A stretch of DNA of 58,643 nt from a virus. The stretch covers positions 1 through 58,643 of the IMG/VR virus record IMGVR_UViG_3300033552_000006, one strand, 5' to 3'. The notes beneath the pieces are model-generated. The model did not search any database. It had not been told where the DNA came from and saw only the letters and a program-made list of their open reading frames with translations. Positions within the stretch are counted from its first letter, which is position 1, and each line of letters opens with the position of its first letter. This document shows positions 1-58,643 of the stretch, one piece after another. Position numbers and translations under genes: made by a program.

Positions 1-186
1 GTAAGGAACAATGCCACACATCATTATGCCCAAACCACTGATAAATTACATGATCTGGAATGAGGAGGCGAAGCAAGAGGTGTACTGTTTACGAGCATTA
101 ACACGCCTTTACACAATAAATAGTTGCTCTTAAATTCCAAACTAGGCGTATTTGGCTCTAGTTATAGTTTTGATTGCAATTTTGGT

Positions 187-208
187 TGTGATAATTGGCT
201 TACTGCGT
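187..208. repeat. 22-bp direct repeat, copy 1
   Basis: Exact 22-nt direct repeat (begins TGTGATAATTGG, ends TACTGCGT) with its partner at 228-249, 41 bp apart. The partner ends at the first base of the SSB stop codon, so copy 1 looks like a duplication of the DNA just downstream of SSB. The flanking T-rich stretches also resemble each other. No gene is recognisable in the first ~250 bases. Confidence 0.85.
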
Positions 209-227
209 AATTGGGGTGCAGTTTTTT

Positions 228-249
228 TGTGATAATTGGCTTACTGCGT
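228..249. repeat. 22-bp direct repeat, copy 2 (abuts SSB stop)
   Basis: Second exact copy of the 22-nt repeat. It touches the 3' end of the leftward SSB gene, so the repeat lies in the 3' untranslated region of that transcript. It could be a recombination scar or a protein/RNA binding site; nothing in the sequence decides between them. Confidence 0.85.
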
Positions 250-593
250 TATAAGAATAGAATGTCTTCTACTATTATATCAGTAGTGTACATTGTTATT
301 GGTTCTTTGACGCCTTTGATTTTCTTATCGTATGATCTATTGGAGAGCTCTCCTTTGATTAGGACATGCTTGCCTTGTTTGATATACTTATTTACAATTT
401 CGGCTGTCTTGCCCCATGCTACGACTCTGTGGAACGTAGCGTTCTCCACTTTATTACCTTGTTTGTCGGTATAAGTGTTATTTGTTGCTACTCTGAATGT
501 GCTGGCTACTCTGCCTGATTCAAGAGTCTTGGTGATTGGGTTGTTTACTACGTTGCCAATCAATTGTACTGAGTTTTGAAGCGTTGCTTTCAT
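249..593 (-). CDS. ssb: Single-stranded DNA-binding protein (SSB)
   Basis: 114-residue OB-fold SSB. It should coat single-stranded DNA during phage replication. Family signs are the N-terminal QLIGNVVNNP segment, the middle stretch VENATFHRVVAWGK (bacterial SSBs have similar 'T.W..VV.WGK'), and KYIKQGKHVLIKGEL near residues 69-83. It is shorter than bacterial SSBs (about 150-180 residues): the flexible linker and the acidic DDxPF tip that recruits partner proteins are missing, the protein ending EDILFL. The ATG follows a short AT-rich leader containing a 5-bp hairpin. It is the last gene of the leftward operon. Confidence 0.93.
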   Translation of the reverse strand: MKATLQNSVQLIGNVVNNPITKTLESGRVASTFRVATNNTYTDKQGNKVENATFHRVVAWGKTAEIVNKYIKQGKHVLIKGELSNRSYDKKIKGVKEPITMYTTDIIVEDILFL

Positions 594-600
594 AATATAG

Positions 601-621
601 CGTGGTTAGTTATAGTCCACG
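601..621 (-). promoter_or_regulatory. Hairpin in the SSB leader
   Basis: Inverted repeat CGTGG (601-605) / CCACG (617-621) with an 11-nt loop, 8 nt upstream of the leftward SSB start. In RNA it would sit over the translation initiation region. Such a position would suit autoregulation by a nucleic-acid-binding protein, but that is inference. Confidence 0.4.
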
Positions 622-656
622 AACTGTTATTGCCTATTGTTTAGGACTTAGTTAGA

Positions 657-715
657 GGGCAAGGCGGGAATCGAACCCGCAATGCAATGAAGTGATAGCC
701 TATTTCCACTTGCCC
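657..715 (-). tRNA. tRNA-like element: acceptor and T arms intact, no anticodon arm
   Basis: Reading leftward, GGGCAAG (715-709) pairs perfectly with CTTGCCC (663-657) as a 7-bp acceptor stem. GCGGG-TTCGATT-CCCGC (680-664) is a perfect T arm with the canonical TTCGATT loop. Only 28 nt lie between them, where a normal tRNA has about 41. The first part can form a weak D arm (TGG / TCA, with an AAATAGGCTA loop containing the conserved GG). About 12 nt then remain, too few for a 17-nt anticodon arm. No CCA is encoded. It lies between two leftward genes. It may be a tRNA relic with a deleted anticodon arm, or a tRNA mimic used as an RNA-processing signal. Confidence 0.6.
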
Positions 716-726
716 GACCATTGTTA

Positions 727-1263
727 TTATACTGCAGCAGGTACAGTCATTACAGGTGTAGCAGTTTTGCGCTTGTTAATTGGAATAAATGGAACTTCTT
801 CTTTTACAACTGGTGGTGCCGGAACTACAGTTTCCTTTGGTGTTAGTATAACTTTTTTAGCTACAGGTGGAACTTCCACTGTTGGTGTTACAACTGTTGG
901 TGCGGCGATGTGCTCAACACCTTCAAGCTTGTCAATTTTAGCTGTTAGTTTTTCTACGTTAGCTTTAGCTTTATCGATATCTTGTTGTCTGTATCTGTCA
1001 AGCTTAGCTTGAACTTTGTCTTTTTGTTGTAATGCGAAACCTACTGCTTTAGCCATTTTTTCTTGAGTGTACGATTGGCGGGCCATTACAGTTTCAATTA
1101 TTGGTGTTCCATCAATCATATTGATTACGTTGGCTTCTGTTAATGATAGCAAGTCTGCTGATGTTTGCAGGATGATGTGAGGTATACATACTACTGCTTT
1201 AACTGTTGCTACTGCCATTGATTGTGCTTGAACTTTTACTGAATTGTTTGAAGAATTTTTCAT
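727..1263 (-). CDS. Ala/Val-rich unknown protein, paralogue of the 2154-2432 product
   Basis: 178 residues from the ATG at 1263. A TTG 66 nt upstream is in frame, but the added residues (HKQSNGHNHK...) look like translated leader. Residues ~16-70 resemble the protein at 2154-2432: an Ala/Val-rich helix, then LTEANVINMIDG aligned with YSEAHIVNKIDK, then RQSYTQEKM aligned with RSAITNQKL. A charged coiled coil follows (~75-115), then a Pro/Val-rich tail (~118-178). No known domain recognised. Its position beside SSB in the leftward operon suggests an early or DNA-related role, but nothing in the sequence proves that. Confidence 0.8.
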   Translation of the reverse strand: MKNSSNNSVKVQAQSMAVATVKAVVCIPHIILQTSADLLSLTEANVINMIDGTPIIETVMARQSYTQEKMAKAVGFALQQKDKVQAKLDRYRQQDIDKAKANVEKLTAKIDKLEGVEHIAAPTVVTPTVEVPPVAKKVILTPKETVVPAPPVVKEEVPFIPINKRKTATPVMTVPAAV

Positions 1264-1336
1264 AATATTAGTGCGTGACTCGCCAGTGTTTTGGGTCTTA
1301 TGGTTGTGCCCGTTTGATTGCTTATGCAATTTGTAG

Positions 1337-1364
1337 CCTACCTCGGTTTCGCTCCGAGCATAGG
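1337..1364. promoter_or_regulatory. Leader hairpin between two leftward genes
   Basis: CCTA + CTCGG (1337-1346) pairs with CCGAG + TAGG (1354-1364) across a 7-nt loop, with a small internal mismatch. No T-run follows it in the direction of transcription, so it does not look like an intrinsic terminator. It sits in the ~120-nt leader of the 727-1263 gene and may affect RNA stability or processing. Confidence 0.45.
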
Positions 1365-1373
1365 TTTAGTTAT

Positions 1374-1390
1374 TATTTAATTTGTTTTTA
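1374..1390 (-). promoter_or_regulatory. 17-mer element, copy 1 (candidate early control motif)
   Basis: Plus-strand sequence TATTTAATTTGTTTTTA, identical to 2474-2490 and one mismatch from 2140-2156. It overlaps the stop codon of the 1388-1702 gene and lies upstream of the next leftward gene. Recurrence at gene junctions suggests a promoter or processing element for leftward transcription. It does not match TAnnTTTG in the leftward direction, so it could be read by the phage's own polymerase (inference). Confidence 0.5.
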
Positions 1391-1702
1391 TTTATTGTAG
1401 GTTTCACGAACATATGGTGCGTAGAGTAATGTGTAGCCAATGGTTGCGAATAGCAAGGCCATAGCTATAGATACACCAAAGTGTACTTTGGAATATACTG
1501 CGAAGCAGAATAGTAATATATCTACTAGGTGTGATGTCTTAGCTACTATCCATTTTACCGCCGGTACTGCTTCGCATAGGAATACGAATGATAGTAGTGT
1601 GACTAGTCCTGTAAATGCGTAGCCAATAATGTTGCCGCCAATGATCATGGCAACAATGAATATGCCTATGTAAATTACTAGGCTGTTAGTTCTGTTTTTC
1701 AT
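1388..1702 (-). CDS. Small integral membrane protein
   Basis: 104 residues, mostly hydrophobic. It has about three or four transmembrane segments: roughly 8-25 (LVIYIGIFIVAMIIGGNIIG), 30-48, 60-76 and 78-94. No catalytic motif seen. The ATG at 1702 is one base from the stop codon of the upstream gene (1704), so translation is probably coupled. Function unknown; phage membrane proteins in early operons are often involved in superinfection exclusion, but nothing specific supports that here. Confidence 0.75.
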   Translation of the reverse strand: MKNRTNSLVIYIGIFIVAMIIGGNIIGYAFTGLVTLLSFVFLCEAVPAVKWIVAKTSHLVDILLFCFAVYSKVHFGVSIAMALLFATIGYTLLYAPYVRETYNK

Positions 1703-1703
1703 G

Positions 1704-1889
1704 TTAGTTGATTATTGATAGTTCGTTACCGACTGTGTATATTCTGTTGAGGTGGAGTTTAACCACGCTTGTGTTTTGATTGTAGGCATAGTAGTAATGT
1801 CTAACTACCATGTAGCTGATCTCATATAGCTCTGATAATACTTTTATGATGCGTACATCTACCGATTGTGTTTTGATACGTGTTCTCAT
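1704..1889 (-). CDS. Small unknown protein (61 aa)
   Basis: A short, basic, Tyr/Val-rich protein (for example YEISYMVVRHYYYAYNQN). It is not a recognised family. It is supported mainly by tight packing: 1 nt to the next gene and 3 nt to the previous one in the same leftward operon. Confidence 0.6.
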   Translation of the reverse strand: MRTRIKTQSVDVRIIKVLSELYEISYMVVRHYYYAYNQNTSVVKLHLNRIYTVGNELSIIN

Positions 1890-1892
1890 GGC

Positions 1893-2084
1893 TTAGTTGA
1901 ATAGGTTATTGATTTGATCTTCGATGGAGTCTAGTTTTATGCTATAGTCCATTAATGTTTCGCAGTCATCTTCTGACCATTTCCCTTCCGGAAGGTTGTT
2001 TTTAAAGAATACTAATCTATTATGCACTTCTAATGCGTCTTGTTGTAACGCTACCAATACTTCTTGTGGATCTAATACTAACAT
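1893..2084 (-). CDS. Small acidic unknown protein (63 aa)
   Basis: Helical, acidic (LPEGKWSEDDCETLMDYSIK), ending in an EDQINNLFN helix. No family recognised. It is packed 3 nt from its downstream neighbour. An AT-rich 69-nt leader precedes it, with one 17-mer element about 56 nt upstream of the start. Confidence 0.65.
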   Translation of the reverse strand: MLVLDPQEVLVALQQDALEVHNRLVFFKNNLPEGKWSEDDCETLMDYSIKLDSIEDQINNLFN

Positions 2085-2139
2085 GATATTTGTTTGCCTA
2101 TTCTTGGGCTATGAGGACATTGATAGCTTGCTTATTTGT

Positions 2140-2156
2140 TATTGAATTTGTTTTTA
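2140..2156 (-). promoter_or_regulatory. 17-mer element, copy 2
   Basis: Reads TATTGAATTTGTTTTTA on the plus strand, one mismatch from the other two copies. Like copy 1, it contains the stop codon of the upstream leftward gene (2154-2156) and precedes the next gene. The same placement twice argues for a function rather than AT-rich coincidence. Confidence 0.5.
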
Positions 2157-2432
2157 TTTTACCTCTACGCTTGGTTTGTAGCCTGATAGCTTAACACGTA
2201 GTTTATCCAACTTTTGGTTGGTGATAGCGGAGCGATAGTTAACGCTGTCTTGGACAGATATGCTCTTGTCTATCTTGTTGACGATGTGTGCCTCGCTGTA
2301 CATAATTATGTCGGCTAAGCCTGTTGCTAGCATGTGAGCTACGCCGAATGATTGTTGAACTAGGTTGATTGCAACGTCTTTGTTTGAGATTGCTGTTGGT
2401 GCTACTGCTGTAGCTACTGTATTTGTATTCAT
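2154..2432 (-). CDS. Ala/Val-rich unknown protein, paralogue of the 727-1263 product
   Basis: 92 residues, first gene of the leftward operon. Residues ~20-75 match the N-terminal half of the 727-1263 protein in pattern: a hydrophobic Ala-rich helix, SEAHIVNKID, then SVNYRSAITNQKLDKL. It lacks that protein's coiled coil and Pro-rich tail. Two related copies in one small operon point to a duplication. No known domain; the hydrophobic helix (~30-48) could be membrane-associated. Confidence 0.8.
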   Translation of the reverse strand: MNTNTVATAVAPTAISNKDVAINLVQQSFGVAHMLATGLADIIMYSEAHIVNKIDKSISVQDSVNYRSAITNQKLDKLRVKLSGYKPSVEVK

Positions 2433-2445
2433 AGTGAATGGTTTT

Positions 2446-2471
2446 AAGTAGAAGTTTATTTAATTCTACTT
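2446..2471. promoter_or_regulatory. Hairpin in leftward leader
   Basis: AAGTAGAA (2446-2453) and TTCTACTT (2464-2471) form a perfect 8-bp stem with a 10-nt AT loop, 13 nt upstream of the leftward start at 2432. On the plus strand it is followed by TTT, so it might weakly terminate stray rightward transcripts. More likely it is a leader element of the leftward mRNA. Confidence 0.5.
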
Positions 2472-2473
2472 TT

Positions 2474-2490
2474 TATTTAATTTGTTTTTA
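2474..2490 (-). promoter_or_regulatory. 17-mer element, copy 3 (upstream of first leftward gene)
   Basis: Exact copy of the 1374-1390 element, 42 nt upstream of the first leftward gene and next to the GC hairpin. As the element nearest the start of the operon, it is the best candidate for the operon promoter. Confidence 0.5.
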
Positions 2491-2492
2491 GG

Positions 2493-2527
2493 CCCCCCGG
2501 CTTCGAAGTTTCGAGAAAGGCGGGGGG
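2493..2527. promoter_or_regulatory. GC-rich hairpin in an AT-rich region
   Basis: CCCCCCG (2493-2499) pairs with CGGGGGG (2521-2527) over a 21-nt loop that contains the palindrome CTTCGAAG. A run GGTTTTG follows on the plus strand, so it resembles a rightward intrinsic terminator. However, no gene lies upstream on the plus strand. It may insulate the divergent operons or mark an origin. Confidence 0.55.
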
Positions 2528-2558
2528 GTTTTGTATATAAGCAACACATCCGCATAAA

Positions 2559-2592
2559 TTATTTGTAAAATTATTTGTAGGCGTTATTTGTA
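2559..2592 (+). repeat. Three TTATTTGTA iteron-like repeats
   Basis: Exact 9-mers at 2559-2567, 2571-2579 and 2584-2592, spaced 12 and 13 bp (about one helical turn). The TTTG of the third copy is the -33 box of the promoter that follows. A regulator binding the repeats would therefore cover the promoter. Confidence 0.65.
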
Positions 2593-2617
2593 GGTACGTA
2601 ATTATTGCGTATGTTTG
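2587..2617 (+). promoter_or_regulatory. Bacteroidota-type promoter for the right operon
   Basis: TTTG at 2587-2590, a 19-bp spacer, then TATGTTTG at 2610-2617. This fits the known Bacteroidota housekeeping consensus (TTTG, ~19-20 bp, TAnnTTTG). Initiation would fall near 2624, giving a leader of about 117 nt before the first start codon at 2741. Confidence 0.65.
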
Positions 2618-2712
2618 TCAAGATGATTGTTAAGGGTTAATAATTTAATTTAACGGAGAGGGATCGAAGTATTTTATTTTTTAAGCCCTTTGCGGTTATT
2701 TTTTTTTAAAGC

Positions 2713-2724
2713 GGCGATATCGCC
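2713..2724. promoter_or_regulatory. Perfect 12-bp palindrome (operator candidate)
   Basis: GGCGATATCGCC, a GC-rich perfect palindrome in AT-rich surroundings, 16 nt before the ATG at 2741. It lies within the leader made by the promoter at 2587-2617. It could be an operator for a dimeric regulator or a methylase site cluster. Confidence 0.45.
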
Positions 2725-2740
2725 ATAATTAAAAATTGGT

Positions 2741-2950
2741 ATGGACAATACGATAAGAGAATTAATTTACAAGATGGAATGTAAGGGTTTTGATATTTTA
2801 GAAATTCATTTTTATCTTGATTTTGTTTGGATGGTTGTTTCTATTTATGTTCTTGCTCCTAGTGATTATGAAAAAAAGGTTTGCAAAGAGCGTTTGGCGC
2901 AAGCGCATATAGAGATTGATTTTACGGGATATAAAAAACAAAAATTATGA
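2741..2950 (+). CDS. Small unknown protein (69 aa)
   Basis: First gene of the rightward operon. Its hydrophobic/aromatic middle (LEIHFYLDFVWMVVSIYVLA) could be a single membrane segment or a buried beta hairpin. A charged C-terminus follows. No family recognised. The ATGA overlap with the next gene suggests coupled translation. Confidence 0.65.
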   Translation: MDNTIRELIYKMECKGFDILEIHFYLDFVWMVVSIYVLAPSDYEKKVCKERLAQAHIEIDFTGYKKQKL

Positions 2951-3150
2951 AAATAGAGTATGTAAAGCCGGGAAGCGATAAGATGACTGTTGTTTCTGGG
3001 AGTATGAAAAGCGTTAATAGGGCTATGGACGGGGTTTCAGCAAATATCATGAATATTACATTTGCGACTAATAGTGTTGAGGATGTGGACAAGGCTATAA
3101 AATTTTTGAATAGTATTAAAATTTGTCATGTATTAACAAAATCTTTATAA
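2947..3150 (+). CDS. Small unknown protein (67 aa)
   Basis: Soluble, mixed alpha/beta composition, with the segment NSVEDVDKAIKFLNS near the C-terminus. No family recognised. Its start overlaps the stop of the preceding gene (ATGA). Confidence 0.65.
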   Translation: MKIEYVKPGSDKMTVVSGSMKSVNRAMDGVSANIMNITFATNSVEDVDKAIKFLNSIKICHVLTKSL

Positions 3151-3158
3151 ACTTTAGC

Positions 3159-3923
3159 ATGGCAAAGCGAGACAAAAAGAAAATAATTAAAGTTGCTGTT
3201 ATTGGAAATGGAAAAATGTTACGCGGATTGAGTTTTAATATGGCAGCAATTAATTTAGCGTTGTATGGTTCTGTAGATCCAGATACAAAAATGCTTTGCG
3301 AGGCATCAAAAAAAATGTGGGAATGTGCTTATCCAAAACTTAGAAGAGGAAATAATTTTGGTATTCCAATAATTTTTGGAACGGCAGGAGATAATTTACC
3401 TTCTCAAGAATATTACAAAAAAATGATGCTAGGAGATTTTAATTTTCAAGATGTATTTGTTCCAATTAAACAACTTGTCATTGGAAAAAGCATGATAGAG
3501 CAGATAAATGAAAGTATTAAAAAAGGTGAATATTTACCTCAAGAAGAAATCGTTCGTAAAATGTCTATAAGAGAAGCACCACCGATTCCTTTATTTGAAT
3601 ATTTAAATGAATATCCACTTACACCAAAACAATGTTATAATACTATAAACCCGATTGCAAGGGAAAGTGCTACAATGCGTATGGAAGATAAAGTAAAAAC
3701 ATTAGGGGAAAAAAGATGCGGTGTTAATGATAACGGTGATGTTTATTCTACTCAAGGAATAATCAGAAAAAATACTGCATCGCTTATTGATTTGTGTGAA
3801 ACCATGAGAGGTGATAAGAACACTAATGGTGGTAGTCCGGAAAAACAACGTTTAATTTCACTTGCTCAAACTGCTTATCAAGAAGCAAAAATGTGGGCAA
3901 TCGAAGCAAGTTTTACAGAGTAA
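3159..3923 (+). CDS. Unknown early protein (254 aa)
   Basis: I chose the ATG at 3159 (MAKRDKKKIIKVAVIGNGK), which follows the previous stop by 8 nt. An upstream in-frame ATG at 3123 would overlap that gene and adds residues that look non-coding. The protein starts with a basic stretch and a VAVIGNGKMLRG segment reminiscent of a dinucleotide-fold turn, but GxGxxG is not complete. The rest is Lys-rich with no recognised domain. It precedes the KTSC and chaperonin genes in one tightly spaced operon. Confidence 0.8.
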   Translation: MAKRDKKKIIKVAVIGNGKMLRGLSFNMAAINLALYGSVDPDTKMLCEASKKMWECAYPKLRRGNNFGIPIIFGTAGDNLPSQEYYKKMMLGDFNFQDVFVPIKQLVIGKSMIEQINESIKKGEYLPQEEIVRKMSIREAPPIPLFEYLNEYPLTPKQCYNTINPIARESATMRMEDKVKTLGEKRCGVNDNGDVYSTQGIIRKNTASLIDLCETMRGDKNTNGGSPEKQRLISLAQTAYQEAKMWAIEASFTE

Positions 3924-3925
3924 TC

Positions 3926-4159
3926 ATGGCAAATACAGTAGAGAATTTCGACATGATTGCTGTAAGTAGCAGCAATCTTAAGGCTATTGGTTATAGCGAA
4001 GGGGTGATTAGAATTGAATTTATTAGAGGTTCTAAGTATGACTACTCGCCTTGCACAAAAGAAGAATTTGTTCAAGGGGTAAACTCAGGGAGTGTAAGTG
4101 GTTGGTTCAATACCATCAAGGCTACCAAGAACGCTAAAAAAGTGGAGAGTGATGGCTAA
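3926..4159 (+). CDS. KTSC-domain protein
   Basis: 77 residues from the ATG at 3926; the longer reading frame overlaps the previous gene. Residues ~11-66 fit the KTSC domain: V-S-S-S-N-L-x-x-I-G-Y, then IRIEFIRGSKYDYSPC, then GSVSGWFNTIK near the end. KTSC is a short domain of unknown molecular function, often next to or fused with nucleic-acid or lysyl-tRNA-synthetase-like proteins. The gene overlaps the next by 8 nt. Confidence 0.85.
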   Translation: MANTVENFDMIAVSSSNLKAIGYSEGVIRIEFIRGSKYDYSPCTKEEFVQGVNSGSVSGWFNTIKATKNAKKVESDG

Positions 4160-4616
4160 GATATTTAACCCAAATACAGAACCTATAGAACTGGAGAATT
4201 TACCAAAGGGGAATAATAGAAAAGTAAGTGTTTTATTGAACTATATTTTGGGTTCAGTTTTGATTTTAGCATTAGGTTTATTTATAATTATTATAGGGGG
4301 AAAAAAAGAAGAGATAGATAAAGATAAAGGAATTATGGGATTAGAAAAACTAATAGAAATGCAAAACGGAAACATACTTACCCAAGAGGTAGAATATGAA
4401 ACCAGTAAAAAGATAGATCCGAAAGATACTTCGGGCATTTTCTTTGAAGTAGTAAACGGAAACGACAAGTTTCAAGAAGGGGATTTGGTAAAGTTCAACC
4501 ACCGCTTTAGAGAGCTTCAGCAGATTGAAGGAAAAGAATACTGCGTAATAGATCCAAGTCAAATCCAATTTAAAATCAAAAAAGAAGATGTCAAAGCAGA
4601 TATACTTAAGCGATAG
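4152..4616 (+). CDS. Membrane-anchored GroES-like protein (candidate co-chaperonin)
   Basis: 154 residues from the ATG at 4152. Layout: short N-terminus, one strong transmembrane helix (~26-49, ILGSVLILALGLFIIII), a charged linker, then a C-terminal domain (~70-142) that tracks GroES. NGNIL (72-76) falls where GroES has its GGIVL mobile loop, GIFFEVVNG (95-103) matches GEVLAVGNG, EGDLVKF (109-115) matches VGDIVIF, and IEGKEYCVIDPSQI (125-138) matches the last GroES strands. It overlaps the start of the phage GroEL by 29 nt, the usual groES-groEL order. The homology is my alignment by eye. The membrane helix is foreign to known GroES. A cell-envelope protein with a chance beta-barrel is the alternative. 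Confidence 0.65.
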   Translation: MAKIFNPNTEPIELENLPKGNNRKVSVLLNYILGSVLILALGLFIIIIGGKKEEIDKDKGIMGLEKLIEMQNGNILTQEVEYETSKKIDPKDTSGIFFEVVNGNDKFQEGDLVKFNHRFRELQQIEGKEYCVIDPSQIQFKIKKEDVKADILKR

Positions 4617-6138
4617 TCAAACTAAGATTATGGAAGGCATCAACTTACTGGCTGATGCAGTGCAAAGCACATTAGGTCCTTCGGGAAAAACAGTTATTAT
4701 TGCCGAGGAAGGTGACGAACCGTTTGCCACCAAAGATGGGGTAACGGTAGCCAATTGTATGAACAGTCGCGATCCTGTTATAAATGTGGGAATGCAGCTT
4801 ATCAAGAAAGTGGCAAGCAAAATGGATTTTGATTCAGGGGATGGTACCACAACGGTAACGGTATTGTGCCGGGCACTCATAAAACATGGGCTGGAACTTA
4901 AAGCCAAAAAAGGCTTTGACGAACATGCTTTCAAAGAAACTATTTACACTTGTTTGGGCAGAACCATTTATGAATTGAAAAAACATTCAAGAGAAGTTTT
5001 ATTGGCAGATATCGGAAAAGTAGCTCTTACCTCCACCAACAACGACAAGTTCCTTGCCAACTTATTTCAAGAAGCTTTCAATAACTCTGGAACAGAAGGA
5101 TACATCAACATCGTGGAAAGCGTTACCGGTAAAAGCTACGTCGATATCATAAAGGGTTATGTAGTGGAATTGGGGTATATGGAAAGAGCATACGCCAATA
5201 ATCCACTGACAGGTTTCTTTGAAGCACCCAAATGTTCAGTGCTTGTTTATGACAATGAATTCACAAGCAAAAAAGAAATCATGGCGCTGATACGCGTAAA
5301 CAATGGTTATACAAATCCTTTGCCTATATTAATTATTGCAAAAGACTATTCCAAAGAAGTTCAGGGAATTGTAGAGTTTAACAATATGGACCGAACAGGC
5401 AACAAGATATGTCTGATTAAGAACCCGTTGCGTAACGACGAGTACAATACCATGTTGCAAGATATTGCACAATACACAAATGCAGAAGTGGCAAGTTCTT
5501 ATAGCGAGTACGATACGGAACTTGGAATAGCTTATGACTTGGTAGTCAAACAAGGCTATACAGTAATGGGAGAAATTCCAGAAACCGAAAGAAAAGTATT
5601 AGACACTTATCTTTCCTTGTTAGAACAAGCTTCGGAGCAAGAAAAATCAGGACATTATTCAGCCATGATGCTCAAAAGAGTTGCCCGTATGCGCCATGGA
5701 GTAACCACTTTTTACGTTGGTGGTGATTCTGATATTGAACTCAAGGAAAAAAAACACCGAGTAGAGGATGCTTATAAATCCTGTAAGGCAGCATTGAAAG
5801 ACAATGTAATTATGGGCGGTGGGCAAAGCTTGGTTCTGATCACCTTAAATTACAATCCAAAAGAGGAATATGAAATGGCTTTTTATAAAGCTATGTTTGA
5901 ACCTTTCAATATTATTCTAAAAAACTCGCTTCACAAAGACGATGATCGTGTAAATGTTTCCAAGCAAATTAAATGGGGATATGGTTACAATGCCAAGACC
6001 AGGGAATATGAAGACTTGCATGAATCAGGGATTATAGATCCGGTGAGTGTTCAAATCAATGCTCTTACTAATGCAGTAAGTATTGCCCTTACCGTTTTAT
6101 CAACAGAATGTTTAATCGTGGAGACACCAAATCAATAA
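4588..6138 (+). CDS. groEL: Phage GroEL-like chaperonin
   Basis: 516 residues, a group I chaperonin subunit expected to form ATP-driven rings that fold phage or host proteins in the cytoplasm. Key motifs are present: LGPSGKTV (29-36), DGVTVA (50-55), the ATP-binding GDGTTT (84-89), and the second nucleotide site RVEDA (391-395, Asp394 matching GroEL Asp398) with MGGGQS (409-414). The apical part is divergent (for example GYVVELGYMERAYANNPLTG aligns with the substrate-binding segment). It stops at CLIVETPNQ, exactly where bacterial GroEL continues into the Gly-Gly-Met tail, so the flexible tail is missing. Start overlaps the GroES-like gene. Confidence 0.95.
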   Translation: MSKQIYLSDSQTKIMEGINLLADAVQSTLGPSGKTVIIAEEGDEPFATKDGVTVANCMNSRDPVINVGMQLIKKVASKMDFDSGDGTTTVTVLCRALIKHGLELKAKKGFDEHAFKETIYTCLGRTIYELKKHSREVLLADIGKVALTSTNNDKFLANLFQEAFNNSGTEGYINIVESVTGKSYVDIIKGYVVELGYMERAYANNPLTGFFEAPKCSVLVYDNEFTSKKEIMALIRVNNGYTNPLPILIIAKDYSKEVQGIVEFNNMDRTGNKICLIKNPLRNDEYNTMLQDIAQYTNAEVASSYSEYDTELGIAYDLVVKQGYTVMGEIPETERKVLDTYLSLLEQASEQEKSGHYSAMMLKRVARMRHGVTTFYVGGDSDIELKEKKHRVEDAYKSCKAALKDNVIMGGGQSLVLITLNYNPKEEYEMAFYKAMFEPFNIILKNSLHKDDDRVNVSKQIKWGYGYNAKTREYEDLHESGIIDPVSVQINALTNAVSIALTVLSTECLIVETPNQ

Positions 6139-6140
6139 CT

Positions 6141-6557
6141 ATGAATTTATCAAAATTAGGAGCACAAGAATTATTAAGCTATTCTACCATCATGGAGAAT
6201 ATCATCACTACTAACACCCAAATTCAAGGGGAAATCAAAGAGGCGGTAGAAAAAAACTTCTGCACCAAAGACGAGATTGAACCCATTTTTACGAAGTCGG
6301 TAAACGCTCATGACGAAGCCGATGAACTTTACGCTGGAATCCAAAAAGAATTGGACCTTAGAGCCAAAAAAGATTTGGGAATGAAGTTTGGAATCAGACG
6401 CACTCAATCTATAATTAAAGAACTTGATGCTTTTGTTGCTGCCAAAAATGAGCAAGGTAGATTTGCTGAAGAAAAAAGACAAGAGGAAGCTAAACGTATA
6501 TCCGCTGAAACGGCAAGCGATTTAAAAGTAGTCAAAGAAGATGCTGACGCTGAATAA
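6141..6557 (+). CDS. Unknown coiled-coil protein (138 aa)
   Basis: I chose the ATG at 6141, 2 nt after the chaperonin stop. Almost wholly helical and charged. The C-terminal third (~95-138) is a Glu/Lys/Arg-rich coiled coil (EEKRQEEAKRISAETASD). No known domain. Its place between the chaperonin and pre-packaging genes suggests a head-assembly helper, but that is only context. Confidence 0.75.
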   Translation: MNLSKLGAQELLSYSTIMENIITTNTQIQGEIKEAVEKNFCTKDEIEPIFTKSVNAHDEADELYAGIQKELDLRAKKDLGMKFGIRRTQSIIKELDAFVAAKNEQGRFAEEKRQEEAKRISAETASDLKVVKEDADAE

Positions 6558-6849
6558 CACAATCATAAAAGATCCAATCTTAGCGAGTGATTATCAAATT
6601 CATTCGCTGAGAGATTGGTTTCCTTATGCTTTTACTGTTCCGGAACATATTGTCACCAACAAAGATAAAAAGGATTACAAGGCCGGGTTCTTAAATGAAC
6701 TGTATTCAATCGTATATCCTGACTTACTCAAGACACAAATATTCAAAGAAGTTACAGCAAGATTTGATATTTTTGTGGACGAAAGACAATACCAAAATAT
6801 GATTCGTGAATATAGTAAGAAAAAATATGTTATTTTTATTAAAAATTAA
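6541..6849 (+). CDS. Unknown protein (102 aa)
   Basis: Starts inside the end of the previous gene (17-nt overlap). Mixed composition with aromatic residues (SLRDWFPYAFTVPEHIV) and a basic C-terminus. No family recognised. Confidence 0.7.
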   Translation: MLTLNNTIIKDPILASDYQIHSLRDWFPYAFTVPEHIVTNKDKKDYKAGFLNELYSIVYPDLLKTQIFKEVTARFDIFVDERQYQNMIREYSKKKYVIFIKN

Positions 6850-6860
6850 ACCTACTTTTG

Positions 6861-7490
6861 ATGTACCTAATGCAACTGGATCCGTTTACGGGATTGATTA
6901 AAGAAGATGATGAATTAGATAGCTGGAAAGCTATTGAATCATTCAAAGAGCTTGTGAACAAGAAAGGGTATGGCATGAGAGCTTTAACCTGTGTAGCATT
7001 AGTTATGGATTACGGTTCGATTATTAAAAATTATAGCGAAAAAGAAAGACCTTTGAAAGCAATGGAGATTGTTTTTAACACCAGAAAAGCGATGCTTTGG
7101 AACTGTGACGAAATACAATTAGCCTGTATTAATTACAAAGAGTTACAATACAATCCTGCTTTGGAGGAAAAAAGTTTGTTGGACGAACTGAGGATAAGCA
7201 AATTGAATGAGATCAAAAACGCTGAATCTACATACGAGAAAACAAGAATGTTAAAAGAACTTTCCAACATCAATGATTTGCATGAAACTTTTGATAGAAA
7301 AAATAGTGCTAAAGACATGTTTGCTGAAAGTCCTGTTAGAAATGGATATAAATTATTAAGATTAGAAGTTAAAATTTTAGACAAAAAATCCTTTTATTAT
7401 GAGCGAAAAAAACGAGAAGCCGACCAAGAAGAGCGTAATAACGCCAAAGAAAACAGTAGCGACAACGCTAACGCCAGTACCAACAGCTAA
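6861..7490 (+). CDS. Unknown protein (209 aa) upstream of terminase
   Basis: The ATG at 6861 follows the previous stop by 11 nt. Helical, with a conserved-looking core (GMRALTCVALVMDYGSII) and a low-complexity Asn/Ser/Ala tail (last ~30 residues). The last 92 nt overlap the next gene in another frame, which explains the unusual composition of the tail. Position before the terminase would fit a small-terminase or assembly factor, but no helix-turn-helix or other motif supports that. Confidence 0.75.
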   Translation: MYLMQLDPFTGLIKEDDELDSWKAIESFKELVNKKGYGMRALTCVALVMDYGSIIKNYSEKERPLKAMEIVFNTRKAMLWNCDEIQLACINYKELQYNPALEEKSLLDELRISKLNEIKNAESTYEKTRMLKELSNINDLHETFDRKNSAKDMFAESPVRNGYKLLRLEVKILDKKSFYYERKKREADQEERNNAKENSSDNANASTNS

Positions 7491-7932
7491 AGCTGAAGAA
7501 GTAAAAAAAGCGGAAACTCCTGTTGAGGAAAAACCTGCATTTGTTGAAGGAGTGACACTTTCAGATGATTTTATTCCGGGAACACAAAAAGGATTTGCTG
7601 ATGCAGATTTAGATAATCCTAAAAATGCTATTCCAAGTAAAGAACAAGTTGATGAAGAAACTGCTAGACAAAAAATTGGTGGTACAATTGAAACAATAGC
7701 AGATCAAGACATTGCTGAAAAAGAAGCAAAAGGTTATAAAAATGGCGCTTTAGGAGTTCAAGAAAATCCTGATTTTAAACCTAAAAAGCATGTTTTTGAA
7801 AAACCTGTTCATGCTTCTGAAAAAGCGCATTACGAAGAAATAGTAAAATCCAACAAGGAAACTATCTCTAGCTTGAGAAAGCAAGTGGCAGACCTTCAAG
7901 AAGAACTGGAAGCGACAAAGGTTTCAAAATAA
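7399..7932 (+). CDS. Unknown Lys/Glu-rich protein with C-terminal coiled coil (177 aa)
   Basis: N-terminal ~50 residues are low-complexity Lys/Thr/Pro/Val/Ala. The middle is acidic, and a heptad coiled coil (~143-174, ISSLRKQVADLQEELEATK) ends it. The ATG at 7399 makes a 92-nt overlap with the upstream gene. Two terminator-like hairpins follow, so it is the last gene of the chaperonin operon. Scaffold-like composition, but no family is recognised. Confidence 0.75.
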   Translation: MSEKNEKPTKKSVITPKKTVATTLTPVPTAKAEEVKKAETPVEEKPAFVEGVTLSDDFIPGTQKGFADADLDNPKNAIPSKEQVDEETARQKIGGTIETIADQDIAEKEAKGYKNGALGVQENPDFKPKKHVFEKPVHASEKAHYEEIVKSNKETISSLRKQVADLQEELEATKVSK

Positions 7933-7938
7933 TAGTTC

Positions 7939-7977
7939 CGGATTACCTACAATCCGAAATAAAGAATCCTTTTTTTT
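7939..7977 (+). terminator. Terminator-like hairpin and T-run, first of two
   Basis: CGGATT (7939-7944) pairs with AATCCG (7951-7956). An alternative GGATT / AATCC pairing (7965-7969) brings the stem directly onto a run of eight T (7970-7977). It follows the last gene of the chaperonin operon. Confidence 0.6.
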
Positions 7978-7988
7978 ATTGTTTTCCC

Positions 7989-8030
7989 AAAACAGCTTTC
8001 CATTGATTTGTGAAAGCTGTTTTACTTTAA
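7989..8030 (+). terminator. Terminator-like hairpin, second of two
   Basis: AAAACAGCTTTC (7989-8000) and GAAAGCTGTTTT (8012-8023) form a perfect 12-bp stem with an 11-nt loop, followed by ACTTTAA. With the preceding hairpin it makes a tandem terminator separating the chaperonin operon from the terminase gene. The stem ends 17 nt before the terminase ATG. Confidence 0.7.
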
Positions 8031-8040
8031 TCCCTAAATT

Positions 8041-10212
8041 ATGGCAGTTACTATCCTTGACCACACTTACGATGCCAAAAGGTTTTCCCCTTTGGTATAT
8101 GATGAAAAAGTTCTCAAATATTCACAAACATTAAAAGCCGGCACTTTGGCTTATGATGATTTTTGGGATGAACAAGATGATCGATGTTTGTTCGGGCACA
8201 AGCCAAAGGGAATGAATGATATTACCGGAGAGCATTACTTTCATTTGAACATGAATCAGATTGAAATGCTTGTCCAGGGCGAGAACCGTAAAAGAATACA
8301 TTCGCCTTACTATCGGGAATTGGATAACCGACTTTTCAAAATTACCTATGATGCCAAGAAAAACCATTACGGGATTATTGTAGGTAAACCCAGAAGGGTA
8401 GGACTCTCGGAGTTCGGAGCCGTTCAGCTTCAGTACGAACTGCTAATGCATCTCAAAAACAGAGTTGGAATATGTGCCGGAAAGCAAGACAAAGCAGATG
8501 GTTTCTACGATAAGGTACTATCACTGCTAAAGCACGTAAGACCAGAGTATGCTTCGGCAAGGTTGTTCAAGAATGACAAATCCATGAAACTCGGTTATAC
8601 CGATATCGTAAACAAGCAGTCTATCGAATGTGGATTAGAATCTGAAATGTTGATCAGAACGATGTTTGTTGATTCTGCTGGATTTGAGGGAGCTTCGATG
8701 TCGGTAGTTATTTTTGAGGAAGCAGGTTTATTCCCAAACCTTGTTCAGTCTTACAAATCTACAGAACCTTGTTTTAAAGATGGTGCCATTCAGTTTGGAA
8801 CGCCTCTTATCTACGGAACGGGTGGACAAATCGAAAAAGGTTCCAAAGGATATTTAGATATGTGGGAGAACCACGTTGCCTACAACTTAGAAAAAGTATT
8901 TATTCCCGCCTATGAGTATTACCCTGGGGATGGAGAAATAGACGAGAAAACTAAAATCAAAGGCCCTAGTTTCTTTGATATTAAAACAGGACGTACCAAT
9001 CAGGAAGCAGCACTCAAGCATATTATTGAACAGCGTAAAAAAGCTTCCAAATCTAAAGAAGGAATCACCAAGCACATACAGTCCTACCCGATTAAAGAGT
9101 CAGAGATATTCATTAAAACTAAAGGAGGTATTCTGGACCGTATCAAACTGAACAATCAGCTGATGGTTATCGAAGAAGGGCTATGTCCTTATGATATACG
9201 TAAAGGTCGTTTAGAATGGGTGGACAACGAAGGAACTATCAAAGCATTGGGCAAATGCAAGGACACCAAAGAAAAAGTGAAAGTTCGTATCAAACGAAAT
9301 TCAACAGTTCGTTGGGTGGATGATGAAGAAGGAACTATTCAGAGATTAGCCGATCCTATCAACAATGATAGCATGGACCACAAACCCGATATTGCCGCTT
9401 GTGATAGTTATGACGAAGAAGTTGCCGATGCTTCTAAAGCTTCCGATGGAGCAACGTTGGTTTATAGAACTTATGCCGGTCCATCGAAAGATTACAATAT
9501 GCCAATTGCGGTACTTGCCGAACGTGGTGATTCCTCCACCGATGATGTGTTTTATGAAAACAATGTAAAAATGGCAGTTTACTTTAATTACGAACTTCTT
9601 GTAGAATACTCTAAAATTGCCATTATTAATTACTTCATTGATGTAGGCGCTGAACACTTACTAAAACAAAGACCGGATTTACGTAAAGAACTTGGGCCTA
9701 CTAAAGCCAAGAACGAGTACGGGCAACGTATGACCAATGACGTAAAAGTTTTAGGTACCAAACTGCTAAAAACAGAAGTCAAAGACAATTGTGATAATAT
9801 CTGGTTTAGAAATGTACTACTTGACCTTATCGACTTTGGGGATGTCAATACCGATATTGCTATGGCGTTCCTTATCGTGCTATTGTACAAATTAGAGATA
9901 TTTGAAACCATAGTCGAAGACGATGATGATTTTGATGATGGAGGAAATATATTTGATTCCATGGCTTACTACGATGTGGACTCAAGAGGAAATGTGGTTG
10001 TAAAAACTTATGGAGGAAATGAAGCGGACGAAATGGAAATGTATAACCCCGACATTCACCTTACCGAAACAGACAGAGCCGACATTCGTATCAAGAAAGA
10101 GCAGCATAAAAAGGAAATGGACGAAATTAAAAAAACCTTTGAAATCAAAAAGAAAACGTCTTTTGAAGATTTAATTCAAGAAGAAATAATGCGTAATATC
10201 AATCGTACATAA
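8041..10212 (+). CDS. terL: Terminase large subunit
   Basis: 723 residues; the ATPase-nuclease that pumps phage DNA into the procapsid and cuts it. The N-terminal ATPase shows a Walker A-like IVGKPRRVGLS (113-123, the RxxG form typical of terminases), a Walker B VVIFEEAG (222-229, Glu where Asp is usual), and an FGTP...GTGG coupling segment (252-262). The C-terminal nuclease has its first Asp in DIAACDSYDEE (Asp455), then FNYELLVEYS, and a final acidic cluster NTDIAMAFLIVLL. An acidic stretch EDDDDFDDGG and a Lys/Glu tail end it. It is longer than many TerL proteins (about 500-600). It is the first gene of the packaging/capsid block. Confidence 0.93.
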   Translation: MAVTILDHTYDAKRFSPLVYDEKVLKYSQTLKAGTLAYDDFWDEQDDRCLFGHKPKGMNDITGEHYFHLNMNQIEMLVQGENRKRIHSPYYRELDNRLFKITYDAKKNHYGIIVGKPRRVGLSEFGAVQLQYELLMHLKNRVGICAGKQDKADGFYDKVLSLLKHVRPEYASARLFKNDKSMKLGYTDIVNKQSIECGLESEMLIRTMFVDSAGFEGASMSVVIFEEAGLFPNLVQSYKSTEPCFKDGAIQFGTPLIYGTGGQIEKGSKGYLDMWENHVAYNLEKVFIPAYEYYPGDGEIDEKTKIKGPSFFDIKTGRTNQEAALKHIIEQRKKASKSKEGITKHIQSYPIKESEIFIKTKGGILDRIKLNNQLMVIEEGLCPYDIRKGRLEWVDNEGTIKALGKCKDTKEKVKVRIKRNSTVRWVDDEEGTIQRLADPINNDSMDHKPDIAACDSYDEEVADASKASDGATLVYRTYAGPSKDYNMPIAVLAERGDSSTDDVFYENNVKMAVYFNYELLVEYSKIAIINYFIDVGAEHLLKQRPDLRKELGPTKAKNEYGQRMTNDVKVLGTKLLKTEVKDNCDNIWFRNVLLDLIDFGDVNTDIAMAFLIVLLYKLEIFETIVEDDDDFDDGGNIFDSMAYYDVDSRGNVVVKTYGGNEADEMEMYNPDIHLTETDRADIRIKKEQHKKEMDEIKKTFEIKKKTSFEDLIQEEIMRNINRT

Positions 10213-10250
10213 AAAAAGAATATTTTTACATAAAATAACCTACAACAGAC

Positions 10251-12491
10251 ATGAGCTACATCTTAACCAACCAGAAAATTGCAGACAAAAACAAGAATGA
10301 AGAATGGCACAAAGACCATGTAAGGTCGTTTATGGGTTTGTACTTTAAACGAACCGAATCAGAAAGAAGATCAATTCAAATGAAATGCTGGAAAGCATAT
10401 ACTTGTCACAACGATGCTCAGCATGAAAAAAATACTAAGCCAATTACTAGCCCATATGGTTTAAGTCTTGGAATGGAATGGATTGCTTATCCCCTTGTGG
10501 AGAGCAAGCTGGAACAAATGGTAGGTGAATACATGACTCGTGGGATTAAAAGAAAGACTTATGTAATCAACAAAAAGGCTCAGACCGCCAAGCTTAACGA
10601 AATGTTTGATATGCTTTCAGAGGAAATCCTCAGAGAAGTAAACAAAGAAGTTGGCGCTGAATTGGGATTTGATCCAGAGACAGCATCGCCTGATAAAGAA
10701 CTCCCGCCAAATATTGAAGAGTTTTTTGAGCAAGGATATAAAACCATATCCGAACAGGTTTCCGATACGATACTCAACCAGGTATTAATCGGAAAAAAAC
10801 AGATTGACAAAATAAAAGATTTGTACTTACAATTCCTTTTGTTTGACGAGTGCGTTGGTTATGTAGATTCAGAAGATGGACAACCTTCCATTCGCGTTTG
10901 TAATATTTTTGAAACAGAGTTTGACTTTGATCCAACAAAAGAAATTCAAGACAACCCACAATACATTGTATTTCCAAAAATATTAAGTTATAACAATATC
11001 ATTAATTCATATGACCTGAGCAAAGAAGAAGAAGCCATACTAAAAAGTTACACTACTTTAAACAGAAGTGCCGCTATGAACGATGGCGACTTGGGTGATG
11101 GAACAGGATTCGATGGTAATTATTCTGATTGGATTTCAGGAGAAAAAGAAAACCTTCAGATTCGTTGCGTAGAAATGATTTGGATATCGCAAAAGAAAAT
11201 TTCAGTTAAAGTTTCTATTAACAAAAAATCAGGTAAAAAAATCTACAAAACTGTTACTGACGACTACAAGTCTCGCAAATCAGACGACGTAGAATCTATC
11301 TGGGTTCAGCAAAAAAGAAAATGCGTGATGGTAGGTCCTGATTTGTGTTTGGAATGGGGAGTGGATAATGAAAGATATTCTCGTATCGACAATCCAAAAG
11401 AAGATTGTATCTCGGTGGTAGCTATTAGAAGAAACAACAGTATCAATGCGAATCATGTACGTTCTGCTGCTTCCAAGTTATTACAACTACAGGAATTTGC
11501 TTCAGAGTGTTTGTTTGAGCTCCGATTAGCTATGCGTAGAAACAACGGAAGAGTATTGGTTTATGATGCAGCACAAGTGCCAAAACAATTTCTTAAAACA
11601 GGTGGGTATCAATCGGCCATTAACAGAGTAATGCACCACGCCAAAAAAGACCAGTTTTTAATTATCAATTCAATGGACAAACAGGCGCGTCATGCGTTTA
11701 ATCAATTTAGTTCATTAGATTTATCTACCAAAGGATTGATGCAAGATTTATTTAACGTGCTTGGACTGATTGAGGAATTAGCCGGAAAGTTCTTGGGATT
11801 GTCTCCACAACGTGAAGGACAGATTGACCAATACGAAAGTGCTACCGGAACAGAGCGTGCGGTAACGCAATCCACTGCTAGAACAGAAGTGTATGTAAAG
11901 CCTTTTGAATCTTTTGTAAAATATCTTTTAGACAAAGTATTAATGAAAGGAAAATACTGCTACGAAGAAAACGAAGTAACTCAATATATCTTTGGAGATC
12001 TTAAAACCAAATTTTTCACCGTATATCCGGAATACTTCCAAGAAGATGTTGGAGTATATATTGCAGACAATTTTGCAGAGCAAAGAAAAAAAGGAGTGGT
12101 GGACCAGGCAGCGCAACAAGCTTTATCCAATGCTGCTACTCCTGATTTGATATTGTCACTTATTGAAACTTTAAATGCCGATACAGCCGGAGAAAGTGAA
12201 GCTATATTCAAGCGTGCAGTTAAATCCATGAATGCTTTAAAAGCACAGGAAGCACAGGCCGCCGCTGATTCTCAAAAAGCACAGTTAGAATCCGATGCTG
12301 CTAAATTAGCCGAAGAATCTAAACTTAAACGTGAAGAGTTTGCCAATAAAATTGAGATTGCTAATATCCAAGCTAATGCCACTGCTATGAACAATAGCAT
12401 GAACAATGAAGCTAAAGGAACTATGAAACTTGCTGATATAGAAAAAGATTTGATGCTGGCCGAACAAAAAAAGTCGGAAAATTCAAATTAA
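10251..12491 (+). CDS. Portal protein
   Basis: 746 residues. Identified by position right after the terminase, by size, and by composition: a charged N-terminus, a long alpha/beta middle, and a long Ala/Glu/Lys coiled C-terminus (~655-746, SQKAQLESDAAKLAEESKLK). It should form the dodecameric ring at the capsid vertex through which DNA passes. Segments such as GLMQDLFNVLGLIEELAGKF (~500) and AVTQSTARTEVYVKPFESF (~545-563) resemble the stem and crown helices of crAss-like and P22-like portals. An Asp/Glu-rich scaffold-like gene and the capsid gene follow. Confidence 0.85.
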   Translation: MSYILTNQKIADKNKNEEWHKDHVRSFMGLYFKRTESERRSIQMKCWKAYTCHNDAQHEKNTKPITSPYGLSLGMEWIAYPLVESKLEQMVGEYMTRGIKRKTYVINKKAQTAKLNEMFDMLSEEILREVNKEVGAELGFDPETASPDKELPPNIEEFFEQGYKTISEQVSDTILNQVLIGKKQIDKIKDLYLQFLLFDECVGYVDSEDGQPSIRVCNIFETEFDFDPTKEIQDNPQYIVFPKILSYNNIINSYDLSKEEEAILKSYTTLNRSAAMNDGDLGDGTGFDGNYSDWISGEKENLQIRCVEMIWISQKKISVKVSINKKSGKKIYKTVTDDYKSRKSDDVESIWVQQKRKCVMVGPDLCLEWGVDNERYSRIDNPKEDCISVVAIRRNNSINANHVRSAASKLLQLQEFASECLFELRLAMRRNNGRVLVYDAAQVPKQFLKTGGYQSAINRVMHHAKKDQFLIINSMDKQARHAFNQFSSLDLSTKGLMQDLFNVLGLIEELAGKFLGLSPQREGQIDQYESATGTERAVTQSTARTEVYVKPFESFVKYLLDKVLMKGKYCYEENEVTQYIFGDLKTKFFTVYPEYFQEDVGVYIADNFAEQRKKGVVDQAAQQALSNAATPDLILSLIETLNADTAGESEAIFKRAVKSMNALKAQEAQAAADSQKAQLESDAAKLAEESKLKREEFANKIEIANIQANATAMNNSMNNEAKGTMKLADIEKDLMLAEQKKSENSN

Positions 12492-12495
12492 TTTC

Positions 12496-12503
12496 TACAT
12501 TTG
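12496..12503 (+). promoter_or_regulatory. Promoter -7 box for scaffold/capsid genes
   Basis: TACATTTG, matching the Bacteroidota TAnnTTTG box, followed by TTAAAA. The same TAnATTTGTTAAAA string precedes the large tail-protein gene at 29389. It lies 33 nt before the ATG at 12536, so initiation would fall about 25 nt upstream of it. Confidence 0.55.
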
Positions 12504-12535
12504 TTAAAAGAAACATAATTTAAAAGGAAAACCCC

Positions 12536-13531
12536 ATGGCAACAGAAAACGAATTAGACACAGAAGCAAATTTATTTGACACTATTGATGACAATCATAA
12601 CTACGAAGAAGAAGATGATGATTCAGATTTAGGATTTGATGAAGATTCTTTTTCTTTAGAAAATTTCTCTGAAGAAGAAGATGATGAAGATCAGGAAGAA
12701 GAAGAAAAAAATCTATTCGATGAAGACCAAGATGATGAAGATGAAGATAACGAAGATTTTTCGGATACTGAATTGGAAGCTTTCAATAAAAAGCTAGGAA
12801 CAGACTTTAAATCGGTAGAAGATTTAAAAGCCAGTTTTCAGGCCAAAGACACTGAGTCAGAGCAAAGCAAAGAAGATGCGGAATACGAAGTAATGACCAA
12901 CAAAGTTTCCTTGTATGACCGTTACATCGGAATGGACAATGAGAACTTAATCCGCAATCAATTGCTTTCACAAGCTACCGCTGCCAAAAAAGATATCAAT
13001 GATCCTGATGTGATCGCGGAGATTGAAGAAAAAATAGAAGGGCTTAATGACTTGGAGCAATTGGACACAATGGCCGAAACTTTGAGAAGCAATTTGCAGT
13101 CTCAAAAAGACAAAACTCAGAGTTCTATTGATTCTATTGACAACAAAAGAACAGAAGTAAGCAATGCTTCTGCCAGAAAAAACGTAGATGATTTGCAAAA
13201 TGCCTTGAGTGGTATTTTTGATCAAAAAGAATTCATGGGAATTACCGTAACCAAAGAAGATATCACTCAGGTATATGAGGATATCCGTTCTAATAAATTT
13301 TTCGAAAGCATTAACAATAACCAGGAAATGATTGCAAAGGTGGCAATGTTTATTAAGCACGAAGCTCAAATTTCAAAGCTAGTAAATTCGCCAACTCACA
13401 GCGATAAAACAAAATCTGCATTTGATTTCTTTGCCAAAAGTGGCCAAGGAAAGCAGAGAAGTATCGCAACAGCCAAAGGCTCTGCATCATCAGGTAGTGC
13501 TAACGATAATACAATGAACTTCCTTAAATAA
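12536..13531 (+). CDS. Acidic scaffold-like capsid assembly protein
   Basis: 331 residues between portal and major capsid protein, the usual scaffold position. The first ~100 residues are extremely Asp/Glu-rich (for example EEEDDEDQEEEEKNLFDEDQ). The middle (~115-260) is helical, and the C-terminus is Lys/Gly/Ser-rich (SGQGKQRSIATAKGSASS). This layout (acidic N-terminus, helical centre, basic tail) suits a scaffolding protein that guides capsid assembly and then leaves. A putative purine-rich RBS (AAAAGGAAA) precedes the ATG. Confidence 0.75.
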   Translation: MATENELDTEANLFDTIDDNHNYEEEDDDSDLGFDEDSFSLENFSEEEDDEDQEEEEKNLFDEDQDDEDEDNEDFSDTELEAFNKKLGTDFKSVEDLKASFQAKDTESEQSKEDAEYEVMTNKVSLYDRYIGMDNENLIRNQLLSQATAAKKDINDPDVIAEIEEKIEGLNDLEQLDTMAETLRSNLQSQKDKTQSSIDSIDNKRTEVSNASARKNVDDLQNALSGIFDQKEFMGITVTKEDITQVYEDIRSNKFFESINNNQEMIAKVAMFIKHEAQISKLVNSPTHSDKTKSAFDFFAKSGQGKQRSIATAKGSASSGSANDNTMNFLK

Positions 13532-13648
13532 GTCAAAGACTCAATTTGGTGAAGTATTTTTTACAAAGAAGGTTTTAGTCAATGATAGAAACCAACGATG
13601 TTTTGAGCAAAATAATCCTATTTAAAAATCTTAAAACAAGAAAAGCTT

Positions 13649-15331
13649 ATGTCTATTCTAATGAGAGGGACGAGAGAAAATTTCAACCCACAAATCCACA
13701 CCGAAGCCAATTCATTGACTTCTCAAATGCAGAAACACTTTGAAGTAAGAAGAAAGTCTATGGACTTATTTTCTCGATTTACAAAGTTCACTTCATTTAT
13801 GTTTGCTACCGGCCGCTACAACGGAGGTTCAAACTCAGGTAAAGTATTGTCCGCAAAAGACACATTGATGGACAATGCGTATCGTATTGCTTATGAAGGA
13901 GCTTTATTGCTTCCTGCATATTCAATGGGAGCAGCACAAATCGGTTCTTGGTTCGACGCTGGAAACAGCCAACCGGACATGGGAGCAGTAGTAGGAGTTA
14001 CCTACACAAACGGAATTACTGTTGGTACAGTAGTAACGGATGTTGCCGGAAGTATTGCCATTGAGCATGATCCAGCAAATGAAATCTACGGAGACAAATT
14101 CAATCCAAATGACTCGATTGTTTTAGGACAAGGTTTAGGGATTTTATTTATTATCCAACAGCACCCAAGACGTGCCGTTGATGGAAGCCACTACATTCTT
14201 GATGGTAAATTCGTAGGTACTGCAAGTACATTCAAGGCTGAATACCTTGCTGCGGGTGAAGTTATGACAGAAGGTGGTAACTACTTCGGGGAAGGTTCTC
14301 TTAGAGGATGGCAACGTTACAACCGTTCTAAATGGAGAATTAACTATTCTTCTATTCATAGAGCGTCTATGACAATGACTGGTTCTGCTAAGAAACAAAA
14401 AATCGCTTGGATTGTGAATCCTGAAACAAATGGAAAAATGTGGGAGTATGATGAAGTCCTTAAAAACGACAAAATCTTTCACATGCAAAATGAGCTTGCT
14501 TTAAGATACTCTCGTATCTCTATGGATGCTACAAACCACTCTTGGTTTGAAAACTACGGCCGCAACAAGTTAACTCTTTCTGGCTTTAAAGCGGAATCAG
14601 GACTGACAGCTCCGATGTTAGGAGATGGATGGATTCCACAAATTCAAGAAAATTTAACCATTGACTACGATCCAAATGCGGGATTGAGCCACTTGCTTTT
14701 AGAATCATTGATGATGATTTTAGGACAACGTTCTCCGGTAGGTTCTTCAGGGAACACTTTCGTAGGTGTTGGTGATGTGATTGGTTTAAGTGTAATTGAT
14801 GCTGCTTTCAAGAAATTGATTGGGTACGGTAACATGATTGCTAATTCTGCTTCTGGCGTTATGAACGAAAACATTGTAAACATCAAAACTGGTGAAGACA
14901 ATAAAATCGGTTTCAAAATCACAAACTACTACTACCTTGATAACAACTTCGTGTTTATTCAAGATGATTTGTTCAACAACCCAGCGTTGTTCAACACAAG
15001 CGGTGGTGTTACAGGAACAGGACATATCTATGTGTTAAATGCTTCTACTGTTGATGGTGTATCTAACTTTGAGTTACTTGCACGTTCTGGTAGAGAATTG
15101 AAACGTAAGTATGAGAACGGAATGCATTCATTTAATGAAGCAAGCGAAGGTGACGTAGCTTCTTCAGGATTTGATGGTTGTTCAGTTCACTCATTGAGTG
15201 AGTTATTGCCGATTTTATATGACGTAAGATCTTGCGCCATTATCAAGGCAACAACTAAATATAACGGTGGTGCTTTATCAGCCTTACCGGTAGCGAATGG
15301 AACGCATCAAGCGACGAAATTCATGTATTAG
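13649..15331 (+). CDS. Major capsid protein
   Basis: 560 residues, placed after portal and scaffold-like genes and followed by a strong terminator, as expected for the most abundant virion protein. Likely an HK97-fold shell subunit of the crAss-like type. It has a helical N-terminus (SLTSQMQKHFEVRRKSMDLF), then a beta-rich body with GEGSLRGWQRYNRSKWRINY (~212-231). The gene ends in TAG, showing that TAG is a true stop here. It is preceded by 117 nt without a gene or a clear promoter box. Confidence 0.88.
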   Translation: MSILMRGTRENFNPQIHTEANSLTSQMQKHFEVRRKSMDLFSRFTKFTSFMFATGRYNGGSNSGKVLSAKDTLMDNAYRIAYEGALLLPAYSMGAAQIGSWFDAGNSQPDMGAVVGVTYTNGITVGTVVTDVAGSIAIEHDPANEIYGDKFNPNDSIVLGQGLGILFIIQQHPRRAVDGSHYILDGKFVGTASTFKAEYLAAGEVMTEGGNYFGEGSLRGWQRYNRSKWRINYSSIHRASMTMTGSAKKQKIAWIVNPETNGKMWEYDEVLKNDKIFHMQNELALRYSRISMDATNHSWFENYGRNKLTLSGFKAESGLTAPMLGDGWIPQIQENLTIDYDPNAGLSHLLLESLMMILGQRSPVGSSGNTFVGVGDVIGLSVIDAAFKKLIGYGNMIANSASGVMNENIVNIKTGEDNKIGFKITNYYYLDNNFVFIQDDLFNNPALFNTSGGVTGTGHIYVLNASTVDGVSNFELLARSGRELKRKYENGMHSFNEASEGDVASSGFDGCSVHSLSELLPILYDVRSCAIIKATTKYNGGALSALPVANGTHQATKFMY

Positions 15332-15339
15332 TATTAACC

Positions 15340-15375
15340 AAAAACTCCGGGATTCAATTCTCGGAGTTTTTATTA
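15340..15375 (+). terminator. Intrinsic terminator after the capsid gene
   Basis: AAAAACTCCG (15340-15349) and CGGAGTTTTT (15362-15371) form a perfect 10-bp stem with a 12-nt loop, running into TTTTTATTATT. It lies 8 nt after the capsid stop codon. It could end or attenuate transcription so that capsid mRNA exceeds that of the connectors. Confidence 0.85.
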
Positions 15376-15389
15376 TTTAAATAAAAAAA

Positions 15390-16271
15390 ATGGAAACAAC
15401 AGAAAAAGGAACAACAGAAGACAGAAGGGCAGAGTATTTAAAATCAATAGTTTTGGATCCCAAAAGAATGGAAGGTGTATGGGAACTTAAAATTGAGATC
15501 ACCAACACTCAAGGCACTAAAGCCTTTGGAGGAAGATTATTAAGCACATACAATCATCCCTTAACCGGAATGAGAACGGCATTAGTAAATTTAAACTTCC
15601 AAGAAGAATTAGGGCTTATGATTGACAGACCTACCATGCGTTTTCATCCAGACCAAAATCCTATGGACAGAAGAATTGTGGATTGGTTAATCTCTCACCC
15701 AGAAGTAGGCGTAGAAGGAGTAACGCTTAAAGATGGAGTACTAAATAAAAAAGCTTCAAATCCTTCTATCACAGTAAAAAATGTGGACAGACAGGAAATG
15801 AGCAATATTGACAATGAAGATACTATTGATGTTGTCATTGGTAAGTTGTCAGATGATAATGCAAAAACAGGAATCTCTTTGGAACGATTGAGATATTTGT
15901 TAGCTCATTTCAATCTGCCTTACTTTGATATCAGATATATCAAAAATAAAACCACTGAAAAAAAGTATTTGAGACAAAAAATCAAAACTTTTGCCAGAGG
16001 TATCAACGGGGATGGAAGCCTTAACGCCACTAAAGTAGATAAAGTTCTTAGCGAACTAGATGATTTAAAATACACTTATGAGCTAAAAGAAATGCTACGT
16101 TTCAGCATTATCAAAGAAGCTTATGGTGTTTATAAATTCAACAACGTTCCGTTGGGAAGTAATGCTGATAGTGTTATCTTGTGGATGAAAAACAACTTGG
16201 AGATCTATACCGAAATGGTAGGAGAACTTTATCCTAGATTAAAATCAGAAGGATTCACTTTTAAAACATAA
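15390..16271 (+). CDS. Virion-associated unknown protein (293 aa)
   Basis: Follows the capsid terminator by a short AT-rich leader. It has a beta-rich N-terminal half (VWELKIEITNTQGTKAFGG, GMRTALVNLNFQEELGLM), then helices. A capsid decoration or head-completion protein is plausible from position. No family recognised by eye. Confidence 0.8.
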   Translation: METTEKGTTEDRRAEYLKSIVLDPKRMEGVWELKIEITNTQGTKAFGGRLLSTYNHPLTGMRTALVNLNFQEELGLMIDRPTMRFHPDQNPMDRRIVDWLISHPEVGVEGVTLKDGVLNKKASNPSITVKNVDRQEMSNIDNEDTIDVVIGKLSDDNAKTGISLERLRYLLAHFNLPYFDIRYIKNKTTEKKYLRQKIKTFARGINGDGSLNATKVDKVLSELDDLKYTYELKEMLRFSIIKEAYGVYKFNNVPLGSNADSVILWMKNNLEIYTEMVGELYPRLKSEGFTFKT

Positions 16272-16282
16272 AATAACCACTT

Positions 16283-16930
16283 ATGGCATATACCGTACAG
16301 GAAGCCTATAACAGAGTACTTGAGGAAGCAGATAAGTTAGGTTCAGACTACTTTACGCTTCCTCAAGTTTTAAAAGCTTTCAAGAAAGAAACACTGGACT
16401 TCGTTGGAGCAAGAGCCAAAGAAGCAGAACTGAATCAGGAAGTAACAGACGACATCAGACCTTTATTGGTTCCGGTGTCTATTCCATTTATAAACAATCC
16501 TGATGATAATTTGCAGAAAATGGCAACGCTTCCCAACAACTACCATACTAAGCTATCGGTAAACGTAATGTACACTGATGGACTTAAAGCACGCAAGCCT
16601 TTGGTAGAACGTCATGGGGAAAGCAATACTAACGAGATATCACCATTCAAGAAAGCAGACCGTATGTACCCAAGAATACAGCAGTTTGCCAACTACTTCA
16701 ATGTGATTACAGGACTGAGTTCTAGTTCTACTATACAGCCTTCCAAATTACTTTTGGTGTATATCAAACAGCCTACTTTTGGGAGAGTTTCTACCGATGC
16801 AGTTGTAGAATTAAGTGATGCCGTATGTGAGTTGTTGTTTGCCATGACCGCTAATGCGTTGCGATTAAATGTAGGGGAGCAACAAGCTCAAACTAACTTT
16901 CAAGTAAACCAAACTTACAGACAGAAATAA
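16283..16930 (+). CDS. Head-tail connector-type protein (215 aa)
   Basis: The helical N-terminus (YTVQEAYNRVLEEADKLGSD) and a beta middle with a hydrophobic C-terminal helix (LSDAVCELLFAMTANALRLN) fit the adaptor/ring proteins that follow the capsid gene in crAss-like and P22-like phages. Its stop overlaps the next start (TAATGG), indicating translational coupling within a connector operon. Confidence 0.75.
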   Translation: MAYTVQEAYNRVLEEADKLGSDYFTLPQVLKAFKKETLDFVGARAKEAELNQEVTDDIRPLLVPVSIPFINNPDDNLQKMATLPNNYHTKLSVNVMYTDGLKARKPLVERHGESNTNEISPFKKADRMYPRIQQFANYFNVITGLSSSSTIQPSKLLLVYIKQPTFGRVSTDAVVELSDAVCELLFAMTANALRLNVGEQQAQTNFQVNQTYRQK

Positions 16931-17640
16931 TGGAAACAGAAGAACAAGTAGTGTACTCCATTATGGAGACTGTTAAAAAAGGTACTTTCTCAGATGATGC
17001 TAAGATTGATGAAAGAATAGTTCGCGCGTTTCTTAGAACTTACAGGGCTGTAGCTTTAAGTAAATATTCTATGGAAGGACTTACCATCGGAGACGAATGC
17101 TTCCAGCACTTAGGAGAATTGGAATTCAGTTATGCCAAACCTAAACAATTTGATAGAGCTTTGCCTAAAATAATTCGCCTTAGAAACAATTTTGGATTGT
17201 TCTTTGAAAAAAATGGAGAGAACATTCCAGTTTTGAACTCAGAGGAGTTCACTCTTGGACTTAAAAACCTTATCAATGGCAAATTACCTAAAGCAAAATT
17301 TCTTTCCTCTAAAGCTACCGTATTCATCGGAAAGAAAAATGATACGCATTGTGGTCCTAAACCAACTTTCAATTTGGTGTTAAATGATTTTCAGGACGAA
17401 CTGATCCTTACTGCCGGACTTAAAATAAGTTTGGATGTCTATGCGGTTTTGGATAATCCAGACAACGCACCTGGTTACGATTGGACAGTAGATACCTATC
17501 CTTGCCCATCGGAATTGATAGCAGAAATCAAAGAAAAAATATTAGCCAAAGAGTTTAATCTTATTTTGCAAATTAAGACTGATAAAACCACTGATGGAAA
17601 CGACGAAGAAAGTATTGCCAGACAAAAACAAGAAAGTTAA
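16930..17640 (+). CDS. Connector-block unknown protein (236 aa)
   Basis: Mixed alpha/beta protein. It starts in the stop of the previous gene and overlaps the next gene by 47 nt. It contains a beta-rich core (KATVFIGKKNDTHCGPKPTF, LILTAGLKISLDVYAVLDN). Probably a ring or tail-completion protein by location; no family recognised. Confidence 0.75.
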   Translation: METEEQVVYSIMETVKKGTFSDDAKIDERIVRAFLRTYRAVALSKYSMEGLTIGDECFQHLGELEFSYAKPKQFDRALPKIIRLRNNFGLFFEKNGENIPVLNSEEFTLGLKNLINGKLPKAKFLSSKATVFIGKKNDTHCGPKPTFNLVLNDFQDELILTAGLKISLDVYAVLDNPDNAPGYDWTVDTYPCPSELIAEIKEKILAKEFNLILQIKTDKTTDGNDEESIARQKQES

Positions 17641-18121
17641 ATCAAATTCAAAGTTCAAGGAAGTGTATGGATTAAATTACTTCCTTGAGCAATTTGATAA
17701 AAAATATCCTCCTACGATGATGGGAGAAAAAAAAGGAATAAGACCTAAAAAAATAAATAGATCTCTTTATAAAAAAATACTCATGGAATACCTTGATATT
17801 TATTTTAAAGAGATCTATTTTATTAATGGCCCTTCGTATTTTCTTTATACCGGAATGCTTGAAAAAGTAAAGTATCGTCCAAGAATTATTGTTAACAAAG
17901 GAGTTAAAAAAATCATAAACCCAAGCATCGGATTTATGTGGTATCAACGTCCTTCAGAGTTGTTTTTCATTTGTTGTAAACTAGTAAAACTAACAGGTAA
18001 AACCAATAAACTTCCTGAAATTGAAATATTATATAAAAACAATTTTGATATGAATTTAATTGTTAATTTTGAAGATGCCATCGAAGAACAAAAAAACAAC
18101 AATAACAACTACCTACTATGA
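17594..18121 (+). CDS. Connector-block unknown protein (175 aa)
   Basis: Basic N-terminus (KKVLPDKNKKVKSNSKFKEV) and an aromatic-rich middle (MEYLDIYFKEIYFINGPSYF). The ATG at 17594 overlaps the previous gene by 47 nt. A TTG 21 nt further in is an alternative start that shortens the overlap. ATGA coupling with the next gene. No family recognised. Confidence 0.75.
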   Translation: METTKKVLPDKNKKVKSNSKFKEVYGLNYFLEQFDKKYPPTMMGEKKGIRPKKINRSLYKKILMEYLDIYFKEIYFINGPSYFLYTGMLEKVKYRPRIIVNKGVKKIINPSIGFMWYQRPSELFFICCKLVKLTGKTNKLPEIEILYKNNFDMNLIVNFEDAIEEQKNNNNNYLL

Positions 18122-19173
18122 TATCAGGAATCGTACCTTTTGAGGAAATTGTCCAGTCTGTCAAAGACGAGACAGGTATTGAAAACATGAGGCCCTTATA
18201 TGAAAAAATAAGAAGATTTATTTTTCGTGCCGAAAGAGAAATTGGGTACGGTGGAACAGTGGATATTAAAAAAGTCACTTACAAAAGAGCTTCCGGTTAC
18301 AACGGGAAATATTTTAAGTTTCCAGAAGATTTTATAGAATACGAGGGAATAGGAATTAAAGGTAATGCTTTGCACCCTTCTTACTATACCAAAACATCAG
18401 AAGGAATTCGATTTAATTCTTTACAAAATGAAAATATAGTTTTGTTGTATTGGGGAATTAAAGTGGACAACGAAGGAAATCCTATTGTTACAAGAAACCA
18501 CGAAAAAGCAGTTGTTGCTTATATCCTTTGGAAAATGTACTCTTCTCGAATATTTTTAGGAATTGGTAATTTTAATTACTTTAAAGAGTACGAAGATTTC
18601 TTTACTGTTGAATGTTTAGCAGCAAGAGGAGACGATGCTATGCCTACAACGGAAGAATGGAATGACTTGGGCGCTTTGTCTTATACAGACCGCAGAATCC
18701 TTATTAAAGAACGTACTCATTCTTACAGTTATGCAGAAGAACATGAAGAAGAAGCTTGCGAATTTATCAATGGACAGTACCAAGGCGAAGGCAGTGGTTT
18801 TGGCAATGGTAGTGGTTCAGGTAGCGGAAGCGTTTCTACTGCAAAAAAAATATACTTCTGGCAATTAATCAATATATCCGATAAAATTGACAGCGTAATT
18901 AATGCGCTTTCAAACACTTATTTCCAAGACAAAGAATCAAAACTTTTATCTGAATTTGAACAGGGCTTAACAGTTGATTACTCTAAAATTGGAAGCATCT
19001 GTTTTGCCGTAGCCAACACCGAAGAAAAAGCGTATCTTATTTTTGATATCTTGGGTAACAATATTACAAATTCGTTTGATATTTATTACGATTCAACACT
19101 TAAGGTTTATGTTTTTGTTTCTAAAAATTTCCAATCTTACTCGAGTATATTTTTCAAATTTAAAACCCCATAA
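18118..19173 (+). CDS. Connector/tail adaptor protein (351 aa)
   Basis: The N-terminal part (~1-200) resembles head-tail adaptor proteins: a helical hairpin (YEKIRRFIFRAEREIGYGG), a beta segment (YFKFPEDFIEYEGIGIKG), and a late helix with HEKAVVAYILWKMYSSRIFL. A Gly/Ser linker (~225-240, GSGFGNGSGSGSGS) joins a separate ~110-residue C-terminal domain. The two-domain, linker-joined layout suggests an added domain. It ends 3 nt before the first fibre-region gene. Confidence 0.75.
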   Translation: MISGIVPFEEIVQSVKDETGIENMRPLYEKIRRFIFRAEREIGYGGTVDIKKVTYKRASGYNGKYFKFPEDFIEYEGIGIKGNALHPSYYTKTSEGIRFNSLQNENIVLLYWGIKVDNEGNPIVTRNHEKAVVAYILWKMYSSRIFLGIGNFNYFKEYEDFFTVECLAARGDDAMPTTEEWNDLGALSYTDRRILIKERTHSYSYAEEHEEEACEFINGQYQGEGSGFGNGSGSGSGSVSTAKKIYFWQLINISDKIDSVINALSNTYFQDKESKLLSEFEQGLTVDYSKIGSICFAVANTEEKAYLIFDILGNNITNSFDIYYDSTLKVYVFVSKNFQSYSSIFFKFKTP

Positions 19174-19176
19174 CTA

Positions 19177-20472
19177 ATGAACAGCAATGATATTATAAAC
19201 GGATTAAGGGTAACTACCATGTTGCCTTTAGATGCAAAAGGATATTTTCTAAATGAAGATGCTCTTAAAAATTTAGGAGTCAACAACAATTTAGCATTTA
19301 CCTATTTTGATGGAATGATTGCCTATAGTATTTTGGAAGGAAAAACATACCGATGGAGAGAACCAAAACAAAGTGAAACAGGATTGCTTCTTGCTCATTT
19401 TCAATATCCAGCAGGAATTGTGGTTGGAGGAATAAACTATTCCAATAAGTCTTATAATTTTTTTGAGATAAAATTTGGACAAAATCCAATTCCATATCTG
19501 ACTTTAGAACTTAAAGCCAAAGGAGAAGGGAATACTCTTAAAACATTACAAGCCGGAGATATTGTAGAAGGGTTTAAAGATGCTACCACTTATTGGGATG
19601 CTGCTATTTACATGGGTGGAGGTATTTCCAACAGAGCCAATTATGTTCCTTTGGTAGAAACATTGCTTGGAAATAATCAAGGCACTTTTGTTGATGAAAC
19701 GGGTGCTCCAATTAACGGAACAACGGTTTATCCTTTTGATTTTAAAGGTGGATTTGTATCTACTGAAGGATATCTTCCTAACAGTATTGTTCGGGAAAAT
19801 GGAAATTTATATATCAATATTCAAGAAGTTCCTGTAAACAGTGGTTTAACTGCTCCTTCTTTACAACCTACTTTTTGGAGTTTGTTCCTTACCAAAGGAA
19901 CTGATGGTCTTTCAGCTTATCAAATAGCTTTAGCTAATGGATTTCAAGGAACACAAGCAGCGTGGGTTCTTTCGTTGGACGGAACTAATGGTCTTTCAGC
20001 TTATCAAATAGCTATTGCCAATGGATTTCAAGGAACACAAGCAGCGTGGGTTCTTTCCTTAGTTGGAACAGCTGGATTAAGCGCTTATGAAGTGGCTTTG
20101 GTTAATGGGTTTTTAGGAACTCAAGCAACGTGGCTAGCTTCATTAAAAGGGGATGCCGGTTCTAATGCTTCTAATAATTTACAGCGTGATGCTTCGGTTA
20201 GTTTTACATTAGCCGATACTGATAACAATTTTGTCATTCAGTTATTCAATGTTGCTGATATTGTAATTACTGTTCCGGACACAGGACTTCGTGGCAAGTT
20301 CAATTGTGGATTTAGACGTATGGGAGCCGGAGAAGTTTCTTTTGCGGAAGCAGTAGGAGTAACCGTTACAAACCCTACAGGAAAAAGAATTGCCAGAGTA
20401 GGAGATCCGGTTTATATCGAAAGAAACGCCAACACACAAAACTACCCTTTGATGGGAAACACTAAAATATAA
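19177..20472 (+). CDS. Tail fibre/collar protein with 28-residue repeats
   Basis: 431 residues. N-terminal ~235 residues form a beta-rich domain. Then come three 28-residue units (GLSAYQIALANGFQGTQAAW type) at ~241-324, a linker (LKGDAGSNASN), and a C-terminal beta domain with IARVGDPVYIERNA. Repeats of this GLSAYQxAxxNGFxGTxxAWLxSL kind are common in fibres and tail proteins of Bacteroidota phages. It is probably an elongated, trimeric virion fibre or collar piece. It is followed by six small putative fibre proteins and the large fibre. Confidence 0.8.
   Translation: MNSNDIINGLRVTTMLPLDAKGYFLNEDALKNLGVNNNLAFTYFDGMIAYSILEGKTYRWREPKQSETGLLLAHFQYPAGIVVGGINYSNKSYNFFEIKFGQNPIPYLTLELKAKGEGNTLKTLQAGDIVEGFKDATTYWDAAIYMGGGISNRANYVPLVETLLGNNQGTFVDETGAPINGTTVYPFDFKGGFVSTEGYLPNSIVRENGNLYINIQEVPVNSGLTAPSLQPTFWSLFLTKGTDGLSAYQIALANGFQGTQAAWVLSLDGTNGLSAYQIAIANGFQGTQAAWVLSLVGTAGLSAYEVALVNGFLGTQATWLASLKGDAGSNASNNLQRDASVSFTLADTDNNFVIQLFNVADIVITVPDTGLRGKFNCGFRRMGAGEVSFAEAVGVTVTNPTGKRIARVGDPVYIERNANTQNYPLMGNTKI
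19897..20148 (+). repeat. Three tandem 84-bp units within the fibre gene
   Basis: Units start at 19897, 19981 and 20065, exactly 84 bp (28 codons) apart. Units 1 and 2 are nearly identical in DNA, including silent positions; unit 3 is clearly diverged. The pattern suggests a recent duplication of one unit, which would change fibre length in whole units. Confidence 0.85.
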
Positions 20473-20475
20473 GCT

Positions 20476-21039
20476 ATGCATCCATTTAAAAAAATGATAT
20501 TATCTCTTTGTTTTAAACCTCAGGTAATTATACCTCCTCCTGTAGTGCATTATATAACTATTACAAATGTCACTACTCTTTCAGTTGTTAATAATCTTAG
20601 ACAAATTAAAATTTATTTTGATACAAATTTTGTTTTACCTACTAGTTTTATTTTAGAACTTTTTGATTTGTCTAACTTTGCTTTACCTATTACTTTTCAA
20701 AATGTAACAGAAAACTTTGTTATTGCAGAAGTACAATATGAAGGAGCAGGTATTATAGTTCCAGGTCCAATATTGTGGATTATAAATTTAACTAAAGATG
20801 GAGTTTATTCAAATACAGTTAATATTAACGATCCTATTATAGTTCCTTCACCTCCTGCAAATCCTAGTGGAGGTTCTACTGTAGGGTTTAGCAATATGAC
20901 CGACAATCAAGCTTTTGTTACATATGAAGATGGCTTTGGAAATACTCAAAACATATATGTTTATACAGAGAATGGAGATTGTGTTACTTTTTATGCTAGG
21001 CAAATTATATATTCTGTAGGATGCACTCAATGTTTATAA
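20476..21039 (+). CDS. Small fibre-region protein with Cys-rich end (187 aa)
   Basis: Beta-rich (LRQIKIYFDTNFVLPTSFIL), with a Pro/Gly/Ser hinge (~118-133, PSPPANPSGGS). The C-terminal domain ends ENGDCVTFYARQIIYSVGCT followed by QCL, with three Cys in the last 25 residues. An immunoglobulin- or fibronectin-like fold is possible. Likely part of the adsorption apparatus, from context. Confidence 0.7.
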   Translation: MHPFKKMILSLCFKPQVIIPPPVVHYITITNVTTLSVVNNLRQIKIYFDTNFVLPTSFILELFDLSNFALPITFQNVTENFVIAEVQYEGAGIIVPGPILWIINLTKDGVYSNTVNINDPIIVPSPPANPSGGSTVGFSNMTDNQAFVTYEDGFGNTQNIYVYTENGDCVTFYARQIIYSVGCTQCL

Positions 21040-21051
21040 CAAAAAATAATT

Positions 21052-21657
21052 ATGCCAACAACCAAATTTAAAATAACCGAAACCACTAAAAGAACCTCCT
21101 TAAAAATCAATGGGGTTCTTGCTGTTGTGGGCCAAGAACACGATATTGCCTTGCAAAGTAGCGTCATGGTATTGAATGACAGCGGACTTCCTGCAGAACC
21201 AGCAGACAGTTTTAAGTATAAAATAATAGTTGATGGCATTGCTCCTGTAAATGAAAGTACTGTAACGATAAATTTTCAAACGGATAAAACAATGACTCCT
21301 CAAACAGTAAATGAGGCGCGTTCGTTAGACCTTTACCAATCATTATTTTTTACGGATTATGTGATAGGTAACAGATACTTTGACAGAATACTGATCACTG
21401 CTATAAATGGTTATGGAAGTTGGACCTATAACAGTTCTCCTTTAAAAGTCGGAGATTCTTTCTTTTATTATCAGCTGAGTTCTTTACTGTTTGCCGCTAC
21501 TGAATATCACCCACAAAACGCTTATAATATTATGAAATGGAAGTTTGGAAATGTCAATTCTTTTTTTAATGAAGAAAACACTTTTCAAATTAACGCAGAA
21601 TTTATGACTGCACCAGTAATTCCTGTATATAATGATTTACCACTAAGTCAATTTTAA
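21052..21657 (+). CDS. Fibre-region virion protein (201 aa)
   Basis: Beta-rich, low-charge protein between fibre genes (for example TTKRTSLKINGVLAVVGQEH and ITAINGYGSWTYNSSPLKVG). The latter segment resembles loops in baseplate or fibre network proteins. Its stop overlaps the next start (TAATGG). No family recognised. Confidence 0.7.
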   Translation: MPTTKFKITETTKRTSLKINGVLAVVGQEHDIALQSSVMVLNDSGLPAEPADSFKYKIIVDGIAPVNESTVTINFQTDKTMTPQTVNEARSLDLYQSLFFTDYVIGNRYFDRILITAINGYGSWTYNSSPLKVGDSFFYYQLSSLLFAATEYHPQNAYNIMKWKFGNVNSFFNEENTFQINAEFMTAPVIPVYNDLPLSQF

Positions 21658-22031
21658 TGGATATCGTAAGCATATTTTGGAGCAAAATAACCGGAAGAGT
21701 TCCAACGTCTTTGGTAGATGGGCAAATTGCTATTAATCAAAAAGATAAAAAATTGTTTTATCCCGATGAAACAGGAGCAGTTCAAACTTTTAATTTAAAC
21801 GTCGTTGCTTCTGAAACAAGTTTAGATATCGATTTAATTGTAACACAGGACAACCAAACAATGTTCAACATATTTAGCAATCCAAACCAATCTAATTTAT
21901 ACATAAATGACTCTATTTATTTTAAATCCAAAAGTTATGACATTAGTAATATTGATGGAAATTGGAAATTAATTTGGAAAAATGAATTTTTATTAAAAAC
22001 AACAGACCTACTAATATTTAGAAAAAACTAG
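21657..22031 (+). CDS. Fibre-region small protein (124 aa)
   Basis: The N-terminus (FWSKITGRVPTSLVDGQIAI, then NQKDKKLFYPD) is typical of phage fibre attachment segments, which often read 'G.iA.N..d..LfY.d..G'. The remainder is a small beta domain. Coupled to its upstream gene by TAATGG. Confidence 0.75.
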   Translation: MDIVSIFWSKITGRVPTSLVDGQIAINQKDKKLFYPDETGAVQTFNLNVVASETSLDIDLIVTQDNQTMFNIFSNPNQSNLYINDSIYFKSKSYDISNIDGNWKLIWKNEFLLKTTDLLIFRKN

Positions 22032-22036
22032 AAACT

Positions 22037-22822
22037 ATGCAAGACGGAAAACAAATTAAAGACGCGACAATTACAGAAGCTAAATTCGCACCGCTTCCAA
22101 ACACTCCATCGGGACCAAATGCCCCAACGAGTAGAGCATACGTAGATACGCAACTCGCTCAATCTGTAAACAACCAAGATTGGAAAAATTCCGTTAGAGC
22201 TTCTTCTAACATTAACGTAACTATAGCGTCTCCAGGAGCAACTATTGGTGGAGTTGCAATGGTAAATGGAGATAGAGTAGTGTTGTATGGACAAACTTTA
22301 GGAGCCGCTAATTGGATTTACAATTGGAATGGACCAACAGTTCCAATGACAAGATCTTTAGACGCAGATGCTAATTCAGAAGTAACTTCTCAATCTGCTG
22401 TTTCAGTAGAAGAAGGCAGCGATGCTGGAAAGTCTTTTAGAATTACGACTACAGGAGCAATAGTTTTAGGAACTACCGTTTTAGCAATCCAAAGCTTTGT
22501 GACTTTTACAAGTGCCAATCCTGTAAGCACTAACAAATTTATGGTAGCAAGTGTCACGACTGCAGATGGAGATGTAGCTTGCGTGACTGTAGTAACTTCT
22601 ACACCCAATGCATCAAGTTATGTTGGAGCAAATGTCAACGGTGACATTCCAGAACTAGGCAACGGTATTAAAACTAAAGACTGTTATTTTAGTGGAGATT
22701 CAGGAACTACCGCAAGGGCTTTCGGAGCTGTTTTAACGGGCGATAAATTATATTGGAACGGAAGTATTGCTGGTTACCAATTGGCCGCAACTGATAGAAT
22801 AACCTTTACTTACAACGTGTAA
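22037..22822 (+). CDS. Tail fibre-type protein (261 aa)
   Basis: N-terminal DGKQIKDATITEAKF, then a domain beginning DWKNSVRASSNINVTIA and GVAMVNGDRVVLYGQT. This is a widespread phage-fibre module with the pattern VRxAsxxNI...idGv.lvdGDRVLvk.Qt...NGIY. The C-terminal half is Ser/Thr/Val-rich beta structure. Coupled to the next gene by TAATGG. Confidence 0.8.
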   Translation: MQDGKQIKDATITEAKFAPLPNTPSGPNAPTSRAYVDTQLAQSVNNQDWKNSVRASSNINVTIASPGATIGGVAMVNGDRVVLYGQTLGAANWIYNWNGPTVPMTRSLDADANSEVTSQSAVSVEEGSDAGKSFRITTTGAIVLGTTVLAIQSFVTFTSANPVSTNKFMVASVTTADGDVACVTVVTSTPNASSYVGANVNGDIPELGNGIKTKDCYFSGDSGTTARAFGAVLTGDKLYWNGSIAGYQLAATDRITFTYNV

Positions 22823-23052
22823 TGGATGGGAAACAAGTCATAAACAAAGCTAATCCAACGGGAACAGGTAAATACCTTGATGAAAGAGGTGTTTACGTTA
22901 CTGTTCCTGGGGGCGCTTCCTCGGGAGACATTGTAACCACTTTGACAGCCAACAGTACTATAAATTCAGGTAGTCAAAGAATAGTTTACAATGATTACAA
23001 TATAGGCATTTATGATCTGACAATTAACGGAAATTTAATAATAACAAATTAA
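22822..23052 (+). CDS. Small fibre-region protein (76 aa)
   Basis: Starts MDGKQVINKANPTGTGKYLD, echoing the N-terminus of the upstream fibre protein, then VTVPGGASSGDIVTTL. Perhaps a fibre tip or linker that resembles shorter versions of neighbouring fibres. One base separates it from the next start. Confidence 0.65.
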   Translation: MDGKQVINKANPTGTGKYLDERGVYVTVPGGASSGDIVTTLTANSTINSGSQRIVYNDYNIGIYDLTINGNLIITN

Positions 23053-23053
23053 A

Positions 23054-23677
23054 ATGGGAATAATAACCGCAAATACAGATACACCCACTATTCCAGCAGC
23101 AGGTTCACAAAATCTAGCGCCTAATTCTTTAGGGCAAATGAGACAAATATCTTCTTCAAAAAATATAGGAATAGTAAGTATAACTAATTTTTCTATTACT
23201 GCTCAATCTCCAACTGCTGCTGTACGTACTTACATCGCCGGTTCTGCTTTAGCAATACCTCCTACTAAAATACAGACAGGAACCAATTTTAGATGGAAAT
23301 TTAACTTGACAAAGACAGCAGCGGGAATTGCCGCATCTACAATTGATATTTGTTTTGGAATCGCGGGAACAACTGCAGACACAGCAAGGTTGTCTTTTGC
23401 AAAACCTGCAGGAACCGCCGTAGCAGATGAAGGATTTGTAGTTATTGATTGCGTTGTTAGAAATATTGGTATCTCAGGAGTAGCTGTAGCTGAATTCACT
23501 ATGATTCACAATCAAGCTTCTGCCGGACATGCTTTAATTCCAATAGTCTGTGTCAATACAGTATCAGCCGGATTTGACACGACTGTCGCTAATCTTATTG
23601 TTGGATTGTGTTTAACCTCAGGAACGGGTGACGTGATCACCATACAGATGGTACAATCAGAATGCTGGAATATTTAA
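23054..23677 (+). CDS. Fibre-region virion protein (207 aa)
   Basis: Ala/Thr/Ile-rich beta protein of jelly-roll-like composition (TRTYIAG-type and RWKFNLTKTAAGIAASTIDI segments). Such domains often form receptor-binding tips of phage fibres. Nothing catalytic seen. It is followed by a 30-nt gap to the large fibre. Confidence 0.7.
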   Translation: MGIITANTDTPTIPAAGSQNLAPNSLGQMRQISSSKNIGIVSITNFSITAQSPTAAVRTYIAGSALAIPPTKIQTGTNFRWKFNLTKTAAGIAASTIDICFGIAGTTADTARLSFAKPAGTAVADEGFVVIDCVVRNIGISGVAVAEFTMIHNQASAGHALIPIVCVNTVSAGFDTTVANLIVGLCLTSGTGDVITIQMVQSECWNI

Positions 23678-23707
23678 CTATTAATTTTTAAACAAACCCC
23701 AATTAAA

Positions 23708-26700
23708 ATGAAAAAATTACAATTATTGATTATCGTATTATTAACGTTCTTTGCCAGTCAAGTACAAGGACAAACTACAGTTGTCAACGAGCTTGTCATA
23801 AAAGCACTTGCCAAATCTAATAGTGCTACACGTATCATGGTACATGATAGTATCACTAAAAAAACTGCTTTTATTTTAAAATCAAGTTTAAAAACAGACT
23901 TGAGCCAAACAATTACTCCTACTAATATTACAATAAGTCCCGGTAACGGAACAAGTGTTGTTCTCCCTTTGGTGACTATCGTTAATTCTGGACTTCAATC
24001 TCCATCTGACAAAACTAAACTCAATGGTATTGCTACGGGAGCAACCGCTAATCAGACTGATGCTTATTTACTTTCCAGAGCCAATCATACAGGAACTCAG
24101 GATGTAAGTACTATAATCGGATTGAGCACTTTACTAAATACAAAAGAACCAGTTATTGTTGCGGGTTCTACTCTTGAATATTGGAGAGGAGACAAGACAT
24201 GGAATACTTTGAACAAAACGGTTGTCGGTTTATCTAATGTGGACAATACCACGGATTTAAACAAACCTATATCCACTGCTACTCAAACTGCTTTAAATAC
24301 AAAAGAGCCTACTATTGCAACTGGATTAAATTCTCAATATTGGAGAGGTGACAAAACTTGGCAAACGTTACCTCCAACTTTTTACGGCAACGGCAATGTA
24401 ATTCCTAAATCTACAGGAAGTGGCTTTACTGATAGTAGATTGACAGATAACGGAACCTATTTTGGAATTGGTACCTCTGTAACTCCTGTTTACGATGTTA
24501 CTCTAGGTAATCAAAACAATAAAACAATAGGTATTGAGACTAGCGCTTCTACCGTTTCCGGAAAGGATTTAACCTTACTTTCAGGTAGTACTTCCGCTGG
24601 AGCTACCCTTGTCAGTTGGGTAAATACAAACAATACTAACGCTATTTATGAACAGAGAACTGTAACTCCTACGGGTGTTGTCTACATGGCAAGTTTCGAC
24701 CCTCAATGGGGAGATGCTTCTCTTACTTACCAATCTTTTGAGGGTGATGGGTACGCAACTTCTTATTATGAGAATGGGCAATATATTAGAAGCTTTGCTA
24801 TATCTCTACAAGATGTACCTTATCTAGTTTTAAGTGGTACTGAGACAGGAACAGGGGTAATACATAAATACTTTCCAGCTACTAGAGTTTATGGTGCTGT
24901 AAGCGGTATGGCTGCTGGTAACTATAGAGGCATTACTACTGCTCCTAATGGAGATATTTACGCTTATACTGCTACTACTTTATATAAGCAGCTTAATAAT
25001 GCTACATCATTTGTGGCGGTAACAAATCAAGCTTCTGTGGGATACCAAGATCGTAGTATATTTTTTGGAACCAATGGAGACCTATACTTACTTTATAATA
25101 ATCCTGCTCCTACTCTTCGTGGACAGTTATATAAGAGTGTTGCAGGTGGAGCTTTTATTTTACAAAATGATTTAACTACGGACGTAGGCATTAATGCTAC
25201 TGCTTGGTATAATGGACTTCAAGCTCTTAATGGAGATATATATGCTGTTTCTGCTGATAAGGTTTATCGAAAAGCTTTAGGAGAAGCTTCATTTACTAAG
25301 AATTTAATAGCCAGTGTTCCTGCTGGAGATTTTGCAGCCTCCCCAAGAGTAGCTTCTAATGGAGACATATTGTTGAATATAGGATATAAGTTTACTCCTA
25401 ACGGTTATAACGCAAGCAATACATTTGAATATAGATTGTCCTTTAACTCGGGACCTTCTAATATAAATGGAGGAACTTTAAATTTGTATTCAGGAATTGG
25501 AAAAGGTACAGGTACCAGTAATGTAGATATATACACTAGTCAAAAATTGGGTACGGGAACTATTCTTCAAACTAACGTGCTAAGAGCTAGAATAAATAAC
25601 GAAGGGTTACTATTACTTCCCTCAATTACTAACGCTATTATTACTGCTGACGCTACAGGTAAGGCAGCTATAACAAAAGAATACTTGGATAGTAAAGGGT
25701 TTTTACCTATTGCAGGAAATGTAACTAAAACAGGAATACTAAATTTCTCTAATTCTACTTTAGATTCAGGAATTAACTTTTCTATTAATAGTACAGCTAG
25801 TGGCGTAGGAGGTATTACTTTTACTAATGATGGATCAAATAAAACAGGTATATTGGGTACTAATCTTTGGACAGGTCAAGCTATAAAAATACTTAATTCT
25901 GGTACTACGGGTATAGAAGTTGTTAATTCTGGAGGAGGTTATGGTATAATTATAGGCAACACCACTAATGGAATAGGAATTGATATAACCAATACGGGTA
26001 CTAGTATGGGTGGTAGAATGTTTAATAATGGTACAGGTATAGGACAAACTTTAGTTAACAGTAGTTCAGGTAGAGGTTACTCCACGCATAACTTTAGTAC
26101 AGGGGTTGGGTACTATTTAAACTCTACTTTACCCTCTACAGGTGATTTATTTCAAACTAATAAAAATGATGTTTTAACAGGTAAAATAGATCACTTAGGT
26201 AATGTTACAGCACCATCTTTTATAAAATCGGGAGGATTGGCTACACAATTTTTAATGGCTGATGGCGGTTCGAATAGCACTGTTTATGCTCCTATAGCTT
26301 CCCCTACATTCACAGGAACACCAACAGTTCCTACAGCTACAGCGGAAAGTAATGGTTTACAAATAGCTAATAAGGATTATGTGTTGGCTAATGGAGCTTC
26401 AAATGCATTATTATTAACAGGTGACCAAATTGCAACAGGCAGGAAAGCATTAACATCTAACAATACAACAGTTGGAGGGTTAAATATAGTTAATAATAAA
26501 ACAACAACCACAGCAGGAACTTCTGACCAATCTGGACTTTTTATAGATAATTTAGGAACATCTGGAATTCTCGTAGATAATAGAGGTGCAGATGGAATAA
26601 TAGCTAAATCAATTGGTACTGGAAGTGCTGTTAATATTCAAACATTTTCCACAGGAATTGGATTAATACTTAGAAATCAAGGAGGTACAGGAGATTTACT

Positions 26701-26941
26701 ATCTGCAGAACTTGGAGCAACTAGAATTGAATCATCAGGGGCTTTTATTTCAAATAACATCACAGCTACAGGTTTATTGAAATTGAAGTCTTACACTGTG
26801 TCTACATTACCAACAGGCGTTCAAGGAGCAACAGCTTATGTGACAGATGCTTTATCACCTACTTATTTAGCTATTATATCAGGCGGGGGAACGGTTGTAA
26901 CACCTGTATTTTTTAACGGTACAAACTGGGTAGCGCATTAA
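23708..26941 (+). CDS. Large tail fibre with signal-peptide-like N-terminus and propeller-like insert
   Basis: 1,077 residues. An N-terminal hydrophobic stretch KKLQLLIIVLLTFFASQVQG looks like a cleavable secretion signal, odd for a virion protein. Residues ~95-225 carry fibre repeats: SPSDKTKLNGIATGATAN, YLLSRANHTGTQ, and two NTKEP...YWRGDKTW units. Around 400-560 four NGDIY/NGDLY/NGDIL blades suggest a small beta-propeller. Gly/Asn/Thr-rich beta-helix-like sequence follows (~680-980). The end (YTVSTLPTGVQGATAYVTDA ... FNGTNWVAH) is a C-terminal module common in many phage fibres. Likely receptor binding. Confidence 0.85.
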   Translation: MKKLQLLIIVLLTFFASQVQGQTTVVNELVIKALAKSNSATRIMVHDSITKKTAFILKSSLKTDLSQTITPTNITISPGNGTSVVLPLVTIVNSGLQSPSDKTKLNGIATGATANQTDAYLLSRANHTGTQDVSTIIGLSTLLNTKEPVIVAGSTLEYWRGDKTWNTLNKTVVGLSNVDNTTDLNKPISTATQTALNTKEPTIATGLNSQYWRGDKTWQTLPPTFYGNGNVIPKSTGSGFTDSRLTDNGTYFGIGTSVTPVYDVTLGNQNNKTIGIETSASTVSGKDLTLLSGSTSAGATLVSWVNTNNTNAIYEQRTVTPTGVVYMASFDPQWGDASLTYQSFEGDGYATSYYENGQYIRSFAISLQDVPYLVLSGTETGTGVIHKYFPATRVYGAVSGMAAGNYRGITTAPNGDIYAYTATTLYKQLNNATSFVAVTNQASVGYQDRSIFFGTNGDLYLLYNNPAPTLRGQLYKSVAGGAFILQNDLTTDVGINATAWYNGLQALNGDIYAVSADKVYRKALGEASFTKNLIASVPAGDFAASPRVASNGDILLNIGYKFTPNGYNASNTFEYRLSFNSGPSNINGGTLNLYSGIGKGTGTSNVDIYTSQKLGTGTILQTNVLRARINNEGLLLLPSITNAIITADATGKAAITKEYLDSKGFLPIAGNVTKTGILNFSNSTLDSGINFSINSTASGVGGITFTNDGSNKTGILGTNLWTGQAIKILNSGTTGIEVVNSGGGYGIIIGNTTNGIGIDITNTGTSMGGRMFNNGTGIGQTLVNSSSGRGYSTHNFSTGVGYYLNSTLPSTGDLFQTNKNDVLTGKIDHLGNVTAPSFIKSGGLATQFLMADGGSNSTVYAPIASPTFTGTPTVPTATAESNGLQIANKDYVLANGASNALLLTGDQIATGRKALTSNNTTVGGLNIVNNKTTTTAGTSDQSGLFIDNLGTSGILVDNRGADGIIAKSIGTGSAVNIQTFSTGIGLILRNQGGTGDLLSAELGATRIESSGAFISNNITATGLLKLKSYTVSTLPTGVQGATAYVTDALSPTYLAIISGGGTVVTPVFFNGTNWVAH

Positions 26942-26969
26942 TAATTAATCAATTAAAATATCAATAAAA

Positions 26970-27218
26970 ATGAAAAAAGTCAGCGGATTATTTAGCGTAA
27001 ATTTAAGAGAAAGAATTAAAGGCGCAGCTATAGCAATAGCAGGAGTGTTTTTTACAGCCATTTATAGTGTTTATCAAGCAAATGGAATTCCTAAATGCAA
27101 AGAAGATTGGTTAACAATGCTTGGAGTAGGACTAGCGGCTGGTGGATCTTACATTGTAGTAACTTTTTTAGGAGGTCCTGAACCTTCTAAAATAGAAACA
27201 TTTTTGAAAAAAGAATAA
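26970..27218 (+). CDS. Holin-like small membrane protein
   Basis: 82 residues with a basic N-terminus, two hydrophobic helices (~18-36, AIAIAGVFFTAIYSVY; ~49-67, MLGVGLAAGGSYIVVTF) and a charged tail. Size, topology and position just before the lysis genes fit a holin that permeabilises the inner membrane. A terminator-like hairpin follows. Identification rests on topology and context only. Confidence 0.65.
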   Translation: MKKVSGLFSVNLRERIKGAAIAIAGVFFTAIYSVYQANGIPKCKEDWLTMLGVGLAAGGSYIVVTFLGGPEPSKIETFLKKE

Positions 27219-27251
27219 ATTTCAGGAAAATAAACTTACAGTTAAATACCG

Positions 27252-27294
27252 AAAATCAACATTGTTTAATTATTTTTACAGTGTTGATTTTTTC
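27252..27294 (+). terminator. Terminator-like hairpin after the holin-like gene
   Basis: AAAATCAACA (27252-27261) and TGTTGATTTT (27282-27291) form a 10-bp stem with a 20-nt AT-rich loop, ending in six T. It lies 34 nt after the stop codon. Confidence 0.7.
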
Positions 27295-27331
27295 GTAAGT
27301 CAATACTTGACAATTTAAACCAAAAAAAATA

Positions 27332-27700
27332 ATGAGTATAATCTTAATGTTTGAAAAAATAAGCAAGCCCCTCATTTATTTTTTCAAAGAACTTGGAGTC
27401 ATGTTTTTAAATATAGAATCTTGGTGGATTTCTAAAAAAGAATATACAAGAATACATTTGAGGTGGACAGGGTTTACAATATTACTTCTTGCTACTGGTG
27501 TACTAAGAGAAATACAAACAGAAAATGATAAAATTGCTAATAATGCTCGAAATAATAGCGACAAGCTATTATTGCAAAAAAAAAATAATTTCTTGGAGTA
27601 TCGTTATTTGTCAAAGCTTGAAGAAGATATACAAGAATTTAAAGAACTTAAAAAAATAGCAATTAACAATCAGTCCCGAATTAAAGAAATGAAAAAATGA
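27332..27700 (+). CDS. Membrane protein with C-terminal coiled coil, lysis region (122 aa)
   Basis: A hydrophobic stretch ~45-60 (WTGFTILLLATGVLRE) is preceded by an amphipathic, aromatic N-terminus. A charged coiled coil (~62-122) follows. A single-pass protein with a coiled coil in the lysis cassette could be a spanin-like or holin-regulating protein. Its stop overlaps the next ATG (ATGA). No family recognised. Confidence 0.7.
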   Translation: MSIILMFEKISKPLIYFFKELGVMFLNIESWWISKKEYTRIHLRWTGFTILLLATGVLREIQTENDKIANNARNNSDKLLLQKKNNFLEYRYLSKLEEDIQEFKELKKIAINNQSRIKEMKK

Positions 27701-27906
27701 AAAATTATTTAGCCATTGTATTTTTTGGAATCATAATAATGATTGCCAATTTATTTACAGATAAGCCCGAACAACATAGTTCGGCTATTGTTATTATGAA
27801 TCCTAAAATAGTAAAAAAAGAATTAGAAAAGCGAGCGCTGATCAACGAAGTCAAAACACTTAGTAGTGAAAATAGTAGCGCTCTATTAAAACTTTCTAAT
27901 CCTTAA
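27697..27906 (+). CDS. Small single-pass membrane protein, lysis region (69 aa)
   Basis: N-terminal helix YLAIVFFGIIIMIANLF (~4-20) followed by a charged periplasm-type tail with EKRALINEVKTL. Its start overlaps the upstream stop, and it ends 3 nt before the endolysin start. Perhaps a lysis accessory protein; not recognised. Confidence 0.65.
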   Translation: MKNYLAIVFFGIIIMIANLFTDKPEQHSSAIVIMNPKIVKKELEKRALINEVKTLSSENSSALLKLSNP

Positions 27907-27909
27907 GCC

Positions 27910-28509
27910 ATGATTTGCAAAATATCAACCTACAATAATATTCGTGCTAATTTTGGAAAACTTACTCCCAAACAAGTACAAGGATTTGAAGCCATTTTTA
28001 ACGAATGGGATAACAATCCATTAGAATACATCGACACAAGACAGCTCGCTTATATCTTAGCGACTTCTTGGCATGAGACTGCTAAAACTATGCAGCCAAT
28101 AAAAGAATACGGCAGAGGTCGTGAAAGACCTTACGGAAAAAAAATCAAACACTCCGGATTAAGATATCTTATTCCTCTACACATCTTCTACGGACGAGGC
28201 TTTGTTCAATTAACCTGGTACGAGAATTACTTAATGATGGGTAGGTTGCTTGGCTTGGATTTACTTAACAATCCTGACATGGCTTTGCAAATGGATGTCG
28301 CCGTTAAAATTATGTTTGAAGGTATGTTCAAAGGTTCTTCTTCCTTTGGAGACTTTACCGGAAAATGTTTGGAAATGTATTTCAACAAAACCACCAACAA
28401 CCCTCTTGGCGCTCGTAAAATTATTAACGGAACAGATCAGGCAAAATTGATAGAATCCTATCACAATATTTTTGCAAAATCTATTATAAAAATCAAACAA
28501 ACATGTTAA
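27910..28509 (+). CDS. Endolysin, glycoside hydrolase 19-like
   Basis: 199 residues without a signal peptide, so it needs a holin-type exit. GH19/lysozyme-superfamily features: the catalytic-acid helix YILATSWHETAKTMQPIKEY (48-67, Glu56 and Glu66), then FYGRGFVQLTWYENY (93-107), the characteristic 'GRGfvQLTw..NY' signature, then KIMFEGMFKG. It should cleave the glycan strands of peptidoglycan at lysis. ATGTTAA overlap with the next gene. Confidence 0.9.
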   Translation: MICKISTYNNIRANFGKLTPKQVQGFEAIFNEWDNNPLEYIDTRQLAYILATSWHETAKTMQPIKEYGRGRERPYGKKIKHSGLRYLIPLHIFYGRGFVQLTWYENYLMMGRLLGLDLLNNPDMALQMDVAVKIMFEGMFKGSSSFGDFTGKCLEMYFNKTTNNPLGARKIINGTDQAKLIESYHNIFAKSIIKIKQTC

Positions 28510-29114
28510 CAGCTACTAATTTAAAAATAATGTTTATAGCTATGCTTCTTGTATTTGGAGTTTGGTTTTATCAGGACTGGAAGTATAACAAGTATGAAAA
28601 TAAAAGACAGGTTGAAAATGCAAGGCAGTTAGAACGCCAAGACAGCATTCATTCTGCTTATGTTGTTTATAGCCAAGACCAAATTAAAAAGTACGTTAAT
28701 AACACTTCTGATTTAAAAGAATTAACTAAACAAAATAATATTGACATTAATCGAATTGAAAAAATAATGATTGCAAAACTGCAGTATCGTGATACCACAA
28801 AAAGAAAAGTAGATTTAGCTCCGGTTCTTGCTGCTATTAATACCCGATCTGATTTTGAGCTTCCTGTTATAGATTCTACACAATGTCTTATTATAAAAGG
28901 AACTGTAAAATATATCAATGATAAACTATCTTTTACTTTTGAAGACAAAAGATATAAAGACAAAATTACTGCGGTGGCTTATTGGGAAAGAAGGCAATGG
29001 AAGTTATTTTGGTTTCGTACTCGAATCTTTGGAAAAAGACAAGATACTGCAATAATAAAAAGTGAATGTGGCATAAGTCAATTAATTCAAATAGAAAAAA
29101 AAAAAAATGACTAA
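28503..29114 (+). CDS. Single-pass membrane protein, spanin-like (203 aa)
   Basis: N-terminal transmembrane helix (~8-23, KIMFIAMLLVFGVWFY), then a Lys/Glu/Gln-rich helical region (~30-105) and a C-terminal part rich in aromatic and basic residues (YWERRQWKLFWFRTRIFGKR). The arrangement resembles inner-membrane spanin-like proteins found after endolysins in phages of this host group. The last codons lie in a run of 13 A, and the next gene starts at the last A. Confidence 0.7.
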   Translation: MLTATNLKIMFIAMLLVFGVWFYQDWKYNKYENKRQVENARQLERQDSIHSAYVVYSQDQIKKYVNNTSDLKELTKQNNIDINRIEKIMIAKLQYRDTTKRKVDLAPVLAAINTRSDFELPVIDSTQCLIIKGTVKYINDKLSFTFEDKRYKDKITAVAYWERRQWKLFWFRTRIFGKRQDTAIIKSECGISQLIQIEKKKND

Positions 29115-29358
29115 AATAGCATGGCCCGAACTCAAGCAGAAAGTATTAGCATTAGTTAAAACCAAAAGTCCTATAAAAGTAGAAAGAATAGGAGTTATTA
29201 TTGATGAAGAAGTATTTGTCAATACCCATATAAAAGTAGTGGACAGTGCGCTGCAAAAAGAGAATCTTAGTTTAAGACAAAAACATTTCAAGCTTTATAT
29301 TGCAGCTCCGCACTACGAAAGATTATTAGCCTATTACTACCTAAAAACACAATTGTAA
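29107..29358 (+). CDS. Unknown small protein at end of lysis cassette (83 aa)
   Basis: Soluble, Lys-rich protein (WPELKQKVLALVKTKSPIKV ... YERLLAYYYLKTQL). It starts inside the preceding gene at the end of a 13-A run and in another frame. Its stop codon lies at the base of a strong terminator. No family recognised. Confidence 0.7.
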   Translation: MTKIAWPELKQKVLALVKTKSPIKVERIGVIIDEEVFVNTHIKVVDSALQKENLSLRQKHFKLYIAAPHYERLLAYYYLKTQL

Positions 29359-29385
29359 GACACTTCCCAAAAGTGTCTTTTTTTT
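29358..29385 (+). terminator. Intrinsic terminator ending the lysis operon
   Basis: AGACACTT (29358-29365) and AAGTGTCT (29371-29378), a perfect 8-bp stem with a 5-nt loop, followed by eight T. It starts at the last base of the preceding stop codon. A promoter box follows within 4 nt. Confidence 0.85.
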
Positions 29386-29388
29386 ATA

Positions 29389-29396
29389 TAAATTTG
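29389..29396 (+). promoter_or_regulatory. Promoter -7 box for the tail/cargo/RNA polymerase block
   Basis: TAAATTTG fits TAnnTTTG and is followed by TTAAAA, as at 12496. It lies 17 nt before the ATG at 29413, directly behind the terminator, so the 22-kb block downstream would be transcribed separately. No clear TTTG -33 box is present, since that position falls in the terminator. Confidence 0.6.
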
Positions 29397-29412
29397 TTAA
29401 AAATATAACATT

Positions 29413-32400
29413 ATGGCAAAGCAAAATAATACTCCTGATTTGAATGATGTAGAAATCCACAACTTCTCAAAAGGCTGGACTACAGACTTGGATAATCATG
29501 CAGAGAAGTCCGACAGTTATTCGGATGCTTGGAATGGAAGACTGTACAGCGCAGATGGAACCCTTGCATTTACTTCTATTAATGGTTCTAAGTTTGTTTA
29601 CAATAACGAATTGGTTGTTCGTTACAATGGATCATTTGCTTTCAAAGACGAGTTGATTGTTTTTGCTAAAGGATTGTTTCCTGTTGGTGTTGTAGAAACA
29701 GAAACTAAAATAATTACTGAAGTTACTGTAAAGAATTTTTCGATAAGCAGTGATACCAATGCAATTAATGGAATTGATTTCGCTTCTAATTTTCAACAAA
29801 GTCAAATAGAGATTACCGTTCCGATACCTACAATAGATGATGCTGATTTTAAACAAAATCTGACAGAAGTAGAATCAGTAAACACTATTGATGTTTCTTA
29901 TGGAAATTTGTTTAAGACTTTGACTTATATGCCGCAGTCACCAACTATATGTGCTTTAAATAGTTCAGACAAACCAATCAACAACAAAACTTACAACGAT
30001 GCTATATTTTCTTTTTCTTATAACGAACAAGGATTGCTTGTCAGTAAAATTATTTATGTTGGGGACTTGAACATTCCTTTGAACGCGGTTATAACTACTG
30101 AAGGAGTGGAAGAAAACACCTATTATAAAAGGGTATATTTTAGCGATTACTATAATTCTACCAGAGTAGTAAATATAAAGGATCCAAAATTATCTACTAG
30201 AAATTCTTTTGAATTTGACATCAAAACAAAAGGAATGCTGCTTAATCCAAGAGTAACTTCTATATTAAAAAATGGACAGTTAAAAGCAATGACTGTTTTT
30301 TATACTATGAAATTAATCACTGAGAACGGACAGGTTTCTGATTTTTCTCCATTGTCTAAAGCAATCAAAATTGGGAAAGGTTCTGGGGGGGAATTCTCAG
30401 GAGGAAGTGTTAGTGAAATTACCGATAAATCTGTAAAAGTAGATTGCTATATTCCGGACTATAAAAATTTCAAAGAAGTACAATTGATTGCCATTGAGTT
30501 TGAGGCCAACAATGTTCCCACTACTATCAGACTTGTGGGTACTAAATTGGTAAATGCCATTGTGAGTTTTGAGCATTTTGGTTCAGAGCCGGAGTTTCTC
30601 GAAAATATAACTTTGGCTGATTTATTCAAGAACAGTATCAGTTGGAGATACAATTCTGATTTTGCTACCAAAAATAATAAACTCATGGTTGTAGGGCTTC
30701 GTAACGATCCGTTGTTTATGAACTCAAAGAATGTAGCTCTTGATTTTTCTTTGTCTAGTTTTGATGCTTCAGGGAATACCCATGCTTCATTGCTTAATCC
30801 GGAACCTTCCAAATACAATTTGATTGACGCTTTAGCTACAGAATCTTTTTTCTATGTACAGCGTAAGTTATACAGAAAAATTGAAGTGTTCGGGAATTTT
30901 ACTATGAAGCTTTATAACAATCTGACAGGAGAGTTTTACGAATTTAATTTTCCAGAAATTATTTATGATTATGTGGACCAAACCAATATTATTGCCGGAT
31001 TCTTAATCTCTAGACAATCCATAAATGACTTTGCCACAAAATTCCCTAATCTTAGAATAAAGAGATCGGGAACAAGTATATTGTTTGAACCAATCAATGA
31101 ATTGATAAAAACAGATTTTCATAATTACAACTTAACTTTTAGCACCAGTCAGGTAATTATTGATTTAGATAATGATACTGAAAATAAAACTATTGCATGG
31201 CCGACTACTGACTATGCAAAAGAAAGCCGATTGATTTACGGAGGAGTATCAAATGGATGGTTCAGCGGTAACGGAGTTCGCGTTACCATGCACAGTGTTT
31301 CTGATAATGTTATTAGCAAGAATATCAATTGGATGAACGGTCTTGCTTTGCCTTTGCAAATCAAACAACCTACTCTTAAAAAAGGGGTAATGAAAGGAGA
31401 GATATATCGTACTGGAATACAATGGTACAAAAACGGAAACAAATTATTCACTACAGTCTTAGGAGATTTAAAAATTCCTGATATCGGTCAGCCTAAAAGA
31501 GAATTAGATGTAGAAGGCAAAGTAATTCCTTCAACAGAAAAGTATAACAATTGGAAAGTAGTTGGAGAAGAAATGTATGCCGAAAGAATAGAACTGCAGT
31601 TTGATATTAGAATCAATTGCGAACTTTCCAAAGAAGTAGATTCCTATCAGATTGTTTATGTAGAAAGAAGTGAAAACAACAGAACCATATTGGCTCAAGG
31701 AATATCAGCGCCACTAGAAAGAATAGCTGACTTTCAACAAGGCGGTGGAGATTCTGCTATGTCTATGGAAGAAACTATGGTGAAAAAATGGATGCTTCCA
31801 AGTAACGGAGGTCCAGTGTATGATGAAACAGGATTACGTGCTTATGATGTAAACCCTGATGTAGACAACGAACAAAACAGAGTAGTTACCAACAGAAAAT
31901 CATTTTACTTTGACAGTCCTGATTTTGTATATGAAAAAATCTCAAGTAATTTTGTAGAGTCTTGTGTATTGGAATATATAGAAACAATTGCCACTGATCA
32001 TGACAGACACAATATCATCGGTGGATACAACAGAGATACTTGTGGATGGGGAGGAGAAAATGGAGAACCAGGTAATGCGGGTAATCCCGGAACCCAATGC
32101 TATTTTTCCAATGGAAGCAAAAACAACGAAGGTCCTTCCCCTTTTGGGTTGCCTAAATTTTCTCAAAAGATACCTTCTAATTTGCTTTCAGGTAGTGAAA
32201 TCACAAGACCGTTTTACGTAAATGCAAGTGTATTTGCAAATCGATTGAGACAAAGAACTTATACTTCTTTTCAGAATAAAATTTCTGATCAGTATAAATA
32301 TTTTATTCATAAATCTCAATCTGCTCTGCCAGGGGAGATTCTTTCAGGGTACAAAATGAATGATAAGTTTGATTATGCCAATCATGCTTTTACATTAGCG

Positions 32401-34101
32401 GCTCCGGGTTGGTTCTTTCAACAAAGAGCAAGACAAGCCACTTATATTGATACCGCTTCTTTGTTCCGAGTGGCTAACACTGCCGGAGGAAGGGAAACTA
32501 TTTTAATTAAGACCGTTGAGAATTTCTTTTCTACTGCTAACATTGCCCAGACTCCGTACATAATTAACTCACAAGTTAACTTTGGAACTGCAACAGGGCG
32601 CAGAGACGTTTTAAAAGGAAACGATGCTTACATTGTATCGAATTTAAAAAGAAACAATGAAGATTCTATTTATGGTGGCCGTACCGAGTTTGCTTATGCA
32701 TCTAACGAATACATTCCTCTTAGCGATGCTATTCCTATTGTTGCCAATAGAATTGTTTCTCAAACGATTTATGTGGAAGGTGACACTTATTGCAGTTTGT
32801 ACTTGAGAAACAAAAGTTCTTATCAAGGCACAGAAGTTCCAGAACAAATAGGGTTTCATTGGTCACAAGCATCTACTAAAGAAAACAGAAAGTATCAATA
32901 CAATAAATTCAACGCTTGGTGTTATGCTGTAGTATTAGAATCCACTGTTGAACCAAGGCTAAATAATTCTGAAGAGTTCTATAAATTTAGTAAAGCCATT
33001 AATTTTGATTATGATGAATTGTATAATTCTGCTTATCTGCAAGAGAATGATTTGAAAAAATCAATTCCTATCCCTTACAACTTCAAGGACGATCCAATTT
33101 TAAATAATATCATAGCGGTTTCTAATCCTAAATCAAGTGGAGACTATGTGGATGCTTGGACTGAGTTCTTGACAAATGAATTCTATGAACTGGACAAGAA
33201 CATGGGTTCTGCATTGAATATTGTGAAAGACAAAGATACCATTTATGTAATCCAAGAAAAGCAGACTTCCCGTATTCAAGTAGATGAAAGAAACTTCATT
33301 ACTCCCGACAAGGGCGGTGCGGCTATTCAGGTTGCTCAAGGAGGAGGAACTTCGATTAGCGGGCATGAGATTCTCAGTGATTACGGAACGGGTCTTAGAA
33401 GGGCTGTAATTGAGAGTCCTTTTGGATTTGTGTTTTTTGACGAGTCCAAAAATGAAATGGTAAAAATTATAGATCCATTGTTTCTGCCAAACAGTCTAGC
33501 CCTTGAGATAAAAAGAATGTTTGGCAACGACAAGGTGATTGGCGTGGAAGGATATTACGACGAGGAATTCAAGGAAACAAATCTTAGGTTTCGAACAGTG
33601 GGCAATAATAACTTTGTGATTTCTTACAATGAATTGTTAAAAACTTTTAACGGTAAAATTGCTTATGACAATGATTTGTATTTCTCTTTTCAAAATAAGA
33701 TACTAGCGCCTTATTCTAATTCAAAAAATATAGGAGAATTAAATCATGGTGCAGAGTTATTGTTTTTTGGAGTTCAGAAAAATTTGAAATTAAAAGTAAT
33801 TTCAACTCCCAATTTTTATGATACCAAAATAAATAAAGGAATTGCTGTTTATGCGAATATTAATTATCCGCTGTTAAAGACTACATTTATAACCTCATTA
33901 GGACATGTTAGAAATATACTCGGAACTCATCATTGGTATAAGCTTAGAGAAGGAGTTCATACCTTGCCCGCTAAGAATCCAACAGACGAAGATGATATCA
34001 GAGGAGAATGGTGTTCTATTGAAATTGAAGCTGAAAGTAAAGACAACAAGCAAATTAAAATATTCTCATTATTGAACTTTTTTAGAAAATCATATAAATA
34101 A
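29413..34101 (+). CDS. Large tail protein (crAss-like muzzle / P22 gp10-like stabilisation protein)
   Basis: 1,562 residues. The N-terminus HNFSKGWTTDLDNHAEKSDS followed by DAWNGRLYSADGTLAF resembles P22 gp10-type tail stabilisation proteins ('..N.....G...D.d......p.sy.dA.N...'). The same position is filled in crAss-like phages by the muzzle protein that closes the tail tube. The body is beta-rich with many NG/DG turns. A Gly/Asn-rich loop (~875-905) and a late conserved stretch IQVAQGGGTSISGHEILSDY lie in the C-terminal third. Virion structural by context. Cargo genes follow immediately. Confidence 0.8.
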   Translation: MAKQNNTPDLNDVEIHNFSKGWTTDLDNHAEKSDSYSDAWNGRLYSADGTLAFTSINGSKFVYNNELVVRYNGSFAFKDELIVFAKGLFPVGVVETETKIITEVTVKNFSISSDTNAINGIDFASNFQQSQIEITVPIPTIDDADFKQNLTEVESVNTIDVSYGNLFKTLTYMPQSPTICALNSSDKPINNKTYNDAIFSFSYNEQGLLVSKIIYVGDLNIPLNAVITTEGVEENTYYKRVYFSDYYNSTRVVNIKDPKLSTRNSFEFDIKTKGMLLNPRVTSILKNGQLKAMTVFYTMKLITENGQVSDFSPLSKAIKIGKGSGGEFSGGSVSEITDKSVKVDCYIPDYKNFKEVQLIAIEFEANNVPTTIRLVGTKLVNAIVSFEHFGSEPEFLENITLADLFKNSISWRYNSDFATKNNKLMVVGLRNDPLFMNSKNVALDFSLSSFDASGNTHASLLNPEPSKYNLIDALATESFFYVQRKLYRKIEVFGNFTMKLYNNLTGEFYEFNFPEIIYDYVDQTNIIAGFLISRQSINDFATKFPNLRIKRSGTSILFEPINELIKTDFHNYNLTFSTSQVIIDLDNDTENKTIAWPTTDYAKESRLIYGGVSNGWFSGNGVRVTMHSVSDNVISKNINWMNGLALPLQIKQPTLKKGVMKGEIYRTGIQWYKNGNKLFTTVLGDLKIPDIGQPKRELDVEGKVIPSTEKYNNWKVVGEEMYAERIELQFDIRINCELSKEVDSYQIVYVERSENNRTILAQGISAPLERIADFQQGGGDSAMSMEETMVKKWMLPSNGGPVYDETGLRAYDVNPDVDNEQNRVVTNRKSFYFDSPDFVYEKISSNFVESCVLEYIETIATDHDRHNIIGGYNRDTCGWGGENGEPGNAGNPGTQCYFSNGSKNNEGPSPFGLPKFSQKIPSNLLSGSEITRPFYVNASVFANRLRQRTYTSFQNKISDQYKYFIHKSQSALPGEILSGYKMNDKFDYANHAFTLAAPGWFFQQRARQATYIDTASLFRVANTAGGRETILIKTVENFFSTANIAQTPYIINSQVNFGTATGRRDVLKGNDAYIVSNLKRNNEDSIYGGRTEFAYASNEYIPLSDAIPIVANRIVSQTIYVEGDTYCSLYLRNKSSYQGTEVPEQIGFHWSQASTKENRKYQYNKFNAWCYAVVLESTVEPRLNNSEEFYKFSKAINFDYDELYNSAYLQENDLKKSIPIPYNFKDDPILNNIIAVSNPKSSGDYVDAWTEFLTNEFYELDKNMGSALNIVKDKDTIYVIQEKQTSRIQVDERNFITPDKGGAAIQVAQGGGTSISGHEILSDYGTGLRRAVIESPFGFVFFDESKNEMVKIIDPLFLPNSLALEIKRMFGNDKVIGVEGYYDEEFKETNLRFRTVGNNNFVISYNELLKTFNGKIAYDNDLYFSFQNKILAPYSNSKNIGELNHGAELLFFGVQKNLKLKVISTPNFYDTKINKGIAVYANINYPLLKTTFITSLGHVRNILGTHHWYKLREGVHTLPAKNPTDEDDIRGEWCSIEIEAESKDNKQIKIFSLLNFFRKSYK

Positions 34102-34107
34102 AAAATT

Positions 34108-34785
34108 ATGCTAAATTCAAACTACAAAACGGTAGACGATACTGTTGTTAAAATTAAAAAGAAATTTATTAAAGACAAGCTTGAAGAAGCTCCTTCAGTA
34201 GAAGATTTGAACCAAGAAATTTCTTTGAATAAAAAAGCAACAGTTTCTAATGATTATCAAAATAAAAAAGATTCTGCTATTACAGGTGGAAATTACAATG
34301 AAATTGATCCTGTAAAAACAATAGACCCAAAAGTATTGGATGGTGGAGAAGTTAAAAATGCTGATAGTAAATGGGGAACAGGAAGTGGTGGAGCAAAAGC
34401 GGGTTCTGCTGCTATGGGTGCTTTGGGAATGGTTGGAACTGTAATGGCTCAAAAAGGACCAATGAACGCAAAAGAAAGAGGTGCTAATATAATGAGTTTA
34501 ACTTCTCAAGGTGCTCAAGCAGGTGCCGCTTTTGGTCCAACGGGAATGGCTATTGGTGCTGCTGCAGGATTACTAACAGGAGGTATCATGGCTATTGGTG
34601 ATCAAAAAGAATTGGACAACAAAGCCAAAATAGAAAGAGTAGCTATGCTTGATGATATCAAGGACAAACGGATGAAATCGCAAAAATTGGAAGAAGGCAA
34701 AAAAGCTGTAGCCAAAAATAAATCGCTGTTAGAAGCGCAAATGGGAATGTTAGGTTCCAATTACTCACCATCTAAAACCGTATAA
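34108..34785 (+). CDS. Gly/Ala-rich internal virion protein (225 aa)
   Basis: Charged N-terminus, then a Gly/Ala-rich glycine-zipper-like region (~90-170, GAAFGPTGMAIGAAAGLLTG) and a basic helical tail. Such Ala/Gly segments are common in phage proteins ejected into the host that form membrane channels. It lies between the large tail protein and two larger cargo-type proteins. Confidence 0.75.
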   Translation: MLNSNYKTVDDTVVKIKKKFIKDKLEEAPSVEDLNQEISLNKKATVSNDYQNKKDSAITGGNYNEIDPVKTIDPKVLDGGEVKNADSKWGTGSGGAKAGSAAMGALGMVGTVMAQKGPMNAKERGANIMSLTSQGAQAGAAFGPTGMAIGAAAGLLTGGIMAIGDQKELDNKAKIERVAMLDDIKDKRMKSQKLEEGKKAVAKNKSLLEAQMGMLGSNYSPSKTV

Positions 34786-34788
34786 GTT

Positions 34789-37485
34789 ATGCCAGTAGGA
34801 AACGCAGAATATCAAAGACTATTAGGATTATTGAAAAGTAATCCTAATTATAAATTAATGTTGGACACCATATCTAAAGCGGAAGGTACTTGGGGTAAGG
34901 ATGCTTATTCTACTAAATACGGTGGAAAGAAAGTGGATTGGAAAAATGGTAAAAGCAGAGACTCTATTCCATTTGGTAAAAACGGTCAAAAAACAAGTGC
35001 CCATGGTAAGTACCAATTTATGAATAAAACTTGGGATGGCAAGGTTCAAGAGTTAGGACTTACTGGATTTACTCCCGAAGAACAGGACGTAGCTGCTTTG
35101 TCTTTAGCTGAAGAAACGGGAGCATTGAAAAAGTTGGATGATGGAGATATCAAAGGCGCTATATTTTCTGCAGGAAAGAAATGGATGGGATTGCCTGTTA
35201 ATGAAAAAGGAGATAGTGGTGCTCCTCACCAAAAAGCGCAACCATTATCAAAGGTACTTGGGTATTTTAAATCCAATGAATCAGCAAGAGCAGCAATAAA
35301 TAATGGTTATAAAACCCTTAACGAAAAAAACGCTTCCTCTAATGATGTTAAACAAATAGAACTTAACAAAAAGAAAACAGGTAATTTTATTCAAGAATTA
35401 AGAAGTGTTAATTCTGATTTGAATATGTCTGAAGAAGAAAAAAATGCAGAAAAACATCGTATAAAAAGAAAGTATTATCAAGATGGTTCTATGTTAGCTA
35501 TAGCACATAATCTTCAATCTGAAAATAAAAAAAATGTAGAGTTCAATGACCGAATTAAAAATCTACAAGCTAAAGTTAGAGAGTTTAATGATACGCCAAC
35601 TGAAGTAAAACGCAAGTCAGGAGTTCCTATGAAATTGGCTAAAGAAATTGAAGCCGAATATGAAGCTTTTGGGCTAAAAAAAAATGACAGAACTTTTACC
35701 ACTTCCAATTTTGATTTAGATGATTTAAAAATTCAAATAAAAAAAGTTCGCAATCCGCATGAATATATTCAAACTGAAAAAGGACTTCTTAAATATGGTA
35801 AATCTAAAGAAGAATATGATGCTGAGGTTAATAAAAACGCTCCCGATGGTGGAGGTATAGAATCGGATATTGAATCGGGAACTGCTGATGCTACTGCGAC
35901 AACTCCAGAGCAAGATGCTAAAATAAAAGCAGACCAAGCTGTAACAAAGAAACTAGCTGATGATGCTTTGGCCGCCAAAAAGAAACCGCCTACAGAATTT
36001 TCTGAACTCAGTAATGCTAACACTCAAGAAATATTCACCGATCCTAAATTCAAATATACTTCGGGCAAAGCAGAAATTCCTTTTGATGCCTTGTTAGGAT
36101 TTGCTACAGGAATTACAGGAATGGCCGCCGCTGATGTAGACATCAAATATCGTGACGAGAAAGTTGGAGAAGGAATGCTTCAGTATGCAGCGGATATAGC
36201 TAAAATAAAAGATATGGGATTGCCTCCTGAGATTGAAGGCGATTTAAAGCAAAAACTTGCTTCTGCTTACCAAACGGGAATCACTAACATAGTTCGTTCC
36301 TCCAACGGCAACAGAAACCTTGTGTTAGGAAATCAAGGACAGTTGGATCAAGCGAGAATGTCGGGGATAGTAGAAATCGCTGCAATGGATGTGGACAGAA
36401 GGGATAAAGCTTTGGCTGCCTTTGGAGAAGTGCAACAGAAAATTACTGAGTTTGATGCTAAAAGGGATATCGCCAACAATGAACGAAGATATGCCGAAGA
36501 CCAAAAAACACAATTGGCCGGAGCAACATTAGCTAAAGCGGGAATGGAAAACCTTGTCAAAGGAATAGCCTATGCTAAAGAGAACGGTCCTGGTTCTGCA
36601 AATGATATGTTGAGACAAAAAATGCAATTTAATATTACAGGATTAATTAAAGGAGCCACTCCCGGAGAAATAGGAAGTCCTGAATATCTTGCCGCAACTC
36701 AATTAAAACATGAATTTTCAGAAGGAAGAAAAAGAACTTTTAATGATTGGATTGCCACTAAAGGCAGAGAAGAAAAAGACGTTATTAATAATATTCTTTT
36801 AAAACACCCTGAGAAGAATCCGCTTACAAATAAAGATGCTAATTTAGATGATTTAATTACTTTTACCAAAGATGTTACAGGAGACAAACAATACGAAAGT
36901 GAGTACCAAAAATATTTAGGAATAAGTGATTTGACTACCAATGCAGTTGCAGAAGATACAAGCAAAATAAAAGCGGAAGCAGAAGGTACTACTAAAACAG
37001 AAGCGCCTGTTGAACCACAACACGCTACTCACGATCAGAATGTAATGCCAATAGTTACTCAAGGAATTAATAATACTACGGGAGATACTTCCAATGTTCC
37101 GGCTACAATGAAAGGAAAGTCAGCAAAACTTAGAGAAGATGCACCGCTTGTAGATGCTCAAGGAAATGCTTTAATTAACGGTGTCGCTCAAAAAGTAAAG
37201 CCAAATGGAATGATTGTAGGAACAGGCGCTACCGCAGACACTAAAGTAGCTGATGATATAATATTGGGAGGGCTTAATAAACAAGCGTTGACAGGTAAAG
37301 GATTAACTCCTAGCGAAATTAATCAACTTGAGAATGATAAAAAAGTCAGAAATGAAAATGACAAAAAAACGCAATCCAATTTATTAGAATTAGAAAATAT
37401 TAATAAAGCTTCTGCAGAGCGTGAATTGATATTTAACGAACAACAAGCCGCTAACCAAGCCAAGTTAGATTTAGTAACAAAATAA
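34789..37485 (+). CDS. Internal virion protein with N-terminal lambda-lysozyme-like transglycosylase domain
   Basis: 898 residues. The first ~130 match phage lambda R-type lytic transglycosylases: MLDTISKAEGTWG (24-36, catalytic Glu32), AHGKYQFMNKTWDG (71-84), FTPEEQDVAALSLAEE (94-109). It should open a local hole in the peptidoglycan during DNA ejection. The long remainder is helical and low in complexity (Ala/Lys/Glu/Gln), with a predicted-unstructured middle and an Ala-rich segment ~435-460 (DALLGFATGITGMAAADVDI). Ejected with the cargo, by analogy with T7 gp16 and crAss-like cargo proteins. Confidence 0.85.
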   Translation: MPVGNAEYQRLLGLLKSNPNYKLMLDTISKAEGTWGKDAYSTKYGGKKVDWKNGKSRDSIPFGKNGQKTSAHGKYQFMNKTWDGKVQELGLTGFTPEEQDVAALSLAEETGALKKLDDGDIKGAIFSAGKKWMGLPVNEKGDSGAPHQKAQPLSKVLGYFKSNESARAAINNGYKTLNEKNASSNDVKQIELNKKKTGNFIQELRSVNSDLNMSEEEKNAEKHRIKRKYYQDGSMLAIAHNLQSENKKNVEFNDRIKNLQAKVREFNDTPTEVKRKSGVPMKLAKEIEAEYEAFGLKKNDRTFTTSNFDLDDLKIQIKKVRNPHEYIQTEKGLLKYGKSKEEYDAEVNKNAPDGGGIESDIESGTADATATTPEQDAKIKADQAVTKKLADDALAAKKKPPTEFSELSNANTQEIFTDPKFKYTSGKAEIPFDALLGFATGITGMAAADVDIKYRDEKVGEGMLQYAADIAKIKDMGLPPEIEGDLKQKLASAYQTGITNIVRSSNGNRNLVLGNQGQLDQARMSGIVEIAAMDVDRRDKALAAFGEVQQKITEFDAKRDIANNERRYAEDQKTQLAGATLAKAGMENLVKGIAYAKENGPGSANDMLRQKMQFNITGLIKGATPGEIGSPEYLAATQLKHEFSEGRKRTFNDWIATKGREEKDVINNILLKHPEKNPLTNKDANLDDLITFTKDVTGDKQYESEYQKYLGISDLTTNAVAEDTSKIKAEAEGTTKTEAPVEPQHATHDQNVMPIVTQGINNTTGDTSNVPATMKGKSAKLREDAPLVDAQGNALINGVAQKVKPNGMIVGTGATADTKVADDIILGGLNKQALTGKGLTPSEINQLENDKKVRNENDKKTQSNLLELENINKASAERELIFNEQQAANQAKLDLVTK

Positions 37486-37495
37486 ACCAACAGAC

Positions 37496-39514
37496 ATGAG
37501 TATAGGAGGTATCGCCGGATTAACAGGACTTGCCAGTCAAGTAGATAGAGTTTCACAAAACCAGAGAGAAATGGCTTCTTTAAAAGAAGTGGAAACAAGC
37601 ATTGCCAAAGACAACGAGCAAAGCATGTTAGCACAAGAAATGGAAGCTAAACAGTACGAAGATATTGCTGCAAAATCAGCCGAACTCTTAGAACCTGATA
37701 GAGATAAAATAAGGGTAAAATCTTTGGAACTCCAAGCCAATATTCGTTCTAAAATTGAAGAGTATGGTTCTCGTAAAAAATTTTTTGAAAACGGTGGAGT
37801 AGCTTTATTAAGTAAATACAAAAACGATTTGTTATCATCAAAAGAAACGATGTCTTACGGTGATAACAAAAAAAATATGGAAAGTTTAATGAAGCTTAAA
37901 GAATCAGGTAAAGGACATTTGATTAGTAGTGTTGATTTGCAAAGCTTGACTAATTATCAGCAAGGTACCGGTGATGGTAAAATAACTTATGCGGGAATGA
38001 AAAGTGAAATCAGTATGCCTACTGAATTTTTTGATTATCAGCAAGAAATTCCAGCGGGAAACATTTTGCATTACAAAGACAACTACATGGGGATCTATAG
38101 CAATTGGGCAATAGAAAATCCTAAGTTGGTAGGATTGCAAGGAGAAGAACTAGAAGCTCAGCTTATAGAATACACTTACAAAAATCATAGCGGTATGGGT
38201 AGCAATGAAACCAAACGCAATAATGATATAGCAAGACAAAATCAAAAAGAAGATCGCGAACAGATTGCTAAGGCTGGAACTGCCGAAGAAGATAAAACAT
38301 TGTCTCTTGTGGCCGCTACAAATTCTGTAATGAACCAATTGCAAGAATCTTCACCGCCTACTATTTATGACATGATGGGCGATGAAAATTATATCAAAAA
38401 ACAGTCTTCTAAAAACCCAGAGTTAGGGGCGTTATTTGGTTCTTCATCTGAATACAATGATGCGGTTTCTAATTATACTTCTGCCGGTCAATTGGATAAA
38501 TTAGGGAAATCAATAATCAAAGGTTCTATTTGGGAAACTAAGTATGCTCCGGCAAGTAGTGTTGTTGTTCCTATGATGGACCAATCAGGAGTTAGAAATA
38601 TTTTGTTTCCGGGAAGTCCTGTTGCTGGTGGAGTAAATGTTGGATTAAACTCTAGCGAATATTATTCTCCTAATGGTGAAAAACTAAAAGAAGATTTTGT
38701 AAAAGAATCTATCAAGGGCAAAACAAATGAGAACATGACTTTTGGGGGTTTAATTTATGGCTACATTGATGGTAACCAAAAAATGGTTACTCAAATAAGA
38801 GATTCTAAAGGAGGTTCTTTAACCAAAAAAGACAAAGCTGGAAACGTTGTTTATACCGAAGAACAAAAAGACCACATGAAAGGATATAGCGGTAAGCTTA
38901 CCCACGATATGTTTGCTGTACTAACAAATTCCGAAGGGGAAAGAGTCTACAAAAGGCTTAATGCAAATCAAATGTCAGGAGAGAGTGCATTAGCTGTTGC
39001 TATTGGTGCCGGAGACAATATTGCTCATGTTGCTCAAACAAGACAAAAACGTACTATTGCTAAAGCAGTTCAAGAACAAACCAAAAGCCTTAATGCTAAA
39101 ATGATTCAGACAGAAGTAGCCAGAGCTTCTACAACAGGTGGAGTATTTGCTTCTCCTGAATTCATGATGGAAGCCAAATCTGCTAAAGTTGCTGATGGTT
39201 CAAACAGAACTACTTTGCAAAAAGCATACTACATGACTGCTACCGCAATGAACAATAGTGGTATGGTTGACAACAAAATGATGCTTGCAGACAAGTTTTA
39301 TTTGAGAGGTAATGAAAATAATTTTAGCAACAGAGTAGGGTACTCCCAAGAACTTAAAGATGCTTTATTGAATAAAAGTAAAATAAGTGACGTAGATTAC
39401 ATCAAATTATTTGCTAAGGTCCATACCGGTAAAGACACAGGAGAAGACCATCAAGACAATGAAGTATTTGCTCAGACTTGGACAAAAATGTACGAACTCT
39501 TAAATAAAAAATAA
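37496..39514 (+). CDS. Internal (cargo) virion protein (672 aa)
   Basis: Largely helical, Gln/Lys/Glu/Ala-rich. The N-terminal part (SIGGIAGLTGLASQVDRVSQ) looks like a glycine-zipper start, followed by long coiled coils (~20-120). It lies between the transglycosylase-bearing protein and the RNA polymerase polyprotein with 1-10 nt gaps, as cargo genes do in crAss-like phages. No enzymatic motif seen. Confidence 0.75.
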   Translation: MSIGGIAGLTGLASQVDRVSQNQREMASLKEVETSIAKDNEQSMLAQEMEAKQYEDIAAKSAELLEPDRDKIRVKSLELQANIRSKIEEYGSRKKFFENGGVALLSKYKNDLLSSKETMSYGDNKKNMESLMKLKESGKGHLISSVDLQSLTNYQQGTGDGKITYAGMKSEISMPTEFFDYQQEIPAGNILHYKDNYMGIYSNWAIENPKLVGLQGEELEAQLIEYTYKNHSGMGSNETKRNNDIARQNQKEDREQIAKAGTAEEDKTLSLVAATNSVMNQLQESSPPTIYDMMGDENYIKKQSSKNPELGALFGSSSEYNDAVSNYTSAGQLDKLGKSIIKGSIWETKYAPASSVVVPMMDQSGVRNILFPGSPVAGGVNVGLNSSEYYSPNGEKLKEDFVKESIKGKTNENMTFGGLIYGYIDGNQKMVTQIRDSKGGSLTKKDKAGNVVYTEEQKDHMKGYSGKLTHDMFAVLTNSEGERVYKRLNANQMSGESALAVAIGAGDNIAHVAQTRQKRTIAKAVQEQTKSLNAKMIQTEVARASTTGGVFASPEFMMEAKSAKVADGSNRTTLQKAYYMTATAMNNSGMVDNKMMLADKFYLRGNENNFSNRVGYSQELKDALLNKSKISDVDYIKLFAKVHTGKDTGEDHQDNEVFAQTWTKMYELLNKK

Positions 39515-39515
39515 A

Positions 39516-42500
39516 ATGGGAAAGATTTTTAAAAGCAACAATTTAGATCCTGCGGGAGTAAACATTCCTACTGCAGAACAAAATCAAGCAGAGTTCTTAG
39601 ATATGCAAAGCAAAAGTCAAGAAAATATTGACATGCAAACGGCTGACTATTTAGCTAAAGAAAAAAAGAAACAGTACGGTGATATCAATGCCGCTACACA
39701 AGATTCAGGAATGGCCGGCATGCAAGAAGAATTTCAAGGCATGGCTGGAACTGAAACTGCAATACAGAATCAAGACCAAAGCCAATTACCTAAAGCCTAC
39801 AATATGGATGATATCCATAGAAACTGGCTTGGGCAAACAGGAGAGTCTTTTATGAAAGGACTTGGCGATACTGTTATTGGCAGTACAGGTGATTTACTAA
39901 ATTTTGCTACTGCTCCGCTAGATGGTTTTACTATGCTTGAAGGAAATATACTTGGTAATGCTTTAAGAGAATATGGAGATGAAATGGCTGACGAGCATAC
40001 TACATTTCTTAAAAAGAAATTAGAAGGTCAAGAACTTACTTGGGGTTCTTTAGCTGATCCTGATTTTTGGAGTACTAACGTAGCTGAAATGATTCCAATG
40101 GCTTTGGAGTTTATGGTAACAGGTTTTGGTGCGGGAGCCGCTGCAAAAAAAGGAGCTGGATTTTTTGTTAAATCATTAGGCACTGAAGCTAGATTATTAA
40201 AAGCCATGCAAACATCAACTGATGTTGCAGAAGGTTTGGCCGGAAGCGGTAGACTTGTAAAAGATATCATAGGAACTGGTAAAGGAATTAAAGACTTTAG
40301 TCTTGCCAAGTATCTTACCCGAAATGTTGATGGCGTTCTTGAAATGTCAAAGTTCAGTAAAGAATTTGCGGGCGCTGCTGGTGCGGGTGCTGCAAACAAT
40401 TTACTTACAGGTGCAGTAAATGGAATGGAAGCTCATAGAGAAATGGTTTCTCAAAATGAACAAGATATAGCCAAAGGAATAGCACCTCGCTATACAGAAG
40501 ACGAAATGGCACAAGTTGCTACAGGAACTTTTACAAGAAATATGCTTTATGCTCCAATGGATATGATTTCTTGGGGATTGAGTTATGGCAAAGCCGGAGA
40601 AAAATTAATGGCGGGAATGTCTAAAAAAATGGTTTTAAAACCTGCTGAAGAAATAGCCAAACAAACTGCCGCTTCTTTTACTAAATCTACTTTCCCATTA
40701 GTAAAAGGAATTATGGGTGCTGCAGGTCATGGATTCATGGAAGGAGCAGAAGAAACTTTCCAAGAAACTTATGAAGAATGGGCAAGGCTAAAATCCAGAG
40801 AAAAACACTTAGGAGAAAAAGCTCCTGACTATTGGGATTTTTATTTCTCTAAAGAAAACAAAAATACTAAAGTAGCTTCTTTTGCTATGGGCGCTCTTAT
40901 GGGTGGAGCAATGAATCTTAACTTCAAAAAAGCTGCCGAAGAAGGATTAAATTACAGAGATCGTTCCGAAGTATTAAGAGCTACTATTGATGTTAATGAC
41001 AAAGGTGGACAAAATGCTAAAACGTATCACATCAGAAATCAAATGATTGACTTATTGCATGATGATAAGGTTGAGCATTTTGATGCTTTTATGTCATCGT
41101 TATTAGCTAAAGGAACTATTGATGAAGAACAGCTTAATGAATACACCAAAGAATTTCAAGAAGTAAGTGTTGATTATAATGCTGCTGCTAATTTGAACGT
41201 AGCCGGTAAATATGCTTTGGCTGAGAACACCATTAAAGCAAAATCATTGTCACGATTTATCGAAAATGAAAAAGCTTCTTATGCTGAAAAGCAAGCTTCC
41301 CTTAAAGAAAATTTTGATGGAGAAGAAAACAACGCTGTCTTGCACCAGGAACAACTTCAAGAATTGGCTGATTTAGAAAATACAATGGCCGAGGCAGAAA
41401 ATCCTATTACAGCTGAAAAAATAAAGCACATCAAAGAAAGTATTGCTGAGCATAAAAATTCTCCAGTACAAGCGCAGTATGCTAAATTAGAATCGGAACA
41501 CAACCAACAAGTGGAAATGTTGAGTTTAAATTTAGCAATGGCTAATGCTAATAGAATGAATCTTATTTCAGGAAAATCGGCAACGCCTTTGAATATTAAA
41601 TTCTGGAAAAATTCAAATGGAGTAGAACAAGTTTTTATTACTGAGGATTCTAAAGAATATTACGAAGAAGGATTTAGTTATTCCAATGAAAATAAAAACG
41701 ATCCTAATTTAAAAGATAAAAAATCAATGTCTGAGGGTGACTTGCAATCGTTCCAAGCAGAAGGTGATGTTCTTGCTGGATTGTCTGATAAACAATACGA
41801 ACAATTTGTCAACATGAGTTCTGAAGAAGTTTTTGAAAGTGCTAAACGCAACCACGAAAACATGCTTAAAAACGCAAGCAAAGAAACTATTAAAATTTAT
41901 GACAAGATAATGGGCAAAGGCAAAGAGCTTGTCGGAAAAGTTAAAGCTAAACTAGATGCTAATGGCAACCCTGTTCTTGATGAAGAAGGGAATCCTGTTA
42001 TGGAGCCGGACACTGCAGAAACAACTCCTACTTCAACAAAACCTATCAATCCTAATATTTCTCCAAGTGGTGAAGAAAATGCTTATGAAAAAGCATATCA
42101 AGAAGGTGGTTTAGAAACTGCTAAGGAAGCTGAGGCTAGAAAAATTGCTGAAGAAGAAGCTAAGTTTAAAGAAAAACAAAGTACAGAGCCTAAAACTAAA
42201 GAACAACAAATTGAAGATTTTTTCAAAGGAATGAACGCTGATGAAGGTGCTCAAAAAAAAATGAAAGAATATGCAGAACGTTTGGCCAACGGTGAATCAG
42301 AAGAAAAAGTTTTTGAAGGAATAAATCTTGATGGAGCTATAGCAAATGGTACCAGAGAATATTTAAATATAATTCAAGATTCTCAGATTGATGAAAATTT
42401 AAATCAAAAACCGACTTACAGTGTTGTTAAAGACAAAGTTACCGGAAAGTATTCTTTAGTTGATACGGTAACTGGCGAGCCGCACCCTAACGGTAAAACA

Positions 42501-45500
42501 TACACTACTTCTATATCTGCTAAAAAAGATTTGGGTAACGCTTCTGTTGTTGGCACTGTTGTCAAAGGTGCTTGGACAGGAACCAAAGGCGCTGTTAAAT
42601 TAGCGGGCAAAGGGTTAAAGTATGCTGCTAAAACAGGTCGTGGAATTGCCAAAGAAGGTGGCGAAATTATAGAAAAAACTCAGGAAGAAATTCAAAATGC
42701 ATTAGACCAAAAAGCTAAAGAGAAAGCCAATACGCAAAACGTCAATCAGGATGCCATGCGTAAGAAAATCATGCATGATGCTTATTACAGTTCCTCTGCC
42801 AGAAACATTGCCAACAATCCTAATGCTGCTGTTTCTAAACAAGAATTAGATGCTTACCTTGATACTAAAATAGCGGCGTTCAAATGGGGGCCAAGAGCCA
42901 TCGAAGAACAGTACACTATCAATAGAATCTTAAAAGCAAAAGGTATTGATGTTAATGTTGTAATTGCCCAAAATCTATTTTCTGCAGTAGGCACCCATGC
43001 AGTAGGTTATGCATTGGCAAGTACTATTTATATTGATGAAAAGGTTTGGAATCAACCAGCTGTATTTATGCATGAAATGTCACATATTCATTACCAACTT
43101 ACTCAAAATACTCCGGCTACAAAAGCAGTAGTAGAATTTGCTAGAAGGGATGCTAAATTGGTGGAAAAAGTAGAACGTTTATATGCTACTAAAGTAATCT
43201 ATGAATCAGAAGGTAAAAAATTTACCCTTGAAACATTCTTAAATGATATTGGCGGACAAGAAGCTTATCAAGACGTAATAGATGAACATGGAATGGAAGC
43301 GTTTTTAGCAGATATTGGTATCACCAAAGCGCCTGATTCAGAACAGTCAGTAATCAATGAGGAATTGTTCACTCATACTCTTGAAGGCCCAATGGCTAAA
43401 AATTTCAACCAAGCCTTAGAACCTATTCGTGAAAGAGGTAGAAAAATAGAATCTAAAAAATGGTGGAGTTGGTTAAAAGGAAACCAAGTTACTTTTGAAC
43501 CATTTGCTTTGGATGTTGCTGAAAAATTAAACAAAGGAGTTGCAATAAACCGTAACGATTTGTTTGAACACGTTATGAGTAAGTTTTCAGAAGAAGTGGC
43601 TAAAAAACCAAAGTCAGCGTTTACTGCTTCCGGGCATGCTTCTATTGTGGACATGCAACAAGCTAATGCTATAGCAAACCATCAAAGAATTACTGCTTCT
43701 AAAATTGAGCAAAGACAATCTTACGATGCCGAAGAAGCTAAGAAAAAAAACAGAGCAACTACCTATGCTAGACTGGCTCAGAAAATCAAAGCGGATATTA
43801 ACATCAGCATGAAAGATATGTCCGAGTTGGAACGTAGAAACGAAACAGAATTCCAATTGGAAGAACTGGAAAACTCTATGTTGGAAGAAGGGGCTTTCGA
43901 TGATTACGAATTAGCCAAGTCTGTTCAGTTTAGGGGAGCAACTAGAATACTGAACAGCTTTACCAAAAGTTTGAATTATGTGAAACGCCAACGTTTTGCA
44001 GCAGCCGATGGTATCGCTTCTGATTTTAATGAAGATGATTTGTTAGATAGAGACGCGTTAATTTCAGAGTTCTATAGTCTTGCCTTTGAACACAAAGGAA
44101 ACACTAATGGATTTATAGATTCTATCGAAACCAGTCAAGTGGAAGAAGTGTATCAGTTCAATCAGTACATGGAGAAAATGCACCCGGGAGAGAAACATAT
44201 GTACTTGAGTTCTATGGCTCACGTAATGGCAAACACTCAAACCATAAGTGCTATCAAAAGTGTAGTTACCGCTGATGGGAAATGGGAAACAGTCAATGCT
44301 CTATCCGAAACAGAAAACCATAAGGTTCAAAACCACATGGCTAAAATGGAACGTGATGAAAATTTACATTACAACCATAAAACGGACGAAAATGCATCGC
44401 TTCCAGTTCAGAATTATCAGTACTTTATTGATGCCTACAATGACATCAAATCAGGTAATCAAAATGATGAAAGCTATTTAGGAATCCTAAGAATGATTGC
44501 TCCAACAGGAACTAAGTTTTCGGCCTTGATCAACAACCAAACTATCAACATGAAAGGGCACAATATCAATGTGAGAGTTCTTATTGATAAAATGGTAAAA
44601 TCCAAAGTGGCCGAAAATGAAAACGGTAAAATTGCAGTGTACAAACTAAAACCGTTCATTGAAGCCATTGTAGACAGTAACCGTAAATTCACTTCGTATT
44701 CTGTAATCCAGAATGCTGAGGGGAACATGGAACCAAGCAAGATTACCAACAATCATTTATTGTCAGAGATTAATGCTATGAATGAGTTTCTTGTCAAAGA
44801 CGCAAAAGGCAATTTCCCGACCTTTAAATCATTTAAGGAAAGATATTCCCATTTGTCTGACGCTTCCAACAGAACGCATGAAAACCCTGTTTTAAGAGGT
44901 ATCTACGATAATGCTAAAAGCAATACTGCTAGACCTTCTTTAACTCAGTATGCTGGACTTACGCACTTGCAGAACGGAGCTAACTCTTTGTATAAAAACT
45001 CAACTGACTTTGCTCAGACTATTGAGGATTTTATGTTGTTCAGCAAATATACTTCTAAGAACTATGTTCAGACTTTGAGTGCTATGGCTGACAGTCCAAG
45101 AAAGTTCATGATGACAGTTGAACGTATCTTGCACAAAGATGCTTTCAACTCTAAAAATGAATTGACTTTAAAAGGAAAACGTTTGCTTGAATCCTCTTGG
45201 AAAATTTATGATAAATCCAATGAAAATCTTTCTGGAAAAAAGAAAGCAATGACTATGCAAACTCAAGGAGAATTCTTTACCAAGTTTGATCAGTCCGTAA
45301 GCAAGGAAATTGCTCGTTGGAATGAGAATGCTAAAGACCTGATAGCTAACAAAACAATTGAGCCTACTTATTTTACTAACGGAAAGCTTAATGCCAACGG
45401 AGAAAATAAGATACGTGAATTTGTATTGAACCAAACCGTTAATGGAATGGCATTGGCTGAAATATTCAATCCGGGTATTCCTTTTAATGATATCGTAAAA

Positions 45501-48500
45501 CGTAACAAAGGAAACAGTTCTCCTGTAATCACTTTCGGAAACAAGAATCTTAAAATGGAAGCTATTCCAATTGACGATACTAAATCTGAACTTGGTTCTA
45601 ACTCTGGTATGTATATGACTCAAGCTATGGCTCAAAAAATAATTGATGCCGGACTTGGAGTCTTTGATTTGAATCATGGATTAAAATTATTGAACTACCA
45701 TGTAGAGAGAGATAATCCAAATTTTAAAGGAGTATCTGCTTACTTCAAAGGGTACACAACTATAATCTCTGAGGAGACTTTAATCACTGAACCTGGACTA
45801 AAAGGTATTTACCAATTACTTACGGAACGTGAAGAAAAGTACAACGGAGAATATTTCGATAAGTATGGAGTTAGTCCTTCTTTAGATATTACCAATGGGG
45901 AAGAAAACTACATCAACTATGCCGTTCCGTATTCTGCCATTAAAAGCGATTTGTTTTCTGCTGAGCAACAACAATCATTATCAGGTATAACTTATGAAGC
46001 ACTCGAAGCCAATTTATCAGACCACCAAAACAGATTGCAAGGAGACAAAGAAACTGTTACTGAATACGATAAAATGCATGCTGCTTTGGATGCTCTTTAT
46101 TATGGCGATAATGGTTTCATGGGCTTATCTACCAATAATTTTGGGCCACAACAAATAATGGATAAACAAACTGAAGAAGCGGTAACGCCTGTTCAGTTTA
46201 TGTCCTCTGTTATTGTAAACGGAATGGTTGGCAACAACTTAGAAATGGGAGAAGAAATTCAAAAGCTTATCCGTACCGATATGAAGAATAACTTGGACGA
46301 GGTTATCTCTGAATTGGGGAACATGGAACCGGCTAAGTACAAGGCTTTCATCTTAAAGAATTTGGATTTGGAGAATATGGACCAAACCCAAAGGCTTATG
46401 ATTGAAGAATCCCTTACTAATCTTAACCATCCGGCTGTATCTGACTTTATAACTAATACATTAGCCAATAGATTAAAACAAGCCGGAAACAAGCTTAAAA
46501 CAAATGGTAGTGTTGCACAACAAAAACCATCATTACATTTTAAATACGGTAGAGGTAAGAACTATTCTATTAATGGAAGAACAGGACTTGCTGGATTTAC
46601 AGACAGACACAATGCCGATGGTAGTGTAGGAACTATGGTTAATGAAATCGTATTGCCTAAGCACATGAAAGATAAAGTTATCTTCAGACAGTACTTGGAC
46701 GAAAACGATCCTCAAGCTATGCGTATCATAAAAGCAAATGCAGACTTAATGGGTAAGTTTACCAAAGCTACTACCGAAAATGATGCTCAAGCTAAATCTG
46801 ATGTAATGAAACAAGTGGCTTTAATGATTGCACGTTCCAGACATGGACAAGCAAGAACAAAGGGTTCTTACGGGCATGATGTAAATGATTATATCGGAGA
46901 GTTTTACGAAGATGGCGTTGCTAAAGGTTGGTTTGTTCGCGGAGAAAGTGTGATGGGTACTCGTATTCCTTCGCATGGACCAGCATCAACAGGAGTCTTT
47001 GAAGCAGTAGATTATTTGGAAGGAGAAGGAAACCAAACTATTGTATCAGAAGAATTTTCAGATATAGCCGGTTCCGATTACGATGGAGATTCCTTGTTTA
47101 TTCAACGCAAAGGAAAAGAGACGCCAAACTTCAACCAAGCTTTGGAAAAAACAGTTGACTTATGGACTTCTCCGGGAATGAAAAACCAAATCAAAGCTAA
47201 GATTGAATTTGAAAAAGAAGTTGAATCAGTTATCGGTGATCAGAAAGTAGAAAAGCAAATGCCTATGTCTCCGGCTTACCACCGAGAAGCGTACAACAAT
47301 ACCATGATTTCTAAAAGAAATATTGGTATCATTTTCAACACCCACCGTATTGCAAATTACTTGGCGGCTTACAATGTAAAATTGAACAGCCCTATTAATA
47401 TCGATGGAACCAGAGTTGATGCTTTTAGCGATAAGGAAGTAGGACAAGAGAGTAGAAACAATCAATCTGCTATGCTTGCCAATATCATTTTGGATAATAC
47501 CAAATGGGGTTTCGCTGATGCTTTGGGATTAAATGACCAAACTATCAACCAGTACTCTTTACTTACTAACATGGGATTCTCTTTAAAGCAAATCAATGGT
47601 ATCATGAACTCAAAAGCGGTTAAGGTTTGGAACAAGCACCAAGCCAATAACCAAAACCCGTTCGCTACCAAAATGAAAAATGCTGATGTAAAGAAAGCCA
47701 TACTAACGGAATTAGGTATAGACGATTCTAAAGTGAAAGCAATCAGTATTAACACTAGTGCCGATAAGATAAATTCTAAAGAGCAAATGAAGCACATTAT
47801 TCAAATGATGGAGACATTGGAAACCATGAACGCTGATATTTTACATATCTCTAAAATTATGGCAGGCCACAAAGGAATTGAAAACGATCCGTTTGTATTG
47901 GAAAAACAATTGTCGGCATTTGATCAAGTAATCAATTCTGATAAAAACAATGCTTTGCTTACGTTCCCTAAAGCGTTCAGAGATAATCCGGACATTAGTG
48001 CTTATCACGATAATGCTTCTCGCATATTGGAGATTATGAAAAAAGCCAATACCATTTACAATAAATCAACTTCTGAGTTGATTGCTGTACTGGACGAGAA
48101 AATAGGTTTTGATAAAAAACTTAGCAAAAGCCAACAGGAACGTGCTTCAGATATCATCAAAAGATTTACTACTTCCAGAATGTTAGGGTTAAACAACCTT
48201 ACTTCTACGGAGAAGCTTAAAGTAAAAAGACAATTGTTTAAAAACATTCAGGCTTATGAAAAAATGTTGCAAGAAACTAAGCTTCCGGGCAACAGAGGAC
48301 TTACGCAATTGGACAAAAGCGTATTGTTCAACAGAGCATTGAATATCAATATCAAACATGCACCTGGACAAAAAAACAAAACTGAAGGAGCTAAAGTTTT
48401 TGACGAAAAAAGCTATGTGTCAGCAAATCCAAGATTCTTTAATGAAAGCATTACAGAAGAAGATAGAATTGCTGTACAACAAGAGTACAAAGCATTGCCT

Positions 48501-51500
48501 CAAAATATCAAAGATGGATTGCTTACTTTGGATTTAATGAAAAATGGATTAACAGGAAAATTATCTTTGTCAAGTATTTTTGATGAAGGTACTAACCATG
48601 ATATTTCTACTTATGCTGCACATGATAGCAAAACCAAGAACAATCCTATAGATAAAAAAGTGATGGATAAATTAGAAAATCTTATTATCTCTAATGAATT
48701 CAAAACTAGCAAAAGCATTCAAGACGTTAGTGGTACTGTATCTTTTAAAGCGGGAGATAACTTAGTCTCTTACATCAGAACCAACAACAAAATTGTATCT
48801 GATGGATTGCAAAGAGGTAATGGAATGATATTCAAAGTAAATGGCAAGCCCTATATCTACGAAGGTATTTCCAAAGAAGAAAAGGACATGATCCGCCAAG
48901 GAAATCGCGATGCTCAAACACAACAACAAGCTTTTACTACTGCTTTGTTCGGTAAAATAAAACCATACAAAGTTTTTGAAGGAGAGGATATCAATCTGGA
49001 AGCTATTTCTATTCCTGATATTGATGGAAGCAGACCCACTTACAAAAGTAAAAAATCAGAGCAGTCCACTAAAGCGGGCCACATGACTGAAGCTACTGTT
49101 AAGTTTGAATCTACTATAAAAAAAAAAGCTAACGTAGGTAACGCTTCACTTATTGATTACCATAACTACAATGACGTTGCTCCCTTAAATCAAAGGGAGT
49201 TTAACGTTGTTATGGAATACGACCAAACCATTGACGACGAGCAAAAAGAATTAGTTTATAAAACCTATCTCGACGAAAAGAAAGAAGCCAATGACTTAAT
49301 GGCTACCCACAATCAAGAAACTTTTTCCAAAATGACTGATGATAATTTGAGCAAAGCCTATAGCAAATTTGCCCAAAAAGATATGTATGCCTATTCTGTT
49401 ATTACTACACCGCTTATCATGGAACTAGCGAGTCGTATGGGCGTGGAGCAAAGTGCCTTAACAGAACAGTTTGAAGATGGCAAGGATATTAGTCTTATGG
49501 ACAGTTGGCTAAACAACAACAACATCTCCTCCAATCATCCCGTTACCCAAAACCTTGTAAAGAAGCTTGGAGAAGAATACAAAAAATTCGTATTGGAAAG
49601 AGGGAAATATATTAAGAGTATCAATACGGCTACCGATGCACTTTACCAAGAGAAATTTGGGCTTAGCAAAAACAAATATGTTCGTATGGGGCAAAGAGTA
49701 GTACAGTCTTTGGTGAACAATAGAATTGAAGTTTATGAGAAGCTATACGGAAATTTGATAGAGAGGGAAGAAATTATTGATGCCAATGGAACCACAAAGA
49801 AAACTTTGAAGTTTAAAAGTGAAGATACTATAAAAGCTTTGCACAAATCAGGTAAAATCAGTCAGGCTGAAATGGACTTTTATACTGTATTTAGAAAAAC
49901 CACTAATCACTTAAAACAATTTGATGGAAACGATAAAACCCGTAAGGATTATATACCACATACTGCTATGGGTAACTTTGAACAGTTCGCCAATAGAGGT
50001 TTGTTAGGATTAATGGTTAATAGCAAGGGAATTGACAGTGTAATTGAGGACGTAAAAGTATATACAGATATTGGTGGCAAAAAAGAATTAATATCGTTTA
50101 GAGACGCCAAAAATCATTACAATGCTTTGGCTTATTCCAAACAACAAACGCCTAAAGATTTATTGAATTTTGAGAAGTTGAAACGTACTGCTAAAAAATT
50201 GCAAAAAACAGGAAAGAACGAAGATGGTTCTCGTTTGATTTATAGCAATATGCAAAATGAGACTTTGCTTGGAATGAGTCCATTGAGTAGGTTTGCAAGT
50301 TCTCGTTCTAATACTGCCGAAATAATGCCCTCAATGGATTTAAATAAAGCATTAGTGGAATACGTCAACGCAAGTATGTTTACTAATGGAAATGAAAGCT
50401 TCAAAGGGTTCAAAGCTATGATGCCAATGATTGATGGAGTGATGGCTTACAATGAAAAAAACGGATACCAAAATGCGTACAAGTATGTAAAAGAAGTGGT
50501 AAAAGAAGGGTTCATTATGAAAAAAGACCAAATCACTTTCAGCAAAAATACTGATGCTGTAATCAATGGCTTGGTTAAAAGCAATACGATGTATGCTTTG
50601 GGATATAAGGGTATGCTTATAGGGAAAGGGATATATGCCATTGGTAACTTAGCCGTTGGTAAGTACATGAACATAAAAAGGGAAGGTGGAAAGTCTTGGG
50701 CTGTTGGAGAGGCTCGCTATTGGGGAGTGGACAAAGGCATCAGCTTAGATACTTTGGATAGACGTAGGAGAGCAAAAAACATACTTTCCAATTTAGGGTA
50801 TATGGAAGCTGACTTCTACGATGATGTAGATATTGAAGCTAAATCAGGTATCGACAATGTATTTACACAAATGGCTTTACTGCCAATGTCGGTGACTGAA
50901 AATTGGATTCAAAAAAGTCATATGCTTGGAATGCTTACCGATGAAGAGTTTGACAAGTTTGATGAAAAAGGACAATACAAAACGGGGGAAACACAAATTC
51001 AAATGGAGCGTGTTCAGAAACTTGAAGAGCGAGTTAAGAACTCACATGGTAAGGGGTTTAGTCCTACAGACCAAAGTAGAATCCATAGGTATGCAGTAGG
51101 TAAAATGTTCATGCAATTTTCAAGACATTTACCTGTACAAATCAGAGAGCGATTTGCTAAAGAGGATATTGATATGAACGGACAAAAATATATCGGTTCA
51201 TTGAGACAAGTGGGTAAAACAGCTGTTGATATCTTCAACAATCGTATGACTCCTGACAAATTTAAAGAGTACTATGCTGACTTGGAACCGCATCAAAAAG
51301 AAGCGTTGCTTGCTGGACTGAGAGGTATGGCACTTATGACTACTCTTGGAATGATAGCGGGCCATTCTACTGATGCAAGTCAAATGACTTCGGGAACTGA
51401 TGCCTCTAGTGTAGCCAGTGGGGTTATGAGTGATGCAAACATTCACTTTGACTTAGACAGGCTTGGACTTAAAACGATACCCCCTTCGGTACGTTCTGCT

Positions 51501-51554
51501 ATGAGTGTGCTAAAAATGATAACACATGGTGGTCAGACTGATGCTGGTAAGTAA
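39516..51554 (+). CDS. Giant virion protein: zincin protease domain plus DPBB virion RNA polymerase
   Basis: 4,012 residues, one fifth of the window. N-terminal ~700 residues are helical and Gly/Ala-rich (putative ejection part). A HEMSH zinc site (His1186, Glu1187, His1190), with NEELFTH ~1281-1287 as possible third ligand, marks a zincin metallopeptidase. Further on, RIPSHGP (2483-2489) and DYDGD (2521-2525) match the RAPTLH and NADFDGD segments of the RNA polymerase beta' double-psi barrel; Asp2521, 2523 and 2525 would bind catalytic Mg. This is the signature of crAss-like virion RNA polymerases, injected to transcribe early genes. The C-terminal ~1,400 residues are unassigned. A 10-A run lies at codons ~3201-3204. 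Confidence 0.85.
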   Translation: MGKIFKSNNLDPAGVNIPTAEQNQAEFLDMQSKSQENIDMQTADYLAKEKKKQYGDINAATQDSGMAGMQEEFQGMAGTETAIQNQDQSQLPKAYNMDDIHRNWLGQTGESFMKGLGDTVIGSTGDLLNFATAPLDGFTMLEGNILGNALREYGDEMADEHTTFLKKKLEGQELTWGSLADPDFWSTNVAEMIPMALEFMVTGFGAGAAAKKGAGFFVKSLGTEARLLKAMQTSTDVAEGLAGSGRLVKDIIGTGKGIKDFSLAKYLTRNVDGVLEMSKFSKEFAGAAGAGAANNLLTGAVNGMEAHREMVSQNEQDIAKGIAPRYTEDEMAQVATGTFTRNMLYAPMDMISWGLSYGKAGEKLMAGMSKKMVLKPAEEIAKQTAASFTKSTFPLVKGIMGAAGHGFMEGAEETFQETYEEWARLKSREKHLGEKAPDYWDFYFSKENKNTKVASFAMGALMGGAMNLNFKKAAEEGLNYRDRSEVLRATIDVNDKGGQNAKTYHIRNQMIDLLHDDKVEHFDAFMSSLLAKGTIDEEQLNEYTKEFQEVSVDYNAAANLNVAGKYALAENTIKAKSLSRFIENEKASYAEKQASLKENFDGEENNAVLHQEQLQELADLENTMAEAENPITAEKIKHIKESIAEHKNSPVQAQYAKLESEHNQQVEMLSLNLAMANANRMNLISGKSATPLNIKFWKNSNGVEQVFITEDSKEYYEEGFSYSNENKNDPNLKDKKSMSEGDLQSFQAEGDVLAGLSDKQYEQFVNMSSEEVFESAKRNHENMLKNASKETIKIYDKIMGKGKELVGKVKAKLDANGNPVLDEEGNPVMEPDTAETTPTSTKPINPNISPSGEENAYEKAYQEGGLETAKEAEARKIAEEEAKFKEKQSTEPKTKEQQIEDFFKGMNADEGAQKKMKEYAERLANGESEEKVFEGINLDGAIANGTREYLNIIQDSQIDENLNQKPTYSVVKDKVTGKYSLVDTVTGEPHPNGKTYTTSISAKKDLGNASVVGTVVKGAWTGTKGAVKLAGKGLKYAAKTGRGIAKEGGEIIEKTQEEIQNALDQKAKEKANTQNVNQDAMRKKIMHDAYYSSSARNIANNPNAAVSKQELDAYLDTKIAAFKWGPRAIEEQYTINRILKAKGIDVNVVIAQNLFSAVGTHAVGYALASTIYIDEKVWNQPAVFMHEMSHIHYQLTQNTPATKAVVEFARRDAKLVEKVERLYATKVIYESEGKKFTLETFLNDIGGQEAYQDVIDEHGMEAFLADIGITKAPDSEQSVINEELFTHTLEGPMAKNFNQALEPIRERGRKIESKKWWSWLKGNQVTFEPFALDVAEKLNKGVAINRNDLFEHVMSKFSEEVAKKPKSAFTASGHASIVDMQQANAIANHQRITASKIEQRQSYDAEEAKKKNRATTYARLAQKIKADINISMKDMSELERRNETEFQLEELENSMLEEGAFDDYELAKSVQFRGATRILNSFTKSLNYVKRQRFAAADGIASDFNEDDLLDRDALISEFYSLAFEHKGNTNGFIDSIETSQVEEVYQFNQYMEKMHPGEKHMYLSSMAHVMANTQTISAIKSVVTADGKWETVNALSETENHKVQNHMAKMERDENLHYNHKTDENASLPVQNYQYFIDAYNDIKSGNQNDESYLGILRMIAPTGTKFSALINNQTINMKGHNINVRVLIDKMVKSKVAENENGKIAVYKLKPFIEAIVDSNRKFTSYSVIQNAEGNMEPSKITNNHLLSEINAMNEFLVKDAKGNFPTFKSFKERYSHLSDASNRTHENPVLRGIYDNAKSNTARPSLTQYAGLTHLQNGANSLYKNSTDFAQTIEDFMLFSKYTSKNYVQTLSAMADSPRKFMMTVERILHKDAFNSKNELTLKGKRLLESSWKIYDKSNENLSGKKKAMTMQTQGEFFTKFDQSVSKEIARWNENAKDLIANKTIEPTYFTNGKLNANGENKIREFVLNQTVNGMALAEIFNPGIPFNDIVKRNKGNSSPVITFGNKNLKMEAIPIDDTKSELGSNSGMYMTQAMAQKIIDAGLGVFDLNHGLKLLNYHVERDNPNFKGVSAYFKGYTTIISEETLITEPGLKGIYQLLTEREEKYNGEYFDKYGVSPSLDITNGEENYINYAVPYSAIKSDLFSAEQQQSLSGITYEALEANLSDHQNRLQGDKETVTEYDKMHAALDALYYGDNGFMGLSTNNFGPQQIMDKQTEEAVTPVQFMSSVIVNGMVGNNLEMGEEIQKLIRTDMKNNLDEVISELGNMEPAKYKAFILKNLDLENMDQTQRLMIEESLTNLNHPAVSDFITNTLANRLKQAGNKLKTNGSVAQQKPSLHFKYGRGKNYSINGRTGLAGFTDRHNADGSVGTMVNEIVLPKHMKDKVIFRQYLDENDPQAMRIIKANADLMGKFTKATTENDAQAKSDVMKQVALMIARSRHGQARTKGSYGHDVNDYIGEFYEDGVAKGWFVRGESVMGTRIPSHGPASTGVFEAVDYLEGEGNQTIVSEEFSDIAGSDYDGDSLFIQRKGKETPNFNQALEKTVDLWTSPGMKNQIKAKIEFEKEVESVIGDQKVEKQMPMSPAYHREAYNNTMISKRNIGIIFNTHRIANYLAAYNVKLNSPINIDGTRVDAFSDKEVGQESRNNQSAMLANIILDNTKWGFADALGLNDQTINQYSLLTNMGFSLKQINGIMNSKAVKVWNKHQANNQNPFATKMKNADVKKAILTELGIDDSKVKAISINTSADKINSKEQMKHIIQMMETLETMNADILHISKIMAGHKGIENDPFVLEKQLSAFDQVINSDKNNALLTFPKAFRDNPDISAYHDNASRILEIMKKANTIYNKSTSELIAVLDEKIGFDKKLSKSQQERASDIIKRFTTSRMLGLNNLTSTEKLKVKRQLFKNIQAYEKMLQETKLPGNRGLTQLDKSVLFNRALNINIKHAPGQKNKTEGAKVFDEKSYVSANPRFFNESITEEDRIAVQQEYKALPQNIKDGLLTLDLMKNGLTGKLSLSSIFDEGTNHDISTYAAHDSKTKNNPIDKKVMDKLENLIISNEFKTSKSIQDVSGTVSFKAGDNLVSYIRTNNKIVSDGLQRGNGMIFKVNGKPYIYEGISKEEKDMIRQGNRDAQTQQQAFTTALFGKIKPYKVFEGEDINLEAISIPDIDGSRPTYKSKKSEQSTKAGHMTEATVKFESTIKKKANVGNASLIDYHNYNDVAPLNQREFNVVMEYDQTIDDEQKELVYKTYLDEKKEANDLMATHNQETFSKMTDDNLSKAYSKFAQKDMYAYSVITTPLIMELASRMGVEQSALTEQFEDGKDISLMDSWLNNNNISSNHPVTQNLVKKLGEEYKKFVLERGKYIKSINTATDALYQEKFGLSKNKYVRMGQRVVQSLVNNRIEVYEKLYGNLIEREEIIDANGTTKKTLKFKSEDTIKALHKSGKISQAEMDFYTVFRKTTNHLKQFDGNDKTRKDYIPHTAMGNFEQFANRGLLGLMVNSKGIDSVIEDVKVYTDIGGKKELISFRDAKNHYNALAYSKQQTPKDLLNFEKLKRTAKKLQKTGKNEDGSRLIYSNMQNETLLGMSPLSRFASSRSNTAEIMPSMDLNKALVEYVNASMFTNGNESFKGFKAMMPMIDGVMAYNEKNGYQNAYKYVKEVVKEGFIMKKDQITFSKNTDAVINGLVKSNTMYALGYKGMLIGKGIYAIGNLAVGKYMNIKREGGKSWAVGEARYWGVDKGISLDTLDRRRRAKNILSNLGYMEADFYDDVDIEAKSGIDNVFTQMALLPMSVTENWIQKSHMLGMLTDEEFDKFDEKGQYKTGETQIQMERVQKLEERVKNSHGKGFSPTDQSRIHRYAVGKMFMQFSRHLPVQIRERFAKEDIDMNGQKYIGSLRQVGKTAVDIFNNRMTPDKFKEYYADLEPHQKEALLAGLRGMALMTTLGMIAGHSTDASQMTSGTDASSVASGVMSDANIHFDLDRLGLKTIPPSVRSAMSVLKMITHGGQTDAGK

Positions 51555-51559
51555 AAAAG

Positions 51560-51595
51560 AAAAGGCGAGATTCAGTATATGTTTCTCGCCTTTTT
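51560..51595. terminator. Strong terminator between convergent blocks (probably bidirectional)
   Basis: AAAAGGCGAGA (51560-51570) and TCTCGCCTTTT (51584-51594) form a perfect 11-bp stem with a 13-nt loop, T-run on the plus strand and A-run (T on the other strand) before it. It sits between the stop of the polymerase polyprotein and the convergent stop at 51602, so it can end both transcripts. Confidence 0.9.
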
Positions 51596-51601
51596 AATTA
51601 T

Positions 51602-51883
51602 TTATATCAATATCACTTCAAATGTGTGAAACACTAAAACTCCTCCTGCCATTTGAAAAGTTCCAATGTGTTTTAATTCTGCATTTTCTATTTCAGGTAT
51701 TGGATTCCCTGTTCCAAATATTTTAAAATGTCTGAATACTTTTTTCGCATTTACATCTACCAAAGCCCAAATACAAGGAACGTATCCTTGCATTTGATTT
51801 GTTAGTATTTCTGCTCCTATTGGCATTTCAATAATGTTGTCGTCCATGTTAGGCATTTGGAATTTCCATATTTGTTTTTTCAT
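51602..51883 (-). CDS. Small conserved protein of unknown function (93 aa), last cassette-like gene
   Basis: MKKQIWKFQMPNMDDNIIEM and later FRHFKIFGTGNPIPE, IGTFQMAGGVLVFHTFE. This pattern is familiar from a widespread small bacterial and phage family of unknown function (I believe DUF7352). It is the last gene of the leftward block, right before the terminator. An attC-like hairpin lies upstream of it. Confidence 0.8.
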   Translation of the reverse strand: MKKQIWKFQMPNMDDNIIEMPIGAEILTNQMQGYVPCIWALVDVNAKKVFRHFKIFGTGNPIPEIENAELKHIGTFQMAGGVLVFHTFEVILI

Positions 51884-51913
51884 AATTTATATATTAAGTA
51901 TTGTTTATTAAAT

Positions 51914-51967
51914 TTATAACTTGCGCTAGTAGCCATTGAAAAAACGGCGACTAGCTGACAGTTATGC
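51914..51967. repeat. attC-like inverted repeat A
   Basis: Ends TTATAAC (51914-51920) and GTTATGC (51961-51967). Inner arms GCGCTAGTAGCC and GGCGACTAGC pair with one or two unpaired bases, as in integron attC sites, over an A-rich loop. It lies between two tiny leftward genes, 5 nt from the stop of the upstream one (51973). It also resembles elements C and D in its ends while differing inside. Confidence 0.6.
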
Positions 51968-51972
51968 AACAG

Positions 51973-52356
51973 CTACCGTATATTGCGTATAATTCGATTT
52001 CGTAATTTTCTTTTTTGTGTTGCTTTTAATTGTTTATTATTAAATTGAAATTTTTCTTCTAAATCAAATTTTCCAAAAGAGTATTTTAAACGAAAATAAA
52101 TTTGGTAGATACACTCATTAAAATCATTTTCTTGGTCAAAAGCACCTTTTACCATCACACTTTCCATAAATTCTGATTGCGTTTTTTCTTTAAAACAAAA
52201 ACAACCATCTTTAAAATAAAAATTAAAGTGTTTATAATATTTACCTATTTTATTTCTTAATGCAATTTTAATTTTCGACAACAAAGCCGATTGCATAACA
52301 CTCGTTTGCACGCATTGCGGGTTTTGTGGTTCAATCATATTTTCGTTTCGCATCAT
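51973..52356 (-). CDS. Unknown basic protein in cassette region (127 aa)
   Basis: Lys/Phe/Asn-rich with aromatic motifs (YYKHFNFYFKDGCFCFKE) and a basic end (KRKLRNRIIRNIR). No family recognised. Either of two adjacent ATGs (52356, 52353) could be the start. Stop is TAG, 5 nt from repeat A. Confidence 0.65.
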   Translation of the reverse strand: MMRNENMIEPQNPQCVQTSVMQSALLSKIKIALRNKIGKYYKHFNFYFKDGCFCFKEKTQSEFMESVMVKGAFDQENDFNECIYQIYFRLKYSFGKFDLEEKFQFNNKQLKATQKRKLRNRIIRNIR

Positions 52357-52385
52357 ATTTATTTTAAGTTAGAAATTTTATTTTT

Positions 52386-52434
52386 ACGAAGCCCGCAACG
52401 ACAAGCAAGCGAGATAACGTTATCAGGAATACTA
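52386..52434. repeat. attC-like element B (shortened or rearranged)
   Basis: A perfect palindrome GATAACGTTATC (52413-52424) in which the two end motifs of the family directly abut. On its left, ACAAGCAAGCGA resembles the right arm of element C (ACAAGCACCGA). On its right, ATCAGGAATACTACG resembles the outer flank of C on the other side (CGTACTCCTGAT reversed). It has no full-length second arm, so it may be a recombination product of two elements. Confidence 0.45.
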
Positions 52435-52444
52435 CGTTTCCGTT

Positions 52445-52669
52445 TCATAAGAAACCTATTCCTCTGTTGTAATCGCTAGACATTTCGTTTAAATACTTTT
52501 GTTGTTCATTTTCTATGATGCCTAATTCATAAGCTTCAATTAAAGTTAATTCTCTTTCATAAGTCATTCCTTGAAATTTATATTCTAAACTTATTGATTC
52601 CCCTATTGTAAAAACTTTTGCTTTCACATTAGTTTTTCCGTCAATGTGTTTAATTGTTATTGTTTTCAT
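52445..52669 (-). CDS. Small unknown protein in cassette region (74 aa)
   Basis: Taken from the ATG at 52669 (MKTITIKHIDGKTNVKAKVF). The longer reading frame runs back into repeat C. Short beta-rich start, acidic helical middle (ELTLIEAYELGIIENEQQKY). No family recognised. Confidence 0.65.
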   Translation of the reverse strand: MKTITIKHIDGKTNVKAKVFTIGESISLEYKFQGMTYERELTLIEAYELGIIENEQQKYLNEMSSDYNRGIGFL

Positions 52670-52701
52670 AACATATTTAGTTTTAATTAATTCGTACTCC
52701 T

Positions 52702-52778
52702 GATAACAAGTGTTTGTAAATACCAGCCGAATTAAGGTTAGTGTGTAGGCTGGCATCTACAAGCACCGATACGTTATC
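52702..52778. repeat. attC-like inverted repeat C (77 bp, best preserved)
   Basis: Starts GATAAC (52702-52707) and ends GTTATC (52773-52778). The arms AAGTGTTTGTAAATACCAGCC (first part at 52708-52728) and GGCTGGCATCTACAAGCACC (52748-52767) pair along ~20 bp with three or four mismatches, leaving a 19-nt terminal loop. A 3-bp offset near the ends gives unpaired bases. The end lies 1 nt from the TGA of the upstream gene (52780). Confidence 0.7.
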
Positions 52779-52779
52779 T

Positions 52780-53106
52780 TCAATTGCTACTATTAGGGTA
52801 ATCATTGCTTTTTTTTTCTAGATATTCTTTTTCTTCGTATTTTAAATATACTTTTTTAATTGTTCCGTTTGATTCAAATGTGTTATAAAAAAGCCTTTTA
52901 ATCCGTACCTTATTTATTCCGATACTGTCTTTTTTTTCTTCTTTATTTATCGCAAAACCTTTTTGAACCCATTTACCTGTATAATAATAATTGTATGCGG
53001 TTTCGGTTGTGTCTTTTATTTCCAGAATCAAATTAACATTTTTTGTTTGGCTAAAAATAGCATTTGATAATAATAGTAATATAATTGGCAATTTGATATT
53101 TATCAT
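52780..53106 (-). CDS. Secreted small protein in cassette region (108 aa)
   Basis: N-terminal signal peptide INIKLPIILLLLSNAIFSQT (cleavage likely after FS), which is host-like and unusual in a phage replication block. The mature part is Lys/Tyr/Glu-rich (YYYTGKWVQKGFAINKEEKK). It looks like a periplasmic or surface protein from a Bacteroidota genome; no family recognised. Confidence 0.7.
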   Translation of the reverse strand: MINIKLPIILLLLSNAIFSQTKNVNLILEIKDTTETAYNYYYTGKWVQKGFAINKEEKKDSIGINKVRIKRLFYNTFESNGTIKKVYLKYEEKEYLEKKSNDYPNSSN

Positions 53107-53135
53107 AATTTTTAGTTTAAAACCCGCAAATAGAA

Positions 53136-53270
53136 TATAACAGCACCTATACTCAATTTGTCAATCGGTGATTGTTTGTGAGCAATTAGTGTTACACGGT
53201 TTACACTCTTTTTTGTCCAGTTTTTACCGTGATAAACTGGACAAAATGCGTATAGCAGCGAGACGTTATG
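53136..53270. repeat. attC-like inverted repeat D (135 bp) with nested hairpin
   Basis: Ends TATAAC (53136-53141) and GTTATG (53265-53270). Arms AGCACCTATACTCAATTTGTC (first part) and ACAAAATGCGTATAGCAGCG pair imperfectly over ~25 bp. Nested inside is a perfect 13-bp stem TTTTGTCCAGTTT / AAACTGGACAAAA (53211-53223 / 53234-53246). The primase stop codon (53266-53268) lies within the GTTATG end. Confidence 0.65.
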
Positions 53271-55179
53271 TATTAAGTTCTTTTTTAATTCTAATCATAA
53301 GGTCAATGTAATGCTTTACATTCTGCTTGTTAGGTTTGTCCTTCTTGCTTTCTTCCTCTATCAGACATTCTATGTAAACTGTCTTATAGAAAAGCAAATT
53401 CTGTCGAATAGCATTTTGAAGTATCAAATGAAGCTCTGGAACTTCTCCCGGCTTTATAATTCCACCTGTCGCAGTCAAAACATTCTTATTACCGTTCAGT
53501 TCTTCATTGCGCATTTCATTTGCTAATAAAAACGTCTCTTCGCTTAAAACGTTACGCAAAGAATTAAAGTCTCTTAAATCAACGGATTTGGCTTTGTCAT
53601 AAATATAAGAAAAGGTAAGATTTAAAAAGTGAATGCCATCGTTCTCCAATTCATAAATGACTTTATCGAGTACTGTTCGCTTGGCATCAAAGTTTACTTC
53701 CTTGTACGTTTGTTGCCCTATCATTCCGGCTTTGTCCAGTAGCACCTCTTTGAAGGTAAGTTCTAAAGAACCATAAGCTAATATGTACTGCAATATCTTG
53801 CGTTCACATTGCTTCTGTATGAAGTTCTTGCTTGAAACAAACTGCCCGTAAAAGCTTTGTGGTGCTGCCACATTAAAGACTACTTGCTCTGCTGTGTATT
53901 TCTTAAGTGTAGTATGTAGCATTTCAATATTTATCTTAGAGATATTGGCACATTGGCTGAGGTATATTTCCCTTTGTATGGCACTTGGCATCTTGGCAAT
54001 ACTGCTTACTACATCTTCAATAGCTTCTCCTCTGAGGGCTATATTATCTGCTGCCATACGAAGCAAGTGCTGAAGCTTAAACAGTACAAAGTCCACTGCA
54101 TTCTCGGAAATATAATTCTCTATCTGCTCTTGAGTCCTTGCTTTGGCAAAATCATCAGGATCCTGTCCATCGGGAAGTATCAAAACTTTTACATTCATTC
54201 CCTCTGGAAGCAATACGTCAATTCCTCGAAGTGCTGCTTTTAGTCCGGGCAAATCGCCATCAAACATTACCACTACATTTTTAGTGAAACGTTTAATCAG
54301 TTTTACCTGTTCAGTAGTCAATGCAGTTCCAGCGGAAGCTACCGTATTTTCTACTCCTTTTTGGTGGAACATAATTACATCAAGATACCCTTCAGTAAGC
54401 AAACATTGGTTCTTTTCGGATATAGATTTCTTGGCTTCGTATATGCCATACAACGCTTCGGACTTGTTGTATATAATACTGTCCGAACTGTTTACGTACT
54501 TCGCCATGTTATCATCCTTCACCATTATCCTACCGCCAAAGCCAATGATGTTTCCCGCTATATTTTTGATAGGAAACATTACCCTGTTTCGGAACTTGTC
54601 GTATAGCTTATTCTTTTCAGGTAAGTAACCCAGTACCGAAGCTTCCACTGCCAATTTCCAATTGAATCCGTTATTGATTAACTGATTGGTTAATCCTGAT
54701 ACGGTTGCTGGTCCAAAGCCTATCTCAAACTTCTGTATGGTTTCTGCGGTAAGTTGCCTTTCTCCATAAACATAGTTCAGCACTTCTTGAAAGTAATTCA
54801 GATTAGCCTTGTAATATTCATTGGCTGTCTTGGTTATTATAAACAAGGACTCTTTGTGTTGAGCTAAAAGCTTTTCTTCGTTAGTACTTTCAGTTTCTAA
54901 AAATTCAATGCTATACAGCTTACACAAATGCCTTATCGCTTCGGGGTAATTCATCATTTCCTTTTCCATGATAAAAGTAGCTATACCACCACCTTTGCTG
55001 GAACTGAAACATTTGAATATCCCTTTAGTTGGCGAAACCATAAAGGAAGGGGAACGCTCGTTGGTAAAAGGGGAGAAGCCTTTGTAATTGCTTCCCGCCC
55101 GTTTTAAGTCCACGTATTTCCCGATTACCTCTACAATGTCCAAAGCGAATACTTTGTCAATCGTTTCTTGTAGTATCAA
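53266..55179 (-). CDS. dnaG: DnaG-type primase
   Basis: 637 residues; makes RNA primers for the lagging strand. The N-terminal CHC2-type fold is present (NYKGFSPFTNERSPSFMVSP, 31-50), but of the four usual zinc ligands only Cys57 remains (positions 36, 39 and 60 are Ser, Thr, Ser), as in Bacteroidota DnaG. The TOPRIM core follows: KFRNRVMFPI (195-204), TEGYLDVIM (262-270, Glu263), MFDGDLPGL (305-313, Asp307 and Asp309). A long C-terminal part (~370-637) would be the helicase-interaction region. The last codon context is set by repeat D, which supplies the stop. Confidence 0.95.
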   Translation of the reverse strand: MILQETIDKVFALDIVEVIGKYVDLKRAGSNYKGFSPFTNERSPSFMVSPTKGIFKCFSSSKGGGIATFIMEKEMMNYPEAIRHLCKLYSIEFLETESTNEEKLLAQHKESLFIITKTANEYYKANLNYFQEVLNYVYGERQLTAETIQKFEIGFGPATVSGLTNQLINNGFNWKLAVEASVLGYLPEKNKLYDKFRNRVMFPIKNIAGNIIGFGGRIMVKDDNMAKYVNSSDSIIYNKSEALYGIYEAKKSISEKNQCLLTEGYLDVIMFHQKGVENTVASAGTALTTEQVKLIKRFTKNVVVMFDGDLPGLKAALRGIDVLLPEGMNVKVLILPDGQDPDDFAKARTQEQIENYISENAVDFVLFKLQHLLRMAADNIALRGEAIEDVVSSIAKMPSAIQREIYLSQCANISKINIEMLHTTLKKYTAEQVVFNVAAPQSFYGQFVSSKNFIQKQCERKILQYILAYGSLELTFKEVLLDKAGMIGQQTYKEVNFDAKRTVLDKVIYELENDGIHFLNLTFSYIYDKAKSVDLRDFNSLRNVLSEETFLLANEMRNEELNGNKNVLTATGGIIKPGEVPELHLILQNAIRQNLLFYKTVYIECLIEEESKKDKPNKQNVKHYIDLMIRIKKELNT

Positions 55180-55185
55180 AATTTT

Positions 55186-55488
55186 TTATTTTTTGTTGAT
55201 AATATAATCAATTTGAGCAGCGATTAAAGCGCCGGCTTTTGCAAGTTCTTTAATTCTGTTTTCTGGGGTAGGTTTCCAGTATTTTAAATCCCAAGGCCAA
55301 AATCTATTAATTATAGAAACCCATGAATTACCCCACCAAAGTTCTCTTAAATCTGTTGGTAATGCGTAAATGGCTGCGGCTTTTGCCAGTTGTTGTTCAG
55401 CATACAAAGAATCGTTTGTATAATCAAATCCTAATTCTTTAATTTGTCTTTCACGCTCAATGGCGATTATTTCTATTCCTGTTTTCAT
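55186..55488 (-). CDS. Conserved phage protein of unknown function (100 aa)
   Basis: IEIIAIERERQIKELGFDYT, then LAKAAAIYALP, then FWPWDLKYWKPTPENRIKEL and KAGALIAAQIDYI. This ERxRQ...LAKAAxxYA...WPW..WKP..R...KAGALIAAEIDR pattern is found in many phages and prophages and has no assigned role that I know of. Six bases separate it from the primase. Confidence 0.85.
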   Translation of the reverse strand: MKTGIEIIAIERERQIKELGFDYTNDSLYAEQQLAKAAAIYALPTDLRELWWGNSWVSIINRFWPWDLKYWKPTPENRIKELAKAGALIAAQIDYIINKK

Positions 55489-55491
55489 AAT

Positions 55492-55776
55492 CTAATATCT
55501 ATATTTTAAAATTACTTCATCGTCGCATGGAACCAATTTTTTTATGTTTTCTAGGTTGCATACTTTCTGGCCGTTTCTTTCGCAAAACTCCCATCCTTGC
55601 CATGCCCAACAAATGTATATTACCCAATCATTAGCACCACCACGTTTGGCTATCCAAATCATTTTAGCATTAATATTTGTGTTGGTCATGTAAATGTCTT
55701 GTGTAGAATTTACACATTCTCCCGAATCAAATATTTCACCGGGAGATAATGCTTTTAATTTGTCTACTGTTAACAT
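55492..55776 (-). CDS. Unknown protein (94 aa)
   Basis: Trp/Cys-rich small protein (MIWIAKRGGANDWVIYICWA, WEFCERNGQKVC) with four Cys, perhaps a small beta-barrel. Three-base gaps to both neighbours support a real operon gene. Confidence 0.75.
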   Translation of the reverse strand: MLTVDKLKALSPGEIFDSGECVNSTQDIYMTNTNINAKMIWIAKRGGANDWVIYICWAWQGWEFCERNGQKVCNLENIKKLVPCDDEVILKYRY

Positions 55777-55778
55777 GG

Positions 55779-56000
55779 CTATAAAAGTTCAAGAGTTTTT
55801 TCTTTGCAATAACGAGCATCTTCTCCTAGTCCATTACTTTCTAAATACTGTAGAAAATCTTTTTTTTGATCTTTAGACAATTTTGTAATTAAATCTTCTA
55901 CTTGCGCGTGTTGCCCGTTTATTTTGCTTTCAACAATGTAAGCGAAGTATTCTTCTATTGTTGTAAAGTCGTATCCTTGAATTGTTTTTTGTGATACCAT
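55779..56000 (-). CDS. Unknown small protein (73 aa)
   Basis: Acidic, helical (TTIEEYFAYIVESKINGQHA, LITKLSKDQKKDFLQYLES). No family recognised; spacing of 2 nt on each side. Confidence 0.7.
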   Translation of the reverse strand: MVSQKTIQGYDFTTIEEYFAYIVESKINGQHAQVEDLITKLSKDQKKDFLQYLESNGLGEDARYCKEKTLELL

Positions 56001-56002
56001 AA

Positions 56003-56371
56003 TTAAATTTTTGATGGAATTGTAATTTTATCAAAATTGCTAGAATTCAAAACAGTGTGAAGCTTAATATGTAATGCTTCAAAAATGTTTAACATTTCTC
56101 CGTGACTATTTTTTGAATAATCATAAACGTAATTGCCATTATTAAAAGAAGGAAGTACTTCTTTAATAATTTTTGTTTGTTCAAATGGCAAAGCACTATC
56201 ACATTTTTTTCTCACTTCTTCTGACAAAGCTAAGTTCATCATATCTCCTTTGTTTACTATTCCTCCGCAGTAAGTTTCCATAAGAAGCTCTATTAAATCC
56301 AATTGTTCTTGAGAGTAAAGATTCAAAAACATATCAATTCTTTTACGGGTATTCTCTATGCTATTTGACAT
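56003..56371 (-). CDS. Unknown protein (122 aa)
   Basis: Helical, with a phage-typical opening (IENTRKRIDMFLNLYSQEQL). No family recognised. Starts inside the 3' end of the PcfJ-like gene (16-nt overlap). Confidence 0.75.
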   Translation of the reverse strand: MSNSIENTRKRIDMFLNLYSQEQLDLIELLMETYCGGIVNKGDMMNLALSEEVRKKCDSALPFEQTKIIKEVLPSFNNGNYVYDYSKNSHGEMLNIFEALHIKLHTVLNSSNFDKITIPSKI

Positions 56372-57714
56372 AACAATTTGGTTTTAACGGTTTTGTTTTT
56401 AGGCTTAAGTGCTTTTTTAATCTGATACAGGTTTGCATCCATTAAGGCAAGAATTTCTTTGTTTTGTGCCGTACCTCTGTTTTTAATTCCTCTGGCTTGT
56501 GCCACTTTCATTGTTCGCAGATCAACTTCTATACTCTCATTTTGGATTCCTTTGTATGTTGCCGAAAAACATAAAGAATTTTTGTTTTTGTAATATTCAT
56601 TGGTAAAAATGCAATGGCGGTGTGCAGATGCTTCTTTTTTGAAATCAGCTACGCTTTCTAAGACTTTGATTTCAATATCTCCACTGACAAAATGAAGTCC
56701 AAAGAATTTTCTTTTTTCAATGGTATATTCAATTTCATTCTTTTCCATAGCTTTGATAAGTTCTAATGCAGCACGTTTTCTTTCGACGTTGCGTTTTCTT
56801 TCCATGAGCCTGTCATGCTCAGCGCGTAGATTATCAGGACAAACATATTTGGCATTTTTCAAATCACGACCAAAGTATTGCTGAACTTTAACCAAATCAT
56901 ACCAGTCACTGAATAATACTGGACGATATTTGTTTTTAAGGCAAGTTTGAATAGCGTCTTTTAAATAATCAGAATCATCACCTCTTAAAGCCTTGTTGAC
57001 ATAAAAAGACAGGAACTTATCTTGTTTTAATTTTATCAATGTTTCGGCAAAATTGTCTTTAAACAAAAAGTGATATAACACATAAGGAATAACATCGTGA
57101 ACTTCTCTCACTCCATTACGCTTAAGGATTGGATGATACCTTTTTTTGGGATAAGTAAAAGCAGGATTCATATTGTCTACATTAGCATATCCGTTATACC
57201 CTCCATATCCAATTTGTTTTTCTCCACTTCTCACCTCAAGGCCGGAACTATAATTAAAAGCACTGCCATAATAACTGTTTCCATAATTGTTGTTCAGCGT
57301 TTTCTTTTTGCCATCAGTTCTTATCCAGTGCTGGATTACCTCATGAAAATAATATTCCGGCTTGGTTTTCTTCTTCATATATTTTGTGACTTCATAAATT
57401 CTCTGAACTTGAAAATCTTCTTTGTAAGTAATCAGACTAAATTGTTCTCTTATTTTAAAATCACCGTTATGATTTACCATTTTAAGTTCTTTGCCGCAAT
57501 CAGGACAATTTGCTCCAGTAATTTGATTATGCCATGACTGGGTTTCCGTTTTCCATGTGGTGCCACAATCCAAACAGTAAACGGTTTTTCTTGATTGCGC
57601 TGCATAAGCTTGGAACATTGTATCTATTGCCCACTCTTTTTGCTTTAAATTCAAAAGGGGTAACGAAAGTTTAAGTTCTGTTACCCTAAAATCTAATTTT
57701 GTTTTCGGTTTCAT
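56356..57714 (-). CDS. PcfJ-like protein with zinc ribbon
   Basis: 452 residues. N-terminal zinc ribbon: Cys47-x2-Cys50 and Cys70-x2-Cys73 (VYCLDCGTTWKT, GANCPDCGKEL). The C-terminal half contains ADFKKEASAHRHCIFTNEYY and SLCFSATYKGIQNESIEVDL, resembling the PcfJ family's conserved His/Cys and 'E.d' region. PcfJ-like proteins occur in Bacteroidota conjugative elements and phages beside PcfK; their activity is not known. Here the PcfK-like gene lies 4 nt upstream, as in those elements. Confidence 0.85.
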   Translation of the reverse strand: MKPKTKLDFRVTELKLSLPLLNLKQKEWAIDTMFQAYAAQSRKTVYCLDCGTTWKTETQSWHNQITGANCPDCGKELKMVNHNGDFKIREQFSLITYKEDFQVQRIYEVTKYMKKKTKPEYYFHEVIQHWIRTDGKKKTLNNNYGNSYYGSAFNYSSGLEVRSGEKQIGYGGYNGYANVDNMNPAFTYPKKRYHPILKRNGVREVHDVIPYVLYHFLFKDNFAETLIKLKQDKFLSFYVNKALRGDDSDYLKDAIQTCLKNKYRPVLFSDWYDLVKVQQYFGRDLKNAKYVCPDNLRAEHDRLMERKRNVERKRAALELIKAMEKNEIEYTIEKRKFFGLHFVSGDIEIKVLESVADFKKEASAHRHCIFTNEYYKNKNSLCFSATYKGIQNESIEVDLRTMKVAQARGIKNRGTAQNKEILALMDANLYQIKKALKPKNKTVKTKLLCQIA

Positions 57715-57718
57715 ATCG

Positions 57719-58210
57719 TTAGAATAAAGAACCTTGCTCTGGCTCTGTTGCTAAAACTGTTTTCTTAACTACCTTTTTGCTTAGTATATCAGCAATAGCT
57801 TTATCCATTGCTCTTTGTTTGGCTTGTGCCATTTCAATTTCATTGAGTTCTACTTCAGGAAGCTTGACATTTTTCTTGGCTTCCTCAATAGCACGTTCCA
57901 TTGCTTGCTTCTTAGCTGATTCCAAATCTGCTTCAGTCAATTTTACCGTATGGTTTACAATTACTTTGGCTTTTACAGCTTTGATATTCTTAATATTGTC
58001 CTCGTCGTAATAATGGACTGCCATGTTGTATATTTCATCATCCTCAAAACCATTACATCCGCTTTTCTGAACAGTCTGCATTATGTAGTTGACGCATTCA
58101 GATAAGCTTTTATTGGGCTTTAATAATGTATTCGCGAATAGAGTATCTTCGATTGCTCTAAGTTCAAGATAAGAACTGATACTCTTTTCAAATTGGGTTG
58201 ATGCTTTCAT
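57719..58210 (-). CDS. PcfK-like protein
   Basis: 163 residues. N-terminal part FEKSISSYLELRAIEDTLFA, then VQKSGCNGFEDDEIYNMAVH (66-85), then YYDED, is the PcfK family signature (KkSGcnGFtddEIf.mAvHYYDEd). The C-terminal half is a charged coiled coil (~105-150). PcfK and PcfJ are paired in Bacteroidota mobile elements; here they lie in the replication block of the phage. Biochemical role unknown. Confidence 0.92.
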   Translation of the reverse strand: MKASTQFEKSISSYLELRAIEDTLFANTLLKPNKSLSECVNYIMQTVQKSGCNGFEDDEIYNMAVHYYDEDNIKNIKAVKAKVIVNHTVKLTEADLESAKKQAMERAIEEAKKNVKLPEVELNEIEMAQAKQRAMDKAIADILSKKVVKKTVLATEPEQGSLF

Positions 58211-58212
58211 AA

Positions 58213-58491
58213 TTATTTTTTTATTAATTCTAATTGTTCAAAATAATACCAAGAATGTTTTCCAGATATGCCTGAAAGAGAATATCTGTAACCGTTATCA
58301 GTTTTTATTTTTTGATAAACCTTGCCTTCTTTGCCTACTATGTGTGGAACAATATCTATCCAAGCTCTTTTATCATCTTCATAATATGATTTTTGATTAG
58401 ATCTTTGCCCTGGCATTGTTTTGCTTTCCCAAATTAAATGCCCATATTTCACAATACGGACATTATCTCCTATGTTAAATTCAATTGCCAT
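58213..58491 (-). CDS. SH3-like small protein (92 aa)
   Basis: Starts IEFNIGDNVRIVKYGHLIWE, then GKEGKVYQKIKTDNGYRYSL and HSWYYFEQLELI. The pattern of short beta strands resembles KOW/SH3-like barrels (GDxVRI...GxxGxV...). Its ATG overlaps the stop of the upstream gene (TAATG). Two partial matches to the 17-mer element lie just upstream (58512-58537). Confidence 0.75.
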   Translation of the reverse strand: MAIEFNIGDNVRIVKYGHLIWESKTMPGQRSNQKSYYEDDKRAWIDIVPHIVGKEGKVYQKIKTDNGYRYSLSGISGKHSWYYFEQLELIKK

Positions 58492-58643
58492 TAGATAAAG
58501 TAACGTATATTGCGAATTTGTTTTTTAATTTGTTTTTCGCGTCCAGTTCCTCTGCCTTCATACTGTTGGCTTTCCTGTTCCAACAATGCTGCTACAATAC
58601 ATTTTGGAATTATCATGGGTGCATTATTTTTCTCCCAATCCTC
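58491..58643 (-). CDS. Unknown protein, C-terminal 50 residues only (start outside window)
   Basis: The open frame enters at the right edge (EDWEKNNAPMIIPKCIVAAL ...) and ends REKQIKKQIRNIRYFI at the TAA, which overlaps the next ATG. No family recognisable from this fragment. It shows the leftward replication block continues beyond the window. Confidence 0.75.
   Translation of the reverse strand, partial: EDWEKNNAPMIIPKCIVAALLEQESQQYEGRGTGREKQIKKQIRNIRYFI

Follow-up and report, generated by a model that had tools for sequence, protein, structure and literature searches.

To our knowledge, GroES lids have been described as soluble proteins. Among virus-encoded lids, gp31 of T4 works with the host GroEL, and the GroES genes of Flavobacterium phage immuto, Bacteroides phage DAC16 and Cellulophaga phage phi38:1 lie at or near groEL. 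The GroEL of phage EL had no functional interaction with Escherichia coli GroES, and its lid is not known (PMC7185714); this chaperonin has been listed in a table as not requiring a co-chaperonin (PMC7185714, PMC5934643), and the authors allow for a distant phage GroES homolog (PMC7185714). In the open-access papers searched, we found no description of a "membrane-anchored GroES". Here we analyzed a viral record of 58.6 kb (58,643 nucleotides; IMG/VR record IMGVR_UViG_3300033552_000006), referred to in full as the window, in which a gene for a membrane-tethered GroES-like protein (TM-GroES) overlaps a phage groEL. The best reading, to which we assign a probability of about 0.6, is that TM-GroES serves the phage's own GroEL as a lid that is anchored in the membrane and has been re-specified.

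The phage and the gene pair

The terminase and portal of the window match PHROG families, the closest GenBank terminases are mostly from Crassvirales (22 to 28% identity), and a 1,562-aa protein (29413-34101) matches the crAss muzzle family crAss_MUZ (PF25731, E 1.2e-63). Because crAss-type terminase, portal and muzzle proteins are all present, the window is, as judged by these matches, a divergent crAss-like phage. The 4,012-residue protein proposed earlier as a folding client corresponds to an open reading frame at 39516-51554. A 266-aa protein at 3123-3923 has a C-terminal match to Acb2_Tad1_hairpin that is barely above the cut-off (E 2.1e-6). Among the terminases compared, that of cr272_1 (L098:8905-10962) has four in-frame stops under table 11, and TAG was translated as Q for its alignment.

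The gene order upstream of the terminase is a KTSC gene, TM-GroES, GroEL and four small genes. The features of the pair are as follows.

3926-4159, KTSC-domain gene, directly preceding TM-GroES
4152..4616, + strand, TM-GroES, 154-aa membrane-tethered GroES-like protein (open reading frame kept in L001, L009 and L015; GroES fold; hhalign 75%)
4588..6138, + strand, phage GroEL, group I chaperonin of 516 aa (PF00118, phrog_5725, catalytic residues)

The length of 154 aa is counted from a conserved ATG, the mechanical open reading frame beginning at GTG 4098, and the two genes share 29 nt (4588-4616). Three further IMG/VR contigs cover the region (L001, L009 and L015), and all three keep the pair, in which the TM-GroES gene overlaps in the same way with a gene for the same GroEL (56 to 65% identity). 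TM-GroES is thus not a chance open reading frame. The pairing of a membrane-tethered GroES-like protein with a phage GroEL, first proposed in a sequence-only reading of this DNA together with the protein's length and the overlap, withstood the checks set for it, and every relative covering the region retained both the transmembrane segment and the GroES domain. No more family members were found in viral contigs beyond these three, and a search of the bacterial and archaeal genome set found none at the sensitivity used. In GroEL trees the four phages were grouped at 100/100 on a long stem, with the exact sister affected by long branches.

The next relatives are L114 to L116, whose terminases are 45 to 48% identical. 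They carry a soluble GroES-like gene upstream of GroEL, with one gene between and no transmembrane segment, and these proteins aligned with GroES in hhalign at 81.6% (E 1.1e-5, 84 columns). Because this GroES-like protein lacks the transmembrane segment and yet lies near GroEL, the anchor is, on present sequences, special to the four-phage clade, and a lid-like gene near GroEL is common more widely. About a dozen other phage GroELs have a soluble GroES gene beside them, and none of these GroES genes was found to encode a transmembrane segment. The gene between the GroES-like gene and GroEL encodes an uncharacterized protein of about 235 aa (L114:5944-6660, L115:2337-3038). The KTSC gene precedes TM-GroES in the four-phage clade, and a KTSC-like gene directly follows GroEL in L114 to L116; the KTSC/GroES/GroEL block thus appears to have been rearranged between the two groups.

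The window yielded no second GroES. A 187-aa frame of the 80.5-kb relative matched PF00166 below the cut-off (E 9e-5), but its Cpn10 match (E 0.033) was no better than that to FMN_bind, and we rejected it as a chance match. As both viral records may be fragments, an ordinary GroES may be encoded elsewhere in the genome; the host GroES could also serve.

The C-terminal domain has a predicted GroES fold

The AlphaFold2 (AF2) model of TM-GroES, built from an input alignment of 4 sequences, contains a six-strand domain at a pLDDT of about 80 to 87, with a very short roof segment. Its parts map as follows.

4374..4394, + strand, barrel strand 1, residues 75-81 (AF2 secondary structure)
4395..4436, + strand, residues 82-95, YETSKKIDPKDTSG, equivalent of the mobile loop, flanked by strands 75-81 and 96-102
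4437..4577, + strand, remaining GroES-like barrel, residues 96-142 (AF2, hhalign and Foldseek)

In Foldseek searches against the PDB, the top 29 of 29 matches of the domain model alone and the first 28 matches of the full model were all GroES/Cpn10, and Cpn10 ranked ahead of other GroES-fold families. The best match of the domain model was 1wnr (E 4.9e-3, probability 1.00), Foldseek E-values reaching only about 5e-3 for models from 4 sequences. Matches in BFVD were mostly viral GroES. In hhalign, the family aligned with a reference of ten GroES sequences, none of them from the TM-GroES family, at 75.3% (E 2.5e-5, 41 columns of the C-terminal half). Six neighboring gene families from the same four contigs did not exceed 0.3%, the reversed profile gave 0.2%, and 60 column shuffles stayed at or below 7.2%. 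When every open frame of the loci was searched with this canonical GroES profile HMM, the L015 copy was found weakly (E 0.048, positions 23-89), in a match that spans most of the domain. Pfam returned 0 families for TM-GroES and no PF00166 above the cut-off in the window, and PHROGs gave no match for the protein.

On the combined strength of the AF2/Foldseek, hhalign and L015 profile matches, the C-terminal domain very probably has a GroES fold, and this is a well supported part of our reading. The resemblance might instead be a modeling artefact of a small beta barrel, considering that the models come from four sequences with Foldseek E-values of about 5e-3 and that the sister GroES-like genes show no direct profile similarity to the domain. 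However, all leading PDB matches are Cpn10, ahead of other GroES-fold families, the decoy-controlled hhalign result agrees independently, and the domain's gene adjoins GroEL, which together make an artefact very improbable. Profile-level homology of the domain to g096 of Cellulophaga phage phi14:2 or to the lids of L114 to L116 was looked for and was not detectable.

The fold search of the soluble part returned a GroES barrel, as the sequence-only reading had anticipated, and three of its segment correspondences were right, namely, GIFFEVVNG with GEVLAVGNG, EGDLVKF with VGDIVIF, and IEGKEYCVI with IDNEEVLIM. Its placement of NGNIL at the GGIVL mobile loop was rejected, since strand 1 of the predicted structure opens with NGNIL, which aligns there with HDRVIV of GroES.

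Membrane anchor, topology, and a possible second start

Two features lie upstream of the domain.

4245..4301, + strand, codons for residues 32-50, the predicted transmembrane segment (hydropathy and AF2 helix 22-55)
4335..4337, + strand, ATG codon of M62, inside the gene and between anchor and domain, where a second start might yield a soluble form of 93 aa

TM-GroES has one predicted transmembrane segment (residues ~32-50, Kyte-Doolittle 2.76), and the N-termini of all four family members have one strongly hydrophobic segment each (Kyte-Doolittle 2.1 to 3.5). The anchor sequence differs among the four and the hydrophobicity is kept, a pattern expected if hydrophobicity is the conserved property. 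No cleavage motif or lipobox conserved in the four N-termini was found by sequence inspection. With 154 aa and a predicted transmembrane helix in all four members, the family departs from the usual description of GroES as soluble and about 10 kDa.

Membrane placement is a prediction, and so is the side on which the domain lies. Within 15 residues of the transmembrane segment, the K/R counts of the four members are 4, 6, 6, and 3 on the C-terminal side versus 3, 3, 2, and 3 on the N-terminal side. This bias weakly favors a cytoplasmic C-terminal domain. If the segment were instead a signal anchor, the domain would lie outside the cytoplasm and would not cap a cytoplasmic GroEL. The small size of the bias, tied in L015 and 4 versus 3 in the window, would suit such an arrangement, but the N-side count exceeds the C-side count in no member, L001 and L009 are clearly C-in, and the gene overlaps that of a cytoplasmic GroEL. 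We therefore regard external placement as quite improbable. The linker between the transmembrane segment and strand 1 is about 25 residues, a length that would let a ring sit at some distance from the membrane.

Another reading gives the gene two products. Starts at M62 would yield a soluble capping lid of ~93 aa, and the full-length protein would supply minority anchors in mixed rings or be regulatory. The M62 ATG is aligned in the window, L001, and L009, the sequence upstream of it is A-rich and resembles true starts in this genome, and M70 is invariant among family members. However, the ATG of L015 is near by and unaligned, and the evidence for the start is weak, because the K/D/E/N-rich composition of the linker makes an A-rich context expected anyway. 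A soluble short form may thus exist, but we consider two products rather unlikely; they would overlap with an anchored lid and not exclude it.

The phage GroEL and its lid-binding groove

The adjoining gene is the unmistakable group I chaperonin that the sequence-only reading had described. It matches PF00118 (Cpn60_TCP1, E 2.4e-44) and the PHROG chaperonin groEL (phrog_5725, E 2.4e-102), its nearest solved relatives in phmmer are group I chaperonins (3e-72, residues 6-514), and GDGTTT, RVEDA, and MGGG are all present. The ATPase residues D52, D87, and D398 are intact in all four GroELs. The weight that had been placed on the missing GGM tail is not warranted, as 70 of the 73 GroELs compared also lack it.

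In E. coli GroEL, the lid contacts lie around 199-204, in helix H (about 230-241), and in helix I (257-268). The groove was compared with that of 73 other GroELs, nearly all from phages, to which the GroELs of L114 to L116 were added later. Two segments of the window GroEL are concerned.

5167..5190, + strand, window residues 194-201 in a groove segment (Y-M-E-R in place of E. coli Y199-L-S201-P202)
5350..5394, + strand, window residues 255-269 in groove helix I (Q, E, and F in place of L259, V263, and V264)

In E. coli numbering, the four phages have D/E for S201, R for P202, K for I230, D/E for V263, and F for V264. D/E at 201 or 263, R202, K230, and F264 occur in 0 of the 73 other GroELs; the sister GroELs of L114 to L116 keep S201 and V/I263 and have R202 in two of three. 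Of the hydrophobic groove positions checked (Y199, Y203, F204, L234, L237, L259, V263, and V264), 199, 204, 234, 237, and 264 are apolar or aromatic in the four phages and 259 is mostly polar, with 263, like 201, acidic.

The proposed partner of this groove has changed as well. The loop at residues 82-95 follows the pattern YET[SY]KK[IRK]DP[KQS]DT across the four members, is basic in all of them, and with 9 of 14 columns invariant is the best conserved stretch of the whole protein. The hydrophobic GroEL-binding triplet (I25-V26-L27 of GroES) is absent from it; because this classic triplet is missing, capping is not readable from sequence. A conserved basic loop opposite a newly acidic groove suggests a rebuilt contact, the loop and groove changes counting as a single correlated event because the four phages form one clade.

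The main rival is that TM-GroES is a lid-fold protein with another use, serving another partner or the host GroEL, and that the phage GroEL works lidless, as proposed for EL. A loop without the hydrophobic triplet would fit, as would the altered inter-ring positions (452/461/463/464) of the phage GroEL and the GroEL of phage EL, for which E. coli GroES was not a functional partner (PMC7185714). Against it, the gene is strictly paired and overlaps with groEL in all four phages, the loop is conserved above every other stretch, the groove of GroEL is altered in this clade, and the sister phages carry a soluble GroES-like gene near GroEL. We judge it unlikely.

Proposed mechanism

The computation supports the GroES fold, the predicted transmembrane helix, the gene pair with its overlap, the conserved loop, and the altered groove. 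From these we infer lid function. In the anchored-lid reading, the phage would encode a two-part chaperonin in which its own GroEL is combined with a lid of GroES type, the latter held on the inner membrane by the N-terminal helix and the ~25-residue linker. The lid domain would most likely face the cytoplasm, assemble as a ring, and cap the phage GroEL through a remodeled contact, in which its conserved basic loop would meet an acid-gaining GroEL groove in place of a hydrophobic triplet on a hydrophobic groove. Folding of phage proteins, presumably membrane-side clients, would then be located at the membrane, and the altered contact might keep the lid specific to the phage GroEL and off the host GroEL. 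In other systems, phage heads are assembled at the inner membrane, which makes the capsid a plausible client by analogy. A more tentative proposal, which we hold as somewhat doubtful in its full form, is that tethered lid and GroEL evolved together towards a new contact of partly electrostatic nature and form a membrane-docked folding chamber with no cross-reaction with host GroEL/GroES.

If true, a membrane-fixed lid would mean that group I chaperonins can be positioned within the cell, and it would offer a natural test of a chaperonin that works at the membrane or hands proteins to it. It would also be an example of a lid contact rebuilt without the hydrophobic triplet, and of a private, virus-owned protein-folding chamber on the host membrane.

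GroES-like proteins in other phages

Soluble GroES-like proteins with long loops, poorly detected by Pfam, occur on ten crAss-like contigs (L143, L156, L159, L161, L163, L169, L181, L184, L187, and L101:4248-4649). As a group they aligned with GroES at 94.9% (E 4.6e-8, 85 columns). No GroEL was found in these ten loci, and for that reason the proteins may be gp31-like lids for host GroEL. In the crAss-like phage phi14:2, which has GroEL and no Pfam-detectable GroES, g096 (L004:7767-8156) is an unannotated 129-aa protein, seemingly identical to S0A2F3 (129 aa, matched by protein length), a GroES match in the Foldseek viral search. A 201-aa protein upstream of phage GroEL (L045:1337-1939, L050:3123-3725) apparently has two tandem GroES domains, with PF00166 above the cut-off for the C-terminal and weak for the N-terminal domain. 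Because divergent phage lids escape Pfam, counts of phage "GroEL without GroES" are probably too high.

Comparison with known systems

TM-GroES resembles GroES/Cpn10 (PF00166) in predicted fold, strand order, and a gene adjoining groEL. In contrast, GroES/Cpn10 has no N-terminal transmembrane anchor, carries the hydrophobic loop triplet, and is Pfam-detectable, and the very short roof is a feature of TM-GroES. T4 gp31 and the GroES of immuto, DAC16, and phi38:1 are likewise virus-encoded and of GroES type but, unlike TM-GroES, are soluble. The crAss-like soluble GroES-like proteins (L114 to L116; cr118_1 gp59, a "putative chaperonin"; phi14:2 g096) come from related phages and share the neighborhood near the terminase, and L114 to L116 and phi14:2 also have GroEL, as in the window; however, these proteins have no transmembrane helix and are not detectably profile-alignable to the TM-GroES domain. 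The chaperonins of phages EL and AR9 are, like that of the window, divergent phage GroELs, but phage EL has no known lid, and cycling from double to single rings has been reported for it (PMC5934643, PMC7185714).
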